Under the pieces are notes generated by a model. It worked only from the letters and a program-made list of their open reading frames with translations, had not been told where the DNA came from and did no database searches. This document shows positions 1-64,000 of a DNA stretch of 64,000 nucleotides, in pieces (within the stretch, counting starts at the first letter, position 1; each line of letters opens with the position of its first letter). This stretch comes from an uncultured Pelagibacteraceae bacterium (GTDB lineage: Bacteria > Pseudomonadota > Alphaproteobacteria > Pelagibacterales > Pelagibacteraceae). A program made the translations under genes and the position numbers. Location of the stretch: contig CACGUZ010000001.1 of assembly GCA_902576375.1 (NCBI GenBank), positions 310,001 to 374,000 on the forward strand. The letters are read 5' to 3'.

Positions 1-693
1 AATATAAATAAACCAAATAGAATAATTAAAAACTACAAAGAAAAAGGCCTTACTTTATTAGAGGCATTAATTTCTACTGCAATCGTTGGCATAGGATTTA
101 TAGCTGTTTTTCAATTGGTTAATTTTTCTGTTAATTCTATTAATGTTTCTGCTGAAAGAACTAAAATTAATTATATCACAACTATGATTGCTGAAGATAT
201 TTTAGGTTCTAGAGACTCACTGATGAATACAAATCCAGATAGAAATACAATTGCAATAAATGAATATGGTGAGCCAGTGAACCCTGATGGCTCAAGAGCA
301 AGTAAAGTAAAATTTCCTCAGTGGTTAGAGAGCACAGGATGGACTGCAGGACAAGCAAATGCAGTTTGTAGTTCAAACAAAGGCAAGTTTTTAAAAAAAG
401 CTGATATTGAAAGTGTTTATTTAAATTCAAATGTGAATTTAGGTTCACCAGAGAATAAAGTATCACGATGGAATCAAATCATCGGAGAAGATAGATATTT
501 AAAATGCCAAAATAATAAAGATATTAAATCTGTCAAAGTATATAAGATATGTGATTCCGGCACAGGTTGTTTGGCGCCTCCGAATGCTACAGTTAATGAT
601 GAATTATACATTGGTAGAGTTCAAATAAATACTAGTGGAGGAAAAAAGAGGAAATTTTTATATTTTCAAGCAGATTATATCTTTAAAAGATGA
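1..693 (+). CDS. PilV-like minor type IV pilin (5' end outside window)
   Basis: The reading frame is open from base 1, so the start lies upstream of the window; about 230 residues are visible. Near the visible N-terminus is a class III prepilin motif (KGLTLLEALISTAIVGIG): Gly before the cleavage site, Leu at +1, Glu at +5, followed by a hydrophobic helix. The rest is a polar globular domain with several cysteines (for example the CDSGTGC stretch). The stop overlaps the next gene (PilW-like) by 4 bases, which places it at the head of a minor-pilin operon pilV-pilW-pilX-pilY1. Minor pilins prime pilus assembly and carry PilY1 at the tip. An internal TTG at 115 is not the true start, because it would remove the prepilin signal. 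The PilV assignment rests on gene order and the signal, not on a domain comparison. Confidence 0.8.
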   Translation, partial: NINKPNRIIKNYKEKGLTLLEALISTAIVGIGFIAVFQLVNFSVNSINVSAERTKINYITTMIAEDILGSRDSLMNTNPDRNTIAINEYGEPVNPDGSRASKVKFPQWLESTGWTAGQANAVCSSNKGKFLKKADIESVYLNSNVNLGSPENKVSRWNQIIGEDRYLKCQNNKDIKSVKVYKICDSGTGCLAPPNATVNDELYIGRVQINTSGGKKRKFLYFQADYIFKR

Positions 694-1628
694 TGAATAA
701 AAAAAATATAAAAGGTTTAACATTAATAGAAATTTTAATCGGTGTAGCAATAACAGCATTGATGATGGGTGCTATGTTTGCAAGTTACTCAGTTGTAAAC
801 AATAGTTACAATCAGGTAACTGATAAAGCTAAAGTAAGTAGATCATCTAGAGATATAGTTGGTATGATTATTAAAGACATAAGATTAGCAGGTTTTAAAT
901 ATTATTACGGTGCAAATGATGAAGGTATAGAGCAGTTTCATGATCTAGAACATATATCAGGTTCTGAAAGTGACAGAACAGTCAATGATAGTCATGATCC
1001 CATAATAGTTTTTAAAGATACATTAGGTTATTCTACAGCAGATAACGCTGACGGAACATCTGAACCCCCCACAAGACACCAAAATCATCCTGATCAGTGT
1101 TGTGATCAAATCCGAATTGTATATGGAGATTTTGTTAAAGCAGATGATCAGAAATATAAAAAATATAGACTAACATATTATGCATTGCCAATGTCAAAAA
1201 ATGAAAATGATAAATATTACGGAATATATAAAGCAAAAGAAAGTTGGGTAAAAAATGATGAATATGAGAGAGGCGCATGGATCAGTACTTGCGCAGAGTG
1301 TTACAAAGACCAATTAGTCAGATCACATTTAGTTGATATGGAATTTCTGTTATTTGATGAAAATGGCAAGCATCTTTTCAATACTGAAACGCAAACATAT
1401 CCTCGTCCAGATAATATTAGTAGTGTTGATCTTTATAGGATTGCTCGAATTGACTTAAGACTAAGCTTTAGATCAAAAAAAAATTTTTATCGAACAGTTG
1501 GTACAGATGATAAACCGAGATTAGTTTTGGGTCTTGGATCAGATAAAGCTGCAGCTCAATATAAAGACAAATTTTTAAGAGACTCTACAGTTTCTAGTGT
1601 AACTGTCAGAAATATAGGGATTGAATGA
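690..1628 (+). CDS. pilW: PilW-like minor pilin
   Basis: The 312-residue protein starts with a class III signal (KGLTLIEILIGVAITALMMG; Glu at +5), followed by a hydrophobic N-terminal helix and a long polar domain. A paired-cysteine segment (HPDQCCDQIRIVYGDF) and the text following it resemble PilW proteins, as does the length of about 300 residues. The start overlaps the upstream pilin stop (ATGATGA), and the stop overlaps the next start by 4 bases, so translation is probably coupled. PilW proteins are minor pilins processed by the prepilin peptidase (encoded at 8001-8750) and help display PilY1. The family call is good from order, length and signal; structural detail is inferred. Confidence 0.85.
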   Translation: MMNKKNIKGLTLIEILIGVAITALMMGAMFASYSVVNNSYNQVTDKAKVSRSSRDIVGMIIKDIRLAGFKYYYGANDEGIEQFHDLEHISGSESDRTVNDSHDPIIVFKDTLGYSTADNADGTSEPPTRHQNHPDQCCDQIRIVYGDFVKADDQKYKKYRLTYYALPMSKNENDKYYGIYKAKESWVKNDEYERGAWISTCAECYKDQLVRSHLVDMEFLLFDENGKHLFNTETQTYPRPDNISSVDLYRIARIDLRLSFRSKKNFYRTVGTDDKPRLVLGLGSDKAAAQYKDKFLRDSTVSSVTVRNIGIE

Positions 1629-2311
1629 TAAAAAGAAAAAAAAAAAATGGTTTTGCTTTAGTATTGTCTTTAGTTTTATTGATGGTTATGTCATTGATGG
1701 GAGGCTCTCTAGTTGTTATTTCATCAACTGATCATAAATCAAATAATAGTAGCGATGAGTATCAACAAGCATTTTATGTTGCTGAGACTGGACTGCTTGA
1801 GGCTGAAAAAGACTTGGTTAATTATTTTATGGGAGATTGGGTAAAAGTTGAGAAAGAGGGAGTGGTTTCATATGAAAGATCAACTACTAAAGGTATTCCT
1901 CCAACTAATTCGGCTGTGCCTGATACATCCACGCCATGCTATAAAAGTTTTAGAAATATTACAAAGTTCGGTACAGATGCAAGTAACCCTTCAGAGACTA
2001 TGTTAGTGGTTAAGCATATTAAAGGTGTAAGTTTTTATAATTTAATTGAACCAATATTGAGCAATCTCTCTGCTAGTGAGGCAAGTGCACAAGAAATCGA
2101 AAGAGAGAAAAAAGTTTTAAAAAATTATACCTATGAATATTTTATGGTCGATATAGGAAAAGCTCCTTTTACGGAGTCTGGCTCTAGTATAGCCAGTACT
2201 TCTGTCGATATAGTAAAAGAGGGAACTGCATATAGAATATATGCTTGTGGGATATTTCAAGCTGATGATGTCGTTATTCCTTTAGAAAGTGTTATTGTAT
2301 TACCAGGTTAA
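1625..2311 (+). CDS. pilX: PilX-like minor pilin
   Basis: The 228-residue protein begins with a basic leader (MIKRKKKNGFALVLSLVLLMVMSLMG). In place of the Glu at +5 of other pilins it has the GFALVLSLVLLMVM-type helix typical of PilX N-terminal domains. Then comes the family hallmark, a small-residue and polar stretch with 'AFYVAETGLLEAEKDL', corresponding to the conserved AxxxAExGL segment of PilX. It lies between pilW and pilY1 in the canonical order. Its role is as a pilus-tip priming subunit in the inner membrane or pilus. No terminator is visible before the next gene, 56 bases on. Confidence 0.85.
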   Translation: MIKRKKKNGFALVLSLVLLMVMSLMGGSLVVISSTDHKSNNSSDEYQQAFYVAETGLLEAEKDLVNYFMGDWVKVEKEGVVSYERSTTKGIPPTNSAVPDTSTPCYKSFRNITKFGTDASNPSETMLVVKHIKGVSFYNLIEPILSNLSASEASAQEIEREKKVLKNYTYEYFMVDIGKAPFTESGSSIASTSVDIVKEGTAYRIYACGIFQADDVVIPLESVIVLPG

Positions 2312-2367
2312 TAGACATTTATGAACAGTAGAATTATTTTTAAAAAAAACTTATTTTATTAACAAAA

Positions 2368-2886
2368 ATGAAAAAATTAAAAATTTTAATTCTCATAATC
2401 TTATTTAATTTAGTAACGTTTAAATCTATCCAAGCTTGTGATTTATTGGGTGTTGAAATTGGAGAAAACGCATCGACATTAGAGTTCCTAAGCTCATTTG
2501 AGGAAGAGGACATTGATCCAAATGACTCTGTAACAATTTTTGAATCACAAACCACTGCCTTTTGTGAAGATATTGATTTTGATTCAACATTAGTTAAAGC
2601 ATATCTTACGATGGATGGTATTATTGGTGCAGTTGAAATAGTAGTTCAAAATAATAGGAATAACAGAGCGTCTAAACAAGGTCTTCTAAGAAATTTTGTT
2701 AAAGCAAATTTTGGTGATTTTAATATCAATAGTGAAGAATGGCCAGGATACAAAATATGGAATATTGGACCTAAACAAATATTTTATTATTATTGGGAAA
2801 GAGAAAATAGACCCACACAAGAGGGTATTGCTGTAACAAGTGAACAATACTCTTACGTATTACTGGTTGATGAATATGAAAATTAA
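2368..2886 (+). CDS. Secreted protein of unknown function between pilX and pilY1
   Basis: The 172-residue protein has a clear N-terminal signal peptide (MKKLKILILIILFNLVTFKSIQA, probable cut before Cys24). The mature part is acidic, with three cysteines near the N-terminal half and a tryptophan/tyrosine-rich C-terminal half (WPGYKIWNIG, FYYYWERENR). I do not recognise a family. It sits inside the minor-pilin/PilY1 operon, and the pilY1 start lies inside its 3' end. A periplasmic or pilus-tip-associated role is therefore plausible, but this is inference from position only. Some pilus loci carry a small PilE- or FimT-like gene here; this one lacks a prepilin signal, so it is not a pilin. Confidence 0.75.
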   Translation: MKKLKILILIILFNLVTFKSIQACDLLGVEIGENASTLEFLSSFEEEDIDPNDSVTIFESQTTAFCEDIDFDSTLVKAYLTMDGIIGAVEIVVQNNRNNRASKQGLLRNFVKANFGDFNINSEEWPGYKIWNIGPKQIFYYYWERENRPTQEGIAVTSEQYSYVLLVDEYEN

Positions 2887-5800
2887 AAAATTAAATATTA
2901 AAGATATTTTTTATTTTATAAAAATAAATATTTTTATTTTCTTAGCTATCTTAATTACATTTCCTCAAAGTTATTCAAAACCTATTCCACCAGGATCTGG
3001 TGAGGGGGATGTTCCAGCTAACATATTATTCTTATTAGATAGTTCATTAAGTATGAAAAATCCAGTAACAGGTGGAACATATTTAGGACTTTCGGGTGTA
3101 GATTGGGCAGTCGAATTATCTGATGGAAACTTAATTGTTGGTGAGAAAGGAGATGGTGCTGTCAAAATTTTAACTGCTGAAAGTAAAAAAGATACCTCAT
3201 TTGCCAATGGTAACATTAATTTTAATGGCAAACGAAAAGACAATACTTGCGATAATTTCCCTCATAGTGGAAATAATAATCAAAAAAAAAAAATAAATTC
3301 AGAGTCAAACAATACTGCTTCGGGGGCTGTTTCCTCGGCTGATATAGTTTGGTTTGGATCACAAGCTACAGGACATATAGTTGGCATCAATAGTGATGGA
3401 ACATGTAAGGCTGTGCTTCAAACAGATATTGATATGTTTAAAACACTAGAGATTAGAAGGATTGGAGATGAGGATATATTGTTTGCATTTGGAAGAGCTT
3501 ATAAGAATAGACCTGCATCAAAAAAACAACAACTCGGTTATATGTTGGTAAAAAATTTAGGTGCTAATGGTTCAGACTATAATGGAGCACAAATTCATTG
3601 TGATCTTCATAGGGGCTTTGGAGAACCACGAAATAATGAAGATGGTCCAGATAATTCAGGAAACCTTTTTAACACAACAAAAAAAGATATGTCACTGGAC
3701 ATGACTGTCAGCAAAAATGGAGATTACTTTCATTTTTCAAGAAAAGGTAATTTATGGACTTTTAAGGGTGAAAATCAGGGCAATAACTTATGGTGCCCAG
3801 TGCCTATTGCACAGGGGGGAGGAGAACTTGCCACAATAAGTCCTGAAAACGAAGTTATGAGAAATAAAGAAAATAATAAAACTACAACTGAAGACAGGGG
3901 GTTAAACACTATATATTCGATAAGAGCTTCCTCTGATGATAACGATATAATTTATATAACTGATAAATTTACTCATACCTTGCAAAAAGTAAGACTAGAT
4001 ATTCCAAATGCTGAATATGAAGTTTTAGTGACAGCTGGTAAAAAGGGAATTAAAACTGAGGGTACAGCTGGCACTGTCGCCGCTAGCGATGTAAGCTTTG
4101 ATGAACCAGGAAGAACAAGTAGTAGCAAAATCGCTGCAAATTTATGGGTAAGTTCGTCCACCATACTAGTTGGAAATAGAAATGGAACTATTCAATTATT
4201 TGATGAAGATAAATTCACTGCTGAAAATAAAGATACAAGTTGGCAAGCGCAATATGGTGGAGGCAAAACAACACGATTTCAAGGAGCTAAAGAAGCAATT
4301 CTCGAAATTATTTCTGATAGTTCACTTCAGGCAGGTGCAAATTTTGGTTTTGGACATTGGAACGGTGGAGAAGGTGATATGTCCGGGAATGATAGACCTT
4401 CTCAAAGATATTGCCACAAAAATCAACATCCAGTTACCAAAATAAAATCGGGGAGTTGTTATTACTACAGAGAAGACACTGGACCAACTGCTGGTCCACA
4501 AGAGACCGGCGTTCCCTGGAAAGGTGAGCATCCTGAGGGAACATCAGGTATGTGCACTAAACACTCCTGTCTTAATGTTGCAGTACATAAGAATGGATAT
4601 AGAGAAATACCAGAAGTCCTTGCTGATTTAGAAATGGCTTATGCCACAGACACTGATGCTTTTGCAGATCTTGCTTATGGTTACTATACAAATTTAGATG
4701 GAAAAACCCCAGTAATTAATGATCGGCGACCGTGTCAGCAACATTATGTAATAGTTATAAGTGATGGACATATGTTCAACGAGGATCGTTCAATACCAAA
4801 CATTAAAGAGTTAAGAACTGAACATTCTGTGAGAACATTGTTTGTGGCGTATGGCGGAGCGTACGACAACGTTAAAGCAAAACCAGTATTTGATAGATTT
4901 GCAAAAGCTGGCTCGTGCGATGTTGATGGATCAGCAGAGTGCGTACCAACAATAAAAGCAAACGACCCAGCTGAATTAAAAGCAGAACTTGACACAAGAA
5001 TTAGACAAATAATAGCAGATAGGCTTTCATTCTCAGCACCATCAATTACTGCTTCAATCCAGGAGGGAGGAGCAATTTACCAAGCGCAATTCAATTATGA
5101 ACCGAATGGGGAATGGCGAGGTAACCTTATTAGAAAAGCAATAAGACCAGCTGATGACCCAGATGATCCAGGGGGCGTTGCGGATAGTCCTACTTATTCT
5201 GACAGAAATGGAAAAAATTGGAATGCGGGAGATGAATTAGTTAATCTTGGATCAAATTCGAGAAACATTTGGACAGCTTTAGATGTAGATCAGTCGCCTG
5301 AGGCAAATTATGTTTCAAATTGGAACAATTGGAATGAAACATTGTATCAAGAAATCAATTCATTATTTGAGGAAACAGGTAACATAGTTTTAGATTACCA
5401 TAATACATCATCTACATGTAAAAATGAAAGTGGGGTGCAGGATGGCACTATCGATGATCAAAAAGGTATCATTAATTTTTTAAGAGGAAAAGATTATTTT
5501 GATTACAATGGTGGTTGTAATATTACTGAAGACAGAGGCTCTATACTTGCAGATATCTACCATTCACAACTAGTAGAAGTTGGACCTCCAGGAGCAAACA
5601 CTTTATTTACGTCTAATAATCAAGAAGCATACTGGAGATCTAGTAAAGGGTATGCGCAATTTAAAAGAGATAAAAATAATAGACCAAGATTAATTTATGC
5701 TGGATCTAATGGAGGTATGCTTCATGCATTCAGAGCTTCTAATGGTAGAGAGGAGTGGGCATTTGTTCCTCCTATGGTAGTTCCTCATCTACCTTTATTG

Positions 5801-7963
5801 GTAAATACAAGTATGGATGGAGCATTTAAAAAAACAATTAAAGCTGGTGGGTCTAATGCAATATTTGGTGTTGATGGTTCGCCGGTTGTTCATGACGTAT
5901 TTATAAAAGGATTAAATGAAACGGGAACAGCATATGAAACCACTAAGTCATGGAGAACGTTATTAATGATTCCTTTTGGAAGAGGTGGACCTGGCTTTTC
6001 AGTTCTTGATGTAACTAATCCAACTATTGTTAAAGGAGAAACTAACGCTGATGGTTCGATTAAAATTGATGAAAGTACTGGAAATGTCACTGGAGGAGGC
6101 TCTGGTCCTTTACATATGTTCACAATTTATAATGATACTTATAATAATCGAGTGATAAGAGTAGATCACAATGGTGTATTAAATAGATTTGAATATCAAG
6201 ATGGAGCATTTAGTTTACAGGACTCCTTAGAAGCAGAACAGGCAATTAATAACCACAGTAAAGCTACAGCAGATGATAATGATAGTGATACAGATTTTAC
6301 GAACAGAGATAATATTAATGCATGTGAGTCGGACGATGATTTTGATCCAAATTTCAGAACAGCTGGAGATAAATCATGTTATAAAGGAAAAACATTTACA
6401 TTCTCTAATGTAACTCTACCCGCAGGTTCTTATGATGCAACAACTGGTGTTCTTAAAGATGGAGCTTTAGTTGTTTCAGAAAATTCATCTGGTGATTATA
6501 GTACTCTACAATTTGGACCGACTGGAGTTGTTACTGGGAAGTTTAATATGGATTCTGGTAATCCAAGATTAACAATTACATTTAGTTCAGATAAAATTCT
6601 TAATGCAGGTACAGGGCCTGAATTATCAAGTAAGATAAGATTTGCGTCTTCTTGCGAAGGTTCAGGTGTCTCAGAAGCAAAATTTGACTATAGCCAACTT
6701 GGAGAGACCTGGTCTACACCAAGAATACTAAGAGTGCCGAAATTTGATCCTTCAACAGGTAAATCGACAGGAACCCTCGATAATGATAGATATGTAGCTG
6801 TTATGGGGGCTGGATATCCAAGCTCGTCAAAATGTTCTGGATCAGCTATGTTTTTTGTAGATCTTGAGGGTGGTGCAGACGTATCTGCTGAATCTGATGA
6901 CATTGGAACAGCATTAGAGCACGAGGCTGGTAAATTATATGGAACTGAAATTTTAGGTGGTCCATTAAAAATTGTAGATAGTGATCCAGATGGAAAGAAG
7001 CTAGGTCTCTCGGGTACTTATCCTACAAATGCAAGCCCAGTTAAAAACGCAATAACTGCTGCGCCTGTTGTAATAACTGCTGATGCAGTTGGAAATGCAC
7101 CATGGAGAGGTGGTTTGGTCTACATCAATGATATGGAAGGCAAAATTACTAAAATAAACTTAACATCAGACAAAAAATTATTTGACCAACAAGTTATTAT
7201 GAATTTAAAAGCAAATGATACAAATAAAAGATTAAGCTTCTTTGAAATGGATGGAGCAATAGGATCTAGCACCGGAAACTTTTGGTTATTTGGTGGTACT
7301 GGTGATTTCAATAGGATTTCAGAAATTGATGATGGAATGAGTTTGATGGATAATATAGTTTATGGTATTCGTGACTTTGATTTTCCATATTTTGTACCTC
7401 ACCCAACTTACCCTTTACCAATAAGTGGAGAAGCAGATTTTGTAAGTAAATCAATGGAAGCATTGGAAGCAGAGGCAGGCGTACCAACTATTGAGGACAT
7501 GGATTTATGTATTGATACAACTGGTACAAATGCTCCTACATGCAGTCTTACTTCTTCAAAAATTGGATGGCGATATCACTTAGGTAACGCTGACGGATTA
7601 CCTACTGGTGAAACTGAAAATTTATTTAGAAAAGCTTCAGCAGCGCCTACAGTTTATCGTGGAAAAGTTTATTATCCAATTTATGAACCTGATAAATTTA
7701 ATAATTGTAGTTTAGGAACGGCTTATGTTTGTGCTTATGATGATGAATGTGGTTATTTAGATTCATTACATATAGATAGTTCAGTTCAAGCAGGAAATTG
7801 TTATGAAGTGGGCGCGGGTATTTTATCTAAACTAGTAGTATTTGGATCTAGATTATTTGCTAACCTTGCTGGACCTTCTGAACAAAGTGAGACACTAGTT
7901 GAAATATTAGCTAGTGATAAACAATTTAGATCTTATAGAAAATCTTGGAGAGAAAATTTTTAG
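2876..7963 (+). CDS. pilY1: PilY1-like pilus-tip adhesin with VWA domain
   Basis: About 1,695 residues from ATG 2876. That start is preferred over an upstream in-frame ATG at 2840, because it gives a compact basic leader and hydrophobic signal (IFIFLAILITFPQSYS). Around residues 48-60 is a VWA metal-site motif (ILFLLDSSLSM, DxSxS form). The expected next VWA helix (RFQGAKEAILEII) appears only near residue 465, with the VWA strand VIVISDGH near 625. The roughly 390 residues between contain propeller-like strands (DWAVELSDGNLIVGEKGDGA). From about residue 935 onward is the PilY1 C-terminal propeller (RPRLIYAGSNGGMLHAF, WAFVPP). An Asp-rich loop near residue 1135 could bind calcium. PilY1 proteins sit at the pilus tip in adhesion and surface sensing. 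It overlaps the upstream gene by 11 bases and ends in a terminator. Confidence 0.93.
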   Translation: MKIKKLNIKDIFYFIKINIFIFLAILITFPQSYSKPIPPGSGEGDVPANILFLLDSSLSMKNPVTGGTYLGLSGVDWAVELSDGNLIVGEKGDGAVKILTAESKKDTSFANGNINFNGKRKDNTCDNFPHSGNNNQKKKINSESNNTASGAVSSADIVWFGSQATGHIVGINSDGTCKAVLQTDIDMFKTLEIRRIGDEDILFAFGRAYKNRPASKKQQLGYMLVKNLGANGSDYNGAQIHCDLHRGFGEPRNNEDGPDNSGNLFNTTKKDMSLDMTVSKNGDYFHFSRKGNLWTFKGENQGNNLWCPVPIAQGGGELATISPENEVMRNKENNKTTTEDRGLNTIYSIRASSDDNDIIYITDKFTHTLQKVRLDIPNAEYEVLVTAGKKGIKTEGTAGTVAASDVSFDEPGRTSSSKIAANLWVSSSTILVGNRNGTIQLFDEDKFTAENKDTSWQAQYGGGKTTRFQGAKEAILEIISDSSLQAGANFGFGHWNGGEGDMSGNDRPSQRYCHKNQHPVTKIKSGSCYYYREDTGPTAGPQETGVPWKGEHPEGTSGMCTKHSCLNVAVHKNGYREIPEVLADLEMAYATDTDAFADLAYGYYTNLDGKTPVINDRRPCQQHYVIVISDGHMFNEDRSIPNIKELRTEHSVRTLFVAYGGAYDNVKAKPVFDRFAKAGSCDVDGSAECVPTIKANDPAELKAELDTRIRQIIADRLSFSAPSITASIQEGGAIYQAQFNYEPNGEWRGNLIRKAIRPADDPDDPGGVADSPTYSDRNGKNWNAGDELVNLGSNSRNIWTALDVDQSPEANYVSNWNNWNETLYQEINSLFEETGNIVLDYHNTSSTCKNESGVQDGTIDDQKGIINFLRGKDYFDYNGGCNITEDRGSILADIYHSQLVEVGPPGANTLFTSNNQEAYWRSSKGYAQFKRDKNNRPRLIYAGSNGGMLHAFRASNGREEWAFVPPMVVPHLPLLVNTSMDGAFKKTIKAGGSNAIFGVDGSPVVHDVFIKGLNETGTAYETTKSWRTLLMIPFGRGGPGFSVLDVTNPTIVKGETNADGSIKIDESTGNVTGGGSGPLHMFTIYNDTYNNRVIRVDHNGVLNRFEYQDGAFSLQDSLEAEQAINNHSKATADDNDSDTDFTNRDNINACESDDDFDPNFRTAGDKSCYKGKTFTFSNVTLPAGSYDATTGVLKDGALVVSENSSGDYSTLQFGPTGVVTGKFNMDSGNPRLTITFSSDKILNAGTGPELSSKIRFASSCEGSGVSEAKFDYSQLGETWSTPRILRVPKFDPSTGKSTGTLDNDRYVAVMGAGYPSSSKCSGSAMFFVDLEGGADVSAESDDIGTALEHEAGKLYGTEILGGPLKIVDSDPDGKKLGLSGTYPTNASPVKNAITAAPVVITADAVGNAPWRGGLVYINDMEGKITKINLTSDKKLFDQQVIMNLKANDTNKRLSFFEMDGAIGSSTGNFWLFGGTGDFNRISEIDDGMSLMDNIVYGIRDFDFPYFVPHPTYPLPISGEADFVSKSMEALEAEAGVPTIEDMDLCIDTTGTNAPTCSLTSSKIGWRYHLGNADGLPTGETENLFRKASAAPTVYRGKVYYPIYEPDKFNNCSLGTAYVCAYDDECGYLDSLHIDSSVQAGNCYEVGAGILSKLVVFGSRLFANLAGPSEQSETLVEILASDKQFRSYRKSWRENF

Positions 7964-7995
7964 TTGGAACAATATTTGAAATCCAACTCTTTTTA
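7962..7995 (+). terminator. Rho-independent terminator after pilY1
   Basis: A 7-bp perfect stem (AGTTGGA at 7962-7968 and TCCAACT at 7982-7988) with a 13-base loop is followed by CTTTTTAT. It begins at the pilY1 stop codon and separates this operon from the convergent prepilin peptidase gene. Confidence 0.75.
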
Positions 7996-8000
7996 TCAAC

Positions 8001-8750
8001 TTAAATCAGATATCGTGTGATTATATACATGATTACACCGAGGACAATAAATGGACCAAAAGGAATTTGAGAAGATAAATTTTTTCTTTTTTTTATTAAT
8101 GAAGGTAAAGTTGCCATTAAAGCAATAAAGGATGAAAAAAATAAAATAAATGGTAACGAAATCCATCCAAACCAAAAACCAATCGCTGCTAATAATTTAG
8201 CATCACCTAGTCCCATTCCTTCTTTATTTCTTATTTTCTTATATAAAAAAATAATTAACCAGATGATAAAATATCCAGAAATTCCACCAATCAAAGAGTT
8301 AATGTAATTAGGAAATAAAAAAAAATTATCGATTTGATAAAAAGATTTTGCAAAACCAATAACCATGAGAGGGTATGTAAGCTGATTAGGGATAATAAAA
8401 TGATGGAGGTCTATAAAAAATATTATAATGAAAAAAATACTAAGTATTACCAACAATAATGAAGTGATGCTTATCCCATAAAAATAATATATAATTGTAA
8501 ATGAAAGTGCTGAGATTAGTTCCACAATAAAATATTCAAAGCTAATTTTATTGTGACAATTTCTACATTTGGCTTTAAGTATTAAAAAGGAGAATAAAGG
8601 AATATTATCGAACCATTTAATTGTTTTTTTACAATTAGGGCAGAAAGAACGGCTATATATGACACTTTTTTCAATTGGAATACGATGGATACAAACATTT
8701 GAAAAACTACCCCATATACAACCGAGTAAAAAAAAAAGAAAAAAAAACAC
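8001..8750 (-). CDS. pilD: Prepilin peptidase (type IV leader peptidase / N-methyltransferase)
   Basis: This 249-residue polytopic inner-membrane protein removes the leader of prepilins and usually N-methylates the new N-terminus. The N-terminal A24_N region has GSFSNVCIHRIP and two CxxC pairs (FCPNC and CRNCH), which form the zinc-binding loop of this domain. The peptidase domain has its two aspartates in FFIDLHHFIIPNQLTYP and GMGLGDAKLLAAIGFWFG, the latter being the GxGD signature. About seven or eight hydrophobic helices are visible. Its substrates are likely the pilins at 1-2311 and 19627-20539. It lies opposite to the surrounding pil genes, between the pilY1 terminator and the GAF-phosphatase gene. 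Length and motifs match the family, and the gene looks intact. Confidence 0.93.
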   Translation of the reverse strand: MFFFLFFLLGCIWGSFSNVCIHRIPIEKSVIYSRSFCPNCKKTIKWFDNIPLFSFLILKAKCRNCHNKISFEYFIVELISALSFTIIYYFYGISITSLLLVILSIFFIIIFFIDLHHFIIPNQLTYPLMVIGFAKSFYQIDNFFLFPNYINSLIGGISGYFIIWLIIFLYKKIRNKEGMGLGDAKLLAAIGFWFGWISLPFILFFSSFIALMATLPSLIKKRKNLSSQIPFGPFIVLGVIMYIITRYLI

Positions 8751-8828
8751 TAATTAAATTTTAAATTGGGAGGCAATATTAATAATACCGTTAATACAAT
8801 ATTGAATAAAAATAACAGCATCCTGAAC

Positions 8829-10196
8829 ATGAATATAAAGTCCGGGAGAATTAATTATGATTTCCATGACAATTTAAATTACCAAAAAAAAAGAGGAATT
8901 CCAAATACAAAAATGTTTTTTAAACCCAAAAAAATTGAGCCCAATAAAGAAAATCTTTCACTCAATGAAGATCTAGCAATTATTACTAAAATGAATCAAG
9001 AGTTCGCAAGATCACTTGATTTAAAAGAAACATTACAAACAGCTCTAGAACTAATCATAAATAGAATAAAAGCCCAAGCAGCAAATATATTTTTAATAGA
9101 TGATAAAAAACAAGTTTTTCAATGTATTGCATCAAAATATCAATCTTATCTCGATGAATATGAAATACCATTAACACAAGGAGTAATGGGAAAAGCAATA
9201 CTTCAAAAAAAATGTGTAAGAGTGGGAGATGTTAGAAAAGACGTAAGAGAAATTGCAGAATTTTATTTTGATTTGGATAATAAAACTAATTTTACAACTT
9301 ATTCTGTTCTTTGTTCTCCTTTAATAGTTGCTAATGAGTGTATCGGAGTAATTCATTGTTTAAATAAAAAAAGTACAGATAAATTATTTCAGGAAGGAGA
9401 TAGAAAACTTCTTGAAACTTTATCAGGACCAGCAGCTCTAGCAATTAGAAATGCAAAAATGGCAAAAGAATTAATAGATAAGAATAGAATGCAAAAAGAA
9501 ATAGAGATTGTCGGTGAAATTCAAAAAACTTTATTATCACAAAATAAAGATGACAAATTTCCAATCGCAGGTATAAACATTCCTGCTAAAATTGTTTCAG
9601 GAGATTTTTATAATTTTTCTGATTTAGGAAATGGTAAGTACGGTTTTGGTGTAGCTGATGTGTCTGGTAAAGGAATTAAATCTTCTTTGTTGATGTCTAA
9701 GGCTTCAAGTCTTTACAGATGTTTAAGTAAAACTATATTTTCACCAGCAGCGTTATTAGATTTACTTAATAAAGAAATTTGTGAAACAACATCACGAGGA
9801 ATGTTTGTTACAATGTTGATTGGTATATATGATAGTAATAAAAAAGAATTACTTCTATCTAATGCAGGACATGAACCTCCTTTAGTTTTTAAAAAGGATG
9901 GAAATTTTTCAAATTATACAGAAGCAGGTCCGCCTTTAGGCATAATGTCTAAAATTAAATACAAAGAGTCGGCAATAAATTTTTCAGAAAGTTCTATGTA
10001 TGTTTTTACAGACGGAATTACAGAAATAAAAGATCCAAATGGAGAAATGTTAGGTGCTGAAGGTTTTCAAAATTATATAAAAAAGTTTAAGGATGAACCG
10101 AGTAACGATAGATTAAAAAAAATTGTGGAAGATATTGTTAAGTCAGGAAAAATTCAAAAGGACGACCTTACAATTGTGGTTGTGGACGGAAAATAA
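8829..10196 (+). CDS. GAF domain - SpoIIE/PP2C serine phosphatase (RsbU-like)
   Basis: A cytoplasmic protein of about 455 residues. The start is uncertain: ATG 8829 is preferred, while an in-frame TTG at 8766 would add 21 residues. After a basic N-terminus comes a GAF domain (roughly residues 65-210: 'TKMNQEFARSLDLKETLQTALELI', later 'CSPLIVANECIGVIHCLNK'). A short coiled linker (KNRMQKEIEIVGEIQKTLL) follows, then a PP2C SpoIIE domain. Its metal-binding aspartates are visible in SGDFYNF, ADVSGKGI and VFTDGITE, together with SNAGHEPP. The family dephosphorylates STAS anti-anti-sigma proteins; the RsbV-like gene at 19181-19480 is the obvious candidate substrate. The GAF ligand is unknown. No membrane segment or signal peptide is seen. 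Confidence 0.88.
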   Translation: MNIKSGRINYDFHDNLNYQKKRGIPNTKMFFKPKKIEPNKENLSLNEDLAIITKMNQEFARSLDLKETLQTALELIINRIKAQAANIFLIDDKKQVFQCIASKYQSYLDEYEIPLTQGVMGKAILQKKCVRVGDVRKDVREIAEFYFDLDNKTNFTTYSVLCSPLIVANECIGVIHCLNKKSTDKLFQEGDRKLLETLSGPAALAIRNAKMAKELIDKNRMQKEIEIVGEIQKTLLSQNKDDKFPIAGINIPAKIVSGDFYNFSDLGNGKYGFGVADVSGKGIKSSLLMSKASSLYRCLSKTIFSPAALLDLLNKEICETTSRGMFVTMLIGIYDSNKKELLLSNAGHEPPLVFKKDGNFSNYTEAGPPLGIMSKIKYKESAINFSESSMYVFTDGITEIKDPNGEMLGAEGFQNYIKKFKDEPSNDRLKKIVEDIVKSGKIQKDDLTIVVVDGK

Positions 10197-10699
10197 CTCT
10201 AAATTATTTTTTTTATACAATTAAAATAATAAAAGTTCCCCAAAGAGTTGAAATTTTATAATCTTAATAAAAAAATTTATCTAAAATTCGTGATTGTCGC
10301 ACTTTTGCAACATATTAGGACAAAATTATTTCACAACTTATAATTTATTTTTAAATTTCGTAAAAAAAATACCAAATTTTCAAGACTCTAACACAAAAAT
10401 TAAATTTTTCTTAAAATGTAAATAAGTGTTGATTTTATTGAATATTTTTTTTTCTTAAATTTTGGTCAAACTCTAACACAAAACTACCTTTTTTTCTTGT
10501 GTTAGAGAATGCCAAAAATCTAAAAAAAACTTAAAAGCAGAGCAAAAAATTATTTAGCTAAAAAGTCAATAAAATCAACAATTTTGGTAAATTTCAGAAT
10601 TTATTATTTAAATATTAACAATTTTTGTTTGACATTAATCCCTTTTGTGTTAGAGATTCGTTAAATTGTGTTAGAGTAAAAATTTTTTTATTATGTTTT
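10197..10699. other. 503-bp intergenic region upstream of the pilM operon
   Basis: This AT-rich spacer holds no gene I can support. It contains five copies of an 11-bp motif (separate entry), a 14-bp perfect inverted repeat (GTTGATTTTATTGA at 10428-10441 and its complement at 10566-10579), and a possible -35 box TTGACA at 10629-10634. A frame open from 10625 into the pilM gene could add 25 residues, but those residues (many Cys and hydrophobic) do not resemble the acidic start of the protein. I place the start at ATG 10700. The length is unusual for this compact genome and points to a regulatory role. Confidence 0.6.
10386..10676. repeat. Five copies of an 11-bp motif TTGTGTTAGAG (candidate operator array)
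   Basis: Exact copies of TTGTGTTAGAG lie on the + strand at 10497-10507, 10645-10655 and 10666-10676. The exact reverse complement CTCTAACACAA lies at 10386-10396 and 10471-10481. Copies two and three face each other as an inverted pair with a 15-base gap, and similarity extends outward on both sides (GGTCAAA / TGCC-AAAA). Copies four and five are direct repeats 21 bp apart, about two helical turns. The array ends 24 bp before the pilM start codon. I infer binding sites for a transcription factor; alternatively the TG-T-TAGAG core could be part of promoter -10 elements. Confidence 0.7.
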
Positions 10700-13135
10700 A
10701 TGGACGATAAAGAAAAAGAAAAATTTGGTGTCATTATAGACAAAGATAAACAACCTCAGGATGAACAACCAAAAGTTGAGGAAAGCACTCCTGTAGATGA
10801 AAAAATAGATAACCAAGTCGAAAATAATCAAACTTTAGAACAAAAACAACCTGAAAACGAAAATGTCCTAAAAGAAACTAGTACAGATGATAAAATTTCC
10901 GAAAATATTACAAACGAAACACAAAATAATGAAAATGAGTTAAATCAAGATCAAAATTTTGAGAAAAAATCTGAAAATGAGAATGAGGGCATTACTCTTT
11001 CAGAAAACAATGATGAAAATCAACAAGAAGAAAAAAAAGAGCACCAGGTAATTCATAAAAAAGATGGAAGACTCCACATTTATGTTCGACAAGATAAATA
11101 CAAAGGTGAACTTAAATCAAAAAATTGGGTTGGAAGGCTTTATATAGATGGAAAACAAAAAATATCTTCATCAGGAACACCAAATCTTGATGATGCAATA
11201 CCAATTTTAGAAAAATGGTTTGATGATGTTCACAATCAGAAACAAAAAGAATTAAAAAAACTAGAGGAGGAAGCTTCAAATGAAAAAGAAAAATCTTCTG
11301 AGGATTTAGAACAAGTAAATGTACAAACAAACAAAGAAAACACAATTCAAAACGAACCACAAGTATCTATCAATACCGAAAATTCTAATACAGATAATCA
11401 AGATGAAGCACAGCCAAAAACTTTTTTAGAAAAATTAAAAAATATAAAATTTAAAACTCCATCATTTGGCAAAAAAAGTTCTGGTTCATCAAGTTTCAAA
11501 CCTAACACTGGAAATGTTAAAGAAAAATTTAATAATTTTATTAAGTCTAAACTTGGAAAACAAACAGTACAGGGAGAAGAAATTGTAGGGGTAGAAATTA
11601 CTAATAAAGAAATTAGACTTTCTCAAATTTCATCTAATAAAGGAAACCAATGGGTTCTTGATAGATTTTATGTTCATCCAATTGAATTACCTGATGATGC
11701 AACAATTGTTGATCATGCAACAAAAGTAAGTGAAGAATTAAATACAGCTTTACAAAAATCAAAAATTACAACACCAAATGCAGCTATTGCTATTCCTGTA
11801 ACAAATGCAATCATTCGGGTAGTAACAGCTCCTCTAATGAATGACGAGGAATTAAGAAAAGCAATTGATACAAGTTCTCTTTGGGAAAATCTTGTTCAAC
11901 TTACAGATAATTTAGATGATTATTCTATATTCCATCAAGTTATAAATAGAAGTCCAAAAGAAAATACTATGGATATTTTATTTGTCGCTTCAAAGTTATC
12001 AGACATTAATAATTACACATCAATTATTAAAAATAGTGGATTAAATCCAGTTATCATTGATGTTAAATGTTTTGCTTTAAAATCTGCAGTAGACCAAATT
12101 AATCAAATATCAAATAAAACTGATGACGTTAACTTTACTGCTCTTTTAGAATTTGGTCTCGATGAGAATTATGTAATGATTTTATATAATAATAACCCAA
12201 TAATTACTGACATTTTCTTAAGAGGACAAGATAGGCAGATTTTAAAAGACTCTCAAAACCAAGAGGAAAAAGAAGCACTTGTAAGAAGGTTTATGACTCA
12301 AGTGAAGCAAGCAATACAAGATTTTGAAACAAAATACGAAAAAAGAGTGAGAAATATTAAAGTTGTATCGAATTTAGCAAATGTCGAAGAATATTTAGGA
12401 AACTTTAGAAAAAGTTTAGTAAACACCGGTTTTAACTTGTTCGATCCACTTGATGGCTTAAAAATTCCAAAACAGCTTGAGGATAAAGTGAATTATGAGA
12501 ATAGATCATATTTTTCTGCTGTCGTTGGTCTTGCATTTAGAAAACTTGATGTTTTTGGTTATTATAAATTTGTAACCGCTGTTAAAAATATAAACTTACT
12601 TCCTAACAGGGAAGGAATGATTAAGCAAAAAAAAATGAAAGCATTTTCGAATTTTGCTTATAAAGGATTTGTTGGCGCTGTAGCTGGAATATACTTAATT
12701 TTATTTGGTTTAGCCTTTTGGAATATTTATAGTTATAATAATGAGTTAAAAAATTATAATAACGTTTTATCCCAACACCAAACTGCAGAAAAAAATTTTA
12801 AAACAACTGCTAAAGAGCTATCAAAGATTACTACCACGCTTAAGTTAAGTAGCAGTTTAAAGTCTAATAAAGATTTAAGTTATAGAATTCTTGCACAAAT
12901 TGCTTCAAGCGTGCCTAACAGAATTAAATTTAATCAAGTTGAATATGATGGAGTCAGACAAGTAATAATTACAGGAATAGCCGCAGGTGATAATGATATT
13001 TTACAACTAATTAGAAATTTACAAAAAAAAGATTTAATAAAACAAGCATCATTATCTAAAATGAATCTACCTGCAGCAAAAGCTGGAGGTCAAGCAATGA
13101 AAGGATTTAAAATTTTTGTTAAGATTAAGGGATAG
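10700..13135 (+). CDS. PilM-PilN fusion protein with acidic N-terminal extension
   Basis: 811 residues from ATG 10700 (MDDKEKEKFG). Residues 1-113 are a low-complexity Glu/Asn/Gln/Asp-rich tail. Residues about 114-177 form a small domain (DGRLHIYVRQDKYKGELKS, GRLYIDGKQKISSSGT, then an acidic helix) resembling the arm/AP2-like domains of phage integrases. Residues about 180-290 are another charged linker. Residues about 292-615 look like the actin-fold PilM (EIVGVEITNKEIRLSQIS; AIAIPVTNAIIRV). From about 640 to the end it is PilN-like, with one membrane helix (about 657-675, FVGAVAGIYLILFGLAFW) and a periplasmic coiled segment. PilM and PilN normally form the inner-membrane alignment complex as separate proteins; here one chain joins them. 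pilO follows 2 bases later. Confidence 0.85.
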   Translation: MDDKEKEKFGVIIDKDKQPQDEQPKVEESTPVDEKIDNQVENNQTLEQKQPENENVLKETSTDDKISENITNETQNNENELNQDQNFEKKSENENEGITLSENNDENQQEEKKEHQVIHKKDGRLHIYVRQDKYKGELKSKNWVGRLYIDGKQKISSSGTPNLDDAIPILEKWFDDVHNQKQKELKKLEEEASNEKEKSSEDLEQVNVQTNKENTIQNEPQVSINTENSNTDNQDEAQPKTFLEKLKNIKFKTPSFGKKSSGSSSFKPNTGNVKEKFNNFIKSKLGKQTVQGEEIVGVEITNKEIRLSQISSNKGNQWVLDRFYVHPIELPDDATIVDHATKVSEELNTALQKSKITTPNAAIAIPVTNAIIRVVTAPLMNDEELRKAIDTSSLWENLVQLTDNLDDYSIFHQVINRSPKENTMDILFVASKLSDINNYTSIIKNSGLNPVIIDVKCFALKSAVDQINQISNKTDDVNFTALLEFGLDENYVMILYNNNPIITDIFLRGQDRQILKDSQNQEEKEALVRRFMTQVKQAIQDFETKYEKRVRNIKVVSNLANVEEYLGNFRKSLVNTGFNLFDPLDGLKIPKQLEDKVNYENRSYFSAVVGLAFRKLDVFGYYKFVTAVKNINLLPNREGMIKQKKMKAFSNFAYKGFVGAVAGIYLILFGLAFWNIYSYNNELKNYNNVLSQHQTAEKNFKTTAKELSKITTTLKLSSSLKSNKDLSYRILAQIASSVPNRIKFNQVEYDGVRQVIITGIAAGDNDILQLIRNLQKKDLIKQASLSKMNLPAAKAGGQAMKGFKIFVKIKG

Positions 13136-13137
13136 TT

Positions 13138-13827
13138 ATGGATTTAAATGAATTAAAAAATTTGAATATGGAAGATTTAAAAGCAAAAGTCCTAGCTTTT
13201 GCAGACAAGAAAACTCTTATTAAGATTGGTATAAGTCTTGGTTCAATAATTGTTTTTTTAATAATTTATTACGCAATATTAAATCCAATCGTAAAAGACA
13301 AAAAAACAAAGATTGATGACATGAAAACTAAACAAGCAGAAATTACTAAATTTAATAACGATATTGCTAATATTAAAAAGAAAATTAAAAAATTAAAACC
13401 TCAATATGACAATTACTCGACATTATTTCATTCTAGAGCTGAAGTAGAGGGCTTATATCAAAATCTTAGTGAATTTGCTGCAATAAATGGTCTTGTAATT
13501 TCAAAAATTGAAAAAGGTAAACCTAAAGTAGTAACAAAGTCAGAAGTATTAAATCCGAAGAAAAAGAAAAAGGCGAGCAAAAAGAAGAAGAAAGCCTCTA
13601 AAAAGGAAGAGATTAAAAAAATTGCTTATTATAAAATACCCGTAAGTTTTGAAATAAGAGGCAATTTTATTGGCTATATTAAGTTTAAACGAGCCCTCTC
13701 TTTATCTAATAAAATGTTAAATTTTGACAAAGAATCAGTAAAAGTGGTAAAAAGTACTGATTCAACTGGAGCGATAAATGTATCTGGGGTATTAACAATA
13801 GTGGGGTTGGCAGATGAGTTTTACTAA
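13138..13827 (+). CDS. pilO: PilO-like inner-membrane alignment subunit
   Basis: 229 residues: a short cytoplasmic N-terminus, one membrane helix (about 28-48, IKIGISLGSIIVFLIIYYAI), a periplasmic coiled coil (KDKKTKIDDMKTKQAEITKFNNDIANIKKKIKKL) and a C-terminal ferredoxin-like region ending in a beta strand. This is the PilO layout, and the order M/N-O-P-Q is canonical. Oddly, residues about 140-160 are a run of lysines (KKKKKASKKKKKASKK), which topology places in the periplasm. PilO pairs with PilN and contacts PilP to align the motor with the secretin. The pilP start overlaps the end by 14 bases. Confidence 0.88.
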   Translation: MDLNELKNLNMEDLKAKVLAFADKKTLIKIGISLGSIIVFLIIYYAILNPIVKDKKTKIDDMKTKQAEITKFNNDIANIKKKIKKLKPQYDNYSTLFHSRAEVEGLYQNLSEFAAINGLVISKIEKGKPKVVTKSEVLNPKKKKKASKKKKKASKKEEIKKIAYYKIPVSFEIRGNFIGYIKFKRALSLSNKMLNFDKESVKVVKSTDSTGAINVSGVLTIVGLADEFY

Positions 13828-14242
13828 AAGTTTATTTAACTGCATAACATTTTTATTAGTTATGTTTTTATGCGTTGAATTAAAAGCAGATGAAAATAAA
13901 AGTAAAGAAGAACCTTTACCGTTAAATGATCCGTTTGTTGGAGACGCCTCTTTAAGTGGTGGCGTCAAAGTATTGTCAGATGGAACAACATCCTCTGAAC
14001 AAAAAAGATTAGATATATTCACTTATAAATTAACTGGACTAGTTCAATCCGATAGCAATAGTTTCATATCATTAATTAATCAAGATGGAGAAAATGTTAC
14101 TGTTGAAATTAATGAAGAAGTAAACGAAGGGGTTAAACTTATAGATATGAACCAAAAAGAAGTTGTTTTTTTGGTAGAGGAAACAGACTCTTATTTAATA
14201 ATGAATTTTAAGAATGAGATAAAGGAGACAAGTGAATACTAA
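13814..14242 (+). CDS. pilP: PilP-like pilus assembly protein
   Basis: 142 residues with an N-terminal signal or anchor (LFNCITFLLVMFLCVELKA), a flexible linker (DPFVGDASLSGG) and a C-terminal beta domain (YKLTGLVQSDSNSFISLINQDGENVTVEI...). The last part resembles the PilP/GspC homology domain that binds PilQ ('L.G.....S.ISL.d..G....l..G'). No lipobox Cys is evident at a normal place, unlike many PilP lipoproteins, so it may instead be anchored by the signal helix. It overlaps pilO by 14 bases and pilQ by 11 bases. The call rests largely on position and size, with moderate domain similarity. Confidence 0.75.
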   Translation: MSFTKSLFNCITFLLVMFLCVELKADENKSKEEPLPLNDPFVGDASLSGGVKVLSDGTTSSEQKRLDIFTYKLTGLVQSDSNSFISLINQDGENVTVEINEEVNEGVKLIDMNQKEVVFLVEETDSYLIMNFKNEIKETSEY

Positions 14243-15773
14243 ATACTTTAGATTTCTTGCTTTATTAATTTTTTCGTTCGTTTTTTTAAACGGTTGTACC
14301 CAAGGTAAATTCTCTAAATCAAAAGATTTTAAACATCCTACCCCTCTAATTAAAGATGATATAAGAAAAAAAGGTAAGGAAGAACTAGACAGAACTGTCG
14401 AAATGGGCCCACAACCTGTTTTGGGTGATACTACTAAATTAAAGAAAAGAAAAAAAATTTCATCTCAAACAAAAAGAAACTATTTACTGATTCCTGAGGA
14501 TTTCAAATCTTTGAAACAGTCGGTCAGTTTTAAATTTAAAAATCTTGATTACAAAGAAGCCATGATGTTGATGGGAAAGATTGGAGAAATAAATATATTA
14601 GTTGGTGATGAAGTTGCTGGATCAATAAGTGCAGAATTAGTTAATGTCCCATGGGATAAAGCATTTAATGCTTTATTGGATATGAAAAATTTTGCAGCTG
14701 ATATTGATGTTGCAAGTAATTTAATAAGAGTTCACTCACCGTCAACATTAACTGCACAAGAAAATTATAAATCTTCAAGAGCAGCTGCTGTTAAGAAAAA
14801 AGTAGAATTAGAGGATTCAGTTGAACCAATCGTTTCAGAAATTTTTAGACTATATTATATTGCACCTGCTCAAGCAAAATCCACAATATTAGAATTGTTT
14901 GCTAATAAGGATGATAATTTTTCAACCATACAAATTACTGAGGAAATAACAACTAGATCAATTATAGTTAGAGGAAAAAGTGAAGATTTAGATGTTGTAG
15001 AAAACATAATTGCTGAAATTGATGTTAGAACTAAACAAGTTTTAATAGAAGCTTTCATCGTTGAAGCTGATTCAGAATTCGAAAAAGCGTTAGGAACAAG
15101 ATTAGGTGCTGCGTATCAAAGACAAGCAGAGTCCATAGGTGGAATAATTGGAGGAACAACAGCAAACAATGCAATAACATCCTCGAGCGCAGCTCTTGGA
15201 GGAGCATCAGACTCGGTTGCTGATTTCACAGCTTCAGCAGCAGGTGCAACAAGTGGGATAGGTATTTTAAAAAGAACAGGTTCAGGAGTATTAAAAGCTG
15301 AGATACAAGCTTTAGAGAAAAGAGGTTTGGGTAAAACTATTTCAAATCCAAAGGTATTTACTTTAGACAACCAAGTAGCAATTATTACTCAAGGTGAAGA
15401 AGTTCAATTCCAAGCTACTGGTTCTGAAGGAGCCAATACGTCTTTTAAACCTGCCGTATTAAAATTAGAGGTAACACCCAGTATTATTGGTGATGGCAAT
15501 GTACTTATGAACGTGAGCGTTAATAATGACTCTGTTAATAGAGCAGTTGCAGGAGAACCAGGGATAAATACAATGACAATCAAAACTAAGCTATTAATTG
15601 CAGACGGAGATATTGTTGTAATTGGTGGAATAAAGAAAAATAGAGTATTTAGTACAAAAGAAAACCTTCCAGGCATAGCAAACGTACCTGTGGTGGGAAA
15701 TTTGTTTAAAGGTCAAACAAAAGGCGATAGTATGGATGAATTATTAATATTTATCGCTCCGAGAGTTTTGTAA
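14232..15773 (+). CDS. pilQ: PilQ-like secretin (outer-membrane pilus channel)
   Basis: 513 residues from a GTG start with a good ribosome site (GGAG 5 bases upstream). The N-terminus is a lipoprotein signal with lipobox LNGC (Cys22). Residues about 95-165 are an STN-like domain (VSFKFKNLDYKEAMMLMGKI, later LIRVHSP), and residues about 195-250 an N-domain (IFRLYYIAPAQAKSTILELF). The secretin core runs to the end, with VLIEAFIVEAD, a Gly/Ala/Ser-rich gate insertion, VTPSIIGDG and the final VPVVGNLFKG...ELLIFIAPRVL. Secretins form the multimeric channel through which the pilus exits. The protein is shorter than gammaproteobacterial PilQ (about 700), lacking AMIN domains, and is closer in size to GspD/PilQ of compact genomes. 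Confidence 0.93.
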   Translation: MNTKYFRFLALLIFSFVFLNGCTQGKFSKSKDFKHPTPLIKDDIRKKGKEELDRTVEMGPQPVLGDTTKLKKRKKISSQTKRNYLLIPEDFKSLKQSVSFKFKNLDYKEAMMLMGKIGEINILVGDEVAGSISAELVNVPWDKAFNALLDMKNFAADIDVASNLIRVHSPSTLTAQENYKSSRAAAVKKKVELEDSVEPIVSEIFRLYYIAPAQAKSTILELFANKDDNFSTIQITEEITTRSIIVRGKSEDLDVVENIIAEIDVRTKQVLIEAFIVEADSEFEKALGTRLGAAYQRQAESIGGIIGGTTANNAITSSSAALGGASDSVADFTASAAGATSGIGILKRTGSGVLKAEIQALEKRGLGKTISNPKVFTLDNQVAIITQGEEVQFQATGSEGANTSFKPAVLKLEVTPSIIGDGNVLMNVSVNNDSVNRAVAGEPGINTMTIKTKLLIADGDIVVIGGIKKNRVFSTKENLPGIANVPVVGNLFKGQTKGDSMDELLIFIAPRVL

Positions 15774-15774
15774 A

Positions 15775-17523
15775 ATGTTAAAGATAAGTAGAGAAAGCGA
15801 AATAAATTTAATCAACGTATTGATTGATAACGACATTATATCTGGAAAAGATCTTCCTAATATAAAAAAAGTAAGTACCGAAAAAAATAAATCACAGATC
15901 GATGCAGTCTTTGAATTAAAACTTACTGATGAAAACAAAATTTTAGATGTATTGGTTAAAGAGCAAAGTCTAGATACTATTGACCTATCAAAAGTTCAAA
16001 TTACTGATGAGATCAAGTCAGTATTACCTTCAAATTATATAAATGTAAATTTTGTTGCACCTTTTAAGGTAGAAGGAAAAGTTTTACATATAGCAATTTC
16101 AGATAGCTCAAAATTAGGGCTAATGAGAAATTTGAAAGCTATTACAAAAAAAGATATTGAACTTCATGGTGCCAAAGTTTCTCAAATTTCAGAATTTATA
16201 CAAAAATTACAAAATGAAAGTGGTGATGTAACTACTGAAACCATTAGAAAAGAAAAAAGAGAAAAAACTAAAACTTTTGACTCGGAATTGGGAGAGGCTG
16301 GAGAAGTTCTAGATAAAAAACCTGAGGAAGATGTTGAGGCAATAGAAAACGAGTCTGAGGTTATTAAATTCAGTACTGCGGTAGTAGCCGATGCTATTAA
16401 GTTGGGAGTAAGTGATATTCATATTGAGCCATACAGATTTTCTTCAAGAGTAAGGTATAGACTTGATGGAATGCTGCAGGAACAAGAGGAATACAAACAA
16501 TTTCTTCATGACAATTACGGAGCAGTAGTAACTCGTTTTAAAATTATGGGAAAATTAGATATTGCTGAAAGAAGGTTACCGCAAGATGGAGCTATCAATT
16601 TTAAAATTGACGGTAAAGTAGTCGATCTTCGATTATCGGTATTACCAACTGCAAATAATGAAAGAATTGTAATGCGTATCTTAAATAAAGATGCAGGAGA
16701 TATTACTCTTGAGCAATTAAATTTTGAGGACGTTGATTTACAAAATTTAAGGAAAGCAATACATAGCACACAAGGTCTTATTTTAGTAACAGGACCAACT
16801 GGTTCGGGAAAATCAACTACTCTATATAGTATTTTAAAAGAAGTGAGCAAACCTCATTTAAATATTTTAACCGCTGAAGATCCAGTAGAATATGAACTTG
16901 ATGGAGTTGGACAAGTTCAAATTAAAGACGATATTGGATTAAGTTTTGCATCTGCCTTAAGATCATTCCTACGTCAAGACCCAGAAATTATTTTAGTTGG
17001 AGAGATGAGGGACAAAGAAACAGTAGACATAGGTTTAAAGGCTGCTTTGACTGGTCACCTCGTATTTAGTACGCTTCACACAAATGATGCTCCTAGTACG
17101 ATTACTAGATTACAAAACATGGGAACGCCTGATTATTTAATCAGTGCTGCAACTCAAATGGTTTTAGCTCAAAGATTAGCAAGACGAAACTGTAAAGATT
17201 GCAGAGTTCCAGATGATGATGTGACACCAAAAGTTTTAACTGATCTAGGATTTTCGCCAGAGCAAGCCTCTCGTGTGAAAGCAATTAAAGGTAAAGGATG
17301 TCCTAAGTGTAAAGACACAGGTTACAAAGGCCGACAAGGGATTTACGAAATTATGGTTATTTCAAAACCAATCAAAGAAGCAATATTAAGACAAGCAACA
17401 ACACCAGAACTAAGAGAGATCGCTGTAAAAGAGGGCTTTCAAACTATGCAAGATATGGGCAGAAGGATGATAGCTAACGGGGATCTTAATTTTAGAGAGT
17501 TTGAAAGAGTTTTATCAAGCTAA
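15775..17523 (+). CDS. pilB: PilB-like type IV pilus extension ATPase
   Basis: 582 residues. The N-terminal T2SSE_N domain (about residues 1-150) is followed by an acidic linker and the ATPase core: Walker A GPTGSGKSTTL near residue 340, Asp box, Walker B IILVGEMRD near 404, His box STLHTND near 430. A zinc-binding four-cysteine loop (CKDC ... CPKC) lies near 470-510, typical of GspE/PilB and absent from PilT. It drives pilin polymerisation at the inner membrane with PilC. No retraction ATPase (PilT) is encoded in the window. It starts 1 base after pilQ's stop, in the same operon. Length matches PilB (about 570). Confidence 0.95.
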   Translation: MLKISRESEINLINVLIDNDIISGKDLPNIKKVSTEKNKSQIDAVFELKLTDENKILDVLVKEQSLDTIDLSKVQITDEIKSVLPSNYINVNFVAPFKVEGKVLHIAISDSSKLGLMRNLKAITKKDIELHGAKVSQISEFIQKLQNESGDVTTETIRKEKREKTKTFDSELGEAGEVLDKKPEEDVEAIENESEVIKFSTAVVADAIKLGVSDIHIEPYRFSSRVRYRLDGMLQEQEEYKQFLHDNYGAVVTRFKIMGKLDIAERRLPQDGAINFKIDGKVVDLRLSVLPTANNERIVMRILNKDAGDITLEQLNFEDVDLQNLRKAIHSTQGLILVTGPTGSGKSTTLYSILKEVSKPHLNILTAEDPVEYELDGVGQVQIKDDIGLSFASALRSFLRQDPEIILVGEMRDKETVDIGLKAALTGHLVFSTLHTNDAPSTITRLQNMGTPDYLISAATQMVLAQRLARRNCKDCRVPDDDVTPKVLTDLGFSPEQASRVKAIKGKGCPKCKDTGYKGRQGIYEIMVISKPIKEAILRQATTPELREIAVKEGFQTMQDMGRRMIANGDLNFREFERVLSS

Positions 17524-17532
17524 AACAAATAA

Positions 17533-18771
17533 ATGGAAGCTTTTACTTACAAAGGAATTTCTGCAGGAAAATATGTTGAGGGAGAAATAGAAGCTCTAAA
17601 TCAGGAAGAAGCGTCTTTTAAACTTAAAGAGCAAAAGGTCATAATCACTAATTTAATAAGATCCTCAAAGAAAAAAACGGCAGATAAAAAAAAATCAAAA
17701 GGCAAAGGACTTTCTCTCTTTGGTAAAAAGAAGGTTAAAGTAGAGGAAATTCTAATTTTTTCCAAACAATTTGCAACCATGGTTAAAGCAGGCCTTCCTA
17801 TTTTAGAGGTGCTTGGCATGTTAAGAGATCAGCTTGAGGGTGAATCTATAAAAGAAATGATTGAAGATATAAGAAAAAGTCTTGAAGGAGGTGTTACTTT
17901 ATCTAAATGCTTTGAAAAATATCCGGAGTATTTTGACAATGTATACTGCAACTTAATTAAAGCAGGAGAAGCTAGTGGTAAGCTTGATGTATTTCTTCTT
18001 AAAATTGTAGACTCATTAGAAAAAAAAGAAAATATAAAGAAAAAAATTAAAAGTGCTTTAATGTACCCAAGTATAATGTTTACTGTTGCAATTACAGTCA
18101 GTGCATTCATGCTTATTAAGGTTGTACCTGTATTTGCGCAAATGTATGATGGAATGGGAATTGCATTACCAAAACCAACAGCAATTATAATGGGAATGAG
18201 TGATTTTTTAAGAGGGACTGGTGGTATGGTATTACTTCTTTCTTTAATCGGTGGCTTTGTTTCATTCAGATACTTAACGACAAAAAATGAAAAAATAAAA
18301 TACATGTGGCATGGAAGAGTTTTAAAGTTGCCAGTTTTTGGGGAATTAATTTTAAAATCATTACTTGCTAGAATTTCTTTAATAATGGGTAATCTTAGTG
18401 CTGCAGGTGTAAACTTATTAGAAAGTTTAGAAATTGCAAAATCTGTTAGTAGCAATGTTGTAGTAACTGAAGCTTTAGAGAATGTGAAAAAAGGTGTTTT
18501 TTCAGGAGACACTCTTACAAAACTTTTTTTAAAAGAACCATTATTTCCTCCAACATTTAGTCAACTTATTTCAGTCGGTGAGCAAACTGGACAATTGGAT
18601 GAAATGTTTAACTCAGTTGCAAGCTATTATGAAGCTGAGTTTGATACTGCTGTTGATAATATGTCTAGTTTAATAGAGCCGATAATGATTGTTTTTATGG
18701 GACTAATGATTGGTGGACTGATGATAGCGATGTACTCACCAATATTCAATGTTGGTGCCTTAATCGGCTAA
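17533..18771 (+). CDS. pilC: PilC-like inner-membrane pilus platform protein
   Basis: 412 residues with two copies of the T2SSF domain, each helical bundles with GxxL..L motifs (KQFATMVKAGLPILEVL near residues 78-94 and ARISLIMGNLSAAGVNLLESL near 280-300). Membrane helices lie near 180-200, 230-245 and 380-400. A FxxKEPLFPPTFSQLISVGEQTG...LDEMF segment corresponds to the family's conserved F..MigvGEetG. The N-terminal 60 residues (MEAFTYKGISAGKYVEGEIEA) are the usual leading beta domain. It is the polytopic platform that couples PilB to pilin insertion. Its stop overlaps by 4 bases the convergent RsbW-like gene, ending the pilMNOPQBC operon. Confidence 0.95.
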   Translation: MEAFTYKGISAGKYVEGEIEALNQEEASFKLKEQKVIITNLIRSSKKKTADKKKSKGKGLSLFGKKKVKVEEILIFSKQFATMVKAGLPILEVLGMLRDQLEGESIKEMIEDIRKSLEGGVTLSKCFEKYPEYFDNVYCNLIKAGEASGKLDVFLLKIVDSLEKKENIKKKIKSALMYPSIMFTVAITVSAFMLIKVVPVFAQMYDGMGIALPKPTAIIMGMSDFLRGTGGMVLLLSLIGGFVSFRYLTTKNEKIKYMWHGRVLKLPVFGELILKSLLARISLIMGNLSAAGVNLLESLEIAKSVSSNVVVTEALENVKKGVFSGDTLTKLFLKEPLFPPTFSQLISVGEQTGQLDEMFNSVASYYEAEFDTAVDNMSSLIEPIMIVFMGLMIGGLMIAMYSPIFNVGALIG

Positions 18772-19181
18772 ATTTTTTTGGTAAGAACTAAGTGGTTAAC
18801 CCATTTTTGTTGGTCCTTTTTAAAAACAGCATCATCCATAATCTGTTTAATAAAAAAAGTTCCAAGTCCACCTGGTTTTATATCGTCAAGTTTTCTATGT
18901 TGAATATTTTCTGGTATAACTGGTTTACCTTTATCAAAAAAACCTATTTCAAGATCCCCATCCTTTAAAGAAATCTTAATTTCCATTCTATCATTAGTGT
19001 TTTCAACATCTTTATAGCCGTGTTTAACAATGTTTTGTGCTGCTTCAGCAATAGCTAAAACTAATTCGTCTTTTAAATCTTGTTCCAGTTTCAATTTTTC
19101 AAATACTTCTCTAGAAAAGACTCTCACTTCTTTTAAACTTGCTGTGCTGACTAAAAAATCTTTAGACTCTTCTATATTCAT
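18768..19181 (-). CDS. RsbW/SpoIIAB-like anti-sigma factor serine kinase
   Basis: 137 residues forming a single HATPase_c fold of the anti-sigma kinase subfamily. The N-box (ELVLAIAEAAQNIVKHGY), G1 box (LEIGFFDKGKP) and G2 box (PGGLGTFFIKQIMDD) are all visible. Such proteins bind a sigma factor or another partner and phosphorylate the STAS antagonist. The start overlaps the stop of the RsbV-like gene upstream by 1 base, so the two are cotranscribed and probably made in similar amounts. The target is not encoded in the window. The module lies between the pilC and pilin genes and on the opposite strand, implying its own promoter near 19481-19626. Confidence 0.9.
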   Translation of the reverse strand: MNIEESKDFLVSTASLKEVRVFSREVFEKLKLEQDLKDELVLAIAEAAQNIVKHGYKDVENTNDRMEIKISLKDGDLEIGFFDKGKPVIPENIQHRKLDDIKPGGLGTFFIKQIMDDAVFKKDQQKWVNHLVLTKKI

Positions 19182-19480
19182 TATTCAAGGTTAAGAATCT
19201 GCTCAAGTTTCGCCATCATAATAACTTTTAAAACAGATTTGCTTACTTCTTTAACTACAACTTTAGTGTTATTCTCTAGAGCCTTTTGATGACTTTCAAT
19301 TAAAACAGAAATACCTGAAGAGTCCATGTATGATACATCTTTTAAGTTTAGGTGAACTTCTTTCCCTGTCTCAACTATAGGCAATATAACTTCTTTTGCC
19401 TTTTCGGTAACATCCATATCTATTTCACCATTTAAATACACAGTTGAAATATTGCCTTCTTCAGTAACTTTGTAGCTCAT
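19181..19480 (-). CDS. RsbV/SpoIIAA-like STAS anti-sigma factor antagonist
   Basis: 99 residues, a lone STAS domain. The phosphorylation site lies in VSYMDSSGISVLIES (Ser54/Ser55), the canonical position for RsbW-type kinases. 'GEIDMDVTEKAKEVILP' matches the beta-alpha start of the fold. When dephosphorylated it would sequester the kinase at 18768-19181. The two SpoIIE-type phosphatases in this window (8829-10196 and 23530-25581) are likely its activators. The gene is divergent from the pilin gene at 19627, with a 146-bp shared upstream region. The fold and motif are clear; the output of the switch is not. Confidence 0.92.
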   Translation of the reverse strand: MSYKVTEEGNISTVYLNGEIDMDVTEKAKEVILPIVETGKEVHLNLKDVSYMDSSGISVLIESHQKALENNTKVVVKEVSKSVLKVIMMAKLEQILNLE

Positions 19481-19626
19481 AAGTGTTAATTGATAGCATT
19501 ATTTATAAATTAGTAAAATCCTAATATTAACTTTTGTTGATTTTTCTCTATTTTTTGACCAAAGTTCATACTTTAATAAACTAAAAATTTGTAATATGAA
19601 TCTATTATAAATTTATTTGGAGGCTT

Positions 19627-20082
19627 ATGAAAAAAAGAGAAAAAGGCTTTACGCTAATTGAATTATTAGTTGTGGTGGCAATTATTGGAGCACTAGCTGC
19701 AGTTGGTGTCGTTGCATATAATGGTTACACAGCTGCTGCAAAAAAGAATGCAGCAAAATCTATACACGCAGGTGCAGTTAAATTTGTTGCTGCAGAATTG
19801 GCAAAATGCGTTGTAGACGATACTGATACTGTTTTAGGAACTGTAGCTTGTGGTGATACGATGACTGGAGCACTTGTACAAAGTGCTTTTGTAGGTATAT
19901 CTGAAGATAGAAATCCTTGGGGTGGAGCAAAAGCAGCTACATCAGCAACAACAGTACCTACAGGTGACAGTTTATCAAAAGGATTATTATATGTAGTTGT
20001 TACTACGGCCGCGCCTGATGATGTTACACTTGTTATGAATGACGGAGAAAATACATACAATCAGACATTAACTATCGAGTAA
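19627..20082 (+). CDS. pilA: Major type IV pilin (PilA-like)
   Basis: 151 residues with a six-to-seven residue basic leader (MKKREKG), cleavage before Phe8, Glu12 at mature +5 and the classic helix FTLIELLVVVAIIGALAAVG. The globular part is Ala/Thr/Val-rich, with two cysteines (KCVVDDTDT...ACGD) that probably form a disulfide. A strong ribosome site (GGAGG at 19619-19623) sits just before the ATG, stronger than at neighbouring genes, as expected for an abundant subunit. The prepilin peptidase is at 8001-8750. The second pilin follows 19 bases later. Major pilin is the most likely role, inferred from position, length and ribosome site. Confidence 0.92.
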   Translation: MKKREKGFTLIELLVVVAIIGALAAVGVVAYNGYTAAAKKNAAKSIHAGAVKFVAAELAKCVVDDTDTVLGTVACGDTMTGALVQSAFVGISEDRNPWGGAKAATSATTVPTGDSLSKGLLYVVVTTAAPDDVTLVMNDGENTYNQTLTIE

Positions 20083-20101
20083 GTAGTTAGGCTAATCTAT
20101 T

Positions 20102-20539
20102 TTGAGAGATAAAGATTTGTGCAAAATTAATAAATCTGGTTTTTCTCTAATTGAACTTTTGGTGGTGGTGGCGATCATAGGCGCCCTCGCCTCCATTGGT
20201 ACAATTGCGTATAATGGATACGTTGATGGAGCACGAAAAACTGCTGCACAAAATGCAATGCAACAAATTGCATTAATGCAAACTGAATACTATTCGATAG
20301 TTGGAGAGTATTACGGAGAAGCATCCTGTACCCCAAGCGCAGCAAACACATCAGCAATAAATACAAATTTATTTGATGGGGCTGAATCTATTGATGTAGA
20401 AAAATATTGGTTTTGTGCTCATGTGCAAACAGAGTCAGGATCACAAGTTGGATACGTAGTCAAAGCCTGTAACGTTAGTGACAATGCTTGTGGCAGTACC
20501 AATTTAACCTTAAATGCAAAAGGTGAAAATAATTTTTAA
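20102..20539 (+). CDS. Second type IV pilin (PilA/PilE-like)
   Basis: 145 residues from a TTG start; no better in-frame start lies before the signal. The leader is 13 residues (ending KSG), cleavage before Phe14, with Glu18 at mature +5 and helix FSLIELLVVVAIIGALASIG almost identical to the pilin upstream. The mature domain has an aromatic 'EYYSIVGEYYGE' and four cysteines (SCTPS, WFCAH, ACNV, NACGS), which could form two disulfides. That differs from the two-cysteine pilin at 19627, so the pair may be subunit and variant or subunit and minor pilin. The N-terminal similarity and tandem position suggest duplication followed by divergence of the globular domain. Confidence 0.88.
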   Translation: MRDKDLCKINKSGFSLIELLVVVAIIGALASIGTIAYNGYVDGARKTAAQNAMQQIALMQTEYYSIVGEYYGEASCTPSAANTSAINTNLFDGAESIDVEKYWFCAHVQTESGSQVGYVVKACNVSDNACGSTNLTLNAKGENNF

Positions 20540-20556
20540 TTAACTCATCATTTTAA

Positions 20557-20811
20557 ATGTTGATTCAAAATTTTCAGGAATACTTTAAAAAATTGTTTTC
20601 AGGTCAACAATCTAAAAAAATCAAAATTTTATCAACTTTAAGTATAGGCTGGATTATTTTAATAGGATATTTAGTTTGGTGGAATGGCCTTAAAAGCTTA
20701 AGCTTAGATAAAGGTTTTAGGTGGGATGAGTGGTTTTGGTTTGGAATTGTACCAGCTATTAGCCCTTATATTTTTTATTTTATTTGGAAAAACAAAACTT
20801 CTGATGAATAA
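20557..20811 (+). CDS. Small membrane protein of unknown function
   Basis: 84 residues: an amphipathic basic N-terminus (FQEYFKKLFSGQQSKKIK), a membrane helix (about 25-42, ILSTLSIGWIILIGYLVWW) and a second one near the C-terminus (FWFGIVPAISPYIFYFIW). I recognise no family. It follows the second pilin by 17 bases and may be cotranscribed with it. The function is unknown; a link with pili is only positional. Confidence 0.65.
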   Translation: MLIQNFQEYFKKLFSGQQSKKIKILSTLSIGWIILIGYLVWWNGLKSLSLDKGFRWDEWFWFGIVPAISPYIFYFIWKNKTSDE

Positions 20812-20880
20812 TTCTCATAAAACTGCAATTTATAGTAGAAATTATTAATTGAAAAAAATCAATATTGTAAATATCCTTCG

Positions 20881-22194
20881 GTGTTTATGTTTTTAAAGTT
20901 AAATAGATTTAAGCTAGTTTTAATATCAACTTTTTTGTTGATTACGACTTCTGTATTTTCTTCTGAAAAAAATATTACCTATATGCAAATTTTACAAAAA
21001 CCAAATGATTTGGATTTGAATTTAAAATATGCACAGCAACAAGGTAAAATGGGAAATTATAAACAAACGATTTCTACTCTTGAAAGATTAACTATGATTT
21101 ATCCAGAAAATATTGAAATCAAATTATATTTATTATCTGTTTTAGTCCAAGTAGATTCACCAGAGAAGGCCAACACAATTATTGAAGAAATGAAACTAAG
21201 AACAGATCTTAGTCCAGAAGATTTAGAAACTTTAAAAGAAATTGAAGAAGAAATATTAGATAGAGAACCTAGTTTATGGAACATCTCAGCCGATATTGGT
21301 TTTGGTTTAAACTTTACTGATAATATTAATAGTGTTTCAAAGTCTAGATTTAAAATGGAGTCTGATACAAAAGCAGAATTTAATTCAGCAAAATTTGATA
21401 GAACAGAAAGCGGATCTTTAGGAGTAACTGCAACAAGACCTATTGGAGAAGAGTCATCTTTATTATTAAACTTTGCTCACACAACATCTAATCAATATAA
21501 AGAGGCTGATGATGATTTCCAAAGCTATGGATTTACTATTGGTTTAGATACTACTTTAGGAAATCAAAGCTTAAGTCCTTATTTAATAGCCAATAAATCA
21601 GATGCTCAACATGATGCTGATAGCTTTTCTTTTATGTACGGAATTGGTGGATTTTTTTCAGTTGGGGAAAGAAATTCTTTTAGTTATGGATATTCATACT
21701 CAGATGCCAAAGCAAATCACAATTCCTCAGATACGACAGCACAAGAAACTAATTCAATATCACACAATTATACTTTAGGTTATGATTTAATCATCACCCA
21801 AATAATTTCCTCTTCTTTAAGTTTGGGTTACACTGATAGTGATGCTGTTGTTGATGCCGGAAATGATGCTGAGACTTATGATATTGGTCTTGTATTAAAT
21901 TTTGCATTTCCTTGGGCATTTATATCTGTTGGTAACTCTCATAGTTTTAATGATTATAAAGTAGTGGATACTTCTGTAACCTCAAATAGAGTTAGATCTG
22001 ATCATTCTATGACTACTGACATTATGGTTACAAAAGCATTAGGAGATTTTTTCCCAGCATTAGATCCAAATAGAACTTTATTTATAAACTTATCTTATGA
22101 AAAATTAATATCTGAGGCGAATATATTAAATTACGATTATATTGCAGATTCTTTCGCGTTAAGTTTTACTAAATCTTTAAGTATTTTGAAGTAA
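20881..22194 (+). CDS. TPR plus outer-membrane beta-barrel protein (Slam/DUF560-like)
   Basis: 437 residues with a GTG start (an ATG 6 bases on is equally possible). It has a signal peptide (LVLISTFLLITTSVFS) and then TPR-like helices to about residue 135 (PNDLDLNLKYAQQQGKMGNY, ERLTMIYPENIEIKLYLLSV). The remainder is a long run of alternating strands with Tyr/Phe girdles (SADIGFGLNFTDNINS, FSYGYSYSD, ISHNYTLGYDLII), looking like a beta-barrel of 10 or more strands. This architecture resembles surface lipoprotein assembly modifiers and related TPR-barrel proteins of the outer membrane. Whether it exports a partner is unknown; the FecR-domain protein downstream is a candidate. An AT-rich palindrome lies just after it at about 22203-22223. 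Confidence 0.7.
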   Translation: MFMFLKLNRFKLVLISTFLLITTSVFSSEKNITYMQILQKPNDLDLNLKYAQQQGKMGNYKQTISTLERLTMIYPENIEIKLYLLSVLVQVDSPEKANTIIEEMKLRTDLSPEDLETLKEIEEEILDREPSLWNISADIGFGLNFTDNINSVSKSRFKMESDTKAEFNSAKFDRTESGSLGVTATRPIGEESSLLLNFAHTTSNQYKEADDDFQSYGFTIGLDTTLGNQSLSPYLIANKSDAQHDADSFSFMYGIGGFFSVGERNSFSYGYSYSDAKANHNSSDTTAQETNSISHNYTLGYDLIITQIISSSLSLGYTDSDAVVDAGNDAETYDIGLVLNFAFPWAFISVGNSHSFNDYKVVDTSVTSNRVRSDHSMTTDIMVTKALGDFFPALDPNRTLFINLSYEKLISEANILNYDYIADSFALSFTKSLSILK

Positions 22195-22308
22195 TGTTGT
22201 TATTTTCTTATTTAATAAGAAAAAATCGTTATTTTAAGCCATTTTAAAAAACCCATTTTGAATATAAAATATTTTATTTTTCTGAGAAGTCTGTTATTTT
22301 TCAAGCTT

Positions 22309-23472
22309 ATGAAGAAAATTTTAACAATAATTTTGGCTTTATTGTTTTTTGGAAGCTTTAGTGCTAAGTCAAACGAAGAGCTGACTATTGAAAAACAGTT
22401 AGTTGGAATTGTTGGAGCTATTTCAGGTACGGTTAAAACTGAAACCAGAGAATTAAAAACTGGTGACAAAATTTATTTAAATGAGACTATTGTTGCGGGT
22501 GCTGGTTCTGGTACTCAAATTTTATTATTAGATCAATCAACATTTACAATTGGTGAAGATTCAGAAGTTGTAATGGATACATTTATTTTTGATCCAGCTA
22601 CTAATGATGGAAAAATAGTTGCAAGTGTAAAGCAAGGAAGTTTAAAAGTAATATCAGGATTAATTAGTAAAAAAAATCCTGACAGCTTAACTGTAGAAGT
22701 TCCTGAGGGTACTTTAGGTTCAAGAGGAACTGAGTTCCAAACAATCGTTTCAAGTGGAAGAACTGATACTTTATTAATAGGTCCAGGAAAAAATAATACT
22801 TTAGGTATGAGACCTGGAGCAGTTCTTGTTGGAAATAATTTTGGATCTACTTTATTGGATAATCCTTATAGCATTACATCAATGTCAAAAGGTAAAGCAC
22901 CTGGTCAGGCAAGAAAAATTACTAAAAATCAGTTAAAGAAATTTAATAAGAAAATGAAGTCATTACGGGTTGCAAAATTAAGCCCAGACTCAACAAAAGC
23001 TGAGAGAAAAGCGATTAAAAAAGAACTTAAAAAAGAATTAAAAGCTCTAGGATTTGAAAAAGAAGAGATTAAGTCAATTATAAAACAAAATATTAAAAAA
23101 GATAAAAAGAAAAAAGTAGCTATCAAAACTGAAAGAGCAGAAAAAAAGAAAAAAGCTAAGAAAAAGAAAAAAGCTAAAGCAGAAAAGAAAAAAGGTAAAA
23201 AGAAAAAAGCAGTTAAGAAAAAAGGCTCTAAAAAGAAAAAGGCAGTGAAGAAAAAAGCTTCTAAAAAGAAAAAAGCTGTGAAGAAGAAAGCTACTAAAAA
23301 GAAAAAAGTAGTGAAGAAAAAAGCTGCTAAAAAGAAAAAAGTAGTTAAGAAAAAACCAAAGAAAAAGAAAAAAGTAGTTAAGAAAAAACCTAAGAAAAAG
23401 AAAAAAATTCAAAAGAAAAAAAGAACAGCTAAGAAAAAAGCTAAGAAAAAGAAAAGAAAGAAAAAGAAGTAA
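22309..23472 (+). CDS. Secreted FecR-domain protein with lysine-rich H1-like tail
   Basis: 387 residues from ATG 22309. An in-frame TTG at 22258 would put 17 hydrophobic residues before a clean signal peptide (MKKILTIILALLFFGSFSAKS), so the later start is preferred. Residues about 30-200 form a FecR domain (IVGAISGTVKTETRELKTGD, TQILLLDQSTFTIGEDSEVV, GTLGSRGTEFQTIVSSG). After a linker of basic helices, residues about 260-387 are almost only Lys with Ala, Val, Ser, Thr, Pro and Gly in a roughly ten-residue period (KKKKAVKKKAS type). Stand-alone FecR-domain proteins often neighbour CHASE2 sensors, as here. The tail would give a strongly positive periplasmic or surface protein, perhaps binding DNA, polysaccharide or phospholipid; that is inference. 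Confidence 0.85.
   Translation: MKKILTIILALLFFGSFSAKSNEELTIEKQLVGIVGAISGTVKTETRELKTGDKIYLNETIVAGAGSGTQILLLDQSTFTIGEDSEVVMDTFIFDPATNDGKIVASVKQGSLKVISGLISKKNPDSLTVEVPEGTLGSRGTEFQTIVSSGRTDTLLIGPGKNNTLGMRPGAVLVGNNFGSTLLDNPYSITSMSKGKAPGQARKITKNQLKKFNKKMKSLRVAKLSPDSTKAERKAIKKELKKELKALGFEKEEIKSIIKQNIKKDKKKKVAIKTERAEKKKKAKKKKKAKAEKKKGKKKKAVKKKGSKKKKAVKKKASKKKKAVKKKATKKKKVVKKKAAKKKKVVKKKPKKKKKVVKKKPKKKKKIQKKKRTAKKKAKKKKRKKKK
23085..23469 (+). repeat. Lysine-repeat coding tract, nearly homopurine
   Basis: The 3' third of the FecR-domain gene is built from imperfect units of about 30 bases encoding KKKKAVKKKA-type decapeptides. The + strand here is almost only A and G, with the AAA/AAG alternation broken by GCT/GTT/TCT/CCT codons. 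Short tandem units of this kind can expand or contract by slippage, so tail length may vary between strains. The long antisense reading frame rich in Phe/Leu across the tract is a by-product. Confidence 0.8.
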
Positions 23473-23529
23473 TCTTCAGTAATTACTCAATACCATTTAC
23501 TTTACTATAATTAGAGTTAAATTCCTTTT

Positions 23530-25581
23530 GTGAAAGCTTTTTTTCAAAAACACACTAATTATTTTACCTTTTTAATCTTATTAGTATTCCTAATATTAAT
23601 AAAAATAATAAATCCTGCATTTGTAAAATCAATTTCATACTTAAGTTTTGATTTATATCAAAAAGTATTTGCTGAAAAAAAAGACTCGGATGTTGTTATA
23701 ATAGATATTGATGAAAACAGTTTGGGAAAGTTTGGTCAATTTCCTTGGAATAGAAAAGTGTTCGCAGATATCCTAGACAAAATAAATGAATCCAATCCAA
23801 AAGCGATAGGTTTCGATATTTTTTTTACTGAGAAAGATAAACAGTCTCCTGATGAAATTATAAAATCTTATGGTTTAGTTCCGTCCGATATGGCAGAGCT
23901 TCAGAATTTAAAAAGTCCAGATGAAATTTTTTCTGAGAAACTTAAACAATCTAAATCAATAATTGCAGTTTTAGGGAGCAATGTTCCTTCACATTCCAAT
24001 TATGATCGAAAAGCAAAGGCGAGATTTTTATCTAAAGGTGGGGATCCAAAGAAATTTACTTATTCATATCCGTATTCAATCGGTTCACTTGAAGTATTAG
24101 AAAAAGATGTGAAAGGCTTAGGTTCAATTTCTTTTTTAGATCAATTAGACGGTATCATTCGATCATTACCACTTGTGGTACAGTTTGATAAGAAAATATA
24201 TCCAACCATGGGTCTAGAAATGGTTCGGGTGGGTTCGAAACAGAAAAATATTTATGTTGAATTAAACGAAGTAGGCATTCAAAGAATTAGTGCCCGACCA
24301 TATAAAATTAATTCAGACCCCAATGGTATAATTTGGATTAAGTACAAAAAGTCAGATAAAAATCAGTATATATCTGCTGGTGATGTATATGATGGAAAAT
24401 TCCAATCTGATTTTTTTACAGATAAATATGTTTTAATTGGTGCTTCTGCGCAAGGTCTTTTTGATTTAGTTAAAACCCCTCTTGGTATAACTATCCCAGG
24501 GGTAGAAGTACACGCTAATGTTATTGAGAATATCTTAGATCAATCATATTTAATAAGAAATCCTAATACGTATATATTTGAGCTGTTATTTTCTATTATT
24601 GTCGCTCTCATCACATTTATCTTATCTCAAAGAGTAAAACCTAAATTAAGTTTATCCATCTTTTTTGGAAATATTCTAGCGATAATAGTTATCGGTTTTT
24701 ATATTTATAAATTTAGGTCTGAATTGGTCGATATGAGTTATCCAATTTTTATTGTGACAGTTACATTTTTAACAGGTTTATATTTTAGATTTATTGAGGA
24801 AAACAAAATAGCTTTAGATAACTTACAAAAAGAAGCTAAACTTTTAAAAGAGCGTGAGCTTGCAGCTGGAGTTCAAAAAAGCTTATTTCCAGATATATCA
24901 AAATTTGAAAACTTCATTTTTGCCAAAAACGTGCCAGCCCGAGATGTATCTGGAGATTATTTTGATGTTGTAAGATCAACACCAGAAGAATACTTTTTTA
25001 CTTTAGCTGATGTATCAGGAAAAGGGGTTAAAGCAGGTATGTATATGGCAAAAGCATCTTCAATATTTAGAACCCTAACAAATTTAAAGTTTCCATTAGA
25101 AAAAGTAGTATTCGGCGTGAATAATGAACTTGTTGAGGCAAAGTTTAAAGGAATGTTTGTTACAGCTGTTTTCGGTAAATTAAACATTAAAACTGGGGAA
25201 CTTGTTTTTATTAACGCAGGGCATGAAAGTATTTTAACTTTTGATCAAAATAAAAATTATGAATATATCAAATCAGAAATGCCACCCATTGGAATTGTTA
25301 AATATTTCACCGAGTCGATGGTTAAATCAAATACTATGAACCTTAAAGACAAAACATTTGTGGTTTACACTGATGGTGTAACCGAGGGTTATTTAAAAAA
25401 TGGTGAAGAATTAGGGGCCGAAGGAGTTCAAAAAATTATAGATGGCATGTCAGAAGTGACACCAAAAACTATTGTAGAGTCTATCGAAAAAGAATTAAAT
25501 TGGGGTGCAGAAAAATTAAGAGACGATATTACTTGTATGGCGATCAATATAAATAATACTGAATTAATTAAAAAAAAATAA
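23530..25581 (+). CDS. CHASE2 sensor - SpoIIE/PP2C serine phosphatase
   Basis: 683 residues from a GTG start. An N-terminal membrane helix (about 10-32) precedes an extracytoplasmic CHASE2 domain (about 40-340: DVVIIDIDENSLGKFGQFPW, NPKAIGFDIFF, GVEVHANVIENILDQSYL). Three membrane helices (about 345-435) follow, then a short coiled linker and a cytoplasmic PP2C SpoIIE domain with metal-site aspartates in SGDYFDV, ADVSGKGV and VYTDGVTEG plus NAGHESI. CHASE2 receptors sense external signals. Here the output is a phosphatase rather than the more common cyclase or kinase, and its likely substrate is the STAS protein at 19181-19480. The gene follows the FecR gene by 57 bases, a known FecR-CHASE2 pairing. 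Confidence 0.92.
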   Translation: MKAFFQKHTNYFTFLILLVFLILIKIINPAFVKSISYLSFDLYQKVFAEKKDSDVVIIDIDENSLGKFGQFPWNRKVFADILDKINESNPKAIGFDIFFTEKDKQSPDEIIKSYGLVPSDMAELQNLKSPDEIFSEKLKQSKSIIAVLGSNVPSHSNYDRKAKARFLSKGGDPKKFTYSYPYSIGSLEVLEKDVKGLGSISFLDQLDGIIRSLPLVVQFDKKIYPTMGLEMVRVGSKQKNIYVELNEVGIQRISARPYKINSDPNGIIWIKYKKSDKNQYISAGDVYDGKFQSDFFTDKYVLIGASAQGLFDLVKTPLGITIPGVEVHANVIENILDQSYLIRNPNTYIFELLFSIIVALITFILSQRVKPKLSLSIFFGNILAIIVIGFYIYKFRSELVDMSYPIFIVTVTFLTGLYFRFIEENKIALDNLQKEAKLLKERELAAGVQKSLFPDISKFENFIFAKNVPARDVSGDYFDVVRSTPEEYFFTLADVSGKGVKAGMYMAKASSIFRTLTNLKFPLEKVVFGVNNELVEAKFKGMFVTAVFGKLNIKTGELVFINAGHESILTFDQNKNYEYIKSEMPPIGIVKYFTESMVKSNTMNLKDKTFVVYTDGVTEGYLKNGEELGAEGVQKIIDGMSEVTPKTIVESIEKELNWGAEKLRDDITCMAININNTELIKKK

Positions 25582-25587
25582 TCCAAT

Positions 25588-27822
25588 ATGATGAAGAGGT
25601 TATTTTTAATTACCTTTTGTTTATGCTTTGTAATGCAAACTATTCATGCAGAAATAGTTAAGCCTGTTTTCAAACAATTGAAAGATCCAAATTTGGATGG
25701 TGAAGATAACGAACCATCCACATCCGGAATAGCGATAACCCCCGATGGAAAAAAATTTTTTGTAATGGATAATTTAGAAGCTGGAGCTACTGATGGGGGT
25801 GCAATTTTTATTTATGATTTAACAACTGCATTTGACATCAGCACAATGGATGTCCAAAACAGAACTATAGTAGACACAACTGGTCTTGGTGATGATTTAG
25901 GTTTTGGAAATGGTAAAAAAACTATTGTATTTAATAATGATGGAAAAAAATTATTTTTATTTAATACACATGGTCTTGCGCAATTTCATAATTTAGCAAG
26001 TCCATATGACGTCGCCTCAATTTCTGCCTCAACATTAATTCCTGATGACGGTCTCAATTATAAAACTGCTTATAACAGTGGTGATCTTGAAATTTCAGCA
26101 CTTTACGGAGTTACGTTTAATAATGATGGAACAAGAATGTATCTTAATGATGGACATAAAAATGTAACCGATATAACTCAGGTCAATTTATCCACACCAT
26201 TTGATCCAAGCTCTGGGACTTTTGCATTCAATCTTAATACAGAAGACATCCCCGACCTAAGGGTCAATGGATTTACTTTTGAAATAGCCTTTGATGATGA
26301 TGGTACAAGATTATATATAAGTGAGGGTCTTAATAACAGCACTGGTGCTCCTACTTTTATGTTTGTTTATAAATTATCGACACCATTTGAGCTTAGTTCT
26401 GCAACTTACGTTGGTGCTTCCCAAATAGTTGGAAATGGAAATAATGTTTCAGCAATTGGATGGACTTTTGGGAATAATGGTATGAAGGCTTATATTGGAA
26501 CAGAAGACGCTAATGCTGACGGAGATGATATAATTTATGAATATGATTTAACTTGTCCTTATGGAATTGTTCTTTGTGAAACAGATGCTGTCACAGCCAT
26601 AGGGGCTCAAGTAGAAATTGCTAAAAATGTAATTCATCAAAACTCTTCAACAATTTTCAAAAGATTTGATTGGTTAAGAAGAAATGATGAAAGAGCTAAT
26701 TTAAGTAATCATGAAGTTAAATTAAATTTTCATAATCCAATTTTAGCAGCATTAAAAACAAACTTTGAAAATTCATTAAATAATATTCAATTAACACAAG
26801 CATCATTAAAAAAAGAAAATTCTAGTAAAAATAAAAAAAATTGGTCTCATTGGTCTCACGGAGATTTTTCAATTGGAAGAGTTGGTGATACAGCGACTTC
26901 TAAACCTAAAGAAGTTAAGACCAAAGGTTTTATGTATGGTTTAGACAAATTAATTGATAACAAGATTTTTGGCTATGCATTTCGATATGGTATAGATGAA
27001 GTTGATTTAGAAGATGGATCAAATAATGTATTAGACGCTACCACATTCTCTCTAAATATATACAGTAGTGTACCTTTAGAAAGACAATCCAATTTAAATT
27101 TACTATTAGGAGTTAGTTATATAAAAATAGACCAGTTAGTCGAAAATAGAGAAACTGGCAAAAGAAATGGAAAACAAATTTACACATCAATTGGCTATGA
27201 AAATGAAAATGAGTATACCAAATATGAATTAATTCCGTTCGGTAAGTTTGAAATGGGTATCACTCAATTTTCAGATTACACTGATTTTGGTATTCTTACC
27301 AACAATATTGAAAATCATGAAAGACTTACATTTAGAACAGGTAATGTCTCGGCAGGTTTAAAATTTGATAACATTTTATATTTAAATGATAAAACTTATA
27401 GTCGAAATGGTTTTATTGAATATATTTATGAATTAACACCAGATATCGATCATTATGTTAGGAGCCATATCGATAATGTTTCGGTAAAAAAAACCATAAA
27501 GACACATTCATTACATAATATAAAAGGAAATATAGGTTACGAATATATGAATTCGAATGGATCAACTATCGCTTTAAATTACGAAAGATTTCAAAGCCTT
27601 GATGAGTCTGGTCATAAAGACAGTCTACTCATTAAGCTTGGAACAGCGAAGAAACAAAATGCAAATTTTGATGTGATTTATGATCCAATAAACAATAATA
27701 AAACCAAGATTAGTTACTTAAAAAACTTTGGTAACTTCAAACTAAAATTAAACTCTAATTATAGTTTATTTAGTAAAATTCCAGACTATGGGGCAAACAT
27801 TGAATTTTCAGGTACTTTTTAA
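25588..27822 (+). CDS. Outer-membrane protein: propeller-like passenger plus autotransporter-type barrel
   Basis: 744 residues with a signal peptide (LFLITFCLCFVMQTIHA). Residues about 25-335 contain at least four repeated segments of the form 'F..DG.k.Y....' (GIAITPDGKKFFVMDN, TIVFNNDGKKLFLFNT, GVTFNNDGTRMYLND, EIAFDDDGTRLYISE), typical of a beta-propeller. A helical linker leads into a C-terminal barrel of about 320 residues (GFMYGLDKLIDNKIFGYAFRYG...) that ends in Phe (EFSGTF), the usual outer-membrane insertion signal. This matches an autotransporter with a propeller passenger, or a surface-anchored propeller. It follows the CHASE2 phosphatase by 6 bases. Its 3' end overlaps the convergent glutaredoxin gene by 15 bases. 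Confidence 0.75.
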   Translation: MMKRLFLITFCLCFVMQTIHAEIVKPVFKQLKDPNLDGEDNEPSTSGIAITPDGKKFFVMDNLEAGATDGGAIFIYDLTTAFDISTMDVQNRTIVDTTGLGDDLGFGNGKKTIVFNNDGKKLFLFNTHGLAQFHNLASPYDVASISASTLIPDDGLNYKTAYNSGDLEISALYGVTFNNDGTRMYLNDGHKNVTDITQVNLSTPFDPSSGTFAFNLNTEDIPDLRVNGFTFEIAFDDDGTRLYISEGLNNSTGAPTFMFVYKLSTPFELSSATYVGASQIVGNGNNVSAIGWTFGNNGMKAYIGTEDANADGDDIIYEYDLTCPYGIVLCETDAVTAIGAQVEIAKNVIHQNSSTIFKRFDWLRRNDERANLSNHEVKLNFHNPILAALKTNFENSLNNIQLTQASLKKENSSKNKKNWSHWSHGDFSIGRVGDTATSKPKEVKTKGFMYGLDKLIDNKIFGYAFRYGIDEVDLEDGSNNVLDATTFSLNIYSSVPLERQSNLNLLLGVSYIKIDQLVENRETGKRNGKQIYTSIGYENENEYTKYELIPFGKFEMGITQFSDYTDFGILTNNIENHERLTFRTGNVSAGLKFDNILYLNDKTYSRNGFIEYIYELTPDIDHYVRSHIDNVSVKKTIKTHSLHNIKGNIGYEYMNSNGSTIALNYERFQSLDESGHKDSLLIKLGTAKKQNANFDVIYDPINNNKTKISYLKNFGNFKLKLNSNYSLFSKIPDYGANIEFSGTF

Positions 27823-28068
27823 TAAATCTTGAAGTTTATTTTCTTTTTCTAAAGCTCTAACTTCATCATAACCACCAATATGTTGATCATCGAAAAATAT
27901 TTGTGGGATAGTTCTTTTGCCGTTTGCTTTCTTAATCATCTCATCCTTTGCACCATCGACCGTTGCAATATTTATTTCTTTAAAGGTAGCATTATTTCGA
28001 GTAAGTAATCTTTTTGCAGCATCACAATAATTACAAAATGGTCCTGTATAAATGACGACGTTTTTCAT
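27808..28068 (-). CDS. grxC: Glutaredoxin (Grx3 type)
   Basis: 86 residues, one thioredoxin fold. The active site is FCNYC (Cys12, Cys15) instead of the common CPYC, so it keeps both cysteines but has Asn for Pro. The cis-Pro loop (TIPQIFFDD) and the glutathione-binding GGYDE are intact. It reduces glutathione mixed disulfides in the cytoplasm. It lies 3 bases after the gene at 28072-28368 on the same strand, so the two form a short operon. Glutaredoxin is also a reported target of SelO, encoded elsewhere in this window. Confidence 0.92.
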   Translation of the reverse strand: MKNVVIYTGPFCNYCDAAKRLLTRNNATFKEINIATVDGAKDEMIKKANGKRTIPQIFFDDQHIGGYDEVRALEKENKLQDLLKST

Positions 28069-28071
28069 ACT

Positions 28072-28368
28072 TTAAAGATAGTCACCTTTTTTTAATTTAC
28101 TAGTGATTAGTTTTCTAGAATATTCAAATTTTTTTCTATGCTTGATACTTTTTTGATTAACCCTTTTTCTCCACAATCTAAATGAAGAGGGTTTAATTGA
28201 CCTTCTCATTATCTTAATAACATCAGACTCCTTGTACCCAGTTTTTTTTTCAATTTCCTCAAAAGTGATACGATCTGCCCAGGCAGCCCAAATGACCCAA
28301 TCTGGATCTTCGATATTAGGCTCTGGATTTTTAACCCTGGTGACAGGTCTGTGACCTTTTTTTCTCAT
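28072..28368 (-). CDS. TIGR03643/DUF2805-family protein
   Basis: 98 residues, highly basic. 'DWVIWAAWADRITFEEIEKKTGYKESDVIKIMRRSIKPSSFRLWRKRVN' is characteristic of the small TIGR03643 (DUF2805) family, found in proteobacteria and cyanobacteria. The middle looks like a helix-turn-helix (TFEEIEKKTGYKESDVIKIM), so nucleic-acid binding is possible, but no function is established to my knowledge. Extra basic residues precede and follow the core. It is cotranscribed with glutaredoxin. Confidence 0.8.
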   Translation of the reverse strand: MRKKGHRPVTRVKNPEPNIEDPDWVIWAAWADRITFEEIEKKTGYKESDVIKIMRRSIKPSSFRLWRKRVNQKSIKHRKKFEYSRKLITSKLKKGDYL

Positions 28369-28396
28369 AAATCCTTTATATTTGAAAAAAATTGAT

Positions 28397-28485
28397 AATG
28401 CATTTTTTTTAAAATATGTTAATATGGTTTTGATAGTCCTTTTTAGCCATCTTTAGCTCCCGGTTTTTAAGGACTATCTTTTTTT
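28397..28485 (+). ncRNA. Candidate orphan small RNA with intrinsic terminator
   Basis: A perfect 10-bp inverted repeat (GATAGTCCTT at 28432-28441, AAGGACTATC at 28469-28478) is followed by seven T residues, a strong + strand terminator. No + strand gene lies upstream; the nearest genes run the other way. A plausible promoter sits just before it: TTGATA, 17 bases, TATGTT (from about 28391 to 28420), giving a start near 28425-28430 and an RNA of about 60 bases. The 27-base loop contains CTCCCGG (28457-28463), an anti-Shine-Dalgarno-type sequence common in small RNAs that block translation. The RNA is inferred; only the hairpin is seen directly. Confidence 0.55.
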
Positions 28486-28910
28486 CTCAAATTTAATCAT
28501 CTCAATCAAATTTTAATTTTAATAATATCAATTCAATTCTATGAATTTTCTTTATTTCTATTTATTGTGTAATAGCAGAAAAAATCAAAGGTTTTTAAAG
28601 TCAATTTAATTATCATATTTGTGAAATTATGGAGCAAAACTTTTTGATTGCTAGGAATAAAGATTGTAAAATTTTAAAATAAAATGCTAAAATAATTATT
28701 AATTACCTATTAGGGACTGGACTTTAAAATAGTGGCAAAATTTTCAAAAATTATAGAAAGGAATCGATAAAACCAACAAACGGTTCTACTTTTTTTTATA
28801 AATCTACTGATTTACAACTCGGAGTATAAAATCTATGATCCGAAAAAAAACTATGATTTATAATGTTTTTTAAGTGATAATTTTGCAACAATGATCAAAA
28901 ACATGATATT

Positions 28911-28938
28911 TTGTCAAAATTTTTTGTTTAATTATAAT
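28911..28938 (+). promoter_or_regulatory. Sigma70-type promoter for the small outer-membrane barrel gene
   Basis: TTGTCA at 28911-28916, a 16-base spacer and a perfect TATAAT at 28933-28938. Transcription would start near 28945, leaving a leader of about 54 bases, with AGGGA just before the ATG at 28999. Confidence 0.55.
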
Positions 28939-28998
28939 CATTTATGCTAAAAACCACCGTATATATATAAAAGTTTAATATTAAACAAAGGGACAATA

Positions 28999-29670
28999 AT
29001 GAAGAAAATTTTAGCGACTCTAGCTGCTGTAATATTTTCTACTAGTACACTTTTTACTTCTGCATTAGCGTTTGACCAATCACTCCTATCAATCGGGGTT
29101 TCTGGTAATTACGGTTTATATGGTGGTAATGGTAAAGAAGAAAATACTAATTCTAGCGGTACATTAGAGAGAACAACTAAAAAAGATGGTGCAGCATTTG
29201 TTGACGGATATGCATCAATATTTGCTGAGTATGAAGTAAATGACAATGTATCTCTTGGATTAAGTTTTGTACCAATGGGTATTGAAACTCCTCAAAACGT
29301 AAACAGTGGTGAGGGTGGAGATAATCAAACAGACATTAAAGTAAAAGCTGAATTTGAACAGCTGACAACTTTATACGTTATAGCTAAATCAGATTTAGGT
29401 ATCTATGGTAAGGCTGGTATTTCAACTATGGACATTGAAATTGCGTCTGAGAATGCCGGAACTTATGGAGATTTAGGAAATAACACTGGAATGGAATTAG
29501 CTCTTGGTTACGAGCATGAAGCTGGTGATGGAATCGCTGTTAGAGCTGAACTAGCTTATCATGAATTTGATGATGTTTCTGCAAACAACGGTCAAACTGA
29601 TAAAAACACTATCACAGTTACTGAAATGCAAGGTGTTACCGGAAGAATATCTGTAGTTAGATCATTCTAA
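28999..29670 (+). CDS. Small outer-membrane beta-barrel protein
   Basis: 223 residues with a signal peptide ending at ALA-F (LATLAAVIFSTSTLFTSALA). The mature protein begins FDQSLLSIGVSGNYGLYG and shows about eight amphipathic strands (VDGYASIFAEYEVNDNVSLG, LTTLYVIAKSDLGIYGKAG, GMELALGYEHEAGDGIAVR), ending in VVRSF with a terminal Phe. This matches the OmpW/OprF-sized small barrels and the abundant SAR11-type outer-membrane proteins. The cargo or role is unknown. It has its own promoter and terminator, so it is a single-gene unit, probably well expressed. Confidence 0.8.
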   Translation: MKKILATLAAVIFSTSTLFTSALAFDQSLLSIGVSGNYGLYGGNGKEENTNSSGTLERTTKKDGAAFVDGYASIFAEYEVNDNVSLGLSFVPMGIETPQNVNSGEGGDNQTDIKVKAEFEQLTTLYVIAKSDLGIYGKAGISTMDIEIASENAGTYGDLGNNTGMELALGYEHEAGDGIAVRAELAYHEFDDVSANNGQTDKNTITVTEMQGVTGRISVVRSF

Positions 29671-29691
29671 TTGATTTAAAATTTTAAATTT

Positions 29692-29722
29692 AAAGGCTGG
29701 GTTTATCCCAGCCTTTTTTTTT
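29692..29722 (+). terminator. Rho-independent terminator after barrel gene
   Basis: Stem AAGGCTGGG / CCCAGCCTT with a 5-base loop and a run of nine T residues (29713-29722). The GC-rich stem and long U-tract make this one of the clearest terminators in the window. Confidence 0.92.
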
Positions 29723-29757
29723 GTTCAAATAAACATCTCTATAATGTATTTTGAGTT

Positions 29758-30516
29758 ATGAAATTAGGATTTATTGGGACTGGAAATATTGTATCAGATG
29801 TAATATTTGGGATATGTAAATCAAAAATTAAAACTAAAAAGATAATTATATCACCAAGAAATAAAAAAAAAGCACTTTACTTAAAAAAATATTTTAAAAG
29901 AGTTATTATCGCAAAAGATAATCAAGAAGTTATCAATAAAGCTGATTGGGTATTTCTAGGTATTTTACCAAAAGTTGGAGAAGCAATATTGCCAAAACTT
30001 AAGTTTAGAGATAAGCAAATTATAGTAAGTTTTATATCCACCATAAATTATACTAAATTGAAGAAATTGATTAAATCAAAATCTATTATTATAAGAGCTA
30101 TTCCAATGCCCCCAATAAGACTTGGCAAAGGTCCAGTTGCGATATTTCCTCCCAATAAAAAAGTCAAAAGTTTTTTTGATAAAATTGGGACAACTATCGA
30201 AATTAAAAATGAAAAATTGTCAAAAAATTTTTGGACTATCTCAGGAACCATGGCCTCATTTTATGAATTATTAGATGTTTTATCAAAGTGGTTGGTTAGA
30301 AAAAAAACAAATAAATTAGATGCGCAAAAATACGTAACTTTGTTATACTCTGCTTTAGCTGAATTAGCACTTTTAAATTCGTCAAAACCATTAAAGAATT
30401 TAGTAAATGAACAGACACCAGGTGGACTTAATTGGCAAGGTGTTAATGAATTAAGAAAATCAGGTTATTATAGATTATTGGAAAAATCACTTAAGAAGAT
30501 CTATAAGAGATTATAA
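29758..30516 (+). CDS. proC: Pyrroline-5-carboxylate reductase-like NAD(P)-binding protein
   Basis: 252 residues. The N-terminal Rossmann motif is KLGFIGTGNIVSDVIFGI. The body has the P5CR features (DWVFLGILPKVGEAILPKL; IIIRAIPMPPIRLGKGPVAIFPP; FWTISGTMASFYELLDVLSKW). The C-terminal dimerisation segment carries the family's conserved EQTPGGLNWQGVNELRKSG. These match ProC, the last step of proline synthesis, though the middle is diverged from E. coli ProC and a related imine reductase is possible. It starts 35 bases after a strong terminator and ends 12 bases before livG, so it may lead that operon. Confidence 0.8.
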   Translation: MKLGFIGTGNIVSDVIFGICKSKIKTKKIIISPRNKKKALYLKKYFKRVIIAKDNQEVINKADWVFLGILPKVGEAILPKLKFRDKQIIVSFISTINYTKLKKLIKSKSIIIRAIPMPPIRLGKGPVAIFPPNKKVKSFFDKIGTTIEIKNEKLSKNFWTISGTMASFYELLDVLSKWLVRKKTNKLDAQKYVTLLYSALAELALLNSSKPLKNLVNEQTPGGLNWQGVNELRKSGYYRLLEKSLKKIYKRL

Positions 30517-30528
30517 TCTAATTCAGTA

Positions 30529-31314
30529 ATGCAAGACAATATTTTAGAAATAAAAAACTTATCAAAGTATTTCGGTGGATTAGCTGCTGTATCTAATTGT
30601 TCATTAAAAGTAAAACAAGGAACTATAACGGGAATAATTGGACCTAATGGCTCAGGTAAAACTACTTTATTTAATTTAATTGCTGGAAATTTGAAATCTT
30701 CAGCTGGTAATGTTCTATTTAATAATGAAAATATCACTGATGTTCCGTCTTTTGAACTATTTTCAAAAGGATTACTCAGAACTTTCCAAATAGCACATGA
30801 ATTTACAAATTTATCCGTCCTAGAAAATTTGATGATGGTACCAGGCAACCAATCTGGAGAAAAGTTGATGAATGCATTGATGAAACCTAGATTAGTTGCA
30901 AAAGAAGAAAGCCAAATCAAAGACAAAGCCACGGAAGTAATAGATTTCCTTAATTTAGGTCATTTAAAGAATGAATTAGCTGGAAATTTATCGGGAGGAC
31001 AAAAAAAACTATTAGAACTAGGACGAACGATGATGGTAGATGCAAAATTAGTCTTATTAGATGAGGTTGGTGCAGGAGTGAATAGAACTTTATTAAAGGA
31101 CTTAGGCACTGCTATTGAAAAACTAAATAAAGATAAGGGATATACCTTCTGTATGATTGAACATGATATGGATTTTATAGAAAGATTATGTGATCCAGTA
31201 ATTGTTATGGCAGAAGGATCCGTCTTATTTGAAGGCTCAGTGGAAGATGCAAAAAAGGATGAAAGAGTAATTGAAAGCTACCTAGGTAGAGGCTCAAAAC
31301 TAAAAGATAATTAA
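30529..31314 (+). CDS. livG: Branched-chain amino-acid-type ABC transporter ATPase (LivG)
   Basis: 261 residues, single ABC domain with the C-terminal extension typical of LivG. Walker A GPNGSGKTT, ABC signature LSGGQKKLLELGRTMM, and a Walker B that reads LVLLDEVGAG: the conserved Pro after DE is replaced by Val, while the catalytic Glu is kept. The H-loop is MIEHDMDF. The N-terminus (NLSKYFGGLAAV) is LivG-like. It is the first gene of livGFHM, 12 bases after the proC-like gene. Substrate is not deducible beyond hydrophobic amino acid or amide type. Confidence 0.9.
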   Translation: MQDNILEIKNLSKYFGGLAAVSNCSLKVKQGTITGIIGPNGSGKTTLFNLIAGNLKSSAGNVLFNNENITDVPSFELFSKGLLRTFQIAHEFTNLSVLENLMMVPGNQSGEKLMNALMKPRLVAKEESQIKDKATEVIDFLNLGHLKNELAGNLSGGQKKLLELGRTMMVDAKLVLLDEVGAGVNRTLLKDLGTAIEKLNKDKGYTFCMIEHDMDFIERLCDPVIVMAEGSVLFEGSVEDAKKDERVIESYLGRGSKLKDN

Positions 31315-31316
31315 GT

Positions 31317-32024
31317 ATGGCATTTTTTGAGGGAAACAATATGACAGGTGGATATGGCAAGGGTCCAGATATAATTAATTCATGCACTGTAAATGTTGAA
31401 AGAGGAGAGATAGTTTCCATTCTTGGTCCTAATGGAGCTGGGAAATCAACAGCTATGAAAGCCATGTTAGGTTTATTAAATTTAAAATCTGGATCTGTAA
31501 TTATTAACGGTAAAGACATCTCAAAACTTTCGCCACAAGATAGAGTTAAAGAGGGAATTTCATTTGTTCCTCAAACAAAAAATGTATTTGCAGGAATGAC
31601 AGTTGAAGAAAATTTAGAAATGGGAGCTTTTTTAGTTAATCAAGATTATACTAAAGTGATTGATGAAATTTATAATCTTTTTCCGATTTTAACTGAAAAA
31701 AGGAAACAATATGTGGGAGAACTTTCAGGAGGTCAAAGGCAACAAGTTGCGTTAGGAAGGGCTCTTATGATCAAACCATCTGTACTAATGTTAGATGAAC
31801 CAACTGCTGGTGTTTCCCCAATAGTGATGGATGAACTTTTTGATCATATAATAAAAGTAAAAAAAACAAATGTTGCAATCTTAATGGTTGAACAGAATGC
31901 AAAGCAAGCTCTCAGTATTTCTGATAGAGGATATATATTAGTCACTGGTGAAAATCGTTATTCAGGAACAGGAAAAGAATTATTAAATGATCCACGAGTA
32001 AGAAGCTCTTTTTTAGGTGGTTAA
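31317..32024 (+). CDS. livF: Branched-chain amino-acid-type ABC transporter ATPase (LivF)
   Basis: 235 residues: Walker A GPNGAGKST, signature LSGGQRQQVALGRALM, Walker B VLMLDEPTAG, H-loop Q/E region VEQNAKQAL characteristic of LivF. Spacing of 2 bases from livG and 0 bases to livH shows coupled translation. It pairs with LivG to drive the LivH/LivM permease. Confidence 0.92.
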   Translation: MAFFEGNNMTGGYGKGPDIINSCTVNVERGEIVSILGPNGAGKSTAMKAMLGLLNLKSGSVIINGKDISKLSPQDRVKEGISFVPQTKNVFAGMTVEENLEMGAFLVNQDYTKVIDEIYNLFPILTEKRKQYVGELSGGQRQQVALGRALMIKPSVLMLDEPTAGVSPIVMDELFDHIIKVKKTNVAILMVEQNAKQALSISDRGYILVTGENRYSGTGKELLNDPRVRSSFLGG

Positions 32025-33035
32025 ATGGATTTTCTAAATGCATTAATTCTTTTATTAAATTATATATTTGTTCCTGCTCTTGCTTACGGATCTCAATTAG
32101 CTATTGGAGCAATATTTGTAACTTTAATTTATGGAATACTACGATTTGCAAATTTTGCAACTGGAGACATGATGTCGTTTGGCACAATGGTTGCTATTCT
32201 TTTTACATGGTATTTTCAGTCAATTGGTTTAACACTCGGTATTTTACCAACAGCACTTTTAGCGATACCTTTTGCAATTCTGTTTATGGGTTTATACATG
32301 CTTACAATTGATAAGTTTGTATTTAGATATTATAGATTAAATAAAAGTCCCCCAGTTCAATTAGCAATGGTAAGTATAGGAGTAATGTTTGTTACTCAAG
32401 CGGTTGTAAGAATTATAATTGGTCCCTCAGACAGAAGATTTTTTGATGGTGAAAAATTTTTAATTAGAGCTAATGAGTTTAAAGAGATTACAGGTTTAAA
32501 CGAGGGACTTGCAATAAAATCAACTCAAGTCATTACAATTGTTGTTACAATAATTTTAGTTTCAACTTTATTCTGGTTTTTAAACAAAACAAAAACTGGA
32601 AAAAGTATGAGAGCTTATTCAGATAATGAGGATTTAGCATTACTTTCTGGAATAGATCCAAAAAAGATTGTCATGATAACTTGGATGATTGCCGCAATTT
32701 TAGCAACAATAGGTGGGGTTTTGTATGGTTTGGATAAAAGTTTTAAACCATTTACTTATTTTAATAATATGCTCCCAATATTTGCTGCTGCTATAGTTGG
32801 GGGAATTGGTAATCCTTTTGGAGCTTTCTTAGGAGGTTATGTCATTGCCTTTTCAGAAATACTGTTGACTTATGCATATAAGAAATTCTTTATGTATGTT
32901 TTACCAGAAAGCATGGAACCTGTTGGTTTAATTCAGTTGCTTTCAACTGATTATAAATTTGCAGTTTCTTTTTCAATATTGGTAATTGTATTGCTTTATC
33001 GTCCATCAGGAATATTTAAAGGAAAGATATTGTGA
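32025..33035 (+). CDS. livH: Branched-chain amino-acid-type ABC permease (LivH)
   Basis: 336 residues with about eight to nine membrane helices. The permease loop with the conserved (G)LDKSFKP...FAAAIVGGIGNPFGAFLGGYVIAFSE is the LivH EAA-like motif. The N-terminus (IFVTLIYGILRFANFATGDMMSFGTM) is the typical LivH start. The final RPSGIFKGK is common in the family. It overlaps livM by 4 bases. Confidence 0.92.
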   Translation: MDFLNALILLLNYIFVPALAYGSQLAIGAIFVTLIYGILRFANFATGDMMSFGTMVAILFTWYFQSIGLTLGILPTALLAIPFAILFMGLYMLTIDKFVFRYYRLNKSPPVQLAMVSIGVMFVTQAVVRIIIGPSDRRFFDGEKFLIRANEFKEITGLNEGLAIKSTQVITIVVTIILVSTLFWFLNKTKTGKSMRAYSDNEDLALLSGIDPKKIVMITWMIAAILATIGGVLYGLDKSFKPFTYFNNMLPIFAAAIVGGIGNPFGAFLGGYVIAFSEILLTYAYKKFFMYVLPESMEPVGLIQLLSTDYKFAVSFSILVIVLLYRPSGIFKGKIL

Positions 33036-34402
33036 GAAAAAATTTAAATGTAATTGCAGCTTACAGTATTATGATGGGATTAATTATCCTTGTTGGTATA
33101 TTTCAATCTTGGAATATTGCTTTATCTATCTTTAATCTTTGTTTGATCTCAGCTGTCATGACGATGGGTGCTAATATTCAATGGGGTTATGCTGGTTTAA
33201 TTAACTTTGGAATAATGGGCTTTACCGCATTAGGTGGTCTAGCTGCGGTTTTAATTTCTGTAAATCCAGTTCAAGACGCTTGGAGTGCAGGGGGTACCAA
33301 CATTCTATTAAGTCTATTTCTTATTATAGGAATTGTTTTAGCTGTTAGATTTGTTCTTAAAAGATATCAAAAATCTAAAATTAGAAATTATATAATCGCT
33401 GCAATTATCATTTCAGGAATAATTATTATACGTCTTGTCTCTGAGCCTGGTATTGAGGCAATTGAGGAAGTAAACCCTGCGAGAACTGGATTTCTAGGTG
33501 GGCTAGGGCTTCCAATAATTTTTTCTTGGATTGTGGGCGCTTTCTTTGCAGGAGGATTAGCTTTTGTCATTGGTAAGGTAGCATTAGGTTTAAGAGCTGA
33601 TTATTTGGCAATAGCTACATTGCTAATATCAGAAATAGTAATAGCAATTATTAAGCATGAAGATTGGTTAACTAGAGGTGTAAAAAATGTTATTGGTTTA
33701 AAACGTCCTGCTCCATATGAAGTTAATTTACAAGAAACAGATTGGTTTATAAATTTAGTAGAAAAATTTAACTCAGGAAAATTAGCTTTGATTTCTGATC
33801 TGTCAGAAAGACAAGCGGCACTTAATCAATTTGTAATAGAAGGATCATCAGTATTTGTAAAACTTTGTTATTCAGGTTTGTTTTTAGTTGTTGTAATTAT
33901 CCTTTTAATCTTAACTCAAAAGGCTCTTTATTCTCCTTGGGGAAGAATGATGAGAGCTATCAGAGATAATGAGGAAGCTGCTAATGCTATGGGGAAAAAT
34001 GTAGTCAAACAACATTTATTAATTTTTGTTTTAGGATCTGCAATAGTTGGAATTGCAGGAGCTATGCTTGTAACTCAAGATGGATTATTTACACCAGGAA
34101 GTTATAGACCTTTGAGATATACTTTCTTAATTTGGGTAATGGTAATTGTTGGTGGAAGTGGAAATAACTTTGGAGCAATTCTTGGAGGTTTTGTAGTTTG
34201 GTTTTTATGGATTGAGGCAGCACCAATTGGATTGTATTTGGTTAATCTAACGACAGCAGGTTTAGAGGACACACATTTTTTAAAAGTTCATTTAATCGAA
34301 AGTGTTCCTTATTTCAGATTTTTAATGATGGGAATAGGTTTATTATTAATTATGAGGTATCGACCAAAGGGTATACTTCCTGAAAAAATAGAAATAAAAT
34401 AA
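33032..34402 (+). CDS. livM: Branched-chain amino-acid-type ABC permease (LivM)
   Basis: 456 residues, longer than typical LivM (about 320-425). The extra length sits in an N-terminal membrane region and an insertion of about 60 residues after the central helix (LKRPAPYEVNLQETDWF...). The core motifs ALGLRADYLAIATLLISEI and WGRMMRAIRDNEEAANAMGKNV are LivM hallmarks, as is the terminal RYRPKGILPEK. It starts with GTG, overlapping livH. A tiny reading frame follows 4 bases after its stop. Confidence 0.9.
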   Translation: MRKNLNVIAAYSIMMGLIILVGIFQSWNIALSIFNLCLISAVMTMGANIQWGYAGLINFGIMGFTALGGLAAVLISVNPVQDAWSAGGTNILLSLFLIIGIVLAVRFVLKRYQKSKIRNYIIAAIIISGIIIIRLVSEPGIEAIEEVNPARTGFLGGLGLPIIFSWIVGAFFAGGLAFVIGKVALGLRADYLAIATLLISEIVIAIIKHEDWLTRGVKNVIGLKRPAPYEVNLQETDWFINLVEKFNSGKLALISDLSERQAALNQFVIEGSSVFVKLCYSGLFLVVVIILLILTQKALYSPWGRMMRAIRDNEEAANAMGKNVVKQHLLIFVLGSAIVGIAGAMLVTQDGLFTPGSYRPLRYTFLIWVMVIVGGSGNNFGAILGGFVVWFLWIEAAPIGLYLVNLTTAGLEDTHFLKVHLIESVPYFRFLMMGIGLLLIMRYRPKGILPEKIEIK

Positions 34403-34406
34403 GATT

Positions 34407-34478
34407 ATGAAATATATTATTACAGGTGCCGCTATAGCTTGGGCTTTGTATATGGCAGATAAATATTTATTTTTTTAA
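34407..34478 (+). CDS. 23-residue single-helix microprotein after livM
   Basis: ATG 34407 to TAA 34478 encodes MKYIITGAAIAWALYMADKYLFF, a single hydrophobic helix with a charged start and DK near the end. It begins 4 bases after the livM stop, so ribosomes could reinitiate. Such small membrane peptides can accompany transporters. The coding status is unproven; it is supported by its position, coherent helix and the presence of a similar-sized frame after the second livM-like gene (61265-61348). Confidence 0.5.
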   Translation: MKYIITGAAIAWALYMADKYLFF

Positions 34479-34483
34479 TAAAA

Positions 34484-34522
34484 AAAACCCCCAACATTAA
34501 AGATGTCAGGGGTTTAATTTTT
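34484..34522. terminator. Bidirectional terminator between livGFHM and binding-protein gene
   Basis: An inverted repeat of the form AAACCCC(C)AACAT...ATGTCAGGGGTTT (one bulge) lies between A-rich and T-rich flanks (34479-34487 and 34515-34522). It can therefore terminate both the + strand livGFHM operon and the convergent minus-strand binding-protein gene. Confidence 0.8.
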
Positions 34523-34535
34523 TTAAGATAAGAAA

Positions 34536-35717
34536 TTATCTTTGTTTTTTAGTCTTGAATTTTCCACCTTTAACTTCTTGTTCTAAGAAAGAACCTTCAG
34601 CTTCACCGACGCTAGTAAAAGTAACTCCAGTTGCACCTTCGTAGTCAACTTTTTTACCTTTGGCTAATAAATCTAAAGCTTTTTTAAGCTCACCTGGATA
34701 TATTTTTTTTCCAGGGCCGTTAGCAACATCCATAATATTTTTTGCAATTGATGCTCTATCAGCTGAATTTCCTGCTTGCATAGCTAAAACTATTAAAGCA
34801 GCAGCATCATAAGACTCACCAGTGTACGGACCTGAACTATCTATACCAGCAGCACTTGCTACTTTAGCAAATACTCCAGCACCTTTTCCAGTTGAACCCG
34901 GCATTGAACCAAAAGATTTTTTAAGATCTTTTCCAAAAGCATCTACTAATGATTGACCTATCATACCATCTGATAAAACAAATTTATCAAATGCGCCAGA
35001 GTCCAAAGAAGCCTGGATAATTCCTTTACCGCCTTGGTCTAGGTAACCAATTACAGCTACTGCATCACCACCTGCTGAAGCAAGAGTTGCTACTTCAGAT
35101 GAGTAATCTGCTTTACCATCTTCGTGAGCAACAACAGTTGTAACTTTAATACCATGAGCTTCAACAGCTGCTTTATAAACATTTGTTAAACCTTTTCCGT
35201 AGTCATTATTAGTATGTGTAATCGCAAGACTTTTAATTTTTCTATCTTTTGTTATATCAGCCAAAATTTGACCACCTCTAGCATCAGATGGGGCCGTTCT
35301 GAAGAAATATCCATTGTCATCTAAATCAGTTAGTCCTGGTGACGTAGCTGAAGGTGAAATCATTACAACACCGTTTGGTACTGCAACATTAGATGCAATC
35401 GCACCTGTTACACCTGAACAGTCAGCTCCCATAATTGCTGCAACACCTTGTGCAATAACACCTTCTGCTGCTGCTGTCGCTGCCGCTGAATCAACACAAG
35501 TTGAGTCTGCTCTTACAACTGAAATTTTTTCACCACCAAGTAATGATCCAGAATCTGACGCTTCTTTAAAAGCAAGCTCAGCAGATGCTGCCATCGCTGG
35601 GGTAAGGGACTCAATTGGACCAGTAAATCCTAATATGATTCCCATTTTTACTTCTGCAAAAACATTTGTTGTAAAAGTAGAAACAAATATAAATGCAGCC
35701 ACAAATAGTTTTTTCAT
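34536..35717 (-). CDS. livK: Branched-chain amino-acid-type ABC substrate-binding protein (LivK)
   Basis: 393 residues: signal peptide (LFVAAFIFVSTFTTNVFA) then a type I periplasmic binding fold (VKMGIILGFTGPIESLTPAMAASAELAFKEA; 'MISPSATSPGLTDL'; 'IVLAMQAGNSADRASI'). The mature N-terminus, with GFTGPIESLTP, is the ligand-loop region of LivK-type proteins. Cys residues in 'RADSTCVDSAAA' and 'GADCSGVTGAI' match the family's disulfide. It is convergent with livGFHM at 30529-34402 and is likely its partner; separate transcription allows higher expression of the binding protein. A predicted promoter and a palindrome lie upstream at 35731-35784. Confidence 0.93.
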   Translation of the reverse strand: MKKLFVAAFIFVSTFTTNVFAEVKMGIILGFTGPIESLTPAMAASAELAFKEASDSGSLLGGEKISVVRADSTCVDSAAATAAAEGVIAQGVAAIMGADCSGVTGAIASNVAVPNGVVMISPSATSPGLTDLDDNGYFFRTAPSDARGGQILADITKDRKIKSLAITHTNNDYGKGLTNVYKAAVEAHGIKVTTVVAHEDGKADYSSEVATLASAGGDAVAVIGYLDQGGKGIIQASLDSGAFDKFVLSDGMIGQSLVDAFGKDLKKSFGSMPGSTGKGAGVFAKVASAAGIDSSGPYTGESYDAAALIVLAMQAGNSADRASIAKNIMDVANGPGKKIYPGELKKALDLLAKGKKVDYEGATGVTFTSVGEAEGSFLEQEVKGGKFKTKKQR

Positions 35718-35730
35718 TATTATCCTCTTT

Positions 35731-35784
35731 AATTGTTAACAATTTTTAAAAACCAAATTAAATCTGATTTATAAAAAGTTGCAA
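35731..35784 (-). promoter_or_regulatory. livK promoter with palindromic operator candidate
   Basis: On the minus strand, TTGCAA (35779-35784) and TTTAAT (35757-35762) are 16 bases apart and fit a sigma70-type promoter. Just downstream is a perfect 14-bp palindrome AATTGTTAACAATT (35731-35744), placed near the predicted transcript start and upstream of the GAGGAT ribosome site. A repressor or activator could bind there; this is inferred from symmetry alone. Confidence 0.45.
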
Positions 35785-35792
35785 TAAGCAAA

Positions 35793-36650
35793 TTATTTAA
35801 TTTTGTGTAGTAAAAACACCGAAGTAATTACTATTATCCCACCCAATATGAACAAAATAGTTGGCACTTCACCGAAAACTAGATAAGTGAGAATAATTCC
35901 AAATATTGGAAAAAGAGAATAAAAAGGAAAAATCTTACCAACAGTATAAAATTTATAGAGATAAAACATCAGCAGGTGCGCACATAAAGATACTATTACC
36001 GCTTGGTAAGATATAAGTATCCACGATTCAAAATTTATTTGCTCAATATTTTCTTGAACATTACCCTCAATGAAAACTGAAATAATTATGAGTATTATAA
36101 AACCAAAAATACCAGTGCTGGCATTTATGATACTTATTGGCAGTTCTTTAAGTTGCCTTGAATAAACTTGTGCTAGTCCAAAGAATAAAGCCATAAGACT
36201 AGCAAAAAATAAACCCAAATAGTTTTCTGTTAATTTAGGGTCAAAAAAAATTATGACTATTCCAATAAAGGAGGTGAAAATCAAAATCCATTTATTTTTA
36301 CTGATATTTTCATTTAAAAGAAACGCACTTGCTAGTATTCCAAATGGTATCGCAAGTTGAGATCCTAAAATTATAGGAGCAATTATTGAGGAATAAAATA
36401 ATGATAGATTCATAAATACATAAACTAAAACACCCATAGATATTGAAAATAAAATCAATGGTTTGAAAAATTTTTTATTTGGGAGTTTAAATTTCCAAAA
36501 AGGTATTAGTAACAAAAAGACCAATCCCATTCTTAATGAGGCCATTAAGATGGGTGGAACAGAATTATTAAGAGCTAACTTAGCCACAGGAAACGCACTC
36601 CCATGAGCTATCATTATAAAAATTAAAATGAGTAAGTGTTTAAGTGGCAA
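35793..36650 (-). CDS. EamA/DMT-family transporter
   Basis: 285 residues with ten predicted membrane helices in two EamA repeats (MIAHGSAFPVAKLALNNSVPPILMASLRMGLVFLLLIPFW; second half from FASLMALFFGLAQVYSRQL). The GSAFPVAK and RMG/R residues at the first helix-loop match the family. Substrate is unknown; DMT proteins often export amino acids or metabolites. It starts 9 bases after the TerC-like gene, same strand, so they likely share a transcript. Confidence 0.85.
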   Translation of the reverse strand: MPLKHLLILIFIMIAHGSAFPVAKLALNNSVPPILMASLRMGLVFLLLIPFWKFKLPNKKFFKPLILFSISMGVLVYVFMNLSLFYSSIIAPIILGSQLAIPFGILASAFLLNENISKNKWILIFTSFIGIVIIFFDPKLTENYLGLFFASLMALFFGLAQVYSRQLKELPISIINASTGIFGFIILIIISVFIEGNVQENIEQINFESWILISYQAVIVSLCAHLLMFYLYKFYTVGKIFPFYSLFPIFGIILTYLVFGEVPTILFILGGIIVITSVFLLHKIK

Positions 36651-36659
36651 TTTTTTTGA

Positions 36660-37271
36660 TTAGAAGTATTTTTTAAAGGTTTCATTAATTGATAAAACAC
36701 CATAATCATTTAATCCACCAATAATCAACTGTAAAGCAACAAGCAAAATAAAACCTAAACCAATATAGGCAATCCAAAGATGTCTTTGAATATAATTAGC
36801 TAAATAGGTAGCTAATGCACCAGTAAGAACAACAGACAAGATAAGTCCAAACATCATGTACCCAAAATTTCCTTTTGCAGCACCTACAACCCCAATGACG
36901 TTATCAAAACTAATAGTTATGTCTGCAAAAAGGACTTTATAAATACTTTTAATAAAAGAGGGCTCTTTTGATTTTTTAGTAGGTGATTTGATTTTTTTAA
37001 TTTCAAATAAATCTTTTCTTAAATCATTAACAATCCAGATTAAAAGAAGACCACCAATAATTTTAACCCAATAAAATTGAAAAAGGTAAGTAGCAAAAAC
37101 AGCAAATAAAACTTTAAAGACAAGTGCGCCGACTACACCCCAAAAAATGATTAATTTTCTATTTTTAGGTACAAAATTTGCAGCGATTAAACCAATTATA
37201 ATTGCATTATCTGCAGCCAAGATAATATCAATAAATATGATCTGTAAGAGTATGAGTGATTCTTCTAACAA
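36660..37271 (-). CDS. TerC/YjbE-family integral membrane protein
   Basis: 203 residues with about seven helices. The family signature is seen twice: IIFIDIILAADNAIIIGL at the start and LFADITISFDNVIGVVGAA in the middle, each with acidic residues in a membrane helix. Members of TerC/YjbE/YkoY are linked to metal (notably manganese) handling and metalation of secreted proteins; that role is known for relatives and only inferred here. Length fits the short YjbE type. Confidence 0.85.
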   Translation of the reverse strand: MLEESLILLQIIFIDIILAADNAIIIGLIAANFVPKNRKLIIFWGVVGALVFKVLFAVFATYLFQFYWVKIIGGLLLIWIVNDLRKDLFEIKKIKSPTKKSKEPSFIKSIYKVLFADITISFDNVIGVVGAAKGNFGYMMFGLILSVVLTGALATYLANYIQRHLWIAYIGLGFILLVALQLIIGGLNDYGVLSINETFKKYF

Positions 37272-37333
37272 GGTAATATCATTTTAAAAAAGACAATTAT
37301 AATTGTTAGTTTTCTGTTGTCTATTAATAGTAA

Positions 37334-37822
37334 TTAATATTTCGATTTTTCACCAGCTATAACTGCTTTTAACTGGTCATATTCTTTACAATTACAATCT
37401 TTTAAAACTTCAAGTCTTTCAATTGCAAGATTATGTCTATTTGTGGCTACGTATAGTTCACCAAGGTATTCATTTATACCAGTATGTGTTGGATCAATTT
37501 TTAATCCTTGTAGATAAAATTTTTCCCCATTTTCAAAATCACCAAGCTTTCGAGTTGTAAAACCAAGATAATTTAATGTGTCAGCTTTATTCGGAAAATT
37601 TTTATTAGATTGAACCAATAATTTTTGCGCTTTCAAATAACTTTTTTTTGCTTTTTCTAACTTATCTTTTTTTTCAAAGTTTTTTGCTGCTTTAATATGT
37701 GTAACAGCCATATCATATTTTGTTTTAGTTTTAGATGAACCACTATCGCTCGATCCTGCAGCATATGAGCTTGAGACTACTAAAATAGATATAAATAGTG
37801 AAATAAGAAAATTTTTAATCAT
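37334..37822 (-). CDS. Periplasmic TPR-repeat protein
   Basis: 162 residues with a signal peptide (FLISLFISILVVSSSYAA), a Ser/Lys linker, then TPR units (AKKSYLKAQKLLVQSNKNFP; ADTLNYLGFTTRKLGDFENGEKFYLQGLKIDP; GINEYLGELYVATNRHNLAIERLEVLKD). The end has a CNCKEYDQLK dicysteine. A protein-interaction scaffold in the periplasm is likely; partners are unknown. The stop codon side lies just upstream of terC, and its start overlaps the pxpA stop by 4 bases. Confidence 0.82.
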   Translation of the reverse strand: MIKNFLISLFISILVVSSSYAAGSSDSGSSKTKTKYDMAVTHIKAAKNFEKKDKLEKAKKSYLKAQKLLVQSNKNFPNKADTLNYLGFTTRKLGDFENGEKFYLQGLKIDPTHTGINEYLGELYVATNRHNLAIERLEVLKDCNCKEYDQLKAVIAGEKSKY

Positions 37823-38598
37823 ATAAATTTTTTCATTTTATTCAAAGTTTCTAGTTTTAGTCCATTATCCAGTAAATTTTTTCTTATAGATTTAGCTGTT
37901 TCTAATGAACTTATATTATCGCCATGTATACATACAGAATCTATTTCACAAGGTATTAGTTTCCCACTGTGACAATTAAGTGACTGAGTTTGCACCATCT
38001 TTAATACATGTTTTTTTGCTTGCTCTGGGTCAGTGATTAAAGCATGGGGTTTTTTTCTTGATACAAGATTTCCATCATCTTCATAATTTCTATCAGCAAA
38101 TATTTCACAAGCAATTTTCATATCTAATTTTTTAGCAGCTTGTTCCATTTTAGATCCAGTTGGCACTAAATAAATCAACTCTGGATTTATTCTTTTAATT
38201 ACTGTTGCTAAAGTCGTTGCTAAATCAATATCCTCACATGCCATATTATTTAAAGCTCCGTGTGGTTTTATATGAGTTACATTTTCACCATGGTTAGACG
38301 AAATTGTTTGAAGAATTTCATATTGATCAGTTATTAATTTTTCTAATTCAGAAGAGGATAAATTCATTCGTTCTCTCCCAAAATTTTCAGGATCATTAAA
38401 AGAAGGATGTGCTCCTATACTGACACCATTTTTTTTTGATATTTCTACAACTTGATTCATAGTTTCCTTATCACCTGCATGATAACCACATGCTATATTT
38501 GCTGAATTAACTATTTCAAGTAAGTCAGGATCATGCTTGTTAGAATGATGTTTAGATTTCTCGCCTAAATCACAATTTATATTAATTTCAATACTCAT
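37819..38598 (-). CDS. pxpA: 5-oxoprolinase subunit A (LamB/YcsF family)
   Basis: 259 residues. The N-terminal motif EININCDLGE and the body (ANIACGYHAGDKETMNQVVEIS, GAHPSFNDPENFGR, HIKPHGALNNMA, EIFADRNYEDDGNLVSRKKPHALI, VCIHGDN) are those of LamB/YcsF proteins. With PxpB and PxpC it hydrolyses 5-oxoproline to glutamate using ATP. The pxpB and pxpC genes are adjacent but divergent, starting only 21 bases away. The family is intact and full length (about 250). Confidence 0.93.
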   Translation of the reverse strand: MSIEININCDLGEKSKHHSNKHDPDLLEIVNSANIACGYHAGDKETMNQVVEISKKNGVSIGAHPSFNDPENFGRERMNLSSSELEKLITDQYEILQTISSNHGENVTHIKPHGALNNMACEDIDLATTLATVIKRINPELIYLVPTGSKMEQAAKKLDMKIACEIFADRNYEDDGNLVSRKKPHALITDPEQAKKHVLKMVQTQSLNCHSGKLIPCEIDSVCIHGDNISSLETAKSIRKNLLDNGLKLETLNKMKKFI

Positions 38599-38619
38599 TA
38601 TTCTTCAGTATAACATGGC

Positions 38620-39294
38620 ATGATAAAAAATATATCAAATCTTGGTGACGCAGCTTTATATTGTGATTTTGGTAAAGATGTAAATAAAGACATTAACACA
38701 CAAGTAATCAAATACTTTAAAACTATTCAAAAAAAAAATATTTCAGGGGTAAACAATATTACTCCATCTTACAATAAATTAATTATTTCTTTTGATCTTA
38801 AAAAAATTAATTTTAATAAACTTAAAAAGATAATTGATAATATTGAGATTATCAAAGGTGATAGTATTCAAAATAAAAAATTTGAAATTCCTGTCTGCTG
38901 TGAGAAAGAATTTTCTCTAGATATAAAAAGGTTAGAAAAAAAACTTAAGATGAAAGAGGAAAAAATATACGAGAGTTTTTTTGAAAAAGAATTTTTTTGT
39001 TATATGACAGGTTTTATCGCAGGAATGCCTTTTCTTGGAGATTTAGATGAAAATCTTAGAGCAAAACGTCTTGATACTCCTAGGGTTAAAGTGCCAAAGG
39101 GTTCAATTGGTTTGACTGAGCAATTTGCCAATATCTACACCTTTGAAAGCCCTGGAGGATGGAATATCATTGGAAATACTCCATTAAATATTTTTGATAG
39201 CACTAAAGAAAAAGAGCCCAATTTAATTAATCCGGGCGATTTAGTTACATTCAAAAGAATTAGTAAAGAAAAATATCAAAATTATCATGAATAA
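38620..39294 (+). CDS. pxpB: 5-oxoprolinase subunit B (KipI family)
   Basis: 224 residues, allophanate-hydrolase subunit 1 family. Visible signatures are EIPVCCEKEFSLDIKRLEK, YMTGFIAGMPFLGDL, the (R)LDTPRVKVPKGSIGLTEQFANIYTFESPGGWNIIGNTP block and NPGDLVTF. The cysteine-rich VCC replaces the more common VRY/VCYG. The start has no room for a separate large leader (21 bases from pxpA's start). It overlaps pxpC by 8 bases. Confidence 0.93.
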   Translation: MIKNISNLGDAALYCDFGKDVNKDINTQVIKYFKTIQKKNISGVNNITPSYNKLIISFDLKKINFNKLKKIIDNIEIIKGDSIQNKKFEIPVCCEKEFSLDIKRLEKKLKMKEEKIYESFFEKEFFCYMTGFIAGMPFLGDLDENLRAKRLDTPRVKVPKGSIGLTEQFANIYTFESPGGWNIIGNTPLNIFDSTKEKEPNLINPGDLVTFKRISKEKYQNYHE

Positions 39295-40231
39295 AAACTA
39301 TTTTGAAATTATAAGGGCTGGTATTAATTCAACTTTCCAAGATCTTGGAAGAAATAATCTTTATCATATAGGTATCCCATTCAGTGGAGCTATGGATAAT
39401 AGAAATTATTTACTGGCTAATAAACTTACTGGTAACAATCATAATGATCCAGTAATAGAATTTGCTTATCAAGGCCCTCATTTGAAATATCATGGAGATA
39501 AAATTAATATTGCTATTACTGGTGATGTCAGTTTCAAAATTAAAAAAGGTGACAATTTAATTGATGGAGAATGTTATCAATCATTCATTTTAGAAAATGA
39601 TGACGAGTTAGATATTTTATCAACTAATAAATCTGTTTATGGATATCTAGCAATCAGTGGCACATTTGATTTAAAATTTCAATGGTCTAGTTGTTCAACT
39701 AATACTAAAGCAAAAATAGGATCTAATAATGGAGAAAAGCTATCTGTTAACCAAAAAATTAATGTTAAAGAAATTAATAATAACTTTGTGCATAGAAAAC
39801 TAAATTATGTTAATACAAAGATAGAAAATATTAGAGTAATTAAAGGCACAAATTTCAATTATTTTTCTGAAGATGGTAAGAAAATTTTTTTTAAAGATGA
39901 ATTTAAAGTTTCTAAATTATCAGATCGAATGGGAATGAGATTAGAGGGAAAAAAAATAGAAAATATAATTGATACCAATATTAGATCTGAAGGCTTAGTT
40001 AAGGGTGTAATACAAGTGCCGGCTGATGGCTCTCCAATTATCATGCTCTCGGATCATGGAACTATAGGAGGGTATCCTAAAATTGGTGTAGTTGTAAGCG
40101 CTGATTTTGATAGATTAATTCAATTAACTCCTGGCTCCAGAGTCAAATTTCAGGAGGTCGATTTAAATAGTGCAGAAACTCTTTTTAAATTGTATGACTT
40201 GGAGACTCAAAATTTAATTTCACAAATTTAA
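39287..40231 (+). CDS. pxpC: 5-oxoprolinase subunit C (KipA family)
   Basis: 314 residues, allophanate-hydrolase subunit 2 / biotin-dependent carboxyltransferase family. Signatures: IIRAGINSTFQDLGRNNLYHIGIPFSGAMDNRNYLLANKLTGN, SKLSDRMGMRLEG, IRSEGLVKGVIQVPADGSPIIMLSDHGTIGGYPKIGVV. Completes PxpABC, which converts 5-oxoproline (formed by cyclisation of glutamine or glutathione breakdown) into glutamate. Its stop shares a base with the start of the DMT gene (TAATG). Confidence 0.93.
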   Translation: MNKNYFEIIRAGINSTFQDLGRNNLYHIGIPFSGAMDNRNYLLANKLTGNNHNDPVIEFAYQGPHLKYHGDKINIAITGDVSFKIKKGDNLIDGECYQSFILENDDELDILSTNKSVYGYLAISGTFDLKFQWSSCSTNTKAKIGSNNGEKLSVNQKINVKEINNNFVHRKLNYVNTKIENIRVIKGTNFNYFSEDGKKIFFKDEFKVSKLSDRMGMRLEGKKIENIIDTNIRSEGLVKGVIQVPADGSPIIMLSDHGTIGGYPKIGVVVSADFDRLIQLTPGSRVKFQEVDLNSAETLFKLYDLETQNLISQI

Positions 40232-41109
40232 TGAATATTTTAAAAAGTTTACCCGGTCCATTACTGATATTTTTTGGTGCTCTTAGTTTAAGCTTTGGTG
40301 GACTAATAGTTAAATCTTTTGAAGGTGCAACTTTATGGCAGATATTATTTTGGAGATCCTTATTTTTCTCTCTTACGGTTTTAACTTTTTTGATTATCAC
40401 TTACAAAAGCAAAGTTTTAAAATCATTTTATGACTCTGGATTACCAGGTTTTATTGGTGGATTAATATTATCTATTGGTTTTTGTGGTTATGTTTTTGCC
40501 ATGTATAACACCACTGTTGCTAATACTAATTTCATCATATCACTTCAAATCTTATTTTTAGCTATATTTGGTTTTTTTTTCTTAAAAGAAAAAATTAATT
40601 TAATTACGTTAATTTCAATTATTTTAGCAATGTCAGGAGTGCTGTTGATGGTTGGAAATTCATTATCTCCAGGAGAATTATCTGGAAATTTAGCAGCTTT
40701 CACAATGCCAATTACTTTTGCAGTTTTAATAATGATCGTTAGAAAATTTCCATCAGTTGATATGGTTCCAGCACAGTTCGTTGCAGGTATAAGTTCATGT
40801 CTTATTGGTTTATCACTTTCACCTACTATAATGATTTCACCTCATGACATTTTTTTAGGTTTTTTAGCTGGATTTTTTCAAATAGGTTTTGGTTTTATAT
40901 TTATAACGATTGGTGCAAGAACAACACCTTCTGCAATGGTTGGAATAATCATGCTATCCGAATCTGTTCTTGGTCCTATTTGGGCTTTTCTTTTTGTAAA
41001 CGAAATACCCTCATTCTATGGATTGATAGGAGGAGCAATAATACTATTTGCTGTATTACTACAGTTTTACACGCTTTTAAAAAAGCCCAAGGCAATCGTT
41101 TCCAATTGA
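40231..41109 (+). CDS. EamA/DMT-family transporter
   Basis: 292 residues, ten helices in two EamA repeats (SLSFGGLIVKSFEGATLWQILFWRSLFF; AFTMPITFAVLIMIVRKFPSVDMVPAQFVAG). Starts within the pxpC stop (TAATG), so it is translationally coupled to the 5-oxoprolinase subunits. A role in moving 5-oxoproline or related metabolites is suggested by context, not shown. It ends 31 bases before the glycine riboswitch. Confidence 0.85.
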   Translation: MNILKSLPGPLLIFFGALSLSFGGLIVKSFEGATLWQILFWRSLFFSLTVLTFLIITYKSKVLKSFYDSGLPGFIGGLILSIGFCGYVFAMYNTTVANTNFIISLQILFLAIFGFFFLKEKINLITLISIILAMSGVLLMVGNSLSPGELSGNLAAFTMPITFAVLIMIVRKFPSVDMVPAQFVAGISSCLIGLSLSPTIMISPHDIFLGFLAGFFQIGFGFIFITIGARTTPSAMVGIIMLSESVLGPIWAFLFVNEIPSFYGLIGGAIILFAVLLQFYTLLKKPKAIVSN

Positions 41110-41140
41110 CATTTTATGTCACTTATAGGACTATTGTTCC

Positions 41141-41285
41141 ACGGGAGAGACTACAGATTATCGTAGCGCCGAAGGAGCAACCGCCCAGGAATCTCTCAGG
41201 CAAAAAGGACCGTAACATATTAACTCTGGAAAGAGATTTAATTCTCGCCGAAGGAGCAAAACTCTCAGGCAAATATACAGATGGG
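41141..41285 (+). promoter_or_regulatory. Tandem glycine riboswitch
   Basis: Two glycine aptamers in series. The first runs from ACGGGAGAGAC (41141) to GGACCGT (41213), with the conserved GCCGAAGGAGCAA and AATCTCTCAGGCAAA. The short linker is followed by the second, from ACTCTGGAAAGAG (41223) to CAGATGGG (41285), with CGCCGAAGGAGCAA and ACTCTCAGGCAAA. Tandem glycine riboswitches in front of gcvT normally turn the glycine cleavage operon on when glycine is high. gcvT starts 14 bases later. Confidence 0.97.
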
Positions 41286-41299
41286 TATAATGAGTTAAT

Positions 41300-42406
41300 A
41301 TGGGAACAAAAAAAACATCGCTTTACCAATTACATCAAGATTGTAACGCAAAGTTTGTTGAATTTGCAGGTTATCAAATGCCAATCCAATATTCAGAAGG
41401 TATTGTAGAAGAGCATAAATTCACAAGAAACCACTCTGGTATTTTCGATGTTTCACATATGGGTCAATTATTTATTTATGGTGGTGAAGAATTAATTAAA
41501 GATTTAGAAAAAATTTTTCCATTAGATTTGAAAAATTTGAAATTAAATCACTCTAAGTACAGCTTTTTAATGGATAAAGATGCTGGGATACAAGATGATT
41601 TAATCATCACAAAAATTGATGAAGGTTTTTTAATAATTCTTAATGCAGCGTGTAAAGACAATGATTTTAAAATTTTAAAGGAACTTTTAAAAAAAAAGTA
41701 CAAAATGGTTTTGGATGAAAATAGATCTTTAATAGCAATTCAGGGACCTAAATCATCACAAATCTTAAATGAAGTTGTTGATGGGGTAAAAGATTTAAAT
41801 TTTATGTCTGGAAACTGGTTCTTATTTGATAATCAGAAAGTATACATTACTCGATCTGGGTATACAGGTGAAGATGGTTTTGAAATATCAATTCCAAATA
41901 ACTTTGCAGAAAAATTGACCAGAGAATTAATTAATAAAGGATCTAAATTAGCAGGCTTAGGAGCAAGAGATACTCTAAGATTAGAAGCTGGTTTATGCTT
42001 ATATGGTCATGACCTTGATAAAGATAAAACTCCAGTTGAAGCGAATTTGAAATGGGCAATTTCAAAAGAAAGAATTTCCAAAGGTGACTTTATTGGTTCG
42101 GACATAATTATTAAACAATTAAATGATGGTGTCAGCAAAATAAGAGTTGGGATTAAACCTGAGGGAAGAATAATTGCCAGAGAAAAAACAAAAATATTCA
42201 ACCAATCAGATGTTCATATTGGAGAAATTACTAGTGGTACATTTGGGCCAAGTGTAAATGGACCTGTAGCAATGGGCTATGTGGAAAATGAATTTTCAAA
42301 AAAAAACACTAAAGTATTCTTAGAGGTACGAGGTAAAAAATATGCAGCAAACATTTGCAGTTTACCATTTTATAAAAAAAGTTACGTAAAAGGAGTAAAT
42401 CAATGA
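41300..42406 (+). CDS. gcvT: Aminomethyltransferase, T-protein of glycine cleavage
   Basis: 368 residues. GcvT signatures include [83 protein letters not shown] and the terminal [18 protein letters not shown]. It transfers the aminomethyl group from lipoyl H-protein to tetrahydrofolate, giving methylene-THF and ammonia. Reading is controlled by the upstream riboswitch. It overlaps gcvH by 4 bases. Confidence 0.96.
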
Positions 42407-42783
42407 GTGAAGTGAAATATTCTAAAGAGCATGAATGGATAAAATTAGAGGGTGATGTTGCAACAATCGGCATTACAAAGCATGCAACAGAGATGCTAGG
42501 AGATATTGTTTTTGCAGAGCTACCAGAAAAAGGTTCTGATGTTGAAAAAGATGGTACAGCAGGAGTTGTAGAGTCTACTAAAGCTGCTAGTGATGTTTAT
42601 ACTCCAGTGAGTGGTGAGGTTGTAGATACAAATCAAGAAATTGTAGATGATCCATCCAAAATAAATCAAGACCCTGAAAATTCTGCTTGGTTCTTCAAAT
42701 TAAAAATAAAAGATAAATCTGAAATGGACTCTTTAATGAACAAAGATGACTATGATAAATTTGCAAAGGAGAATAATACCTAA
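42403..42783 (+). CDS. gcvH: Glycine cleavage H-protein
   Basis: 126 residues. The lipoyl attachment site is Lys60 in [18 protein letters not shown], and the family frame [21 protein letters not shown] and WFFKLKIKD is complete. H-protein carries the lipoyl-bound aminomethyl intermediate between GcvP, GcvT and the shared lipoamide dehydrogenase (not in the window). Length is standard. Its stop overlaps the gcvP start by 1 base. Confidence 0.97.
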
Positions 42784-45653
42784 TGTTACATAATTCTGAA
42801 AAAGATTTTATAAAAAGACACGTTGGTCCATCTGAAGATGATCAATCTAAAATGTTAAAAAAATTAAATTATAAATCATTAGATGATTTAATTAATAGTA
42901 CTGTTCCAGAAAAAATACAGTTTAAGGGTGAACTTAATATTGGTGAGTCTAATTCAGAATACGAAGCATTAAGAAAATTAAAGGCAATTTCTAAAAAAAA
43001 TGAAATTTACTCAAATTTTATTGGCATGGGCTATTATGGTACATACACACCTTACGTAATTTTAAGAAATATATTGGAAAATCCAGGCTGGTACACATCT
43101 TATACGCCTTATCAACCAGAAGTGGCTCAAGGAAGACTGGAGATGCTTTTAAACTTTCAACAAATGATTGTTGATTTTACAGGAATGGATATTGCAAATG
43201 CATCTTTACTCGATGAAGGAACAGCGGCTGCAGAAGCTATGGGTTTAAGTTATAGACTTGATAAAAGTGATAGTAACTTGGTTTTTGTCTCAGAAAATTG
43301 TCATCCCCAAACTGTTGAGGTTATAAGAACTAGAGCAGAACCTATGGGTCTCAAAGTTCTTGTTGGAAATGAAGATAAAGTTTTAGAACAATTAAAAGAG
43401 GATATAGTTTGTGGAATATTACAATATCCTGGAACTTTGGGAGATATTAAAGATCCAAGCGAGGCAATAAGCAAAATTCATAAAAAAAATGGTAAAGCTA
43501 TTTTAGCTTGCGATCTTCTTGCGCTTGCAAAGCTTAAAACACCGAGAGAACTTGGCGCTGATATTGCAGTTGGTAGTTCACAAAGATTTGGTATTCCAAT
43601 GGGTTATGGAGGACCTCATGCAGCATTTTTTGCAACAAAAGATGAATACAAAAGATCTATGCCAGGTAGAATAGTTGGCGTTTCAGTAGATAGGCATGGA
43701 AACAAGGCTTATAGATTGTCACTACAGACTAGAGAGCAGCATATCAGAAGAGACAAAGCTACAAGTAATATTTGTACCGCTCAAGCATTGTTAGCCATAG
43801 TATCAGCAGCCTATGCTATTTATCATGGTCCAGATGGAATTAAGAAAATTTCTGAAAGAGTTTCTCAATTAGCAAAAAATTTCGCTGATAAAATAAAACA
43901 ATCTGGATATGAAATATATTCTGATTACTTTTTTGATACTGTTACAATTATTACCAAAGAAAAGACTGATCAAATTTATAAAAATGCTTTAAATCAAAAA
44001 GTTAACATTCGAAAAGTAAACCCTGAAATGCTTGCTGTTTCTTTTGATGAGAAAAAGAATGTTTATAGAGTAAATCAACTATTAAAAATTTTTAATGCAG
44101 CAGAATCTATAAAAAAAGAAGATCCAACAGTAAGTTTACCCAATTTACCAAAAAGTTTACTGAGAACTTCTAAATATTTAGAACATCCTGTTTTTAACTC
44201 ATATCGTTCTGAGACAGAAATGCTCAGATACCTTAAAAAGTTAGAGGATAAGGATATAGCTCTTAATAGAACCATGATAGCGTTAGGCTCTTGCACTATG
44301 AAATTAAATGCCACTGCAGAAATGATACCTATCTCCTGGAGAGAATTAGCTGAGCCCCATCCATTTGTACCTATTGAGCAGATGGAGGGATATAGAACAT
44401 TATTCACAGATTTAAAAAACTGGTTAAGATCAATTACTGGTTTTTCGGGAGTTTCACTTCAACCAAATGCAGGTGCCCAAGGCGAATATGCAGGACTAAT
44501 GGTAATTAGAAAATATCATTTAGATAGAGGTGAAAAAAATAGAAACATATGTTTAATACCAAGCTCTGCACACGGAACCAATCCTGCTAGTGCACAAATG
44601 GTTGGAATGAAAGTGGTTGTAGTTAATTGTGATAAAGAAGGTAATGTTGATTTTGATGATTTAAAGAAAAAAGCAGAGCTTCATTCAGAAAATTTAGGAG
44701 CCTTAATGGTCACATATCCATCTACTCATGGAGTATTTGAAGAAAAAATTATGGATATATGTGAACTAATTCATAAACATGGAGGGCAAGTTTATATGGA
44801 CGGGGCAAACTTGAATGCATTAGTTGGTATCGCTAAACCTGGAAATTTTGGTCCGGATGTTTGTCATATAAATTTACATAAAACATTTTGTATCCCTCAT
44901 GGTGGGGGTGGACCAGGTATGGGACCTATTGCATGTAAAAAACATCTACAAGTTTATTTGCCTAATCATCCAGTTGTGAAAGATTGTGGTCCAGCATCGG
45001 GAATTGGAGCTGTGTCTGCTGCTCCATGGGGAAGCTCAAGTATTTTGTCAATTTCTTGGATGTATATAAAAATGATGGGATCAGAGGGATTAAAACTAGC
45101 TTCTAAAGTTGCGATACTAAATGCAAATTATATTGCTGAAAGACTGAAAGATCATTATCCAATCTTGTACAAAGGTTCAAATGGTAATGTTGCTCACGAA
45201 TGTATAATTGATATTAGGTCAATCAAATCAGAAACGGGTGTCACTGAGGAAGATATCGCAAAAAGATTAATTGATTTTGGTTTTCATGCACCAACAATGT
45301 CTTGGCCTGTGGCTGGAACAATGATGATTGAACCTACAGAAAGTGAGACCTTGTCAGAGCTAGATAGGTTTTGTGACACCTTAATTAAGATTAAACAAGA
45401 AATTGATCTAATTAAAACTGGTAAATTTGATAAAGTTGATAATCCAATTAAAAACGCTCCTCATACTGATACTGAGTTAGCCTCTGATAATTGGACACAC
45501 AAGTATTCTAGAGAAGAGGCCGCTTACCCAGCTAAATTTTTAAAAGTAAATAAATTTTGGCCACCAGTTGCAAGAGTAGACAACGTTTATGGTGATAAAA
45601 ATATTTTCTGCACATGTCCTAGCATGGATGAATTTAAAGAAGATGCAGCATAA
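42783..45653 (+). CDS. gcvP: Glycine dehydrogenase (decarboxylating), P-protein, single-chain form
   Basis: 956 residues with both the N- and C-terminal halves in one chain, like E. coli GcvP. Start RHVGPSEDDQSKML; N-half YTPYQPEVAQGRLEMLLNFQ; C-half NAGAQGEYAGLM, SAHGTNPASAQMVGMKVVVV and NLHKTFCIPHGGGGPGMGP, whose Lys (about residue 700) binds pyridoxal phosphate. It decarboxylates glycine and loads the H-protein. Intact and full length. Followed after 6 bases by the FAD oxidoreductase. Confidence 0.97.
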   Translation: MLHNSEKDFIKRHVGPSEDDQSKMLKKLNYKSLDDLINSTVPEKIQFKGELNIGESNSEYEALRKLKAISKKNEIYSNFIGMGYYGTYTPYVILRNILENPGWYTSYTPYQPEVAQGRLEMLLNFQQMIVDFTGMDIANASLLDEGTAAAEAMGLSYRLDKSDSNLVFVSENCHPQTVEVIRTRAEPMGLKVLVGNEDKVLEQLKEDIVCGILQYPGTLGDIKDPSEAISKIHKKNGKAILACDLLALAKLKTPRELGADIAVGSSQRFGIPMGYGGPHAAFFATKDEYKRSMPGRIVGVSVDRHGNKAYRLSLQTREQHIRRDKATSNICTAQALLAIVSAAYAIYHGPDGIKKISERVSQLAKNFADKIKQSGYEIYSDYFFDTVTIITKEKTDQIYKNALNQKVNIRKVNPEMLAVSFDEKKNVYRVNQLLKIFNAAESIKKEDPTVSLPNLPKSLLRTSKYLEHPVFNSYRSETEMLRYLKKLEDKDIALNRTMIALGSCTMKLNATAEMIPISWRELAEPHPFVPIEQMEGYRTLFTDLKNWLRSITGFSGVSLQPNAGAQGEYAGLMVIRKYHLDRGEKNRNICLIPSSAHGTNPASAQMVGMKVVVVNCDKEGNVDFDDLKKKAELHSENLGALMVTYPSTHGVFEEKIMDICELIHKHGGQVYMDGANLNALVGIAKPGNFGPDVCHINLHKTFCIPHGGGGPGMGPIACKKHLQVYLPNHPVVKDCGPASGIGAVSAAPWGSSSILSISWMYIKMMGSEGLKLASKVAILNANYIAERLKDHYPILYKGSNGNVAHECIIDIRSIKSETGVTEEDIAKRLIDFGFHAPTMSWPVAGTMMIEPTESETLSELDRFCDTLIKIKQEIDLIKTGKFDKVDNPIKNAPHTDTELASDNWTHKYSREEAAYPAKFLKVNKFWPPVARVDNVYGDKNIFCTCPSMDEFKEDAA

Positions 45654-45659
45654 TTATTG

Positions 45660-46898
45660 ATGAAAATTGCTGTAGTTGGTTCAGGCATTTCAGGATTAAG
45701 TGCTGCTTATTATCTCTCAAAAAAGAATCACGTAGATCTATTTGAAAAAGAAGATCACTTTGGTGGTCATTCACATACAATTGACCTTATGATTGGAACT
45801 AAAAAAGTTCCAGTAGATATAGGCTTTATAGTGTTTAACTTTGAAACTTACCCAAATTTAATAAATTTTTTTAATGAAAACAAAATTGAAATTGAAAAAA
45901 GCAACATGTCTTTTTCTGTATCAGTACAAGACTCAAACTTTGAATACTGTGGAAAAGGATTAAGTGGAATTTTTTCCAATAAGGTAAATTTATTTAATAT
46001 TAAATTTCTAAAAATGTTTTTTGATATTATAAAATTTTATAAAAAATCTGATAAACTTAATAATTTAAATGAGAAAATCACATTGGGTGATTATTTGATT
46101 AAAAACAATCTTTCAAAAGAATTTATCAATTATCATTTAATACCTATGGTGTCAGCAATCTGGTCGATGCCACCATATGCTGCAAATAAGATGCCTTTAA
46201 AATTCTTTTTAAAATTTTTTCAAAATCATGGATTATTTAAACTTAAAAATAGACCACAATGGTACACAGTCTCAAATAGAAGTAGGTCATATGTAAAAAC
46301 TATTCTATCAAAAATTAGTGGAGAATATTTTAAGAATTATAAAGTCAATAAAATCATTAGTAAATCAAATGGTATTGATTTGTATTATGGTGGAAAAAAT
46401 GAATTTTTTGATTACGACAAAGTAATTATTGCAACACATGCGGACGAAGCATTATCAATGATTGAAAATCCAACTGATCAAGAGAAAGAAGTTTTGTCAA
46501 ATTTCAGTTATAAAGAAAATTTGGCTTACATACACACAGATGAGACAGTTATGCCAAAAAACAAGAATGCCTGGTGTGCCTGGAACTCTTCTATGAAGAA
46601 AAATGAAATTGAAAAAAATTCAATCACTTATTGGTTAAATTTACTTCAAAATTTAGAATGTGAGAAAAATATATTTCTTACACTAAATCCATACCTCAAT
46701 ATCGATGAAACAAAAATTTTGAAAAAAGTTAAATTTACTCACCCATATTTTGATCAATCTGCTTTAGATTATCAAAGTAAGCTTAAAAATTTGCAAAATA
46801 AAAGAAATATTCTTTTTTGTGGTAGTTATTTTGGTTACGGTTTTCATGAAGATGGAATAAAATCATCAATTGAAATGCTAAAAAACCTTGATGACTAG
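45660..46898 (+). CDS. FAD-dependent oxidoreductase (NAD/FAD-binding amine-oxidase family, cfa-cluster type)
   Basis: 412 residues from ATG 45660 (a TTG just before it is in frame but less likely). The dinucleotide motif is IAVVGSGISGLSAAYYL, followed by the GGHSHTIDL segment and VDIGFIVFNFETYPNL, characteristic of the predicted NAD/FAD-binding proteins (COG2907) that neighbour DUF1365 and cyclopropane-synthase genes. The C-terminus (CGSYFGYGFHEDGIKSSIEM) closes the FAD site. In Rhodobacter a comparable gene set takes part in making modified (furan) fatty acids; I recall this but have not checked it here. Confidence 0.85.
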   Translation: MKIAVVGSGISGLSAAYYLSKKNHVDLFEKEDHFGGHSHTIDLMIGTKKVPVDIGFIVFNFETYPNLINFFNENKIEIEKSNMSFSVSVQDSNFEYCGKGLSGIFSNKVNLFNIKFLKMFFDIIKFYKKSDKLNNLNEKITLGDYLIKNNLSKEFINYHLIPMVSAIWSMPPYAANKMPLKFFLKFFQNHGLFKLKNRPQWYTVSNRSRSYVKTILSKISGEYFKNYKVNKIISKSNGIDLYYGGKNEFFDYDKVIIATHADEALSMIENPTDQEKEVLSNFSYKENLAYIHTDETVMPKNKNAWCAWNSSMKKNEIEKNSITYWLNLLQNLECEKNIFLTLNPYLNIDETKILKKVKFTHPYFDQSALDYQSKLKNLQNKRNILFCGSYFGYGFHEDGIKSSIEMLKNLDD

Positions 46899-47649
46899 CT
46901 CAATTTATAATGGAACGGTAATACACAAAAGATTTAAACCAAAAAAACATTATTTTAAGTACAGTGTATTTTCATTATTAATTGATTTATCTGATCTAAA
47001 TAAGCTGAATAAAAATATAAGTTTTTTCTCATATAATCGGTTTAATCTAATTAGTTTTTTTGACAAAGATCATGGTCAAAGAGATGGCTCATCTTTGACT
47101 GAATGGGTGAAAAAAAATTTAGAGGAAAATAATATCTTTTCAAAAGATATAAGAATAAAGCTTTTGTGCTATCCAAGAATTTTTGGTTATGTGTTTAATC
47201 CTCTTAGTGTTTTCTTTGTTTATGATCATAATGAAAATTTAATTTCAATATTATATGAGGTAAAAAATACTTTTGGAGAACAACATACTTATATTTTTAG
47301 AGTAGAGAAAAATAACATGTTACAACACAACTGTTTCAAAAAATTTCATGTGTCTCCGTTTATTGAAATGAATTGTAATTATTTTTTTAGAATCTTAAAA
47401 CCCTCAGAAAAGATTTCAGTCATAATTGATCAATATCAGCAAAATGAAAAAATCTTATTTGCATCACAAGAAGGAAAAAGGGTAGATTTTACAACCATAG
47501 AACTACTTAAATCATACATAAAACATCCTTTAATGACATTTAAAATTATATCGGCGATACATTTTGAAGCCTTTAAATTATGGCTGAAAGGAATAAAATT
47601 TGTAAAAAAAAAACTTAAAATTAAAAATAATATCACTTTTGAGAATTAA
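46891..47649 (+). CDS. DUF1365 family protein
   Basis: About 252 residues from ATG 46891, overlapping the upstream stop by 8 bases. Signatures: SIYNGTVIHKRFKPKKHYFKY at the start, LLCYPRIFGYVFNPLSVFFVYD, and 'VKNTFGEQHTYIF' and 'KKFHVSPF'. This family is almost always found next to a FAD oxidoreductase and a cyclopropane-synthase-like gene; its biochemical role is not settled. Stop/start junction with the next gene is TAATG. Confidence 0.92.
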   Translation: MTSSIYNGTVIHKRFKPKKHYFKYSVFSLLIDLSDLNKLNKNISFFSYNRFNLISFFDKDHGQRDGSSLTEWVKKNLEENNIFSKDIRIKLLCYPRIFGYVFNPLSVFFVYDHNENLISILYEVKNTFGEQHTYIFRVEKNNMLQHNCFKKFHVSPFIEMNCNYFFRILKPSEKISVIIDQYQQNEKILFASQEGKRVDFTTIELLKSYIKHPLMTFKIISAIHFEAFKLWLKGIKFVKKKLKIKNNITFEN

Positions 47650-48827
47650 TGGGCTTGTATAACTTTTCAGATCAAATCGTCTTTAAAATTTTAAGAGATA
47701 TTGAGCATGGGTATTTAGAGATCACAAAATATAACGGTAAATTATTAAAATTTGGAAACCCTAATAGTCCTTTAAAATCAGTTTTAAAGATAAAAAAACC
47801 AAATTTTACTTTTAACTTAATAAAAGGTGGAAGTGTCGGTTTTGCAGAATCTTATATGAGGGATGAATTTGAAACTGATAATCTTTCAAACTTGATCGAA
47901 ATCACTGCAAGAAATATTAAAATAATTTATAAATTTTCAGGTCTATTAGACTTTCCAATGGTCAATTACGTTAAAAATATATTTATTAAAAACACCAGAG
48001 GTCGAAGTAAAGATAATATTTCAAAACATTACGACTTAGGCAACGAGTTTTTTGCACTATGGCTTGATAAAACCTTAACATATTCAAGTGCAATATTTGA
48101 TGAGAGAAATAAAGATTTGTCTAATGCACAAAATAATAAATATCAAAAATTAATAGATTTAATAAAACCAAATAACGGTGACAAAATTTTAGAGATCGGA
48201 TGTGGTTGGGGTGGTTTTGCTGAATATTTAGGAAAAAAATATGATGTTAAATTAGATTGTATTACTATATCGAAAAAACAATTTGAATATGCAAAAAAAA
48301 GAATTCACGAATGTGGCTTAAACGAAAAAGTAAATATTGAAATTAAAGATTATAGAGATTTAAAAAATAAATATAATTCAATTGCTTCAATAGAAATGAT
48401 AGAAGCTGTTGGACAAAATTACCTAGAAAGTTATTTTAAAACTATTAAAGACAATCTATCAGATGATGGAAGAGCTGCTATTCAGGCTATTACAATAGAT
48501 GATAATATGTTTGACCGATATAAAAACAAGACAGATTTTATCCAAAAATATATTTTCCCTGGAGGTTTTTTACCAAGTAAGAATATTATTAATAAATATG
48601 TCTCAGAAAATGGTCTAGCTATCAAGTCGTATGACTCCTATGCAGATCATTATTCTGATACATTAGCAATATGGAGAAATGAATTTAATAAGAAGTGGGA
48701 TTTAATTAAGAAACAAGGATTTGATTTAACTTTTAAAAGAATGTGGGAATTTTACCTTTCTTATTGTGAGGCAGGATTTAAATCGAAAAATATAGATTTA
48801 ATTCAATTTTCACTTCAAAATAAATGA
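47649..48827 (+). CDS. Cyclopropane-fatty-acyl-phospholipid synthase-family methyltransferase
   Basis: 392 residues. The SAM-binding motif ILEIGCGWGGFAEYLG lies near residue 182; preceding it is the N-terminal phospholipid-binding region and the family phrase SKHYDLGNEFFALWLDKTLTYSSAIF. Later segments CITISKKQFEYAKKRI, YRDLKNKYNSIASIEMIEAVG, QAITIDDNMFDRYKNKTDFIQKYIFPGGFLPS and YADHYSDTLAIWRNEF are typical Cfa. It could make a cyclopropane or a methyl branch; context with the FAD enzyme and DUF1365 favours the latter, as in furan-fatty-acid clusters. It starts in the upstream stop (TAATG). Confidence 0.93.
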   Translation: MGLYNFSDQIVFKILRDIEHGYLEITKYNGKLLKFGNPNSPLKSVLKIKKPNFTFNLIKGGSVGFAESYMRDEFETDNLSNLIEITARNIKIIYKFSGLLDFPMVNYVKNIFIKNTRGRSKDNISKHYDLGNEFFALWLDKTLTYSSAIFDERNKDLSNAQNNKYQKLIDLIKPNNGDKILEIGCGWGGFAEYLGKKYDVKLDCITISKKQFEYAKKRIHECGLNEKVNIEIKDYRDLKNKYNSIASIEMIEAVGQNYLESYFKTIKDNLSDDGRAAIQAITIDDNMFDRYKNKTDFIQKYIFPGGFLPSKNIINKYVSENGLAIKSYDSYADHYSDTLAIWRNEFNKKWDLIKKQGFDLTFKRMWEFYLSYCEAGFKSKNIDLIQFSLQNK

Positions 48828-48843
48828 TCTTTAAAGGAAACAA

Positions 48844-49392
48844 ATGATTAAACTTAAAAATAGCAAATCAATTTTATTGATAATTTTTCTTTTCTTAATT
48901 ACAAACTGTTCAAAAAATAGCGCTATGAAACCAGAAGATTTTAAAAATAAAGAACCTAGATTGATTATTGAAAATTATTTATCCGGCAATGTAAAAGCTT
49001 GGGGTGTGCTTCAAAATAGATCTGGAAAAGTCACAAGACAATTTTCTGCAGATTTAAACGGAAAATGGGATGGTAAACAACTGATACTTGATGAAAAATT
49101 TAACTGGGATGATGGGGAAATTCAAACTAGACAATGGCAGATCACTAAAATTGACGAAAATAATTATGAGGGTACAGCAGGAGATGTTGTTGGTAAAGCA
49201 AAAGGATATTCATATGGTCCAGCTTTTAAATTTGAATATGTTTTGTTAGTTCCGGTCAAAGGTAAAGAAATTAAAATTACTTTTGATGATTGGATTTTCA
49301 AACAAGACGAACGTGTAGCAATTAATAGGGCTACAATGACTAAATTTGGATTCAAAGTAGCAGAATTAACCGTAGTGTTTGTTAAAGATTAA
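48844..49392 (+). CDS. DUF3833 family lipoprotein
   Basis: 182 residues with a lipobox at the end of a hydrophobic leader (FLFLITNCSKNS, Cys after TN). 'NYLSGNVKAWGVLQNRSGKVTRQFSADLNGKWDGKQLILDEKFNWDDGEIQTRQWQITK' matches DUF3833, a family that co-occurs with the upstream gene set. It is probably lipid-anchored in the periplasm. Convergent with the SDR gene, with a 4-base overlap. Confidence 0.88.
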   Translation: MIKLKNSKSILLIIFLFLITNCSKNSAMKPEDFKNKEPRLIIENYLSGNVKAWGVLQNRSGKVTRQFSADLNGKWDGKQLILDEKFNWDDGEIQTRQWQITKIDENNYEGTAGDVVGKAKGYSYGPAFKFEYVLLVPVKGKEIKITFDDWIFKQDERVAINRATMTKFGFKVAELTVVFVKD

Positions 49393-50150
49393 TTTTTTTT
49401 TTGGTATTTTGTAAGTTTTCCAATTAATCCAAAATAAATTTTGTTTGGTAAGAAACTTAGTATTTTCAATATAGTTGTTAAAGATTTTGGAAAATGAATT
49501 TCAAAAGAATTTTTATTTACTAAACCATCATAAATTTTTTCTGCAGCATATTCAGAAGTTTTTAAGAAAGGCATTTTGAAATCATTTTTGTCAGTCATCG
49601 GTGTTTTAATAAAACCTGGTGAGACAAGACATACCCGGACATTTGATCTACCAAAATCAAAATATAAACTTTCAGCTAAATTATTTAAAGCTGATTTAGA
49701 TGGCCCATATCCAGTTGAATTTGGTAATCCCCGGTAACCTGCAATAGAGGAGACTATTGTGATTATTCCACTTTTTTTATCTTTAAAATATTTTTCTGCA
49801 GCTTTAATACTATTTAATGTTCCAAAAAAATTTACTTTAAATACATTTTCAATTTGCTCAACATCAATATCTTTTTCTTTTTTAGGATCCCATGTACCAG
49901 TTGAGAAAAAACAAATATCTACACTCTGAAAAGTATCTACTATATTTTGAAAAACTTCTTTACATTTATTTTTATCGGTTACGTCTAATGGAAAAGAACT
50001 AATATTTTCATGCTCTCCACAAGTTTCTTTTAGTAAATTTTCACGTCTTGCAGATATTGCAACATTCCAACCTTCTTTGGCAAATTTTATTGCTAAAGCT
50101 TTACCAATTCCTGTACTACCACCTGTGATCCAAATAGTTTTTTTATTCAT
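49389..50150 (-). CDS. Short-chain dehydrogenase/reductase
   Basis: 253 residues of the classical SDR family: nucleotide motif TGGSTGIGKALAIKFAKEGW, NNAG-region variant (ICFFSTGTWD), and catalytic S...YGPSK (VSSIAGYRGLPNSTGYGPSKSALN). The C-terminal tail has a basic hydrophobic segment (FPKSLTTILKILSFLPNKIYFGLIGKL) that may touch the membrane. SDRs of this form accompany the cfa-like gene cluster in other bacteria; substrate is unknown. Its start is 9 bases from the divergent TspO gene. Confidence 0.85.
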   Translation of the reverse strand: MNKKTIWITGGSTGIGKALAIKFAKEGWNVAISARRENLLKETCGEHENISSFPLDVTDKNKCKEVFQNIVDTFQSVDICFFSTGTWDPKKEKDIDVEQIENVFKVNFFGTLNSIKAAEKYFKDKKSGIITIVSSIAGYRGLPNSTGYGPSKSALNNLAESLYFDFGRSNVRVCLVSPGFIKTPMTDKNDFKMPFLKTSEYAAEKIYDGLVNKNSFEIHFPKSLTTILKILSFLPNKIYFGLIGKLTKYQKKN

Positions 50151-50159
50151 ATTATAAAG

Positions 50160-50642
50160 ATGTATAATACTAATATGCTAAAAAATAAATTTTATTCACT
50201 AATTCTTTTTTCAATTGTCACTTTTTCTGCGTCATTTATTGGTGGTTTAGTCTCTATAAGCCTTAAAGAACCTTGGTACTCTGGACTTGTTAAATCAAAT
50301 TACAATCCACCAGATTGGATATTTGCACCTGTTTGGACAACACTTTACATAATGATGACATTAGCTATTTGGTTTTTTTGGCATAGTAAAAAAAGAGATG
50401 TAAATACAATTTACATTTATTTTATACATATAGTTTTTAATGCAACTTGGAGTATTGTTTTTTTTGGACTACATCAAATATTCTTTGCATTAGTTGTTCT
50501 TATGATTTTGATAACTTTGATAATAATTTTGATTATTAGATTTAAACGTGTCAATTTTGTAAGTTATTACTTAATGATTCCATATTTACTTTGGTGTTTC
50601 TATGCTTTATTTCTTAATTATAACTTAATGGTGCTAAATTAA
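50160..50642 (+). CDS. tspO: TspO/MBR-family tryptophan-rich sensory protein
   Basis: 160 residues with five membrane helices. Hallmarks: GLVKSNYNPPDWIFAPVWTTLYIMMTLAIW, FNATWSIVFFGLHQIFFAL and MIPYLLWCFYALFLNYNLMVLN. TspO proteins bind porphyrins and sterols and in Rhodobacter affect oxygen- and light-related gene expression. The start could be ATG 50160 or ATG 50175. It is followed directly by the FAD oxidase gene (0-base spacing). Confidence 0.93.
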   Translation: MYNTNMLKNKFYSLILFSIVTFSASFIGGLVSISLKEPWYSGLVKSNYNPPDWIFAPVWTTLYIMMTLAIWFFWHSKKRDVNTIYIYFIHIVFNATWSIVFFGLHQIFFALVVLMILITLIIILIIRFKRVNFVSYYLMIPYLLWCFYALFLNYNLMVLN

Positions 50643-51746
50643 ATGGATGATGTTGTAATAGTTGGTGGAGGAATAATTGGTGCAGCAACTGCTTATTTCC
50701 TATCTAAAGAGGGAAGAAAAGTTAAAGTAATTGAAAGAGACCCAACTTATAAATCAGCTTCCTTCCCGTTATCTCTTGGCGGTTTTAGAAGACAATTTTT
50801 TCAAACGGAAAATATTTTATTAGGTAAATTTGCGAGAGAATTTATTTTTCAGATACCAGAGTTGCTGAAAACTGAAAAAAATCCTAATCCTACTGCAAGC
50901 ATGGTACCAAATGGATATCTATTAATGTTTGGCCCAGAACATGCAGACGAACAATACAGGGCTCTTGAAAATCATAAAGCATGTGACGCTGGAACAAAGA
51001 ACATCAAGGGTTCTGAGTTAGACAAGTTTTTTCCTTATATAAACAAAGAAGGAATAGAAACTGCTACATTTACTGACAATAAAAGTGAAGGATGGATTGA
51101 TCCTTTCCTTTTTCACACAGCATTAAAAAGTAAAGCGATAGAGCAAGGTGCAGAATTTGTTAAAGGTGAAGTTAAATCTTTATCGGAAATAAATGCTAAA
51201 ACAATAGTTTCTGCCGCTGGATGTTGGACAAAAGAATTATTGGAAGATATTCCAGTTGAGCCTCAAAAGCACACAGTCTTTAGAGTTAAGTGTCCAAAAC
51301 ATATTCCTGAAATGCCTTTAACTGGAGATTTAACAACAGGAGTTTATTGGAGGCCTGAAGGTAAAGAGTATTTAGCTGGTTCACCAAAATCAGTTTTTGA
51401 TGCCACAGATCTCGAACCAGCTTGGGACGATTTTGAGGAATTGGTTTGGCCTGCTTTAGCTAAAAGAATTCCTGCATTTGAAGAATTGAAATTAACCGGT
51501 GGTTGGGCAGGTTATTATGATTGTAATCGATTAGATAATAATGCAGTTGTAGGAAAGCATCCTAAATTTGAAAACGTATACTTAGCAACCGGTTTTACTG
51601 GAAGAGGATTAATGCAAGCACCAGGAATTGGAAGAGCTTTGACAGAGCTAATTACAACAGGCGCTTATCAATCGATTGATATTTCAAATATGGCAGTAGA
51701 AAGAGTATTAGGTGCAAAAGCAAGACCAGAACCTTACGTGTTATAA
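50643..51746 (+). CDS. FAD-dependent oxidoreductase (DAO/sarcosine-oxidase-beta-like)
   Basis: 367 residues. Rossmann motif DDVVIVGGGIIGAATAYFLSKEG at the start, SAASFPLSLGGFRRQFF-type second loop, and the C-terminal GxxG (LATGFTGRGLMQAPGIGRALTELI). This is the DAO fold, closest by eye to FOXRED1/sarcosine oxidase beta-like proteins. It probably oxidises an amine or N-methyl amino acid with FAD. The substrate cannot be set from sequence. Confidence 0.85.
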   Translation: MDDVVIVGGGIIGAATAYFLSKEGRKVKVIERDPTYKSASFPLSLGGFRRQFFQTENILLGKFAREFIFQIPELLKTEKNPNPTASMVPNGYLLMFGPEHADEQYRALENHKACDAGTKNIKGSELDKFFPYINKEGIETATFTDNKSEGWIDPFLFHTALKSKAIEQGAEFVKGEVKSLSEINAKTIVSAAGCWTKELLEDIPVEPQKHTVFRVKCPKHIPEMPLTGDLTTGVYWRPEGKEYLAGSPKSVFDATDLEPAWDDFEELVWPALAKRIPAFEELKLTGGWAGYYDCNRLDNNAVVGKHPKFENVYLATGFTGRGLMQAPGIGRALTELITTGAYQSIDISNMAVERVLGAKARPEPYVL

Positions 51747-51756
51747 AAAACTTTAA

Positions 51757-52458
51757 ATGCAAAAAATTTTTAATTTTTTTCCACTGACAGTTTATAAGTC
51801 GACGCTCTCACTTTCAGAAAATGAAAAAAATGAAATGATTGAAGAAGTTAGATTAATGGAAAAAAAAAGTAAAAATTTAGATTATAAATCTGCAACAAAA
51901 GCTTGGACAGGAGATACTCAAGGATTTGAGTATTTGCACAATAATCCAAAATTTAAAAATTTATTTGTTCAAATTAATAATTGTATTTTAGAATATTTAG
52001 AAAGTTTATCAGTGAACCATACAAAGCTTGATCTTTATTTTCAAAGATCGTGGGCAACAATTTCAAAAAAAACTGAACATATTGATAATCATTCACATGA
52101 TCAGTCGCACCTTTCCATTGCATTTTATTTAAAGAAACAAAAAGATGATGCTAAGATCATGTTTTTTGATACTTCTAAGCATAATGAATTTATTCCTCAA
52201 TTATTCGACTCAAGATCATTAGCAAAAGAAAATATTTTTAAAAAACGAGATATTTTAAATTCAAGTAAAGTTGTATTTGATACTAAAGAAGATGATTTGT
52301 TGATATTTCCTTCTAAAACAATTCATGGCACAGAGCAAGGAAAGTCTAATTCTGAAAGGATATCAATCTCAGCAGATATAGTATTTTTAGCAAAAGACTC
52401 ATCAACACTTGAACATTTAGTTCCCCCAGTCGAAAATTGGAAAAAATTTTCTAATTAA
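51757..52458 (+). CDS. 2-oxoglutarate/Fe(II) oxygenase-like protein (TIGR02466-type)
   Basis: 233 residues. The metal-binding facial triad fits H...D and a later H: EHIDNHSHDQSHLSIAFYLKK and FPSKTIHGTEQGKSNSERISISADIVF (with the conserved Arg of RISIS). This matches the putative 2OG-Fe(II) oxygenase family TIGR02466. Members are often seen in marine bacteria and phages; substrate unknown. Follows the FAD oxidase by 10 bases, perhaps in the same transcript. Confidence 0.8.
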   Translation: MQKIFNFFPLTVYKSTLSLSENEKNEMIEEVRLMEKKSKNLDYKSATKAWTGDTQGFEYLHNNPKFKNLFVQINNCILEYLESLSVNHTKLDLYFQRSWATISKKTEHIDNHSHDQSHLSIAFYLKKQKDDAKIMFFDTSKHNEFIPQLFDSRSLAKENIFKKRDILNSSKVVFDTKEDDLLIFPSKTIHGTEQGKSNSERISISADIVFLAKDSSTLEHLVPPVENWKKFSN

Positions 52459-52467
52459 TTAGTAAAG

Positions 52468-53922
52468 TTAAGTACCACAAAAAGTTTTGTAATCTTTAAA
52501 AGAGGTGTCCATTTTCAGATAATCCGAAATATTTTCTTGCAGTTCATATGGTGCTTTTAAAATTTCTAATAGTTTATAAAATGGCTTAAGATTACTTTCG
52601 TTGGCTTTTTCTAATGCATTTTCAATTTTATGATTTCTGGGAATCACAAGAGGATTAACACTTCTCATTAATTTTGTATAATTTTCTTGAGTATTATTAT
52701 TTAGTTTCAATCTCTCTAGCCAATTTTTTTTCCATTTTTGAAAATTATCATCTTTATATAAGTCATCATCATAGTCTTTAAGATTCATTAAATGACAAAA
52801 AGTATTTGTATAGTCTACTTTGTTTTGATGCATCCAAGTGAGTAAATCAACAATCAAAAATTTATCTTTGTTATCTTCACCTAATAATCCAAGTTTATTT
52901 CTCATCATATTCAACCATTTTTCTTCGTATTTTTTGCCGAAAGTTTCAATTAACTCTGTTGCACTTTTAACTGCCTTATCCTCATTTTGATCAATTAAAG
53001 GGATTAAACACTCAGCAAATCTTGAAAGATTCCATTTTGTAATAGCTGGTTGATTACAATAAGCATATCTTCCCATCTTATCAATTGAGCTAAAAACAGT
53101 TTTTGGGTCATAGGTATCCATGAATGCACATGGACCATAGTCAATCGTTTCACCAGAAATCGTCATGTTATCAGTATTCATAACTCCATGAATAAAACCA
53201 ACACGCATCCAATTCACTACAAGATCAATCTGTTTATCAATAAGTGTGTTTAAAAGATCTAGAGCTTTATTATTTGAATTTAATAGTTCTGGATAATGTC
53301 TTTTAATAACATAATTTAGTAAAATTTCTAACTCATCTTTTTTATTACGTGCTGCAACATATTGAAAAGTTCCAACTCTAACATGACTTGATGCCACTCT
53401 AGTTAAGATAGCGCCTTGCAATGGAGTCTCACGCATTATTTCCTCACCTGTTTTAGCTACTGCTAAACTTCTTGTTGATGGAATATTTAGGTGATGCATC
53501 GCTTCACTAATTATATATTCTCTTAACATTGGACCTAGTGCAGCTCTACCATCACCATTTCTTGAAAATGCTGTCTTACCTGAACCTTTAAATTGTACAT
53601 CGTATCTCTCATTATTTTTTGTTAAATGTTCTCCTATTAAAACTGCTCTTCCATCTCCTAACATTGTGAAATGTCCAAATTGATGACCAGCATAAGCTTG
53701 AGCAATAGCGTTACTCCCCTCTGGAAGAATATTACCGGTGAATAAAGCTGCTAATTCATTTTTGTCAATTTCGGAAAAGTCCAAGTTTAATTCTTCAACT
53801 AAATCTTTATTCATTAAAACTAACTCAGGGTTTTTTACGGCTATAGGTTCAATATGTTCTTTAAATACATCAGACAATCTTGAATAAGAGTTATCGAAAT
53901 TCCAATTCATATTATTCTTCAT
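52468..53922 (-). CDS. selO: SelO/YdiU protein adenylyltransferase
   Basis: 484 residues, the pseudokinase fold of SelO. Seen: YAGHQFGHFTMLGDGRAVLIGE, QFKGSGKTAFSRNGDGRAALGPMLREYIISEAMHHLNIPSTRSLAVAKTGE, RVASSHVRVGTFQY, GFIHGVMNTDNMTISGETIDYGPCAFMD and a C-terminal CGT. In eukaryotes the position near the C-terminus holds selenocysteine; here it is an ordinary Cys (about residue 482 of 484). SelO AMPylates proteins, including glutaredoxin, in response to oxidative stress. It sits 5 bases after msrA on the same strand. Confidence 0.94.
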   Translation of the reverse strand: MKNNMNWNFDNSYSRLSDVFKEHIEPIAVKNPELVLMNKDLVEELNLDFSEIDKNELAALFTGNILPEGSNAIAQAYAGHQFGHFTMLGDGRAVLIGEHLTKNNERYDVQFKGSGKTAFSRNGDGRAALGPMLREYIISEAMHHLNIPSTRSLAVAKTGEEIMRETPLQGAILTRVASSHVRVGTFQYVAARNKKDELEILLNYVIKRHYPELLNSNNKALDLLNTLIDKQIDLVVNWMRVGFIHGVMNTDNMTISGETIDYGPCAFMDTYDPKTVFSSIDKMGRYAYCNQPAITKWNLSRFAECLIPLIDQNEDKAVKSATELIETFGKKYEEKWLNMMRNKLGLLGEDNKDKFLIVDLLTWMHQNKVDYTNTFCHLMNLKDYDDDLYKDDNFQKWKKNWLERLKLNNNTQENYTKLMRSVNPLVIPRNHKIENALEKANESNLKPFYKLLEILKAPYELQENISDYLKMDTSFKDYKTFCGT

Positions 53923-53927
53923 AAAGT

Positions 53928-54503
53928 TTATTTACTCCAGATTCTTTTTAACAATTCTTCTCTTCCACACGCTTTTTTATAACTAAGATATCTTTCTAAT
54001 TTAATCTTATAAAAATCTTGATGGTATTCCTCCGCCTTATAAAATTTTTCAAAATTTCTAATGTATGTAACAACTTTTTTGTTAAATTTATTTTGTAAAT
54101 CTTTTATGTCTTTTTCTATTAATTTTTTTTCTTCTTCATTTTGATAAAATGCAACTGATCTATAACTATATCCTTTATCACAAAATTGACCGTAAGCATC
54201 AAATGGATCAATATTAACCCAAAAATTTTCTAGTAACTCCTCAAATGAAATAACCTTTTTATCATAGATTATTTCTACAACTTCAAAGTGACCAGTATTT
54301 CCGTACGTAACTTCTTTGTAAGTAGGGTTTTCAGTAATACCTCCAGAATAACCAGAAATTACCTCTTCCACACCTTCTAATTTTTCAAATGACTCCTCGA
54401 CACACCAAAAACACCCCCCAGCGAAATATGCCTTATCTTTTTGAGCAGAATATGAAAAATTTATATTAATTAAAAAAAAGAAAATTATGAAAAAATACTT
54501 CAT
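53928..54503 (-). CDS. msrA: Peptide-methionine (S)-S-oxide reductase, exported
   Basis: 191 residues with a signal peptide (FFIIFFFLININFSYSA) and the active-site GGCFWCVEESF (Cys31 catalytic), then GVEEVISGYSGGITENPTYKEV and FWVNIDPFDAYGQFCDKGYSYRSVAFY. Near the C-terminus CGREELL supplies a possible resolving Cys. The signal peptide suggests repair of oxidised methionines in periplasmic proteins, as with MsrP/PilB-like systems. It leads the msrA-selO transcript (minus strand) after the formate-dehydrogenase terminator. Confidence 0.93.
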   Translation of the reverse strand: MKYFFIIFFFLININFSYSAQKDKAYFAGGCFWCVEESFEKLEGVEEVISGYSGGITENPTYKEVTYGNTGHFEVVEIIYDKKVISFEELLENFWVNIDPFDAYGQFCDKGYSYRSVAFYQNEEEKKLIEKDIKDLQNKFNKKVVTYIRNFEKFYKAEEYHQDFYKIKLERYLSYKKACGREELLKRIWSK

Positions 54504-54544
54504 TAATTATCATAAACAAATTCGTTATGATAAGTCCAGATTTT

Positions 54545-54576
54545 AAAGGTAGCTACTTATTAAGTAGCCACCTTTA
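54545..54576. terminator. Hairpin terminator after formate dehydrogenase gene
   Basis: Inverted repeat AAAGGTRGCTACTTA / TAAGTAGCYACCTTT (one G-T mismatch in the stem), with A/T-rich flanks. On the minus strand it lies 17 bases downstream of the formate dehydrogenase stop; the U-tract is short. Confidence 0.65.
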
Positions 54577-54592
54577 TTAATTATATTTGAAA

Positions 54593-55792
54593 TTATTTTT
54601 TTTTGTATTTAGCTGCTTCTTCGGATCCACCAGTAGCTGAACCTTTACTGTATGAGTGAGCACCCATACCAGCTAATTGACCATCTTTTACAATCAAATA
54701 TTGATTTCTAATTTCTTTACCTTCAAAGAAACATTCCAATATTTCTCTTACACCATCAGCATATCTTGATTGTGCAGTCAAAGATGTTCCAGAAGTGTGA
54801 GGTGTCATACCATGATGAGGCATGCTTCTCCACACGTGATCATTGGGTGCTGGTTGAGGAAACCATACGTCTCCAGCGTAACCACTTAATTGACCACTTT
54901 TTAATGCTTTTGCAATAGCGTCTCGATTACAGATTTTACCTCTTGCAGTATTAACAATATAAGCACCTTTTTTCATTTTACTTATCATTGCATCATCAAA
55001 TAAGTTTTCAGTTTCAGGGTGAAGAGGACAATTAATTGTCACTACATCACAAACTTTTACCATTGACTCTACAGACTCATGAAATGTAAGATTTAATTCT
55101 TTTTCAACTGAATCAGGTAGTTTATGTCTATCAAAGTAATGCAAATGAACATCAAAAGGTTTCATTTTTCTTAATGCATCTAAACCAATACGTCCTGCAG
55201 CAACTGTTCCAATATGCATACCTTCAACATCATATGATCTTTGAACGGCATCAGCGATATTCCAGCCACCCTCATTAACAATTCTATGTTGATTATGGTA
55301 ATCTCTCACCATTGAAACAATCATCATAACGATATGTTCAGCTACAGACCTTGAATTACAATAAGTAACTTCTACAACATCAATTTTATTATCCATTGCA
55401 GCCTGTAAATCAACATGGTCTGAACCAATTCCTGCTGTGATTGCCATTTTCAAATTTTTAGCTTTAGCAATTCTTTCTTTTGTCAAATAATATGGAAAGA
55501 ATGGTTGAGAAATTACAATGTCAGCATCAACAATATGTTTGTCAGCTTCACATCCATCCCCATCTTTACTATTAGTCACTACTAATTCATGACCATTACT
55601 TTCTAAAAATTTTCTTAATCCAAGTTCACCAGACACACATCCAAGTAATTGACCTGGAGTGTAATCTCTTCCTTTAGGTGATGGTAAAGTCATTCCATCA
55701 GGATATTTTTCTATTTTAGGTAATTCTGAAAGTGCATATGATTTTGGCATTCCACCTTTTGGATCATCATATAATACGCATAATATCTTCAT
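54593..55792 (-). CDS. fdh: NAD-dependent formate dehydrogenase
   Basis: 399 residues, D-2-hydroxyacid dehydrogenase fold. Formate dehydrogenase marks: ISQPFFPYYLTKERIAKAKNLKMAITAGIGSDHVDL, VVEVTYCNSRSVAEHIVMM, GTVAAGRIGLDALRKMKPF, INCPLHPETENLFDD, VNTARGKICNRDAIAKAL, AGDVWFPQPAPNDHVWRSMPHHGMTPHTSGTSLTAQSRYADG. It oxidises formate to CO2, reducing NAD. The SD (AGGAGA) lies 6 bases upstream of the ATG. With glycine cleavage genes upstream it suggests C1 oxidation from glycine-derived methylene-THF. Confidence 0.96.
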   Translation of the reverse strand: MKILCVLYDDPKGGMPKSYALSELPKIEKYPDGMTLPSPKGRDYTPGQLLGCVSGELGLRKFLESNGHELVVTNSKDGDGCEADKHIVDADIVISQPFFPYYLTKERIAKAKNLKMAITAGIGSDHVDLQAAMDNKIDVVEVTYCNSRSVAEHIVMMIVSMVRDYHNQHRIVNEGGWNIADAVQRSYDVEGMHIGTVAAGRIGLDALRKMKPFDVHLHYFDRHKLPDSVEKELNLTFHESVESMVKVCDVVTINCPLHPETENLFDDAMISKMKKGAYIVNTARGKICNRDAIAKALKSGQLSGYAGDVWFPQPAPNDHVWRSMPHHGMTPHTSGTSLTAQSRYADGVREILECFFEGKEIRNQYLIVKDGQLAGMGAHSYSKGSATGGSEEAAKYKKK

Positions 55793-56231
55793 TTAATCTC
55801 CTGTATATTAATATATTTATTAACTGCATCTAACATTATTTTAGGATCTCAAGCAATGAATTATTTTTGACATGGATTAGTCTCTTTGAAAATAAATTTA
55901 TGAATATTCATTGTTAAAATAATAATTATTAAATGACTTACCAAGTGATCATAGGAGATAGTTCATTATAAAAAATTATTGAATTTCCTCCTAATTGAAT
56001 GTGGAGAATATTAGGTAAAATCATTAAGTTGACTGTTAAGCTTCCGCTGTAAATAGAATTATTTATAAAAAGATAAAAAAATTTTCATAAATACAATTTT
56101 TTTTCAACTAATGGTTTATTTCACCTAACAGTTGTAATGCGACATTTAGTTGCGAATTGGAATTATTAAAATTTGCACAAATTTAAAGCATGTGATTAAC
56201 TTATTCATTAACTTAATTAAGAGGGATAGAA
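55793..56231. other. 439-bp divergent promoter region
   Basis: No gene supported. It lies between the divergent formate dehydrogenase gene and the ABC binding-protein gene and must hold both promoters. A minus-strand TTGCTT/TTAGAT pair and a + strand TTGACT (56029-56034) with a weak -10 are possible but not convincing. A 9-bp direct repeat ATTAACTTA (56195-56203 and 56207-56215) sits just before the ribosome site GAGG. No riboswitch that I recognise. Confidence 0.45.
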
Positions 56232-57572
56232 ATGTTAACAAAAATGTTAAAAAGGCTAGCATCTACCTTAACAGTAGTTTTAGCTTTATTTTCTTCACTC
56301 GCTTTACCTCAAAAAGTATTTGGAGCAGAAACTCAATACTTTCCTGTAGCTAGTAGCCGTGTTGGACCTTATTCAGCAATGGGGACTGGTTACTATGGGG
56401 CTCAGATTGACTACATGAATTATGTCAATATGACAGGCGGAGTGAACGGAGTCATGCTTACATGGCAAGAATGTGAAACTGAGTACAACGCTGTGAAAAC
56501 AGTTGAGTGTTACCAGAGACTACTTGAAAAAGATGGTCAAAGAATAGTTGTGTTTGATACTTTAGGAACACCAGGAGCATATGCAGTTATTAACCGTATG
56601 GCAAAAGACAATGTTGTTTTAGCTCAATATGGTTATGGAAGAACTGACGGTGCTGATGGAAGAGTATGGCCTTGGGTATTTAATGCTGCAAGTCACTACT
56701 GGTCACAAATAGCTGTTAAATTAAAATTTATGGCTGAGATCGAAGGCGGAATTGATAAGATGAAAGGTAAAAAAATCGTTCATTTACACATTGACTCTGC
56801 TTACGGTAGAGAGCCATTACCAGCAATGAGAAAAATAACTTCTGACTGGGGAATGAAATTAGTTGAAATTTCAATTCCACCTCCAGGTCTAGAACAACAA
56901 TCTCAGTGGCTGCAAATCAGAAGAGAAAATCCTGATTGGGTTACTTTCTGGGGAGCAGGTTCTGGAATGAATTCAACAGCAATGACTAATGCTGCTAGAA
57001 TTAATTTTCCAAGAGATAGAATGATGTATGTAACATTCGGTGCTGCCGAAGAGGATATGTATCCAGCAGGCGATGCAGCAATAGGAACTTATGCTGTTGC
57101 TAATGCTTTACCTGGAGAATATCCATTAGTTAAAGACATCAAAGACAAAGTATATGGTGCCGGAAAAGGTAACTTAGCTGATCCAAACAGGATTGGTTCA
57201 GTTTACTGGAATAGGGGACTAGGTGCTGCAGTTATGTGGATTGAGGCTTTGAAAAATGCTCAAAAGATGCATAACAAAGTTGGTAAAGCAGTAACTGGTG
57301 CTGAGTTTAGAGATGGTTATGAGGCTTTAAATATGACTGAAGCTAGACTTACTGAACTTGGAGTTGGAGGAATGTTAGCTCCATTTGCTATTTCATGTGC
57401 AAACCATGAAGGTGCCGGTAAATTTGCTGTAATGCAGTGGGATGGAAAAAAATTCAATCAGGTAACTGGTTGGGAAGCTCCATTAGACCCTAAATTTATT
57501 AGAGGTTTAGTTGAAGACTCTGCAGCAAAATTTGCTAAAGAAAACAACATTACACCAAAAAAATGTGGATAA
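56232..57572 (+). CDS. ABC transporter substrate-binding protein (branched-chain amino-acid family)
   Basis: 446 residues: signal peptide (LTVVLALFSSLALPQKVFGA), then a type I binding fold ('MTGGVNGVMLTWQECETEYNAVKTVECYQRLL', 'MKGKKIVHLHIDSAYGREPLPAM', 'ISCANHEGAGKFAVMQWDGKKFNQVTGW'). Longer than LivK, like HAAT-family proteins of marine bacteria that bind varied ligands (amino acids, amides, aromatic acids); the ligand is not evident. It heads a binding protein-ATPase-ATPase-permease-permease operon. A hairpin follows at 57602, which may set its higher expression. Confidence 0.9.
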   Translation: MLTKMLKRLASTLTVVLALFSSLALPQKVFGAETQYFPVASSRVGPYSAMGTGYYGAQIDYMNYVNMTGGVNGVMLTWQECETEYNAVKTVECYQRLLEKDGQRIVVFDTLGTPGAYAVINRMAKDNVVLAQYGYGRTDGADGRVWPWVFNAASHYWSQIAVKLKFMAEIEGGIDKMKGKKIVHLHIDSAYGREPLPAMRKITSDWGMKLVEISIPPPGLEQQSQWLQIRRENPDWVTFWGAGSGMNSTAMTNAARINFPRDRMMYVTFGAAEEDMYPAGDAAIGTYAVANALPGEYPLVKDIKDKVYGAGKGNLADPNRIGSVYWNRGLGAAVMWIEALKNAQKMHNKVGKAVTGAEFRDGYEALNMTEARLTELGVGGMLAPFAISCANHEGAGKFAVMQWDGKKFNQVTGWEAPLDPKFIRGLVEDSAAKFAKENNITPKKCG

Positions 57573-57601
57573 TTAATTTAGAGATAAATTAATATCTGTT
57601 G

Positions 57602-57640
57602 GAGGGGGAGTTTAGATAATCAATTTAAACTCCCTCTTTA
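57602..57640 (+). terminator. Attenuator-type hairpin between binding protein and ATPase genes
   Basis: Stem GAGGGGGAGTTTA (57602-57614) with TTAAACTCCCTC (57625-57636), followed by TTTAAAT. The weak U-tract suggests partial termination, so the binding protein would be made in excess of the membrane parts, or the stem could protect the upstream mRNA. Confidence 0.65.
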
Positions 57641-57665
57641 AATAAAATTTAAAGTAAAAAAATTA

Positions 57666-58481
57666 ATGAGTAATAATTCTATAAACATTCTAGATATAAA
57701 AAATATTGAGGTAATGTATGATAACGTTATTTTAGCTTTACATGATGTTTCTTTAAAAGTTCCCAAAGGAAAAGTAGTTGCTTTATTGGGCGCAAATGGA
57801 GCAGGTAAAAGCACAACATTAAAAGCTGTCTCGACTATGTTGGCTTCTGAAAGAGGTAAAGTTACTAAAGGATCAATCGATTATGATGGAAACTCAATAG
57901 AAAAACAAAACCCATCTCAAATGGTTGGGCTTGGAATGGTTCAAGTATTAGAGGGCAGAAGATGTTTTGGTCATTTAACTGTTGAGGAAAATATTATCTC
58001 TGGAGCTTATTCAAGAAAATTATCCAAAGGTGATATTGATCAAGAATTAGAGAAAATTTATAGTTATTTTTTAAGATTAAAAGAAAGAAGAAAAAGTCAA
58101 GCAGCATTTACATCAGGTGGAGAACAACAAATGATTGCAGTTGCAAGAGCAATGATGGCAAAACCTAAAATGTTGTTACTAGACGAGCCAACAATGGGTT
58201 TAGCACCTCAATTAGTTGCTGAGATTTTTAATATTGTAAAAGAGTTAAATCAAAAAGAAGGAGTGAGTATTTTGCTTGCTGAACAGAATACTAATATTGC
58301 ATTAAAAAATTCTGATTATGGTTACATCATTGAGACTGGAAAAGTGATGCTCGAGGGGACTGCGGAAAGCTTATTAAACAATGATAAAGTAAAAGAATTA
58401 TACTTAGGTATATCAAAAAAAGGTAGAAAAAACTTTAGAGATGTTCTTAAAGAGGAAAGTTTAAACAAAAAAATTAATTAA
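57666..58481 (+). CDS. ABC transporter ATPase (LivF-like)
   Basis: 271 residues: Walker A GANGAGKST, signature FTSGGEQQMIAVARAMM, Walker B MLLLDEPTMG, with LivF-like EQNTNIAL. It has an extra basic C-terminal tail (KKGRKNFRDVLKEESLNKK). First membrane-complex gene after the binding protein; 3 bases before the next ATPase. Confidence 0.92.
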   Translation: MSNNSINILDIKNIEVMYDNVILALHDVSLKVPKGKVVALLGANGAGKSTTLKAVSTMLASERGKVTKGSIDYDGNSIEKQNPSQMVGLGMVQVLEGRRCFGHLTVEENIISGAYSRKLSKGDIDQELEKIYSYFLRLKERRKSQAAFTSGGEQQMIAVARAMMAKPKMLLLDEPTMGLAPQLVAEIFNIVKELNQKEGVSILLAEQNTNIALKNSDYGYIIETGKVMLEGTAESLLNNDKVKELYLGISKKGRKNFRDVLKEESLNKKIN

Positions 58482-58484
58482 AAG

Positions 58485-59279
58485 ATGGCATACGAAAGAA
58501 AGTTTAAAATAGGAAAGCCAATATTAGAGGTTAATAATATCTCACTCGCTTTTGGAGGTGTTAAGGCTATTACTGATACTTCATTTAATGTTCTTGAGCA
58601 CGAGGTTAGAGCAATAATTGGACCTAACGGAGCTGGAAAAAGCTCAATGTTAAACTGTATTAATGGAATTTATAAGCCTCAACAAGGAACTGTATCTTTT
58701 AGAGGACAAGTAGTACCTAATATAACCCCGAATATTATGGCTCAAATGGGTCTATCTAGAACATTTCAAAACTTAGCTCTTTTTAAAAGAATGTCAGTAT
58801 TGGATAATATTCTAGTAGGTAGAAAACTTCACACAAAAACAAATTTCCTTGAGGTAGCTTTACAACTTCCAAAAGTAAAAAAAGAGGAAAAATTAAATAG
58901 AGAGAGATCAGAAGAAATAATAAGTTTTTTAGAGATAGAAGACATTAAAGACACTCCTGTAGGAAAACTTCCTTATGGATTACAAAAAAAAGTTGAGTTA
59001 GGTCGAGCTCTTGCAACCGACTCTTCAATAATTTTATTGGATGAGCCGATGGCAGGGATGAATGTCGAAGAAAAAAGAGATATGTGTAGATTTATTTTAA
59101 AGGTAAATGATGAACTTGGTACAACAATGGTTTTAATTGAGCATGATATGGGGGTAGTAATGGATATATCTGATAGAGTTGTTGTGCTTGATTACGGCAA
59201 GGTTATTGGTGATGGAACACCTGATGAAATAATGGCAAACCAAAAAGTAATAGATGCTTACTTAGGAGTAGAACACTAG
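58485..59279 (+). CDS. ABC transporter ATPase (LivG-like)
   Basis: 264 residues: Walker A GPNGAGKSS, Walker B IILLDEPMAG, H-loop IEHDMGVVMDI. The ABC signature is not LSGGQ but LPYGLQKKVELGRALA, a variant that recurs in HAAT-type LivG proteins. Pairs with the preceding ATPase; 9 bases before the permease. Confidence 0.92.
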   Translation: MAYERKFKIGKPILEVNNISLAFGGVKAITDTSFNVLEHEVRAIIGPNGAGKSSMLNCINGIYKPQQGTVSFRGQVVPNITPNIMAQMGLSRTFQNLALFKRMSVLDNILVGRKLHTKTNFLEVALQLPKVKKEEKLNRERSEEIISFLEIEDIKDTPVGKLPYGLQKKVELGRALATDSSIILLDEPMAGMNVEEKRDMCRFILKVNDELGTTMVLIEHDMGVVMDISDRVVVLDYGKVIGDGTPDEIMANQKVIDAYLGVEH

Positions 59280-59288
59280 GATTATAAT

Positions 59289-60197
59289 ATGGCAAATGAA
59301 TTACTATTTTTTATGGAAGTTCTGGTTGGCGGTTTACTTGCTGGGACAATGTACTCTTTAGTTGCTTTAGGTTTTGTTCTTATTTTTAAAGCTTCAGCAA
59401 CATTTAATTTTTCACAAGGAGCTATGGTTTTTTTCTCAGTACTTGCTTTCTGTGGTTTCATGCAAGATTTCAATATACCTTTTGTACTCGCGTTTATTCT
59501 AGCTGCTTTTTTGATGGTTGTTGTTGGTCTTTGCACTGAAAGATTGGTTTTAAGACCTTTGATGAATGCTAGCGAAGACACAGTGTTAATGGCAACAATT
59601 GGCTTAGGATATGTTTTAGAGGGACTTGCTCAAGCGGCATGGGGAGTAGAAGTAAGAAGATTAGATTTAGGTATAGGAGATTTTCCAGTGCCATGGATCG
59701 CAGATAATTTAAAATTATTTATTAGTGCACTTGATATCACTGCTGGATTAGTTGCTGCTATAATGATTATCGGTCTATTTTTATTATTCAAATATACAAA
59801 AATTGGATTAGGTTTGAGAGCTGTTGCAGATGATGCAGGTGCAGCAAGTTCTATAGGAATTCCTTTAAAACATATAATGTTATTAGTTTGGTCTGCGGCA
59901 GGTGTGGTAGCTTTAGTAGCGGGAATGATGTGGGGAGCAAGAGCCGGTGTTCAATTTGCTCTTGTTGATCTTGCATTAAAAGCTTTGCCGGTTTTAATTA
60001 TTGGTGGATTTTCCTCTATTCCAGGAGCAATTATTGGTGGTTTAATTATTGGTGCAGTAGAAAAAATATTAGAGGTTTATATCGGACCTTTTTTTGGAGG
60101 TGCCATTGAAGGATGGGCTCCATATGTATTAGCGATATTCTTTTTATTATATAGACCGGAAGGTTTATTTGGAGAAAAAATTATTAGGAGAGTTTAA
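59289..60197 (+). CDS. ABC transporter permease (LivH-like)
   Basis: 302 residues, eight or so helices. LivH marks: LVGGLLAGTMYSLVALGFVLIFKASATFNFSQGAMVFF, VLRPLMNASEDTVLMATIG, and the loop ALVDLALKALPVLIIGGFSSIPGAIIGGLIIGAVE. The end YRPEGLFGEK is typical. Three bases separate it from the LivM-like gene. Confidence 0.93.
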   Translation: MANELLFFMEVLVGGLLAGTMYSLVALGFVLIFKASATFNFSQGAMVFFSVLAFCGFMQDFNIPFVLAFILAAFLMVVVGLCTERLVLRPLMNASEDTVLMATIGLGYVLEGLAQAAWGVEVRRLDLGIGDFPVPWIADNLKLFISALDITAGLVAAIMIIGLFLLFKYTKIGLGLRAVADDAGAASSIGIPLKHIMLLVWSAAGVVALVAGMMWGARAGVQFALVDLALKALPVLIIGGFSSIPGAIIGGLIIGAVEKILEVYIGPFFGGAIEGWAPYVLAIFFLLYRPEGLFGEKIIRRV

Positions 60198-60200
60198 TTT

Positions 60201-61268
60201 ATGAAACCAATTTTTATGACTTACACAAAAAAAGACCTGATCAACTTAGCTGTTTGTATGGTTTTAAGTGTATTAATAATACCGACATTTATTAAAACAG
60301 AATATTGGTACACCTCTATATTAATTCCTTGGCTTTGCTTAGCTTTGGCTACTATAGGACAACAAATTGTAATGGGTTACACAGGGCAATTAGCTTTGGG
60401 TGCTGCTGGATTCATGGCTGCAGGTGCTTTTGCTATGTTTAACCTTATTTTACGAGTGCCTGATCTTGGTTTCGTTGGATCACTAATAGTTTCAGGTTTA
60501 ATTGCTGCAGCTTTTGGAATTTTGTTTGGTTTACCAAGTCTAAAAGTTAGAGGAATTTATCTTATGGTAGCAACACTAGCCTCACAGTTTTTTATTATAT
60601 GGATGATAGATAAATTTGGATGGTTTAAAAACTACGACTCATCGGGGATTATAACTGCACAAGACATAGTTATTTTAGGAAAACCATTTACAACACCATT
60701 AGCTATGTATTTTGTATGTTTAGCTGTTACCACAATTTTAACTTTGCTAGCTATGAATATGGCAAGGGGAAGTACAGGCAGAAATTGGATGGCAGTTAGA
60801 GATATGGATATTGCTGCTGAGTCCATGGGAGTTTCATTATTAAGAACTAAAGTTCAAGCATTTGCTATTAGTGCATTTTATTGTGGTGTAGCCGGTGCAC
60901 TTTTTGCATTTTGTTATCTAAAATCTTTAGAGCCAGTTGCTTTTGATATTAAGTTATCTTTTAAAATCTTATTCATGTGCATTCTTGGCGGACTTGGGAC
61001 TATTAATGGTGCTTTTATAGGGGCAGCATTTATTTTACTTTTTCCAGTTCTTTTAAATGCTATAGGAAACAATGTATTTCACGGGGCTATTGATGCTACA
61101 ATTATTTCATCAATCGAACAGGTAATTTTTGGTCTATTGATGATAATATTTATGATTTATGAACCTTTAGGAATGGCTAAGCTTTGGGAAAATCTTAAGC
61201 AAAGTATGAGATCAAAATTATCTTCATCAGGTATTAAAGGTGTAAAATCTCCAGTATTAAAAAAGTGA
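60201..61268 (+). CDS. ABC transporter permease (LivM-like)
   Basis: 355 residues. LivM marks: MGYTGQLALGAAGFMAAGAFAMFNL, LPSLKVRGIYLMVATLASQFFIIW, STGRNWMAVRDMDIAAESMGVSLLRTKVQAFAISAF, LSFKILFMCILGGLGTINGAFIGAAF. Normal length for LivM, unlike the 456-residue copy at 33032. Its stop overlaps a tiny reading frame. Confidence 0.93.
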   Translation: MKPIFMTYTKKDLINLAVCMVLSVLIIPTFIKTEYWYTSILIPWLCLALATIGQQIVMGYTGQLALGAAGFMAAGAFAMFNLILRVPDLGFVGSLIVSGLIAAAFGILFGLPSLKVRGIYLMVATLASQFFIIWMIDKFGWFKNYDSSGIITAQDIVILGKPFTTPLAMYFVCLAVTTILTLLAMNMARGSTGRNWMAVRDMDIAAESMGVSLLRTKVQAFAISAFYCGVAGALFAFCYLKSLEPVAFDIKLSFKILFMCILGGLGTINGAFIGAAFILLFPVLLNAIGNNVFHGAIDATIISSIEQVIFGLLMIIFMIYEPLGMAKLWENLKQSMRSKLSSSGIKGVKSPVLKK

Positions 61269-61348
61269 ACAAGAAAAAATTAATTATAGCATTAGCAATA
61301 GGAATATTAATAGGTCTACTTATTGAAAATAATTTTATAATTTCATAA
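61265..61348 (+). CDS. 27-residue single-helix microprotein after second livM-like gene
   Basis: GTG 61265 overlaps the LivM stop (GTGA) and runs to TAA 61348. It encodes a basic start (VNKKK), a hydrophobic helix (LIIALAIGILIGLLI) and a polar tail (ENNFIIS). The 4-base overlap is a classic coupled-translation arrangement. Sequence is unrelated to the frame at 34407-34478, but position and topology are alike. Unproven but suggestive. Confidence 0.5.
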   Translation: MNKKKLIIALAIGILIGLLIENNFIIS

Positions 61349-61352
61349 AGAA

Positions 61353-61817
61353 TTATTTTTGGCTTGGATAGGATTTTTTCAAAATAAATTTGTTAACAAT
61401 TATTGCAAAAATAATAATTATAACTGATCCTGATATTACAGGACTTAGCAAGTAATCAAAAGAGACACTACCAATAATAACTATTATTGGATTACCACCT
61501 GCAGGTGGGTGAGTAACATTTAATAGGATCATTAATCCAACCCCAACTCCTACTGCCAATGGTATAGTCAAAAAGATTGGCAATGGAACAAAGTTTAAAA
61601 AAAGTAAACCTACGATGGCGGTAACTAAATGACCGAAAAAAACATTTTTTGGTTGGGCAAATGGACTTTCAGGATATCCATAAAGTAAAACCATAGATGA
61701 TCCAAATGAGGCTAACAAAAAAATTCCAAATTCTGTTCTATAAGTTAGGAAAGTTAAAATTCCAATTGTAATTATTGAAAATAAACCAGCTAAAAGAGAT
61801 TGTTTAAGATTACCCAT
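61353..61817 (-). CDS. HPP-family membrane protein
   Basis: 154 residues with four to five membrane helices and the HPP signature THPPAGGNPII. 'LLASFGSSMVLLYGYPESPFAQPKNVFFGHLVTAIVGLL' is the conserved N-terminal half. Some HPP-family members transport nitrite; no substrate can be set here. It follows the scaffold gene by 3 bases on the minus strand. Confidence 0.88.
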   Translation of the reverse strand: MGNLKQSLLAGLFSIITIGILTFLTYRTEFGIFLLASFGSSMVLLYGYPESPFAQPKNVFFGHLVTAIVGLLFLNFVPLPIFLTIPLAVGVGVGLMILLNVTHPPAGGNPIIVIIGSVSFDYLLSPVISGSVIIIIFAIIVNKFILKKSYPSQK

Positions 61818-61820
61818 AAT

Positions 61821-62219
61821 TTAACTTGATACTATCTTTTTTAAAGTTTTGAAAGGTAACAATATACAATCTTTTTTATTGATATTTTTCTTCTTAATCA
61901 ATTTTTTCAAAGAATTCCATTTTTTATCTATAATTTTTAGATCATCATTAAAATATAATTCAGCTTTATCACATAAATCGTTAATTTTTTCTTTCTGGTT
62001 ATTTATAGAAATTTTCGATAATAAACTGGCTGATGCCTGGCAGTATACACAAGATTTACCTTGATACCCAAAGTCTAAAATTTTTTCGTTTTTTAATATA
62101 AGCTCTATTTGCATTTCATCCCCGCACACCGAATTTTTTAACTTTGAGACATGTGTCCGGTTCTCAATATTTCTATTGTTATCTGTGTTTGCGGCTATAC
62201 TTAGCACTTCTAAATCCAT
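61821..62219 (-). CDS. NifU/SufU-like Fe-S cluster scaffold
   Basis: 132 residues. The three cluster-binding cysteines occur in the usual places: SVCGDEMQIEL, GKSCVYCQASASLLS, and a final DCILLPFKTL. The N-terminal part (DLEVLSIAANTDNNRNIENRTHVSKLKN) matches alphaproteobacterial NifU-like proteins. Functions in transient Fe-S assembly or delivery; other suf genes are not in the window. Confidence 0.88.
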   Translation of the reverse strand: MDLEVLSIAANTDNNRNIENRTHVSKLKNSVCGDEMQIELILKNEKILDFGYQGKSCVYCQASASLLSKISINNQKEKINDLCDKAELYFNDDLKIIDKKWNSLKKLIKKKNINKKDCILLPFKTLKKIVSS

Positions 62220-62362
62220 ATTAATTTTTAATTACATGACAAATAAAAACCAATCAAGAATAGAAATAGGCTGAACACAACTTTAAATGGAAAAGTTAAA
62301 TTTAATATTAAAGCTATCTCATTTTTGTTGTAGTTATAAATTTTTAGATTTAATCTTCCAAG

Positions 62363-63268
62363 ATGCTTGAATTAAAAAATCCAAAAATCGCAGTTCCAGT
62401 AGTTTTGTTTGCAGGAATTTTATGGTCTTTTGGCCCTCTTGTTGTGAGATATATGGATAATCCTAACCAAGTGCCATGGCAGTATATTTTTGGCAGAGGA
62501 TTAACAATTTTTATTCTTTTAAATCTTTATCTTTATTTTGAAGAAGGGATTAAATTTTATAAAAATTATTTAAAAATGGGATACTCAGGCATTATTGGTG
62601 GAACTGGATTAGGAATTGCGATGATAAGTTTTATCTACTCAATTACTAATACATCAGCTGCAATCACTTTGCTTTGCTTGGCAGCAATGCCTTTTTTTAC
62701 TGCACTTCTTGCTTTTTTATTTCTCAAAGAGAAGATTACATTAAATGTTTGGATATCTATTTTTATTGCAACGATTGGAATTATAATTATGGCGTTTGGA
62801 AGTACTGGATCAAATTCTATTGTTGGTTTTATTTTTGGAATGCTTTCATCAATTGGATTTTCTATTTTTTCTGTATCTCTTAGGTGGAGAACACAAACTC
62901 CAAAGTTTACAACTGTTGCTTTTTCAGGTTTTTTTTGTTTTGTTTTTGCAGCTATAATGCTTTTGAGCACTAAACAAGTGTTCTTTTCGACAAGCTATAA
63001 TGGAGCATTATTTTCCCTGCATGGAACATTAGTTTGTTTAGGGCTAATTTTATATTCTATTGGTTCGAAAGCTATTCCTGCTGCAGAATTAACATTATTA
63101 TCATTAACTGAAGTTATAGGTGGAATTTTTTGGGTTTGGTTACCTATCTTAGGCATAAACGAGGTGCCTGATACTTACACTATAGTCGGAGGATTTTTTC
63201 TATTTATTTCATTAATTTATTACAGTTTATTAATGCGTTGGAATAAAAGATTTATAGCTTTAAATTAA
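62363..63268 (+). CDS. EamA/DMT-family transporter
   Basis: 301 residues, ten helices, two EamA repeats (GILWSFGPLVVRYMDNPNQVPWQYIFGRGLTIFILL; IVGFIFGMLSSIGFSIFSVSLRWR). Third DMT protein in the window. It ends 9 bases before the amidinotransferase gene, on the same strand, so a role in moving its substrate or product is possible but unproven. Confidence 0.87.
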   Translation: MLELKNPKIAVPVVLFAGILWSFGPLVVRYMDNPNQVPWQYIFGRGLTIFILLNLYLYFEEGIKFYKNYLKMGYSGIIGGTGLGIAMISFIYSITNTSAAITLLCLAAMPFFTALLAFLFLKEKITLNVWISIFIATIGIIIMAFGSTGSNSIVGFIFGMLSSIGFSIFSVSLRWRTQTPKFTTVAFSGFFCFVFAAIMLLSTKQVFFSTSYNGALFSLHGTLVCLGLILYSIGSKAIPAAELTLLSLTEVIGGIFWVWLPILGINEVPDTYTIVGGFFLFISLIYYSLLMRWNKRFIALN

Positions 63269-63277
63269 TCTAGAAAC

Positions 63278-64000
63278 ATGAGCAAAGATAAAGTTATTAT
63301 TAATAGCTGGAATGAATGGGATCCACTCAAGCATGTTATTGTTGGAAGAGCAGATGGTTGCTGTATACCAGCACCAGAGCCTGCTTTAGATGCTAAAGTG
63401 CCTGAAGACTCAGATATGAAAGGTTCTCATGGGCCGCGTACTCAAGATACAGTTGATAAAGCAAATGAATTATTAAACAATTTTGCTTCAATGTTGGAAA
63501 AAAGAGGAATTAAAGTTGATCGACCTGTTCCACTTAATCATAATCAAAAAATTTCTACTCCCGATTGGAAGGTTGATAGTATGTTCGGATGTATGCCAGC
63601 TAGAGATATTATACTTACAGTTGGAAATGAAATGCTTGAAGCAACAATGAGCTATAGATGTAGATGGTTTGAATATCTAAATTATAGACCACTGATTAAA
63701 AAATATTTTGAACTGGACAAAAATATGCGTCATGAAACTGCACCAAAGCCAAGATTAACAGACGCAGATTACCGTGAAGATTATTTGTCAGATAAGATTG
63801 GCATTCAAAAAAGACTTAAATGGACTGAGGAAAAATTCTTTGTAACAACAGAAGAGGAACCTTTATTTGATGCTGCAGATGTTTTGAGATTCGGGAAGGA
63901 CTTAATTGTACAACATGGTTTTACAACAAATTTAAAAGGAATTGATTGGTTAAGAAGACATTTTAAAGATCATAGAGTTCATGCAGTTAATTTTCCGGGT
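63278..64000 (+). CDS. Glycine amidinotransferase-family protein (3' end outside window)
   Basis: 241 residues are visible from ATG 63278; the gene runs off the window. It aligns by eye with arginine:glycine amidinotransferase: INSWNEWDPLKHVIVGRADG, STPDWKVDSMFGCMPARDIILTVGNEMLEATMSYRCRWFEYLNYRPLI, FVTTEEEPLFDAADVLRFGKDLIV, GIDWLRRHFKDHRVH. The catalytic Asp of the FDAAD motif is present; the catalytic His and Cys lie beyond the edge. Such enzymes transfer an amidino group from arginine to glycine or another amine. The substrate in this organism is unknown. Confidence 0.88.
   Translation, partial: MSKDKVIINSWNEWDPLKHVIVGRADGCCIPAPEPALDAKVPEDSDMKGSHGPRTQDTVDKANELLNNFASMLEKRGIKVDRPVPLNHNQKISTPDWKVDSMFGCMPARDIILTVGNEMLEATMSYRCRWFEYLNYRPLIKKYFELDKNMRHETAPKPRLTDADYREDYLSDKIGIQKRLKWTEEKFFVTTEEEPLFDAADVLRFGKDLIVQHGFTTNLKGIDWLRRHFKDHRVHAVNFPG

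Follow-up and report, generated by a model that had tools for sequence, protein, structure and literature searches.

An 11-bp motif array upstream of pilM in Pelagibacteraceae is a putative operator for a PilM-PilN fusion protein with an integrase-type arm-binding domain

SAR11 bacteria are very abundant and possess few regulators, and a pil operon preceded by several identical copies of a short motif raises the question of which protein reads them. We analyzed a 64-kb stretch of a Pelagibacteraceae (SAR11) genome (hereafter the window), in which the exact sequence TTGTGTTAGAG occurs five times at 10386-10676, while Markov models predict only 0.03-0.04 exact copies in 64 kb. An earlier note on this DNA had described five exact copies within less than 300 bp, two on the minus strand and then three on the plus strand, with copies 2 and 3 facing each other and copies 4 and 5 lying 21 bp apart; the coordinates and strands agree with this description in every respect, the 21 bp being the distance between the starts of copies 4 and 5 (Table 1). 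It had also noticed no additional copy in the window; our scan of the 64 kb likewise returned no one-mismatch copy outside the array, and for exact copies the statement can be extended to the whole 1.17-Mb genome. The perfect 14-bp inverted repeat that it had placed around the centre of the array is real as well, and constitutes a separate conserved element. The first gene after the array encodes PilM and PilN as a single fused protein, and is followed by pilO, a small gene, and the genes for a secretin, PilB and PilC.

Table 1. Motif copies, accompanying elements and genes at the pilM locus (positions in the 64-kb window).
Feature	Position	Strand	Remarks
Motif copy 1 (TTGTGTTAGAG)	10386-10396	-	Distal; exact match
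Second element (GTTGATTTTATTGA)	10428-10441	+	Distinct from the motif; kept in most relatives, in either orientation
Motif copy 2 (TTGTGTTAGAG)	10471-10481	-	Central; exact match; faces copy 3
Motif copy 3 (TTGTGTTAGAG)	10497-10507	+	Central; exact match
Second element, inverted copy (TCAATAAAATCAAC on the plus strand)	10566-10579	-	Perfect 14-bp match
Candidate -35 hexamer TTGACA	10629-10634	+	Directly 5' of copies 4 and 5; consensus only
Motif copy 4 (TTGTGTTAGAG)	10645-10655	+	Promoter-proximal pair; exact match
Motif copy 5 (TTGTGTTAGAG)	10666-10676	+	Promoter-proximal pair; ends 23 bp 5' of the pilM ATG
PilM-PilN fusion gene	10700-13135	+	811 aa
Arm-binding-type domain codons	11036-11248	+	PilM residues 113-183
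Remainder of the presumed pil operon	13138-18771	+	Downstream of pilM-pilN
pilO	13138-13827	+	Presumed pil operon
Small gene	13814-14242	+	Presumed pil operon
Secretin gene	14232-15773	+	Presumed pil operon
pilB	15775-17523	+	Presumed pil operon
pilC	17533-18771	+	Presumed pil operon

A PilM match was found in 40 of the 101 genomes of the genus, and these proteins come in two forms, a long one (~750-840 aa) that is extended at the N-terminus and a short one (~570-600 aa) lacking the extension. Motif arrays are present upstream of the long-form genes, while no motif was found within 500 bp upstream of the short-form genes of the same genus. We then collected 91 non-redundant upstream sequences of genes encoding the extra N-terminal domain of PilM (~65 residues), comprising 88 pilM genes and three integrase genes. 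An array of 3-11 copies, most commonly 7 or 8, precedes 87 of the 88 domain-bearing pilM genes, which answers the earlier note's call to look for the motif at orthologous pilM genes. The only exception is L209, whose contig fuses the PilM N-terminus to a SpoIIE gene in antisense orientation and is likely to be an amplification chimera (or an inversion). The consensus of all the copies is TTGTGTTAGAG with A/T flanks, and their usual layout is ---+++++, i.e., a minus-strand group, a facing central pair, and a plus-strand group closest to pilM; the five copies in the window are a reduced version of this arrangement. The spacing of the central facing pair is kept at 25-26 bp (or 35-36), that of the promoter-proximal same-strand pair at 21-22 bp, and the same-strand spacings in general are 21-22, 86, 128 and ~150 bp. 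The spacings repeat with a periodicity of 10.66 bp (vector strength 0.84, n=438), so that the sites share the same helical face.

The association also holds in a draw of 247 genomes from the family, where closely spaced same-strand motif pairs adjoin the domain-bearing pilM in 29 of the 29 genomes that carry one, compared with one isolated match among the 218 genomes without such a gene; a reversed-pattern control matched in 1 of the 247 genomes. None of the arrays is more than about 1 kb away from the domain codons (Fisher p 6e-37, with kinship not corrected for), and as the array and the domain adjoin and are inherited as one block, this association amounts to few independent events. Rather than being scattered randomly over the genome, the pattern that the earlier note had named as adverse to its proposal, the motif occupies a single locus per genome, always at pilM, and it is retained across genera though the surrounding DNA diverges. 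In more distant relatives of the order, a search for the exact motif returned single scattered matches only. In the PilM tree, the short-PilM clade is nested within the long forms and has two long rows inside it; however, two of the "short" labels, L173 and L191, seem to stand for long genes cut short or broken by a frameshift and not for genuine losses, and we did not rely on the count from this tree. At 23 of the 78 domain-pilM loci the contig runs out no further than 900 bp upstream of the domain, compared with 2 loci where it does so on the downstream side, so that assembly or amplification seems to fail in the array region.

The fusion protein in the window consists of an acidic linker, a DNA-binding-type domain, another linker, PilM_2 (residues 297-501), a transmembrane segment (residues ~656-674) and PilN (residues 730-808). 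The matches to PilM_2 (4.5e-20) and PilN (1.7e-7), with PilO, the secretin, PilB and PilC encoded downstream, identify it as a type IVa PilM; taken as a whole it is no tyrosine recombinase, as PilM_2 and PilN stand in place of the core-binding and catalytic domains. Through the fusion to PilN, with its membrane span, the protein is membrane-anchored and the domain faces the cytoplasm. Between species, the domain is 94.7% identical, compared with 78% for the PilM core and 28-30% for the flanking linkers, and since third codon positions differ synonymously at 38% of the identical domain residues, it is the protein sequence of the domain that is held, not recent identity. In other genera of the family, PilM starts straight with the domain, which is 58-74% identical to that in the window, and arrays are found upstream there too. 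An AlphaFold model of the domain built on a diverse alignment predicts a three-stranded sheet followed by a C-terminal helix (pLDDT 83), the usual layout of arm-binding domains. However, Foldseek comparison of two models with known structures returned nothing significant, so the assignment to the arm-binding class rests on homology to an integrase, described below, and not on the fold. The domain likewise had no significant sequence match among solved structures, no match or model in Pfam, two weak unnamed families in PHROGs (E about 0.01), nothing convincing beyond its own genome in a search of 385 genomes of the class, and no confirmed occurrence in viral contigs.

The three integrase genes mentioned above, in L131, L132 and L249, each encode a 418-aa tyrosine recombinase with the PilM-type domain at its N-terminus, 51-57% identical to that of PilM. 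Phage_integrase (PF00589) was found in the C-terminal half of the two recombinases scanned, above the cut-off in one and just below it in the other, and the integrase had no match among phage records. Mobile-element tyrosine recombinases recognize arm sites next to their att core through an N-terminal arm-binding domain (PMC8138268), and the homology of PilM residues 113-183 to the N-terminus of a bona fide recombinase would place them in the arm-binding class. Each integrase gene lies inside an element that interrupts a tRNA-Leu gene at the anticodon-loop sequence ACTCAAAAT, and tandem GTGTAAGAG-type sites are located ~55-75 bp inside both att cores of the three elements, placed like integrase arm sites; TTTGTGTAAGAGTAGTGTAAGAGT, for instance, is the same at both ends of L132, and one site in L131 reads ATGTTAGAG. 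Exact TTGTGTTAGAG is absent near the integrase genes, and it was this search that led to the paired TTGTGTAAGAG sites, which are a single base away from the pilM motif. When every one-base variant of this motif was counted in L131 and L132, only TTGTGTAAGAG proved enriched, with 5 copies against 1 for the next best. Since both proteins that share the domain adjoin arrays of a nearly identical 11-mer, we infer that the PilM domain reads TTGTGTTAGAG; this is our strongest argument, and it makes a strong case for the pairing of the domain with the site. The elements themselves are small (L132 ~3379-8550, L131 ~3670-8800, L249 ~5230-10400); those of L131 and L132 contain, beside the integrase gene, an intact tRNA-Leu that would compensate for the broken one.

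The position of the sites suggests what such binding might do. In most relatives a TTGACC-N18-TATAAT-like promoter (by consensus only) directly precedes the proximal motifs, in another genus the motif occupies the 17-bp spacer of TTGACA/TATTAT, and the best sigma-70-like consensus promoter is overlapped by the motif in 61 of 87 upstream sequences, a raw count without a shuffled control; in many relatives the proximal copies are probably within the 5' leader. Taking these data together, we consider it probable that the array is an operator array for PilM-PilN, with an arm-binding domain captured from an integrase, and that it serves most likely in self-repression. The point missing from the earlier note is thus that the protein binding the array is probably PilM itself. 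In its proposal of a dedicated regulator, or of looping sites, controlling the pil operon, the dedication of the array to pilM is borne out by its conservation there, while the sites may serve in looping and transcriptional control. Specifically, PilM, fused to PilN and thereby anchored in the inner membrane, would have gained at its cytoplasmic N-terminus an arm-binding domain of a tyrosine recombinase that recognizes TTGTGTWAGAG, in the form of TTGTGTAAGAG at the att arms of the integrase and of TTGTGTTAGAG upstream of pilM. Several PilM subunits, their domains on flexible linkers, could bind sites on the same helix face, and by linking the distal group to the proximal one would make the DNA between them loop out. 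As the proximal sites overlap the likely promoter and the 5' leader, negative autoregulation of the pil operon would be the most likely outcome, with repression by occupancy as the simplest reading, and it may plausibly be sensitive to the engagement of PilM in the pilus complex. Activation or tethering of the locus would give an identical sequence pattern. Integrases can repress their own genes from att sites overlapping the promoter (PMC2951348), and a repressor with a recombinase fold exists in MrpR (PMC10516654). A bolder version, which we regard as doubtful, is that assembled PilM-PilN rings gather the array and tie the operon to the membrane pilus machine, so that the state of assembly would set both transcription and gene position, the integrase-type domain and its site array having been domesticated together.

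Among the alternatives, PilM may bind the array mainly as a tether, with the membrane PilM-PilN ring holding the pil locus or chromosome region at the pilus machine, e.g., for assembly coupled to transcription or translation, and with repression being secondary. Such a role would suit the membrane anchor of the protein, the long acidic linkers that carry its DNA-binding-type domain, the presence of numerous sites on the same helical face at only one genomic locus, and the inversion of the distal group relative to the proximal one; however, a tether need not sit on the likely promoter, and the overlap of the sites with it fits direct control better, so we deem tethering unlikely. Somewhat less likely still is a separate trans-acting regulator unlinked to PilM, the domain having another role and being merely co-inherited. 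Operators are usually bound by separate regulators, and adjacency of array and domain alone would yield their association, but this explanation leaves unaccounted for the near-identical att-arm sites of the integrase that shares the domain, and no arrays occur apart from the domain, neither among the 218 genomes nor upstream of short PilM. An RNA element, with the inverted copies pairing into a long hairpin of the transcript or its leader, is very improbable: the region does fold better as RNA than its shuffles (z -5.1) and the 5' leader of many relatives probably includes the proximal copies, but such folding is expected from inverted repeats anyway, identical copies stand on both strands in helical phase with same-strand pairs included, they match the DNA arm sites of the integrase, and an Rfam scan of the window gave no match at the array. 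Equally improbable is a remnant of an integrase that no longer has a function, either an att site in decay or a miniature mobile element, since the match to the integrase arm sites and the paired, inverted arrangement resembling att arms are outweighed by a motif kept across genera while the flanking DNA diverges, at a single locus per genome, and no target duplication was noticed in passing. We rejected the remnant reading because an att site has a crossover core beside its arm sites, usually at a tRNA, and neither the att core ATTTTGAGT near the array nor a tRNA in the window was found; nor does the array occur in multiple copies as a mobile element or MITE would.

To our knowledge, no described type IV pilus protein has its own DNA-binding domain, and none was found in the papers that we searched. 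If operator binding by PilM-PilN is true, a membrane machine would feed back directly on its own operon through the integrase domain of a mobile element and a matching site array. ToxR and CadC are membrane-anchored one-component regulators with a cytoplasmic DNA-binding domain on a single-span protein; PilM-PilN resembles them in combining such a domain with a membrane span, but theirs is a winged-helix domain, while here an integrase-type domain is carried by a structural pilus component. Compared with the arm-binding domains of the lambda Int and Tn916 Int class (PMC8138268), the PilM domain has a homologue 51-57% identical at the N-terminus of a recombinase in the same bacterial family, a predicted sheet of three strands plus a helix, and an integrase relative with paired ~11-bp sites near its att cores; in contrast, its partner in the fusion is a pilus assembly protein without a catalytic or core-binding domain, and its sites are located at a promoter instead of a crossover site. 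The autoregulated IntS of prophage KplE1 (PMC2951348) is likewise an integrase-type DNA-binding protein encoded beside its own arm-type sites overlapping the promoter, but in that case the integrase acts as its own regulator at attL, whereas here the protein is PilM-PilN and an att core is absent. MrpR, the SP-beta master repressor (PMC10516654), offers a parallel in that recombinase-derived binding is reused for repression at a repeated element; however, it keeps the overall recombinase fold, whereas PilM would use an arm-binding domain alone, on a membrane pilus protein and at one target locus. With PilM/PilN of the type IVa alignment complex and GspL of type II secretion (PMC3724824), the protein shares the PilM_2 and PilN domains, operon order and membrane anchoring, but PilM and PilN are fused here, as in GspL, and an extra DNA-binding-type domain is added on disordered linkers. 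PilM and the integrase would also offer two naturally diverged versions of the domain along with the two diverged sites, TTGTGTTAGAG and TTGTGTAAGAG, so that the recognition rule of the domain could be tested with a small soluble protein.

The 14-bp repeat GTTGATTTTATTGAC recurs, in either orientation, in most of the domain-pilM upstream sequences. Because the pilin gene at 19627 is likewise preceded by similar sequence with a TTGACC-like box behind it, this second element probably serves a more general pil factor. Sequence resembling the pilM promoter (GTTGATTTTT...TTGACCAAAGTTCATAC; AACCCATTTTGAATA) is found at 19481-19627, before the pilin gene, and at 22230-22290, before the gene at 22258. 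The latter (22258-23472) encodes a protein whose long tail is rich in lysine, with KKK repeats, beside a gene for a CHASE2-like SpoIIE phosphatase (23530-25581), the domain names being judged by eye. The pil operon is flanked on both sides by parts of a partner-switching system, namely, a GAF-SpoIIE phosphatase (8766-10196, plus strand), an HATPase (18768-19181, minus strand) and a STAS protein (19181-19480, minus strand). Elsewhere in the window, the Rfam scan identified an rhtB RNA at 28414-28496 and a glycine riboswitch at 41132-41222.
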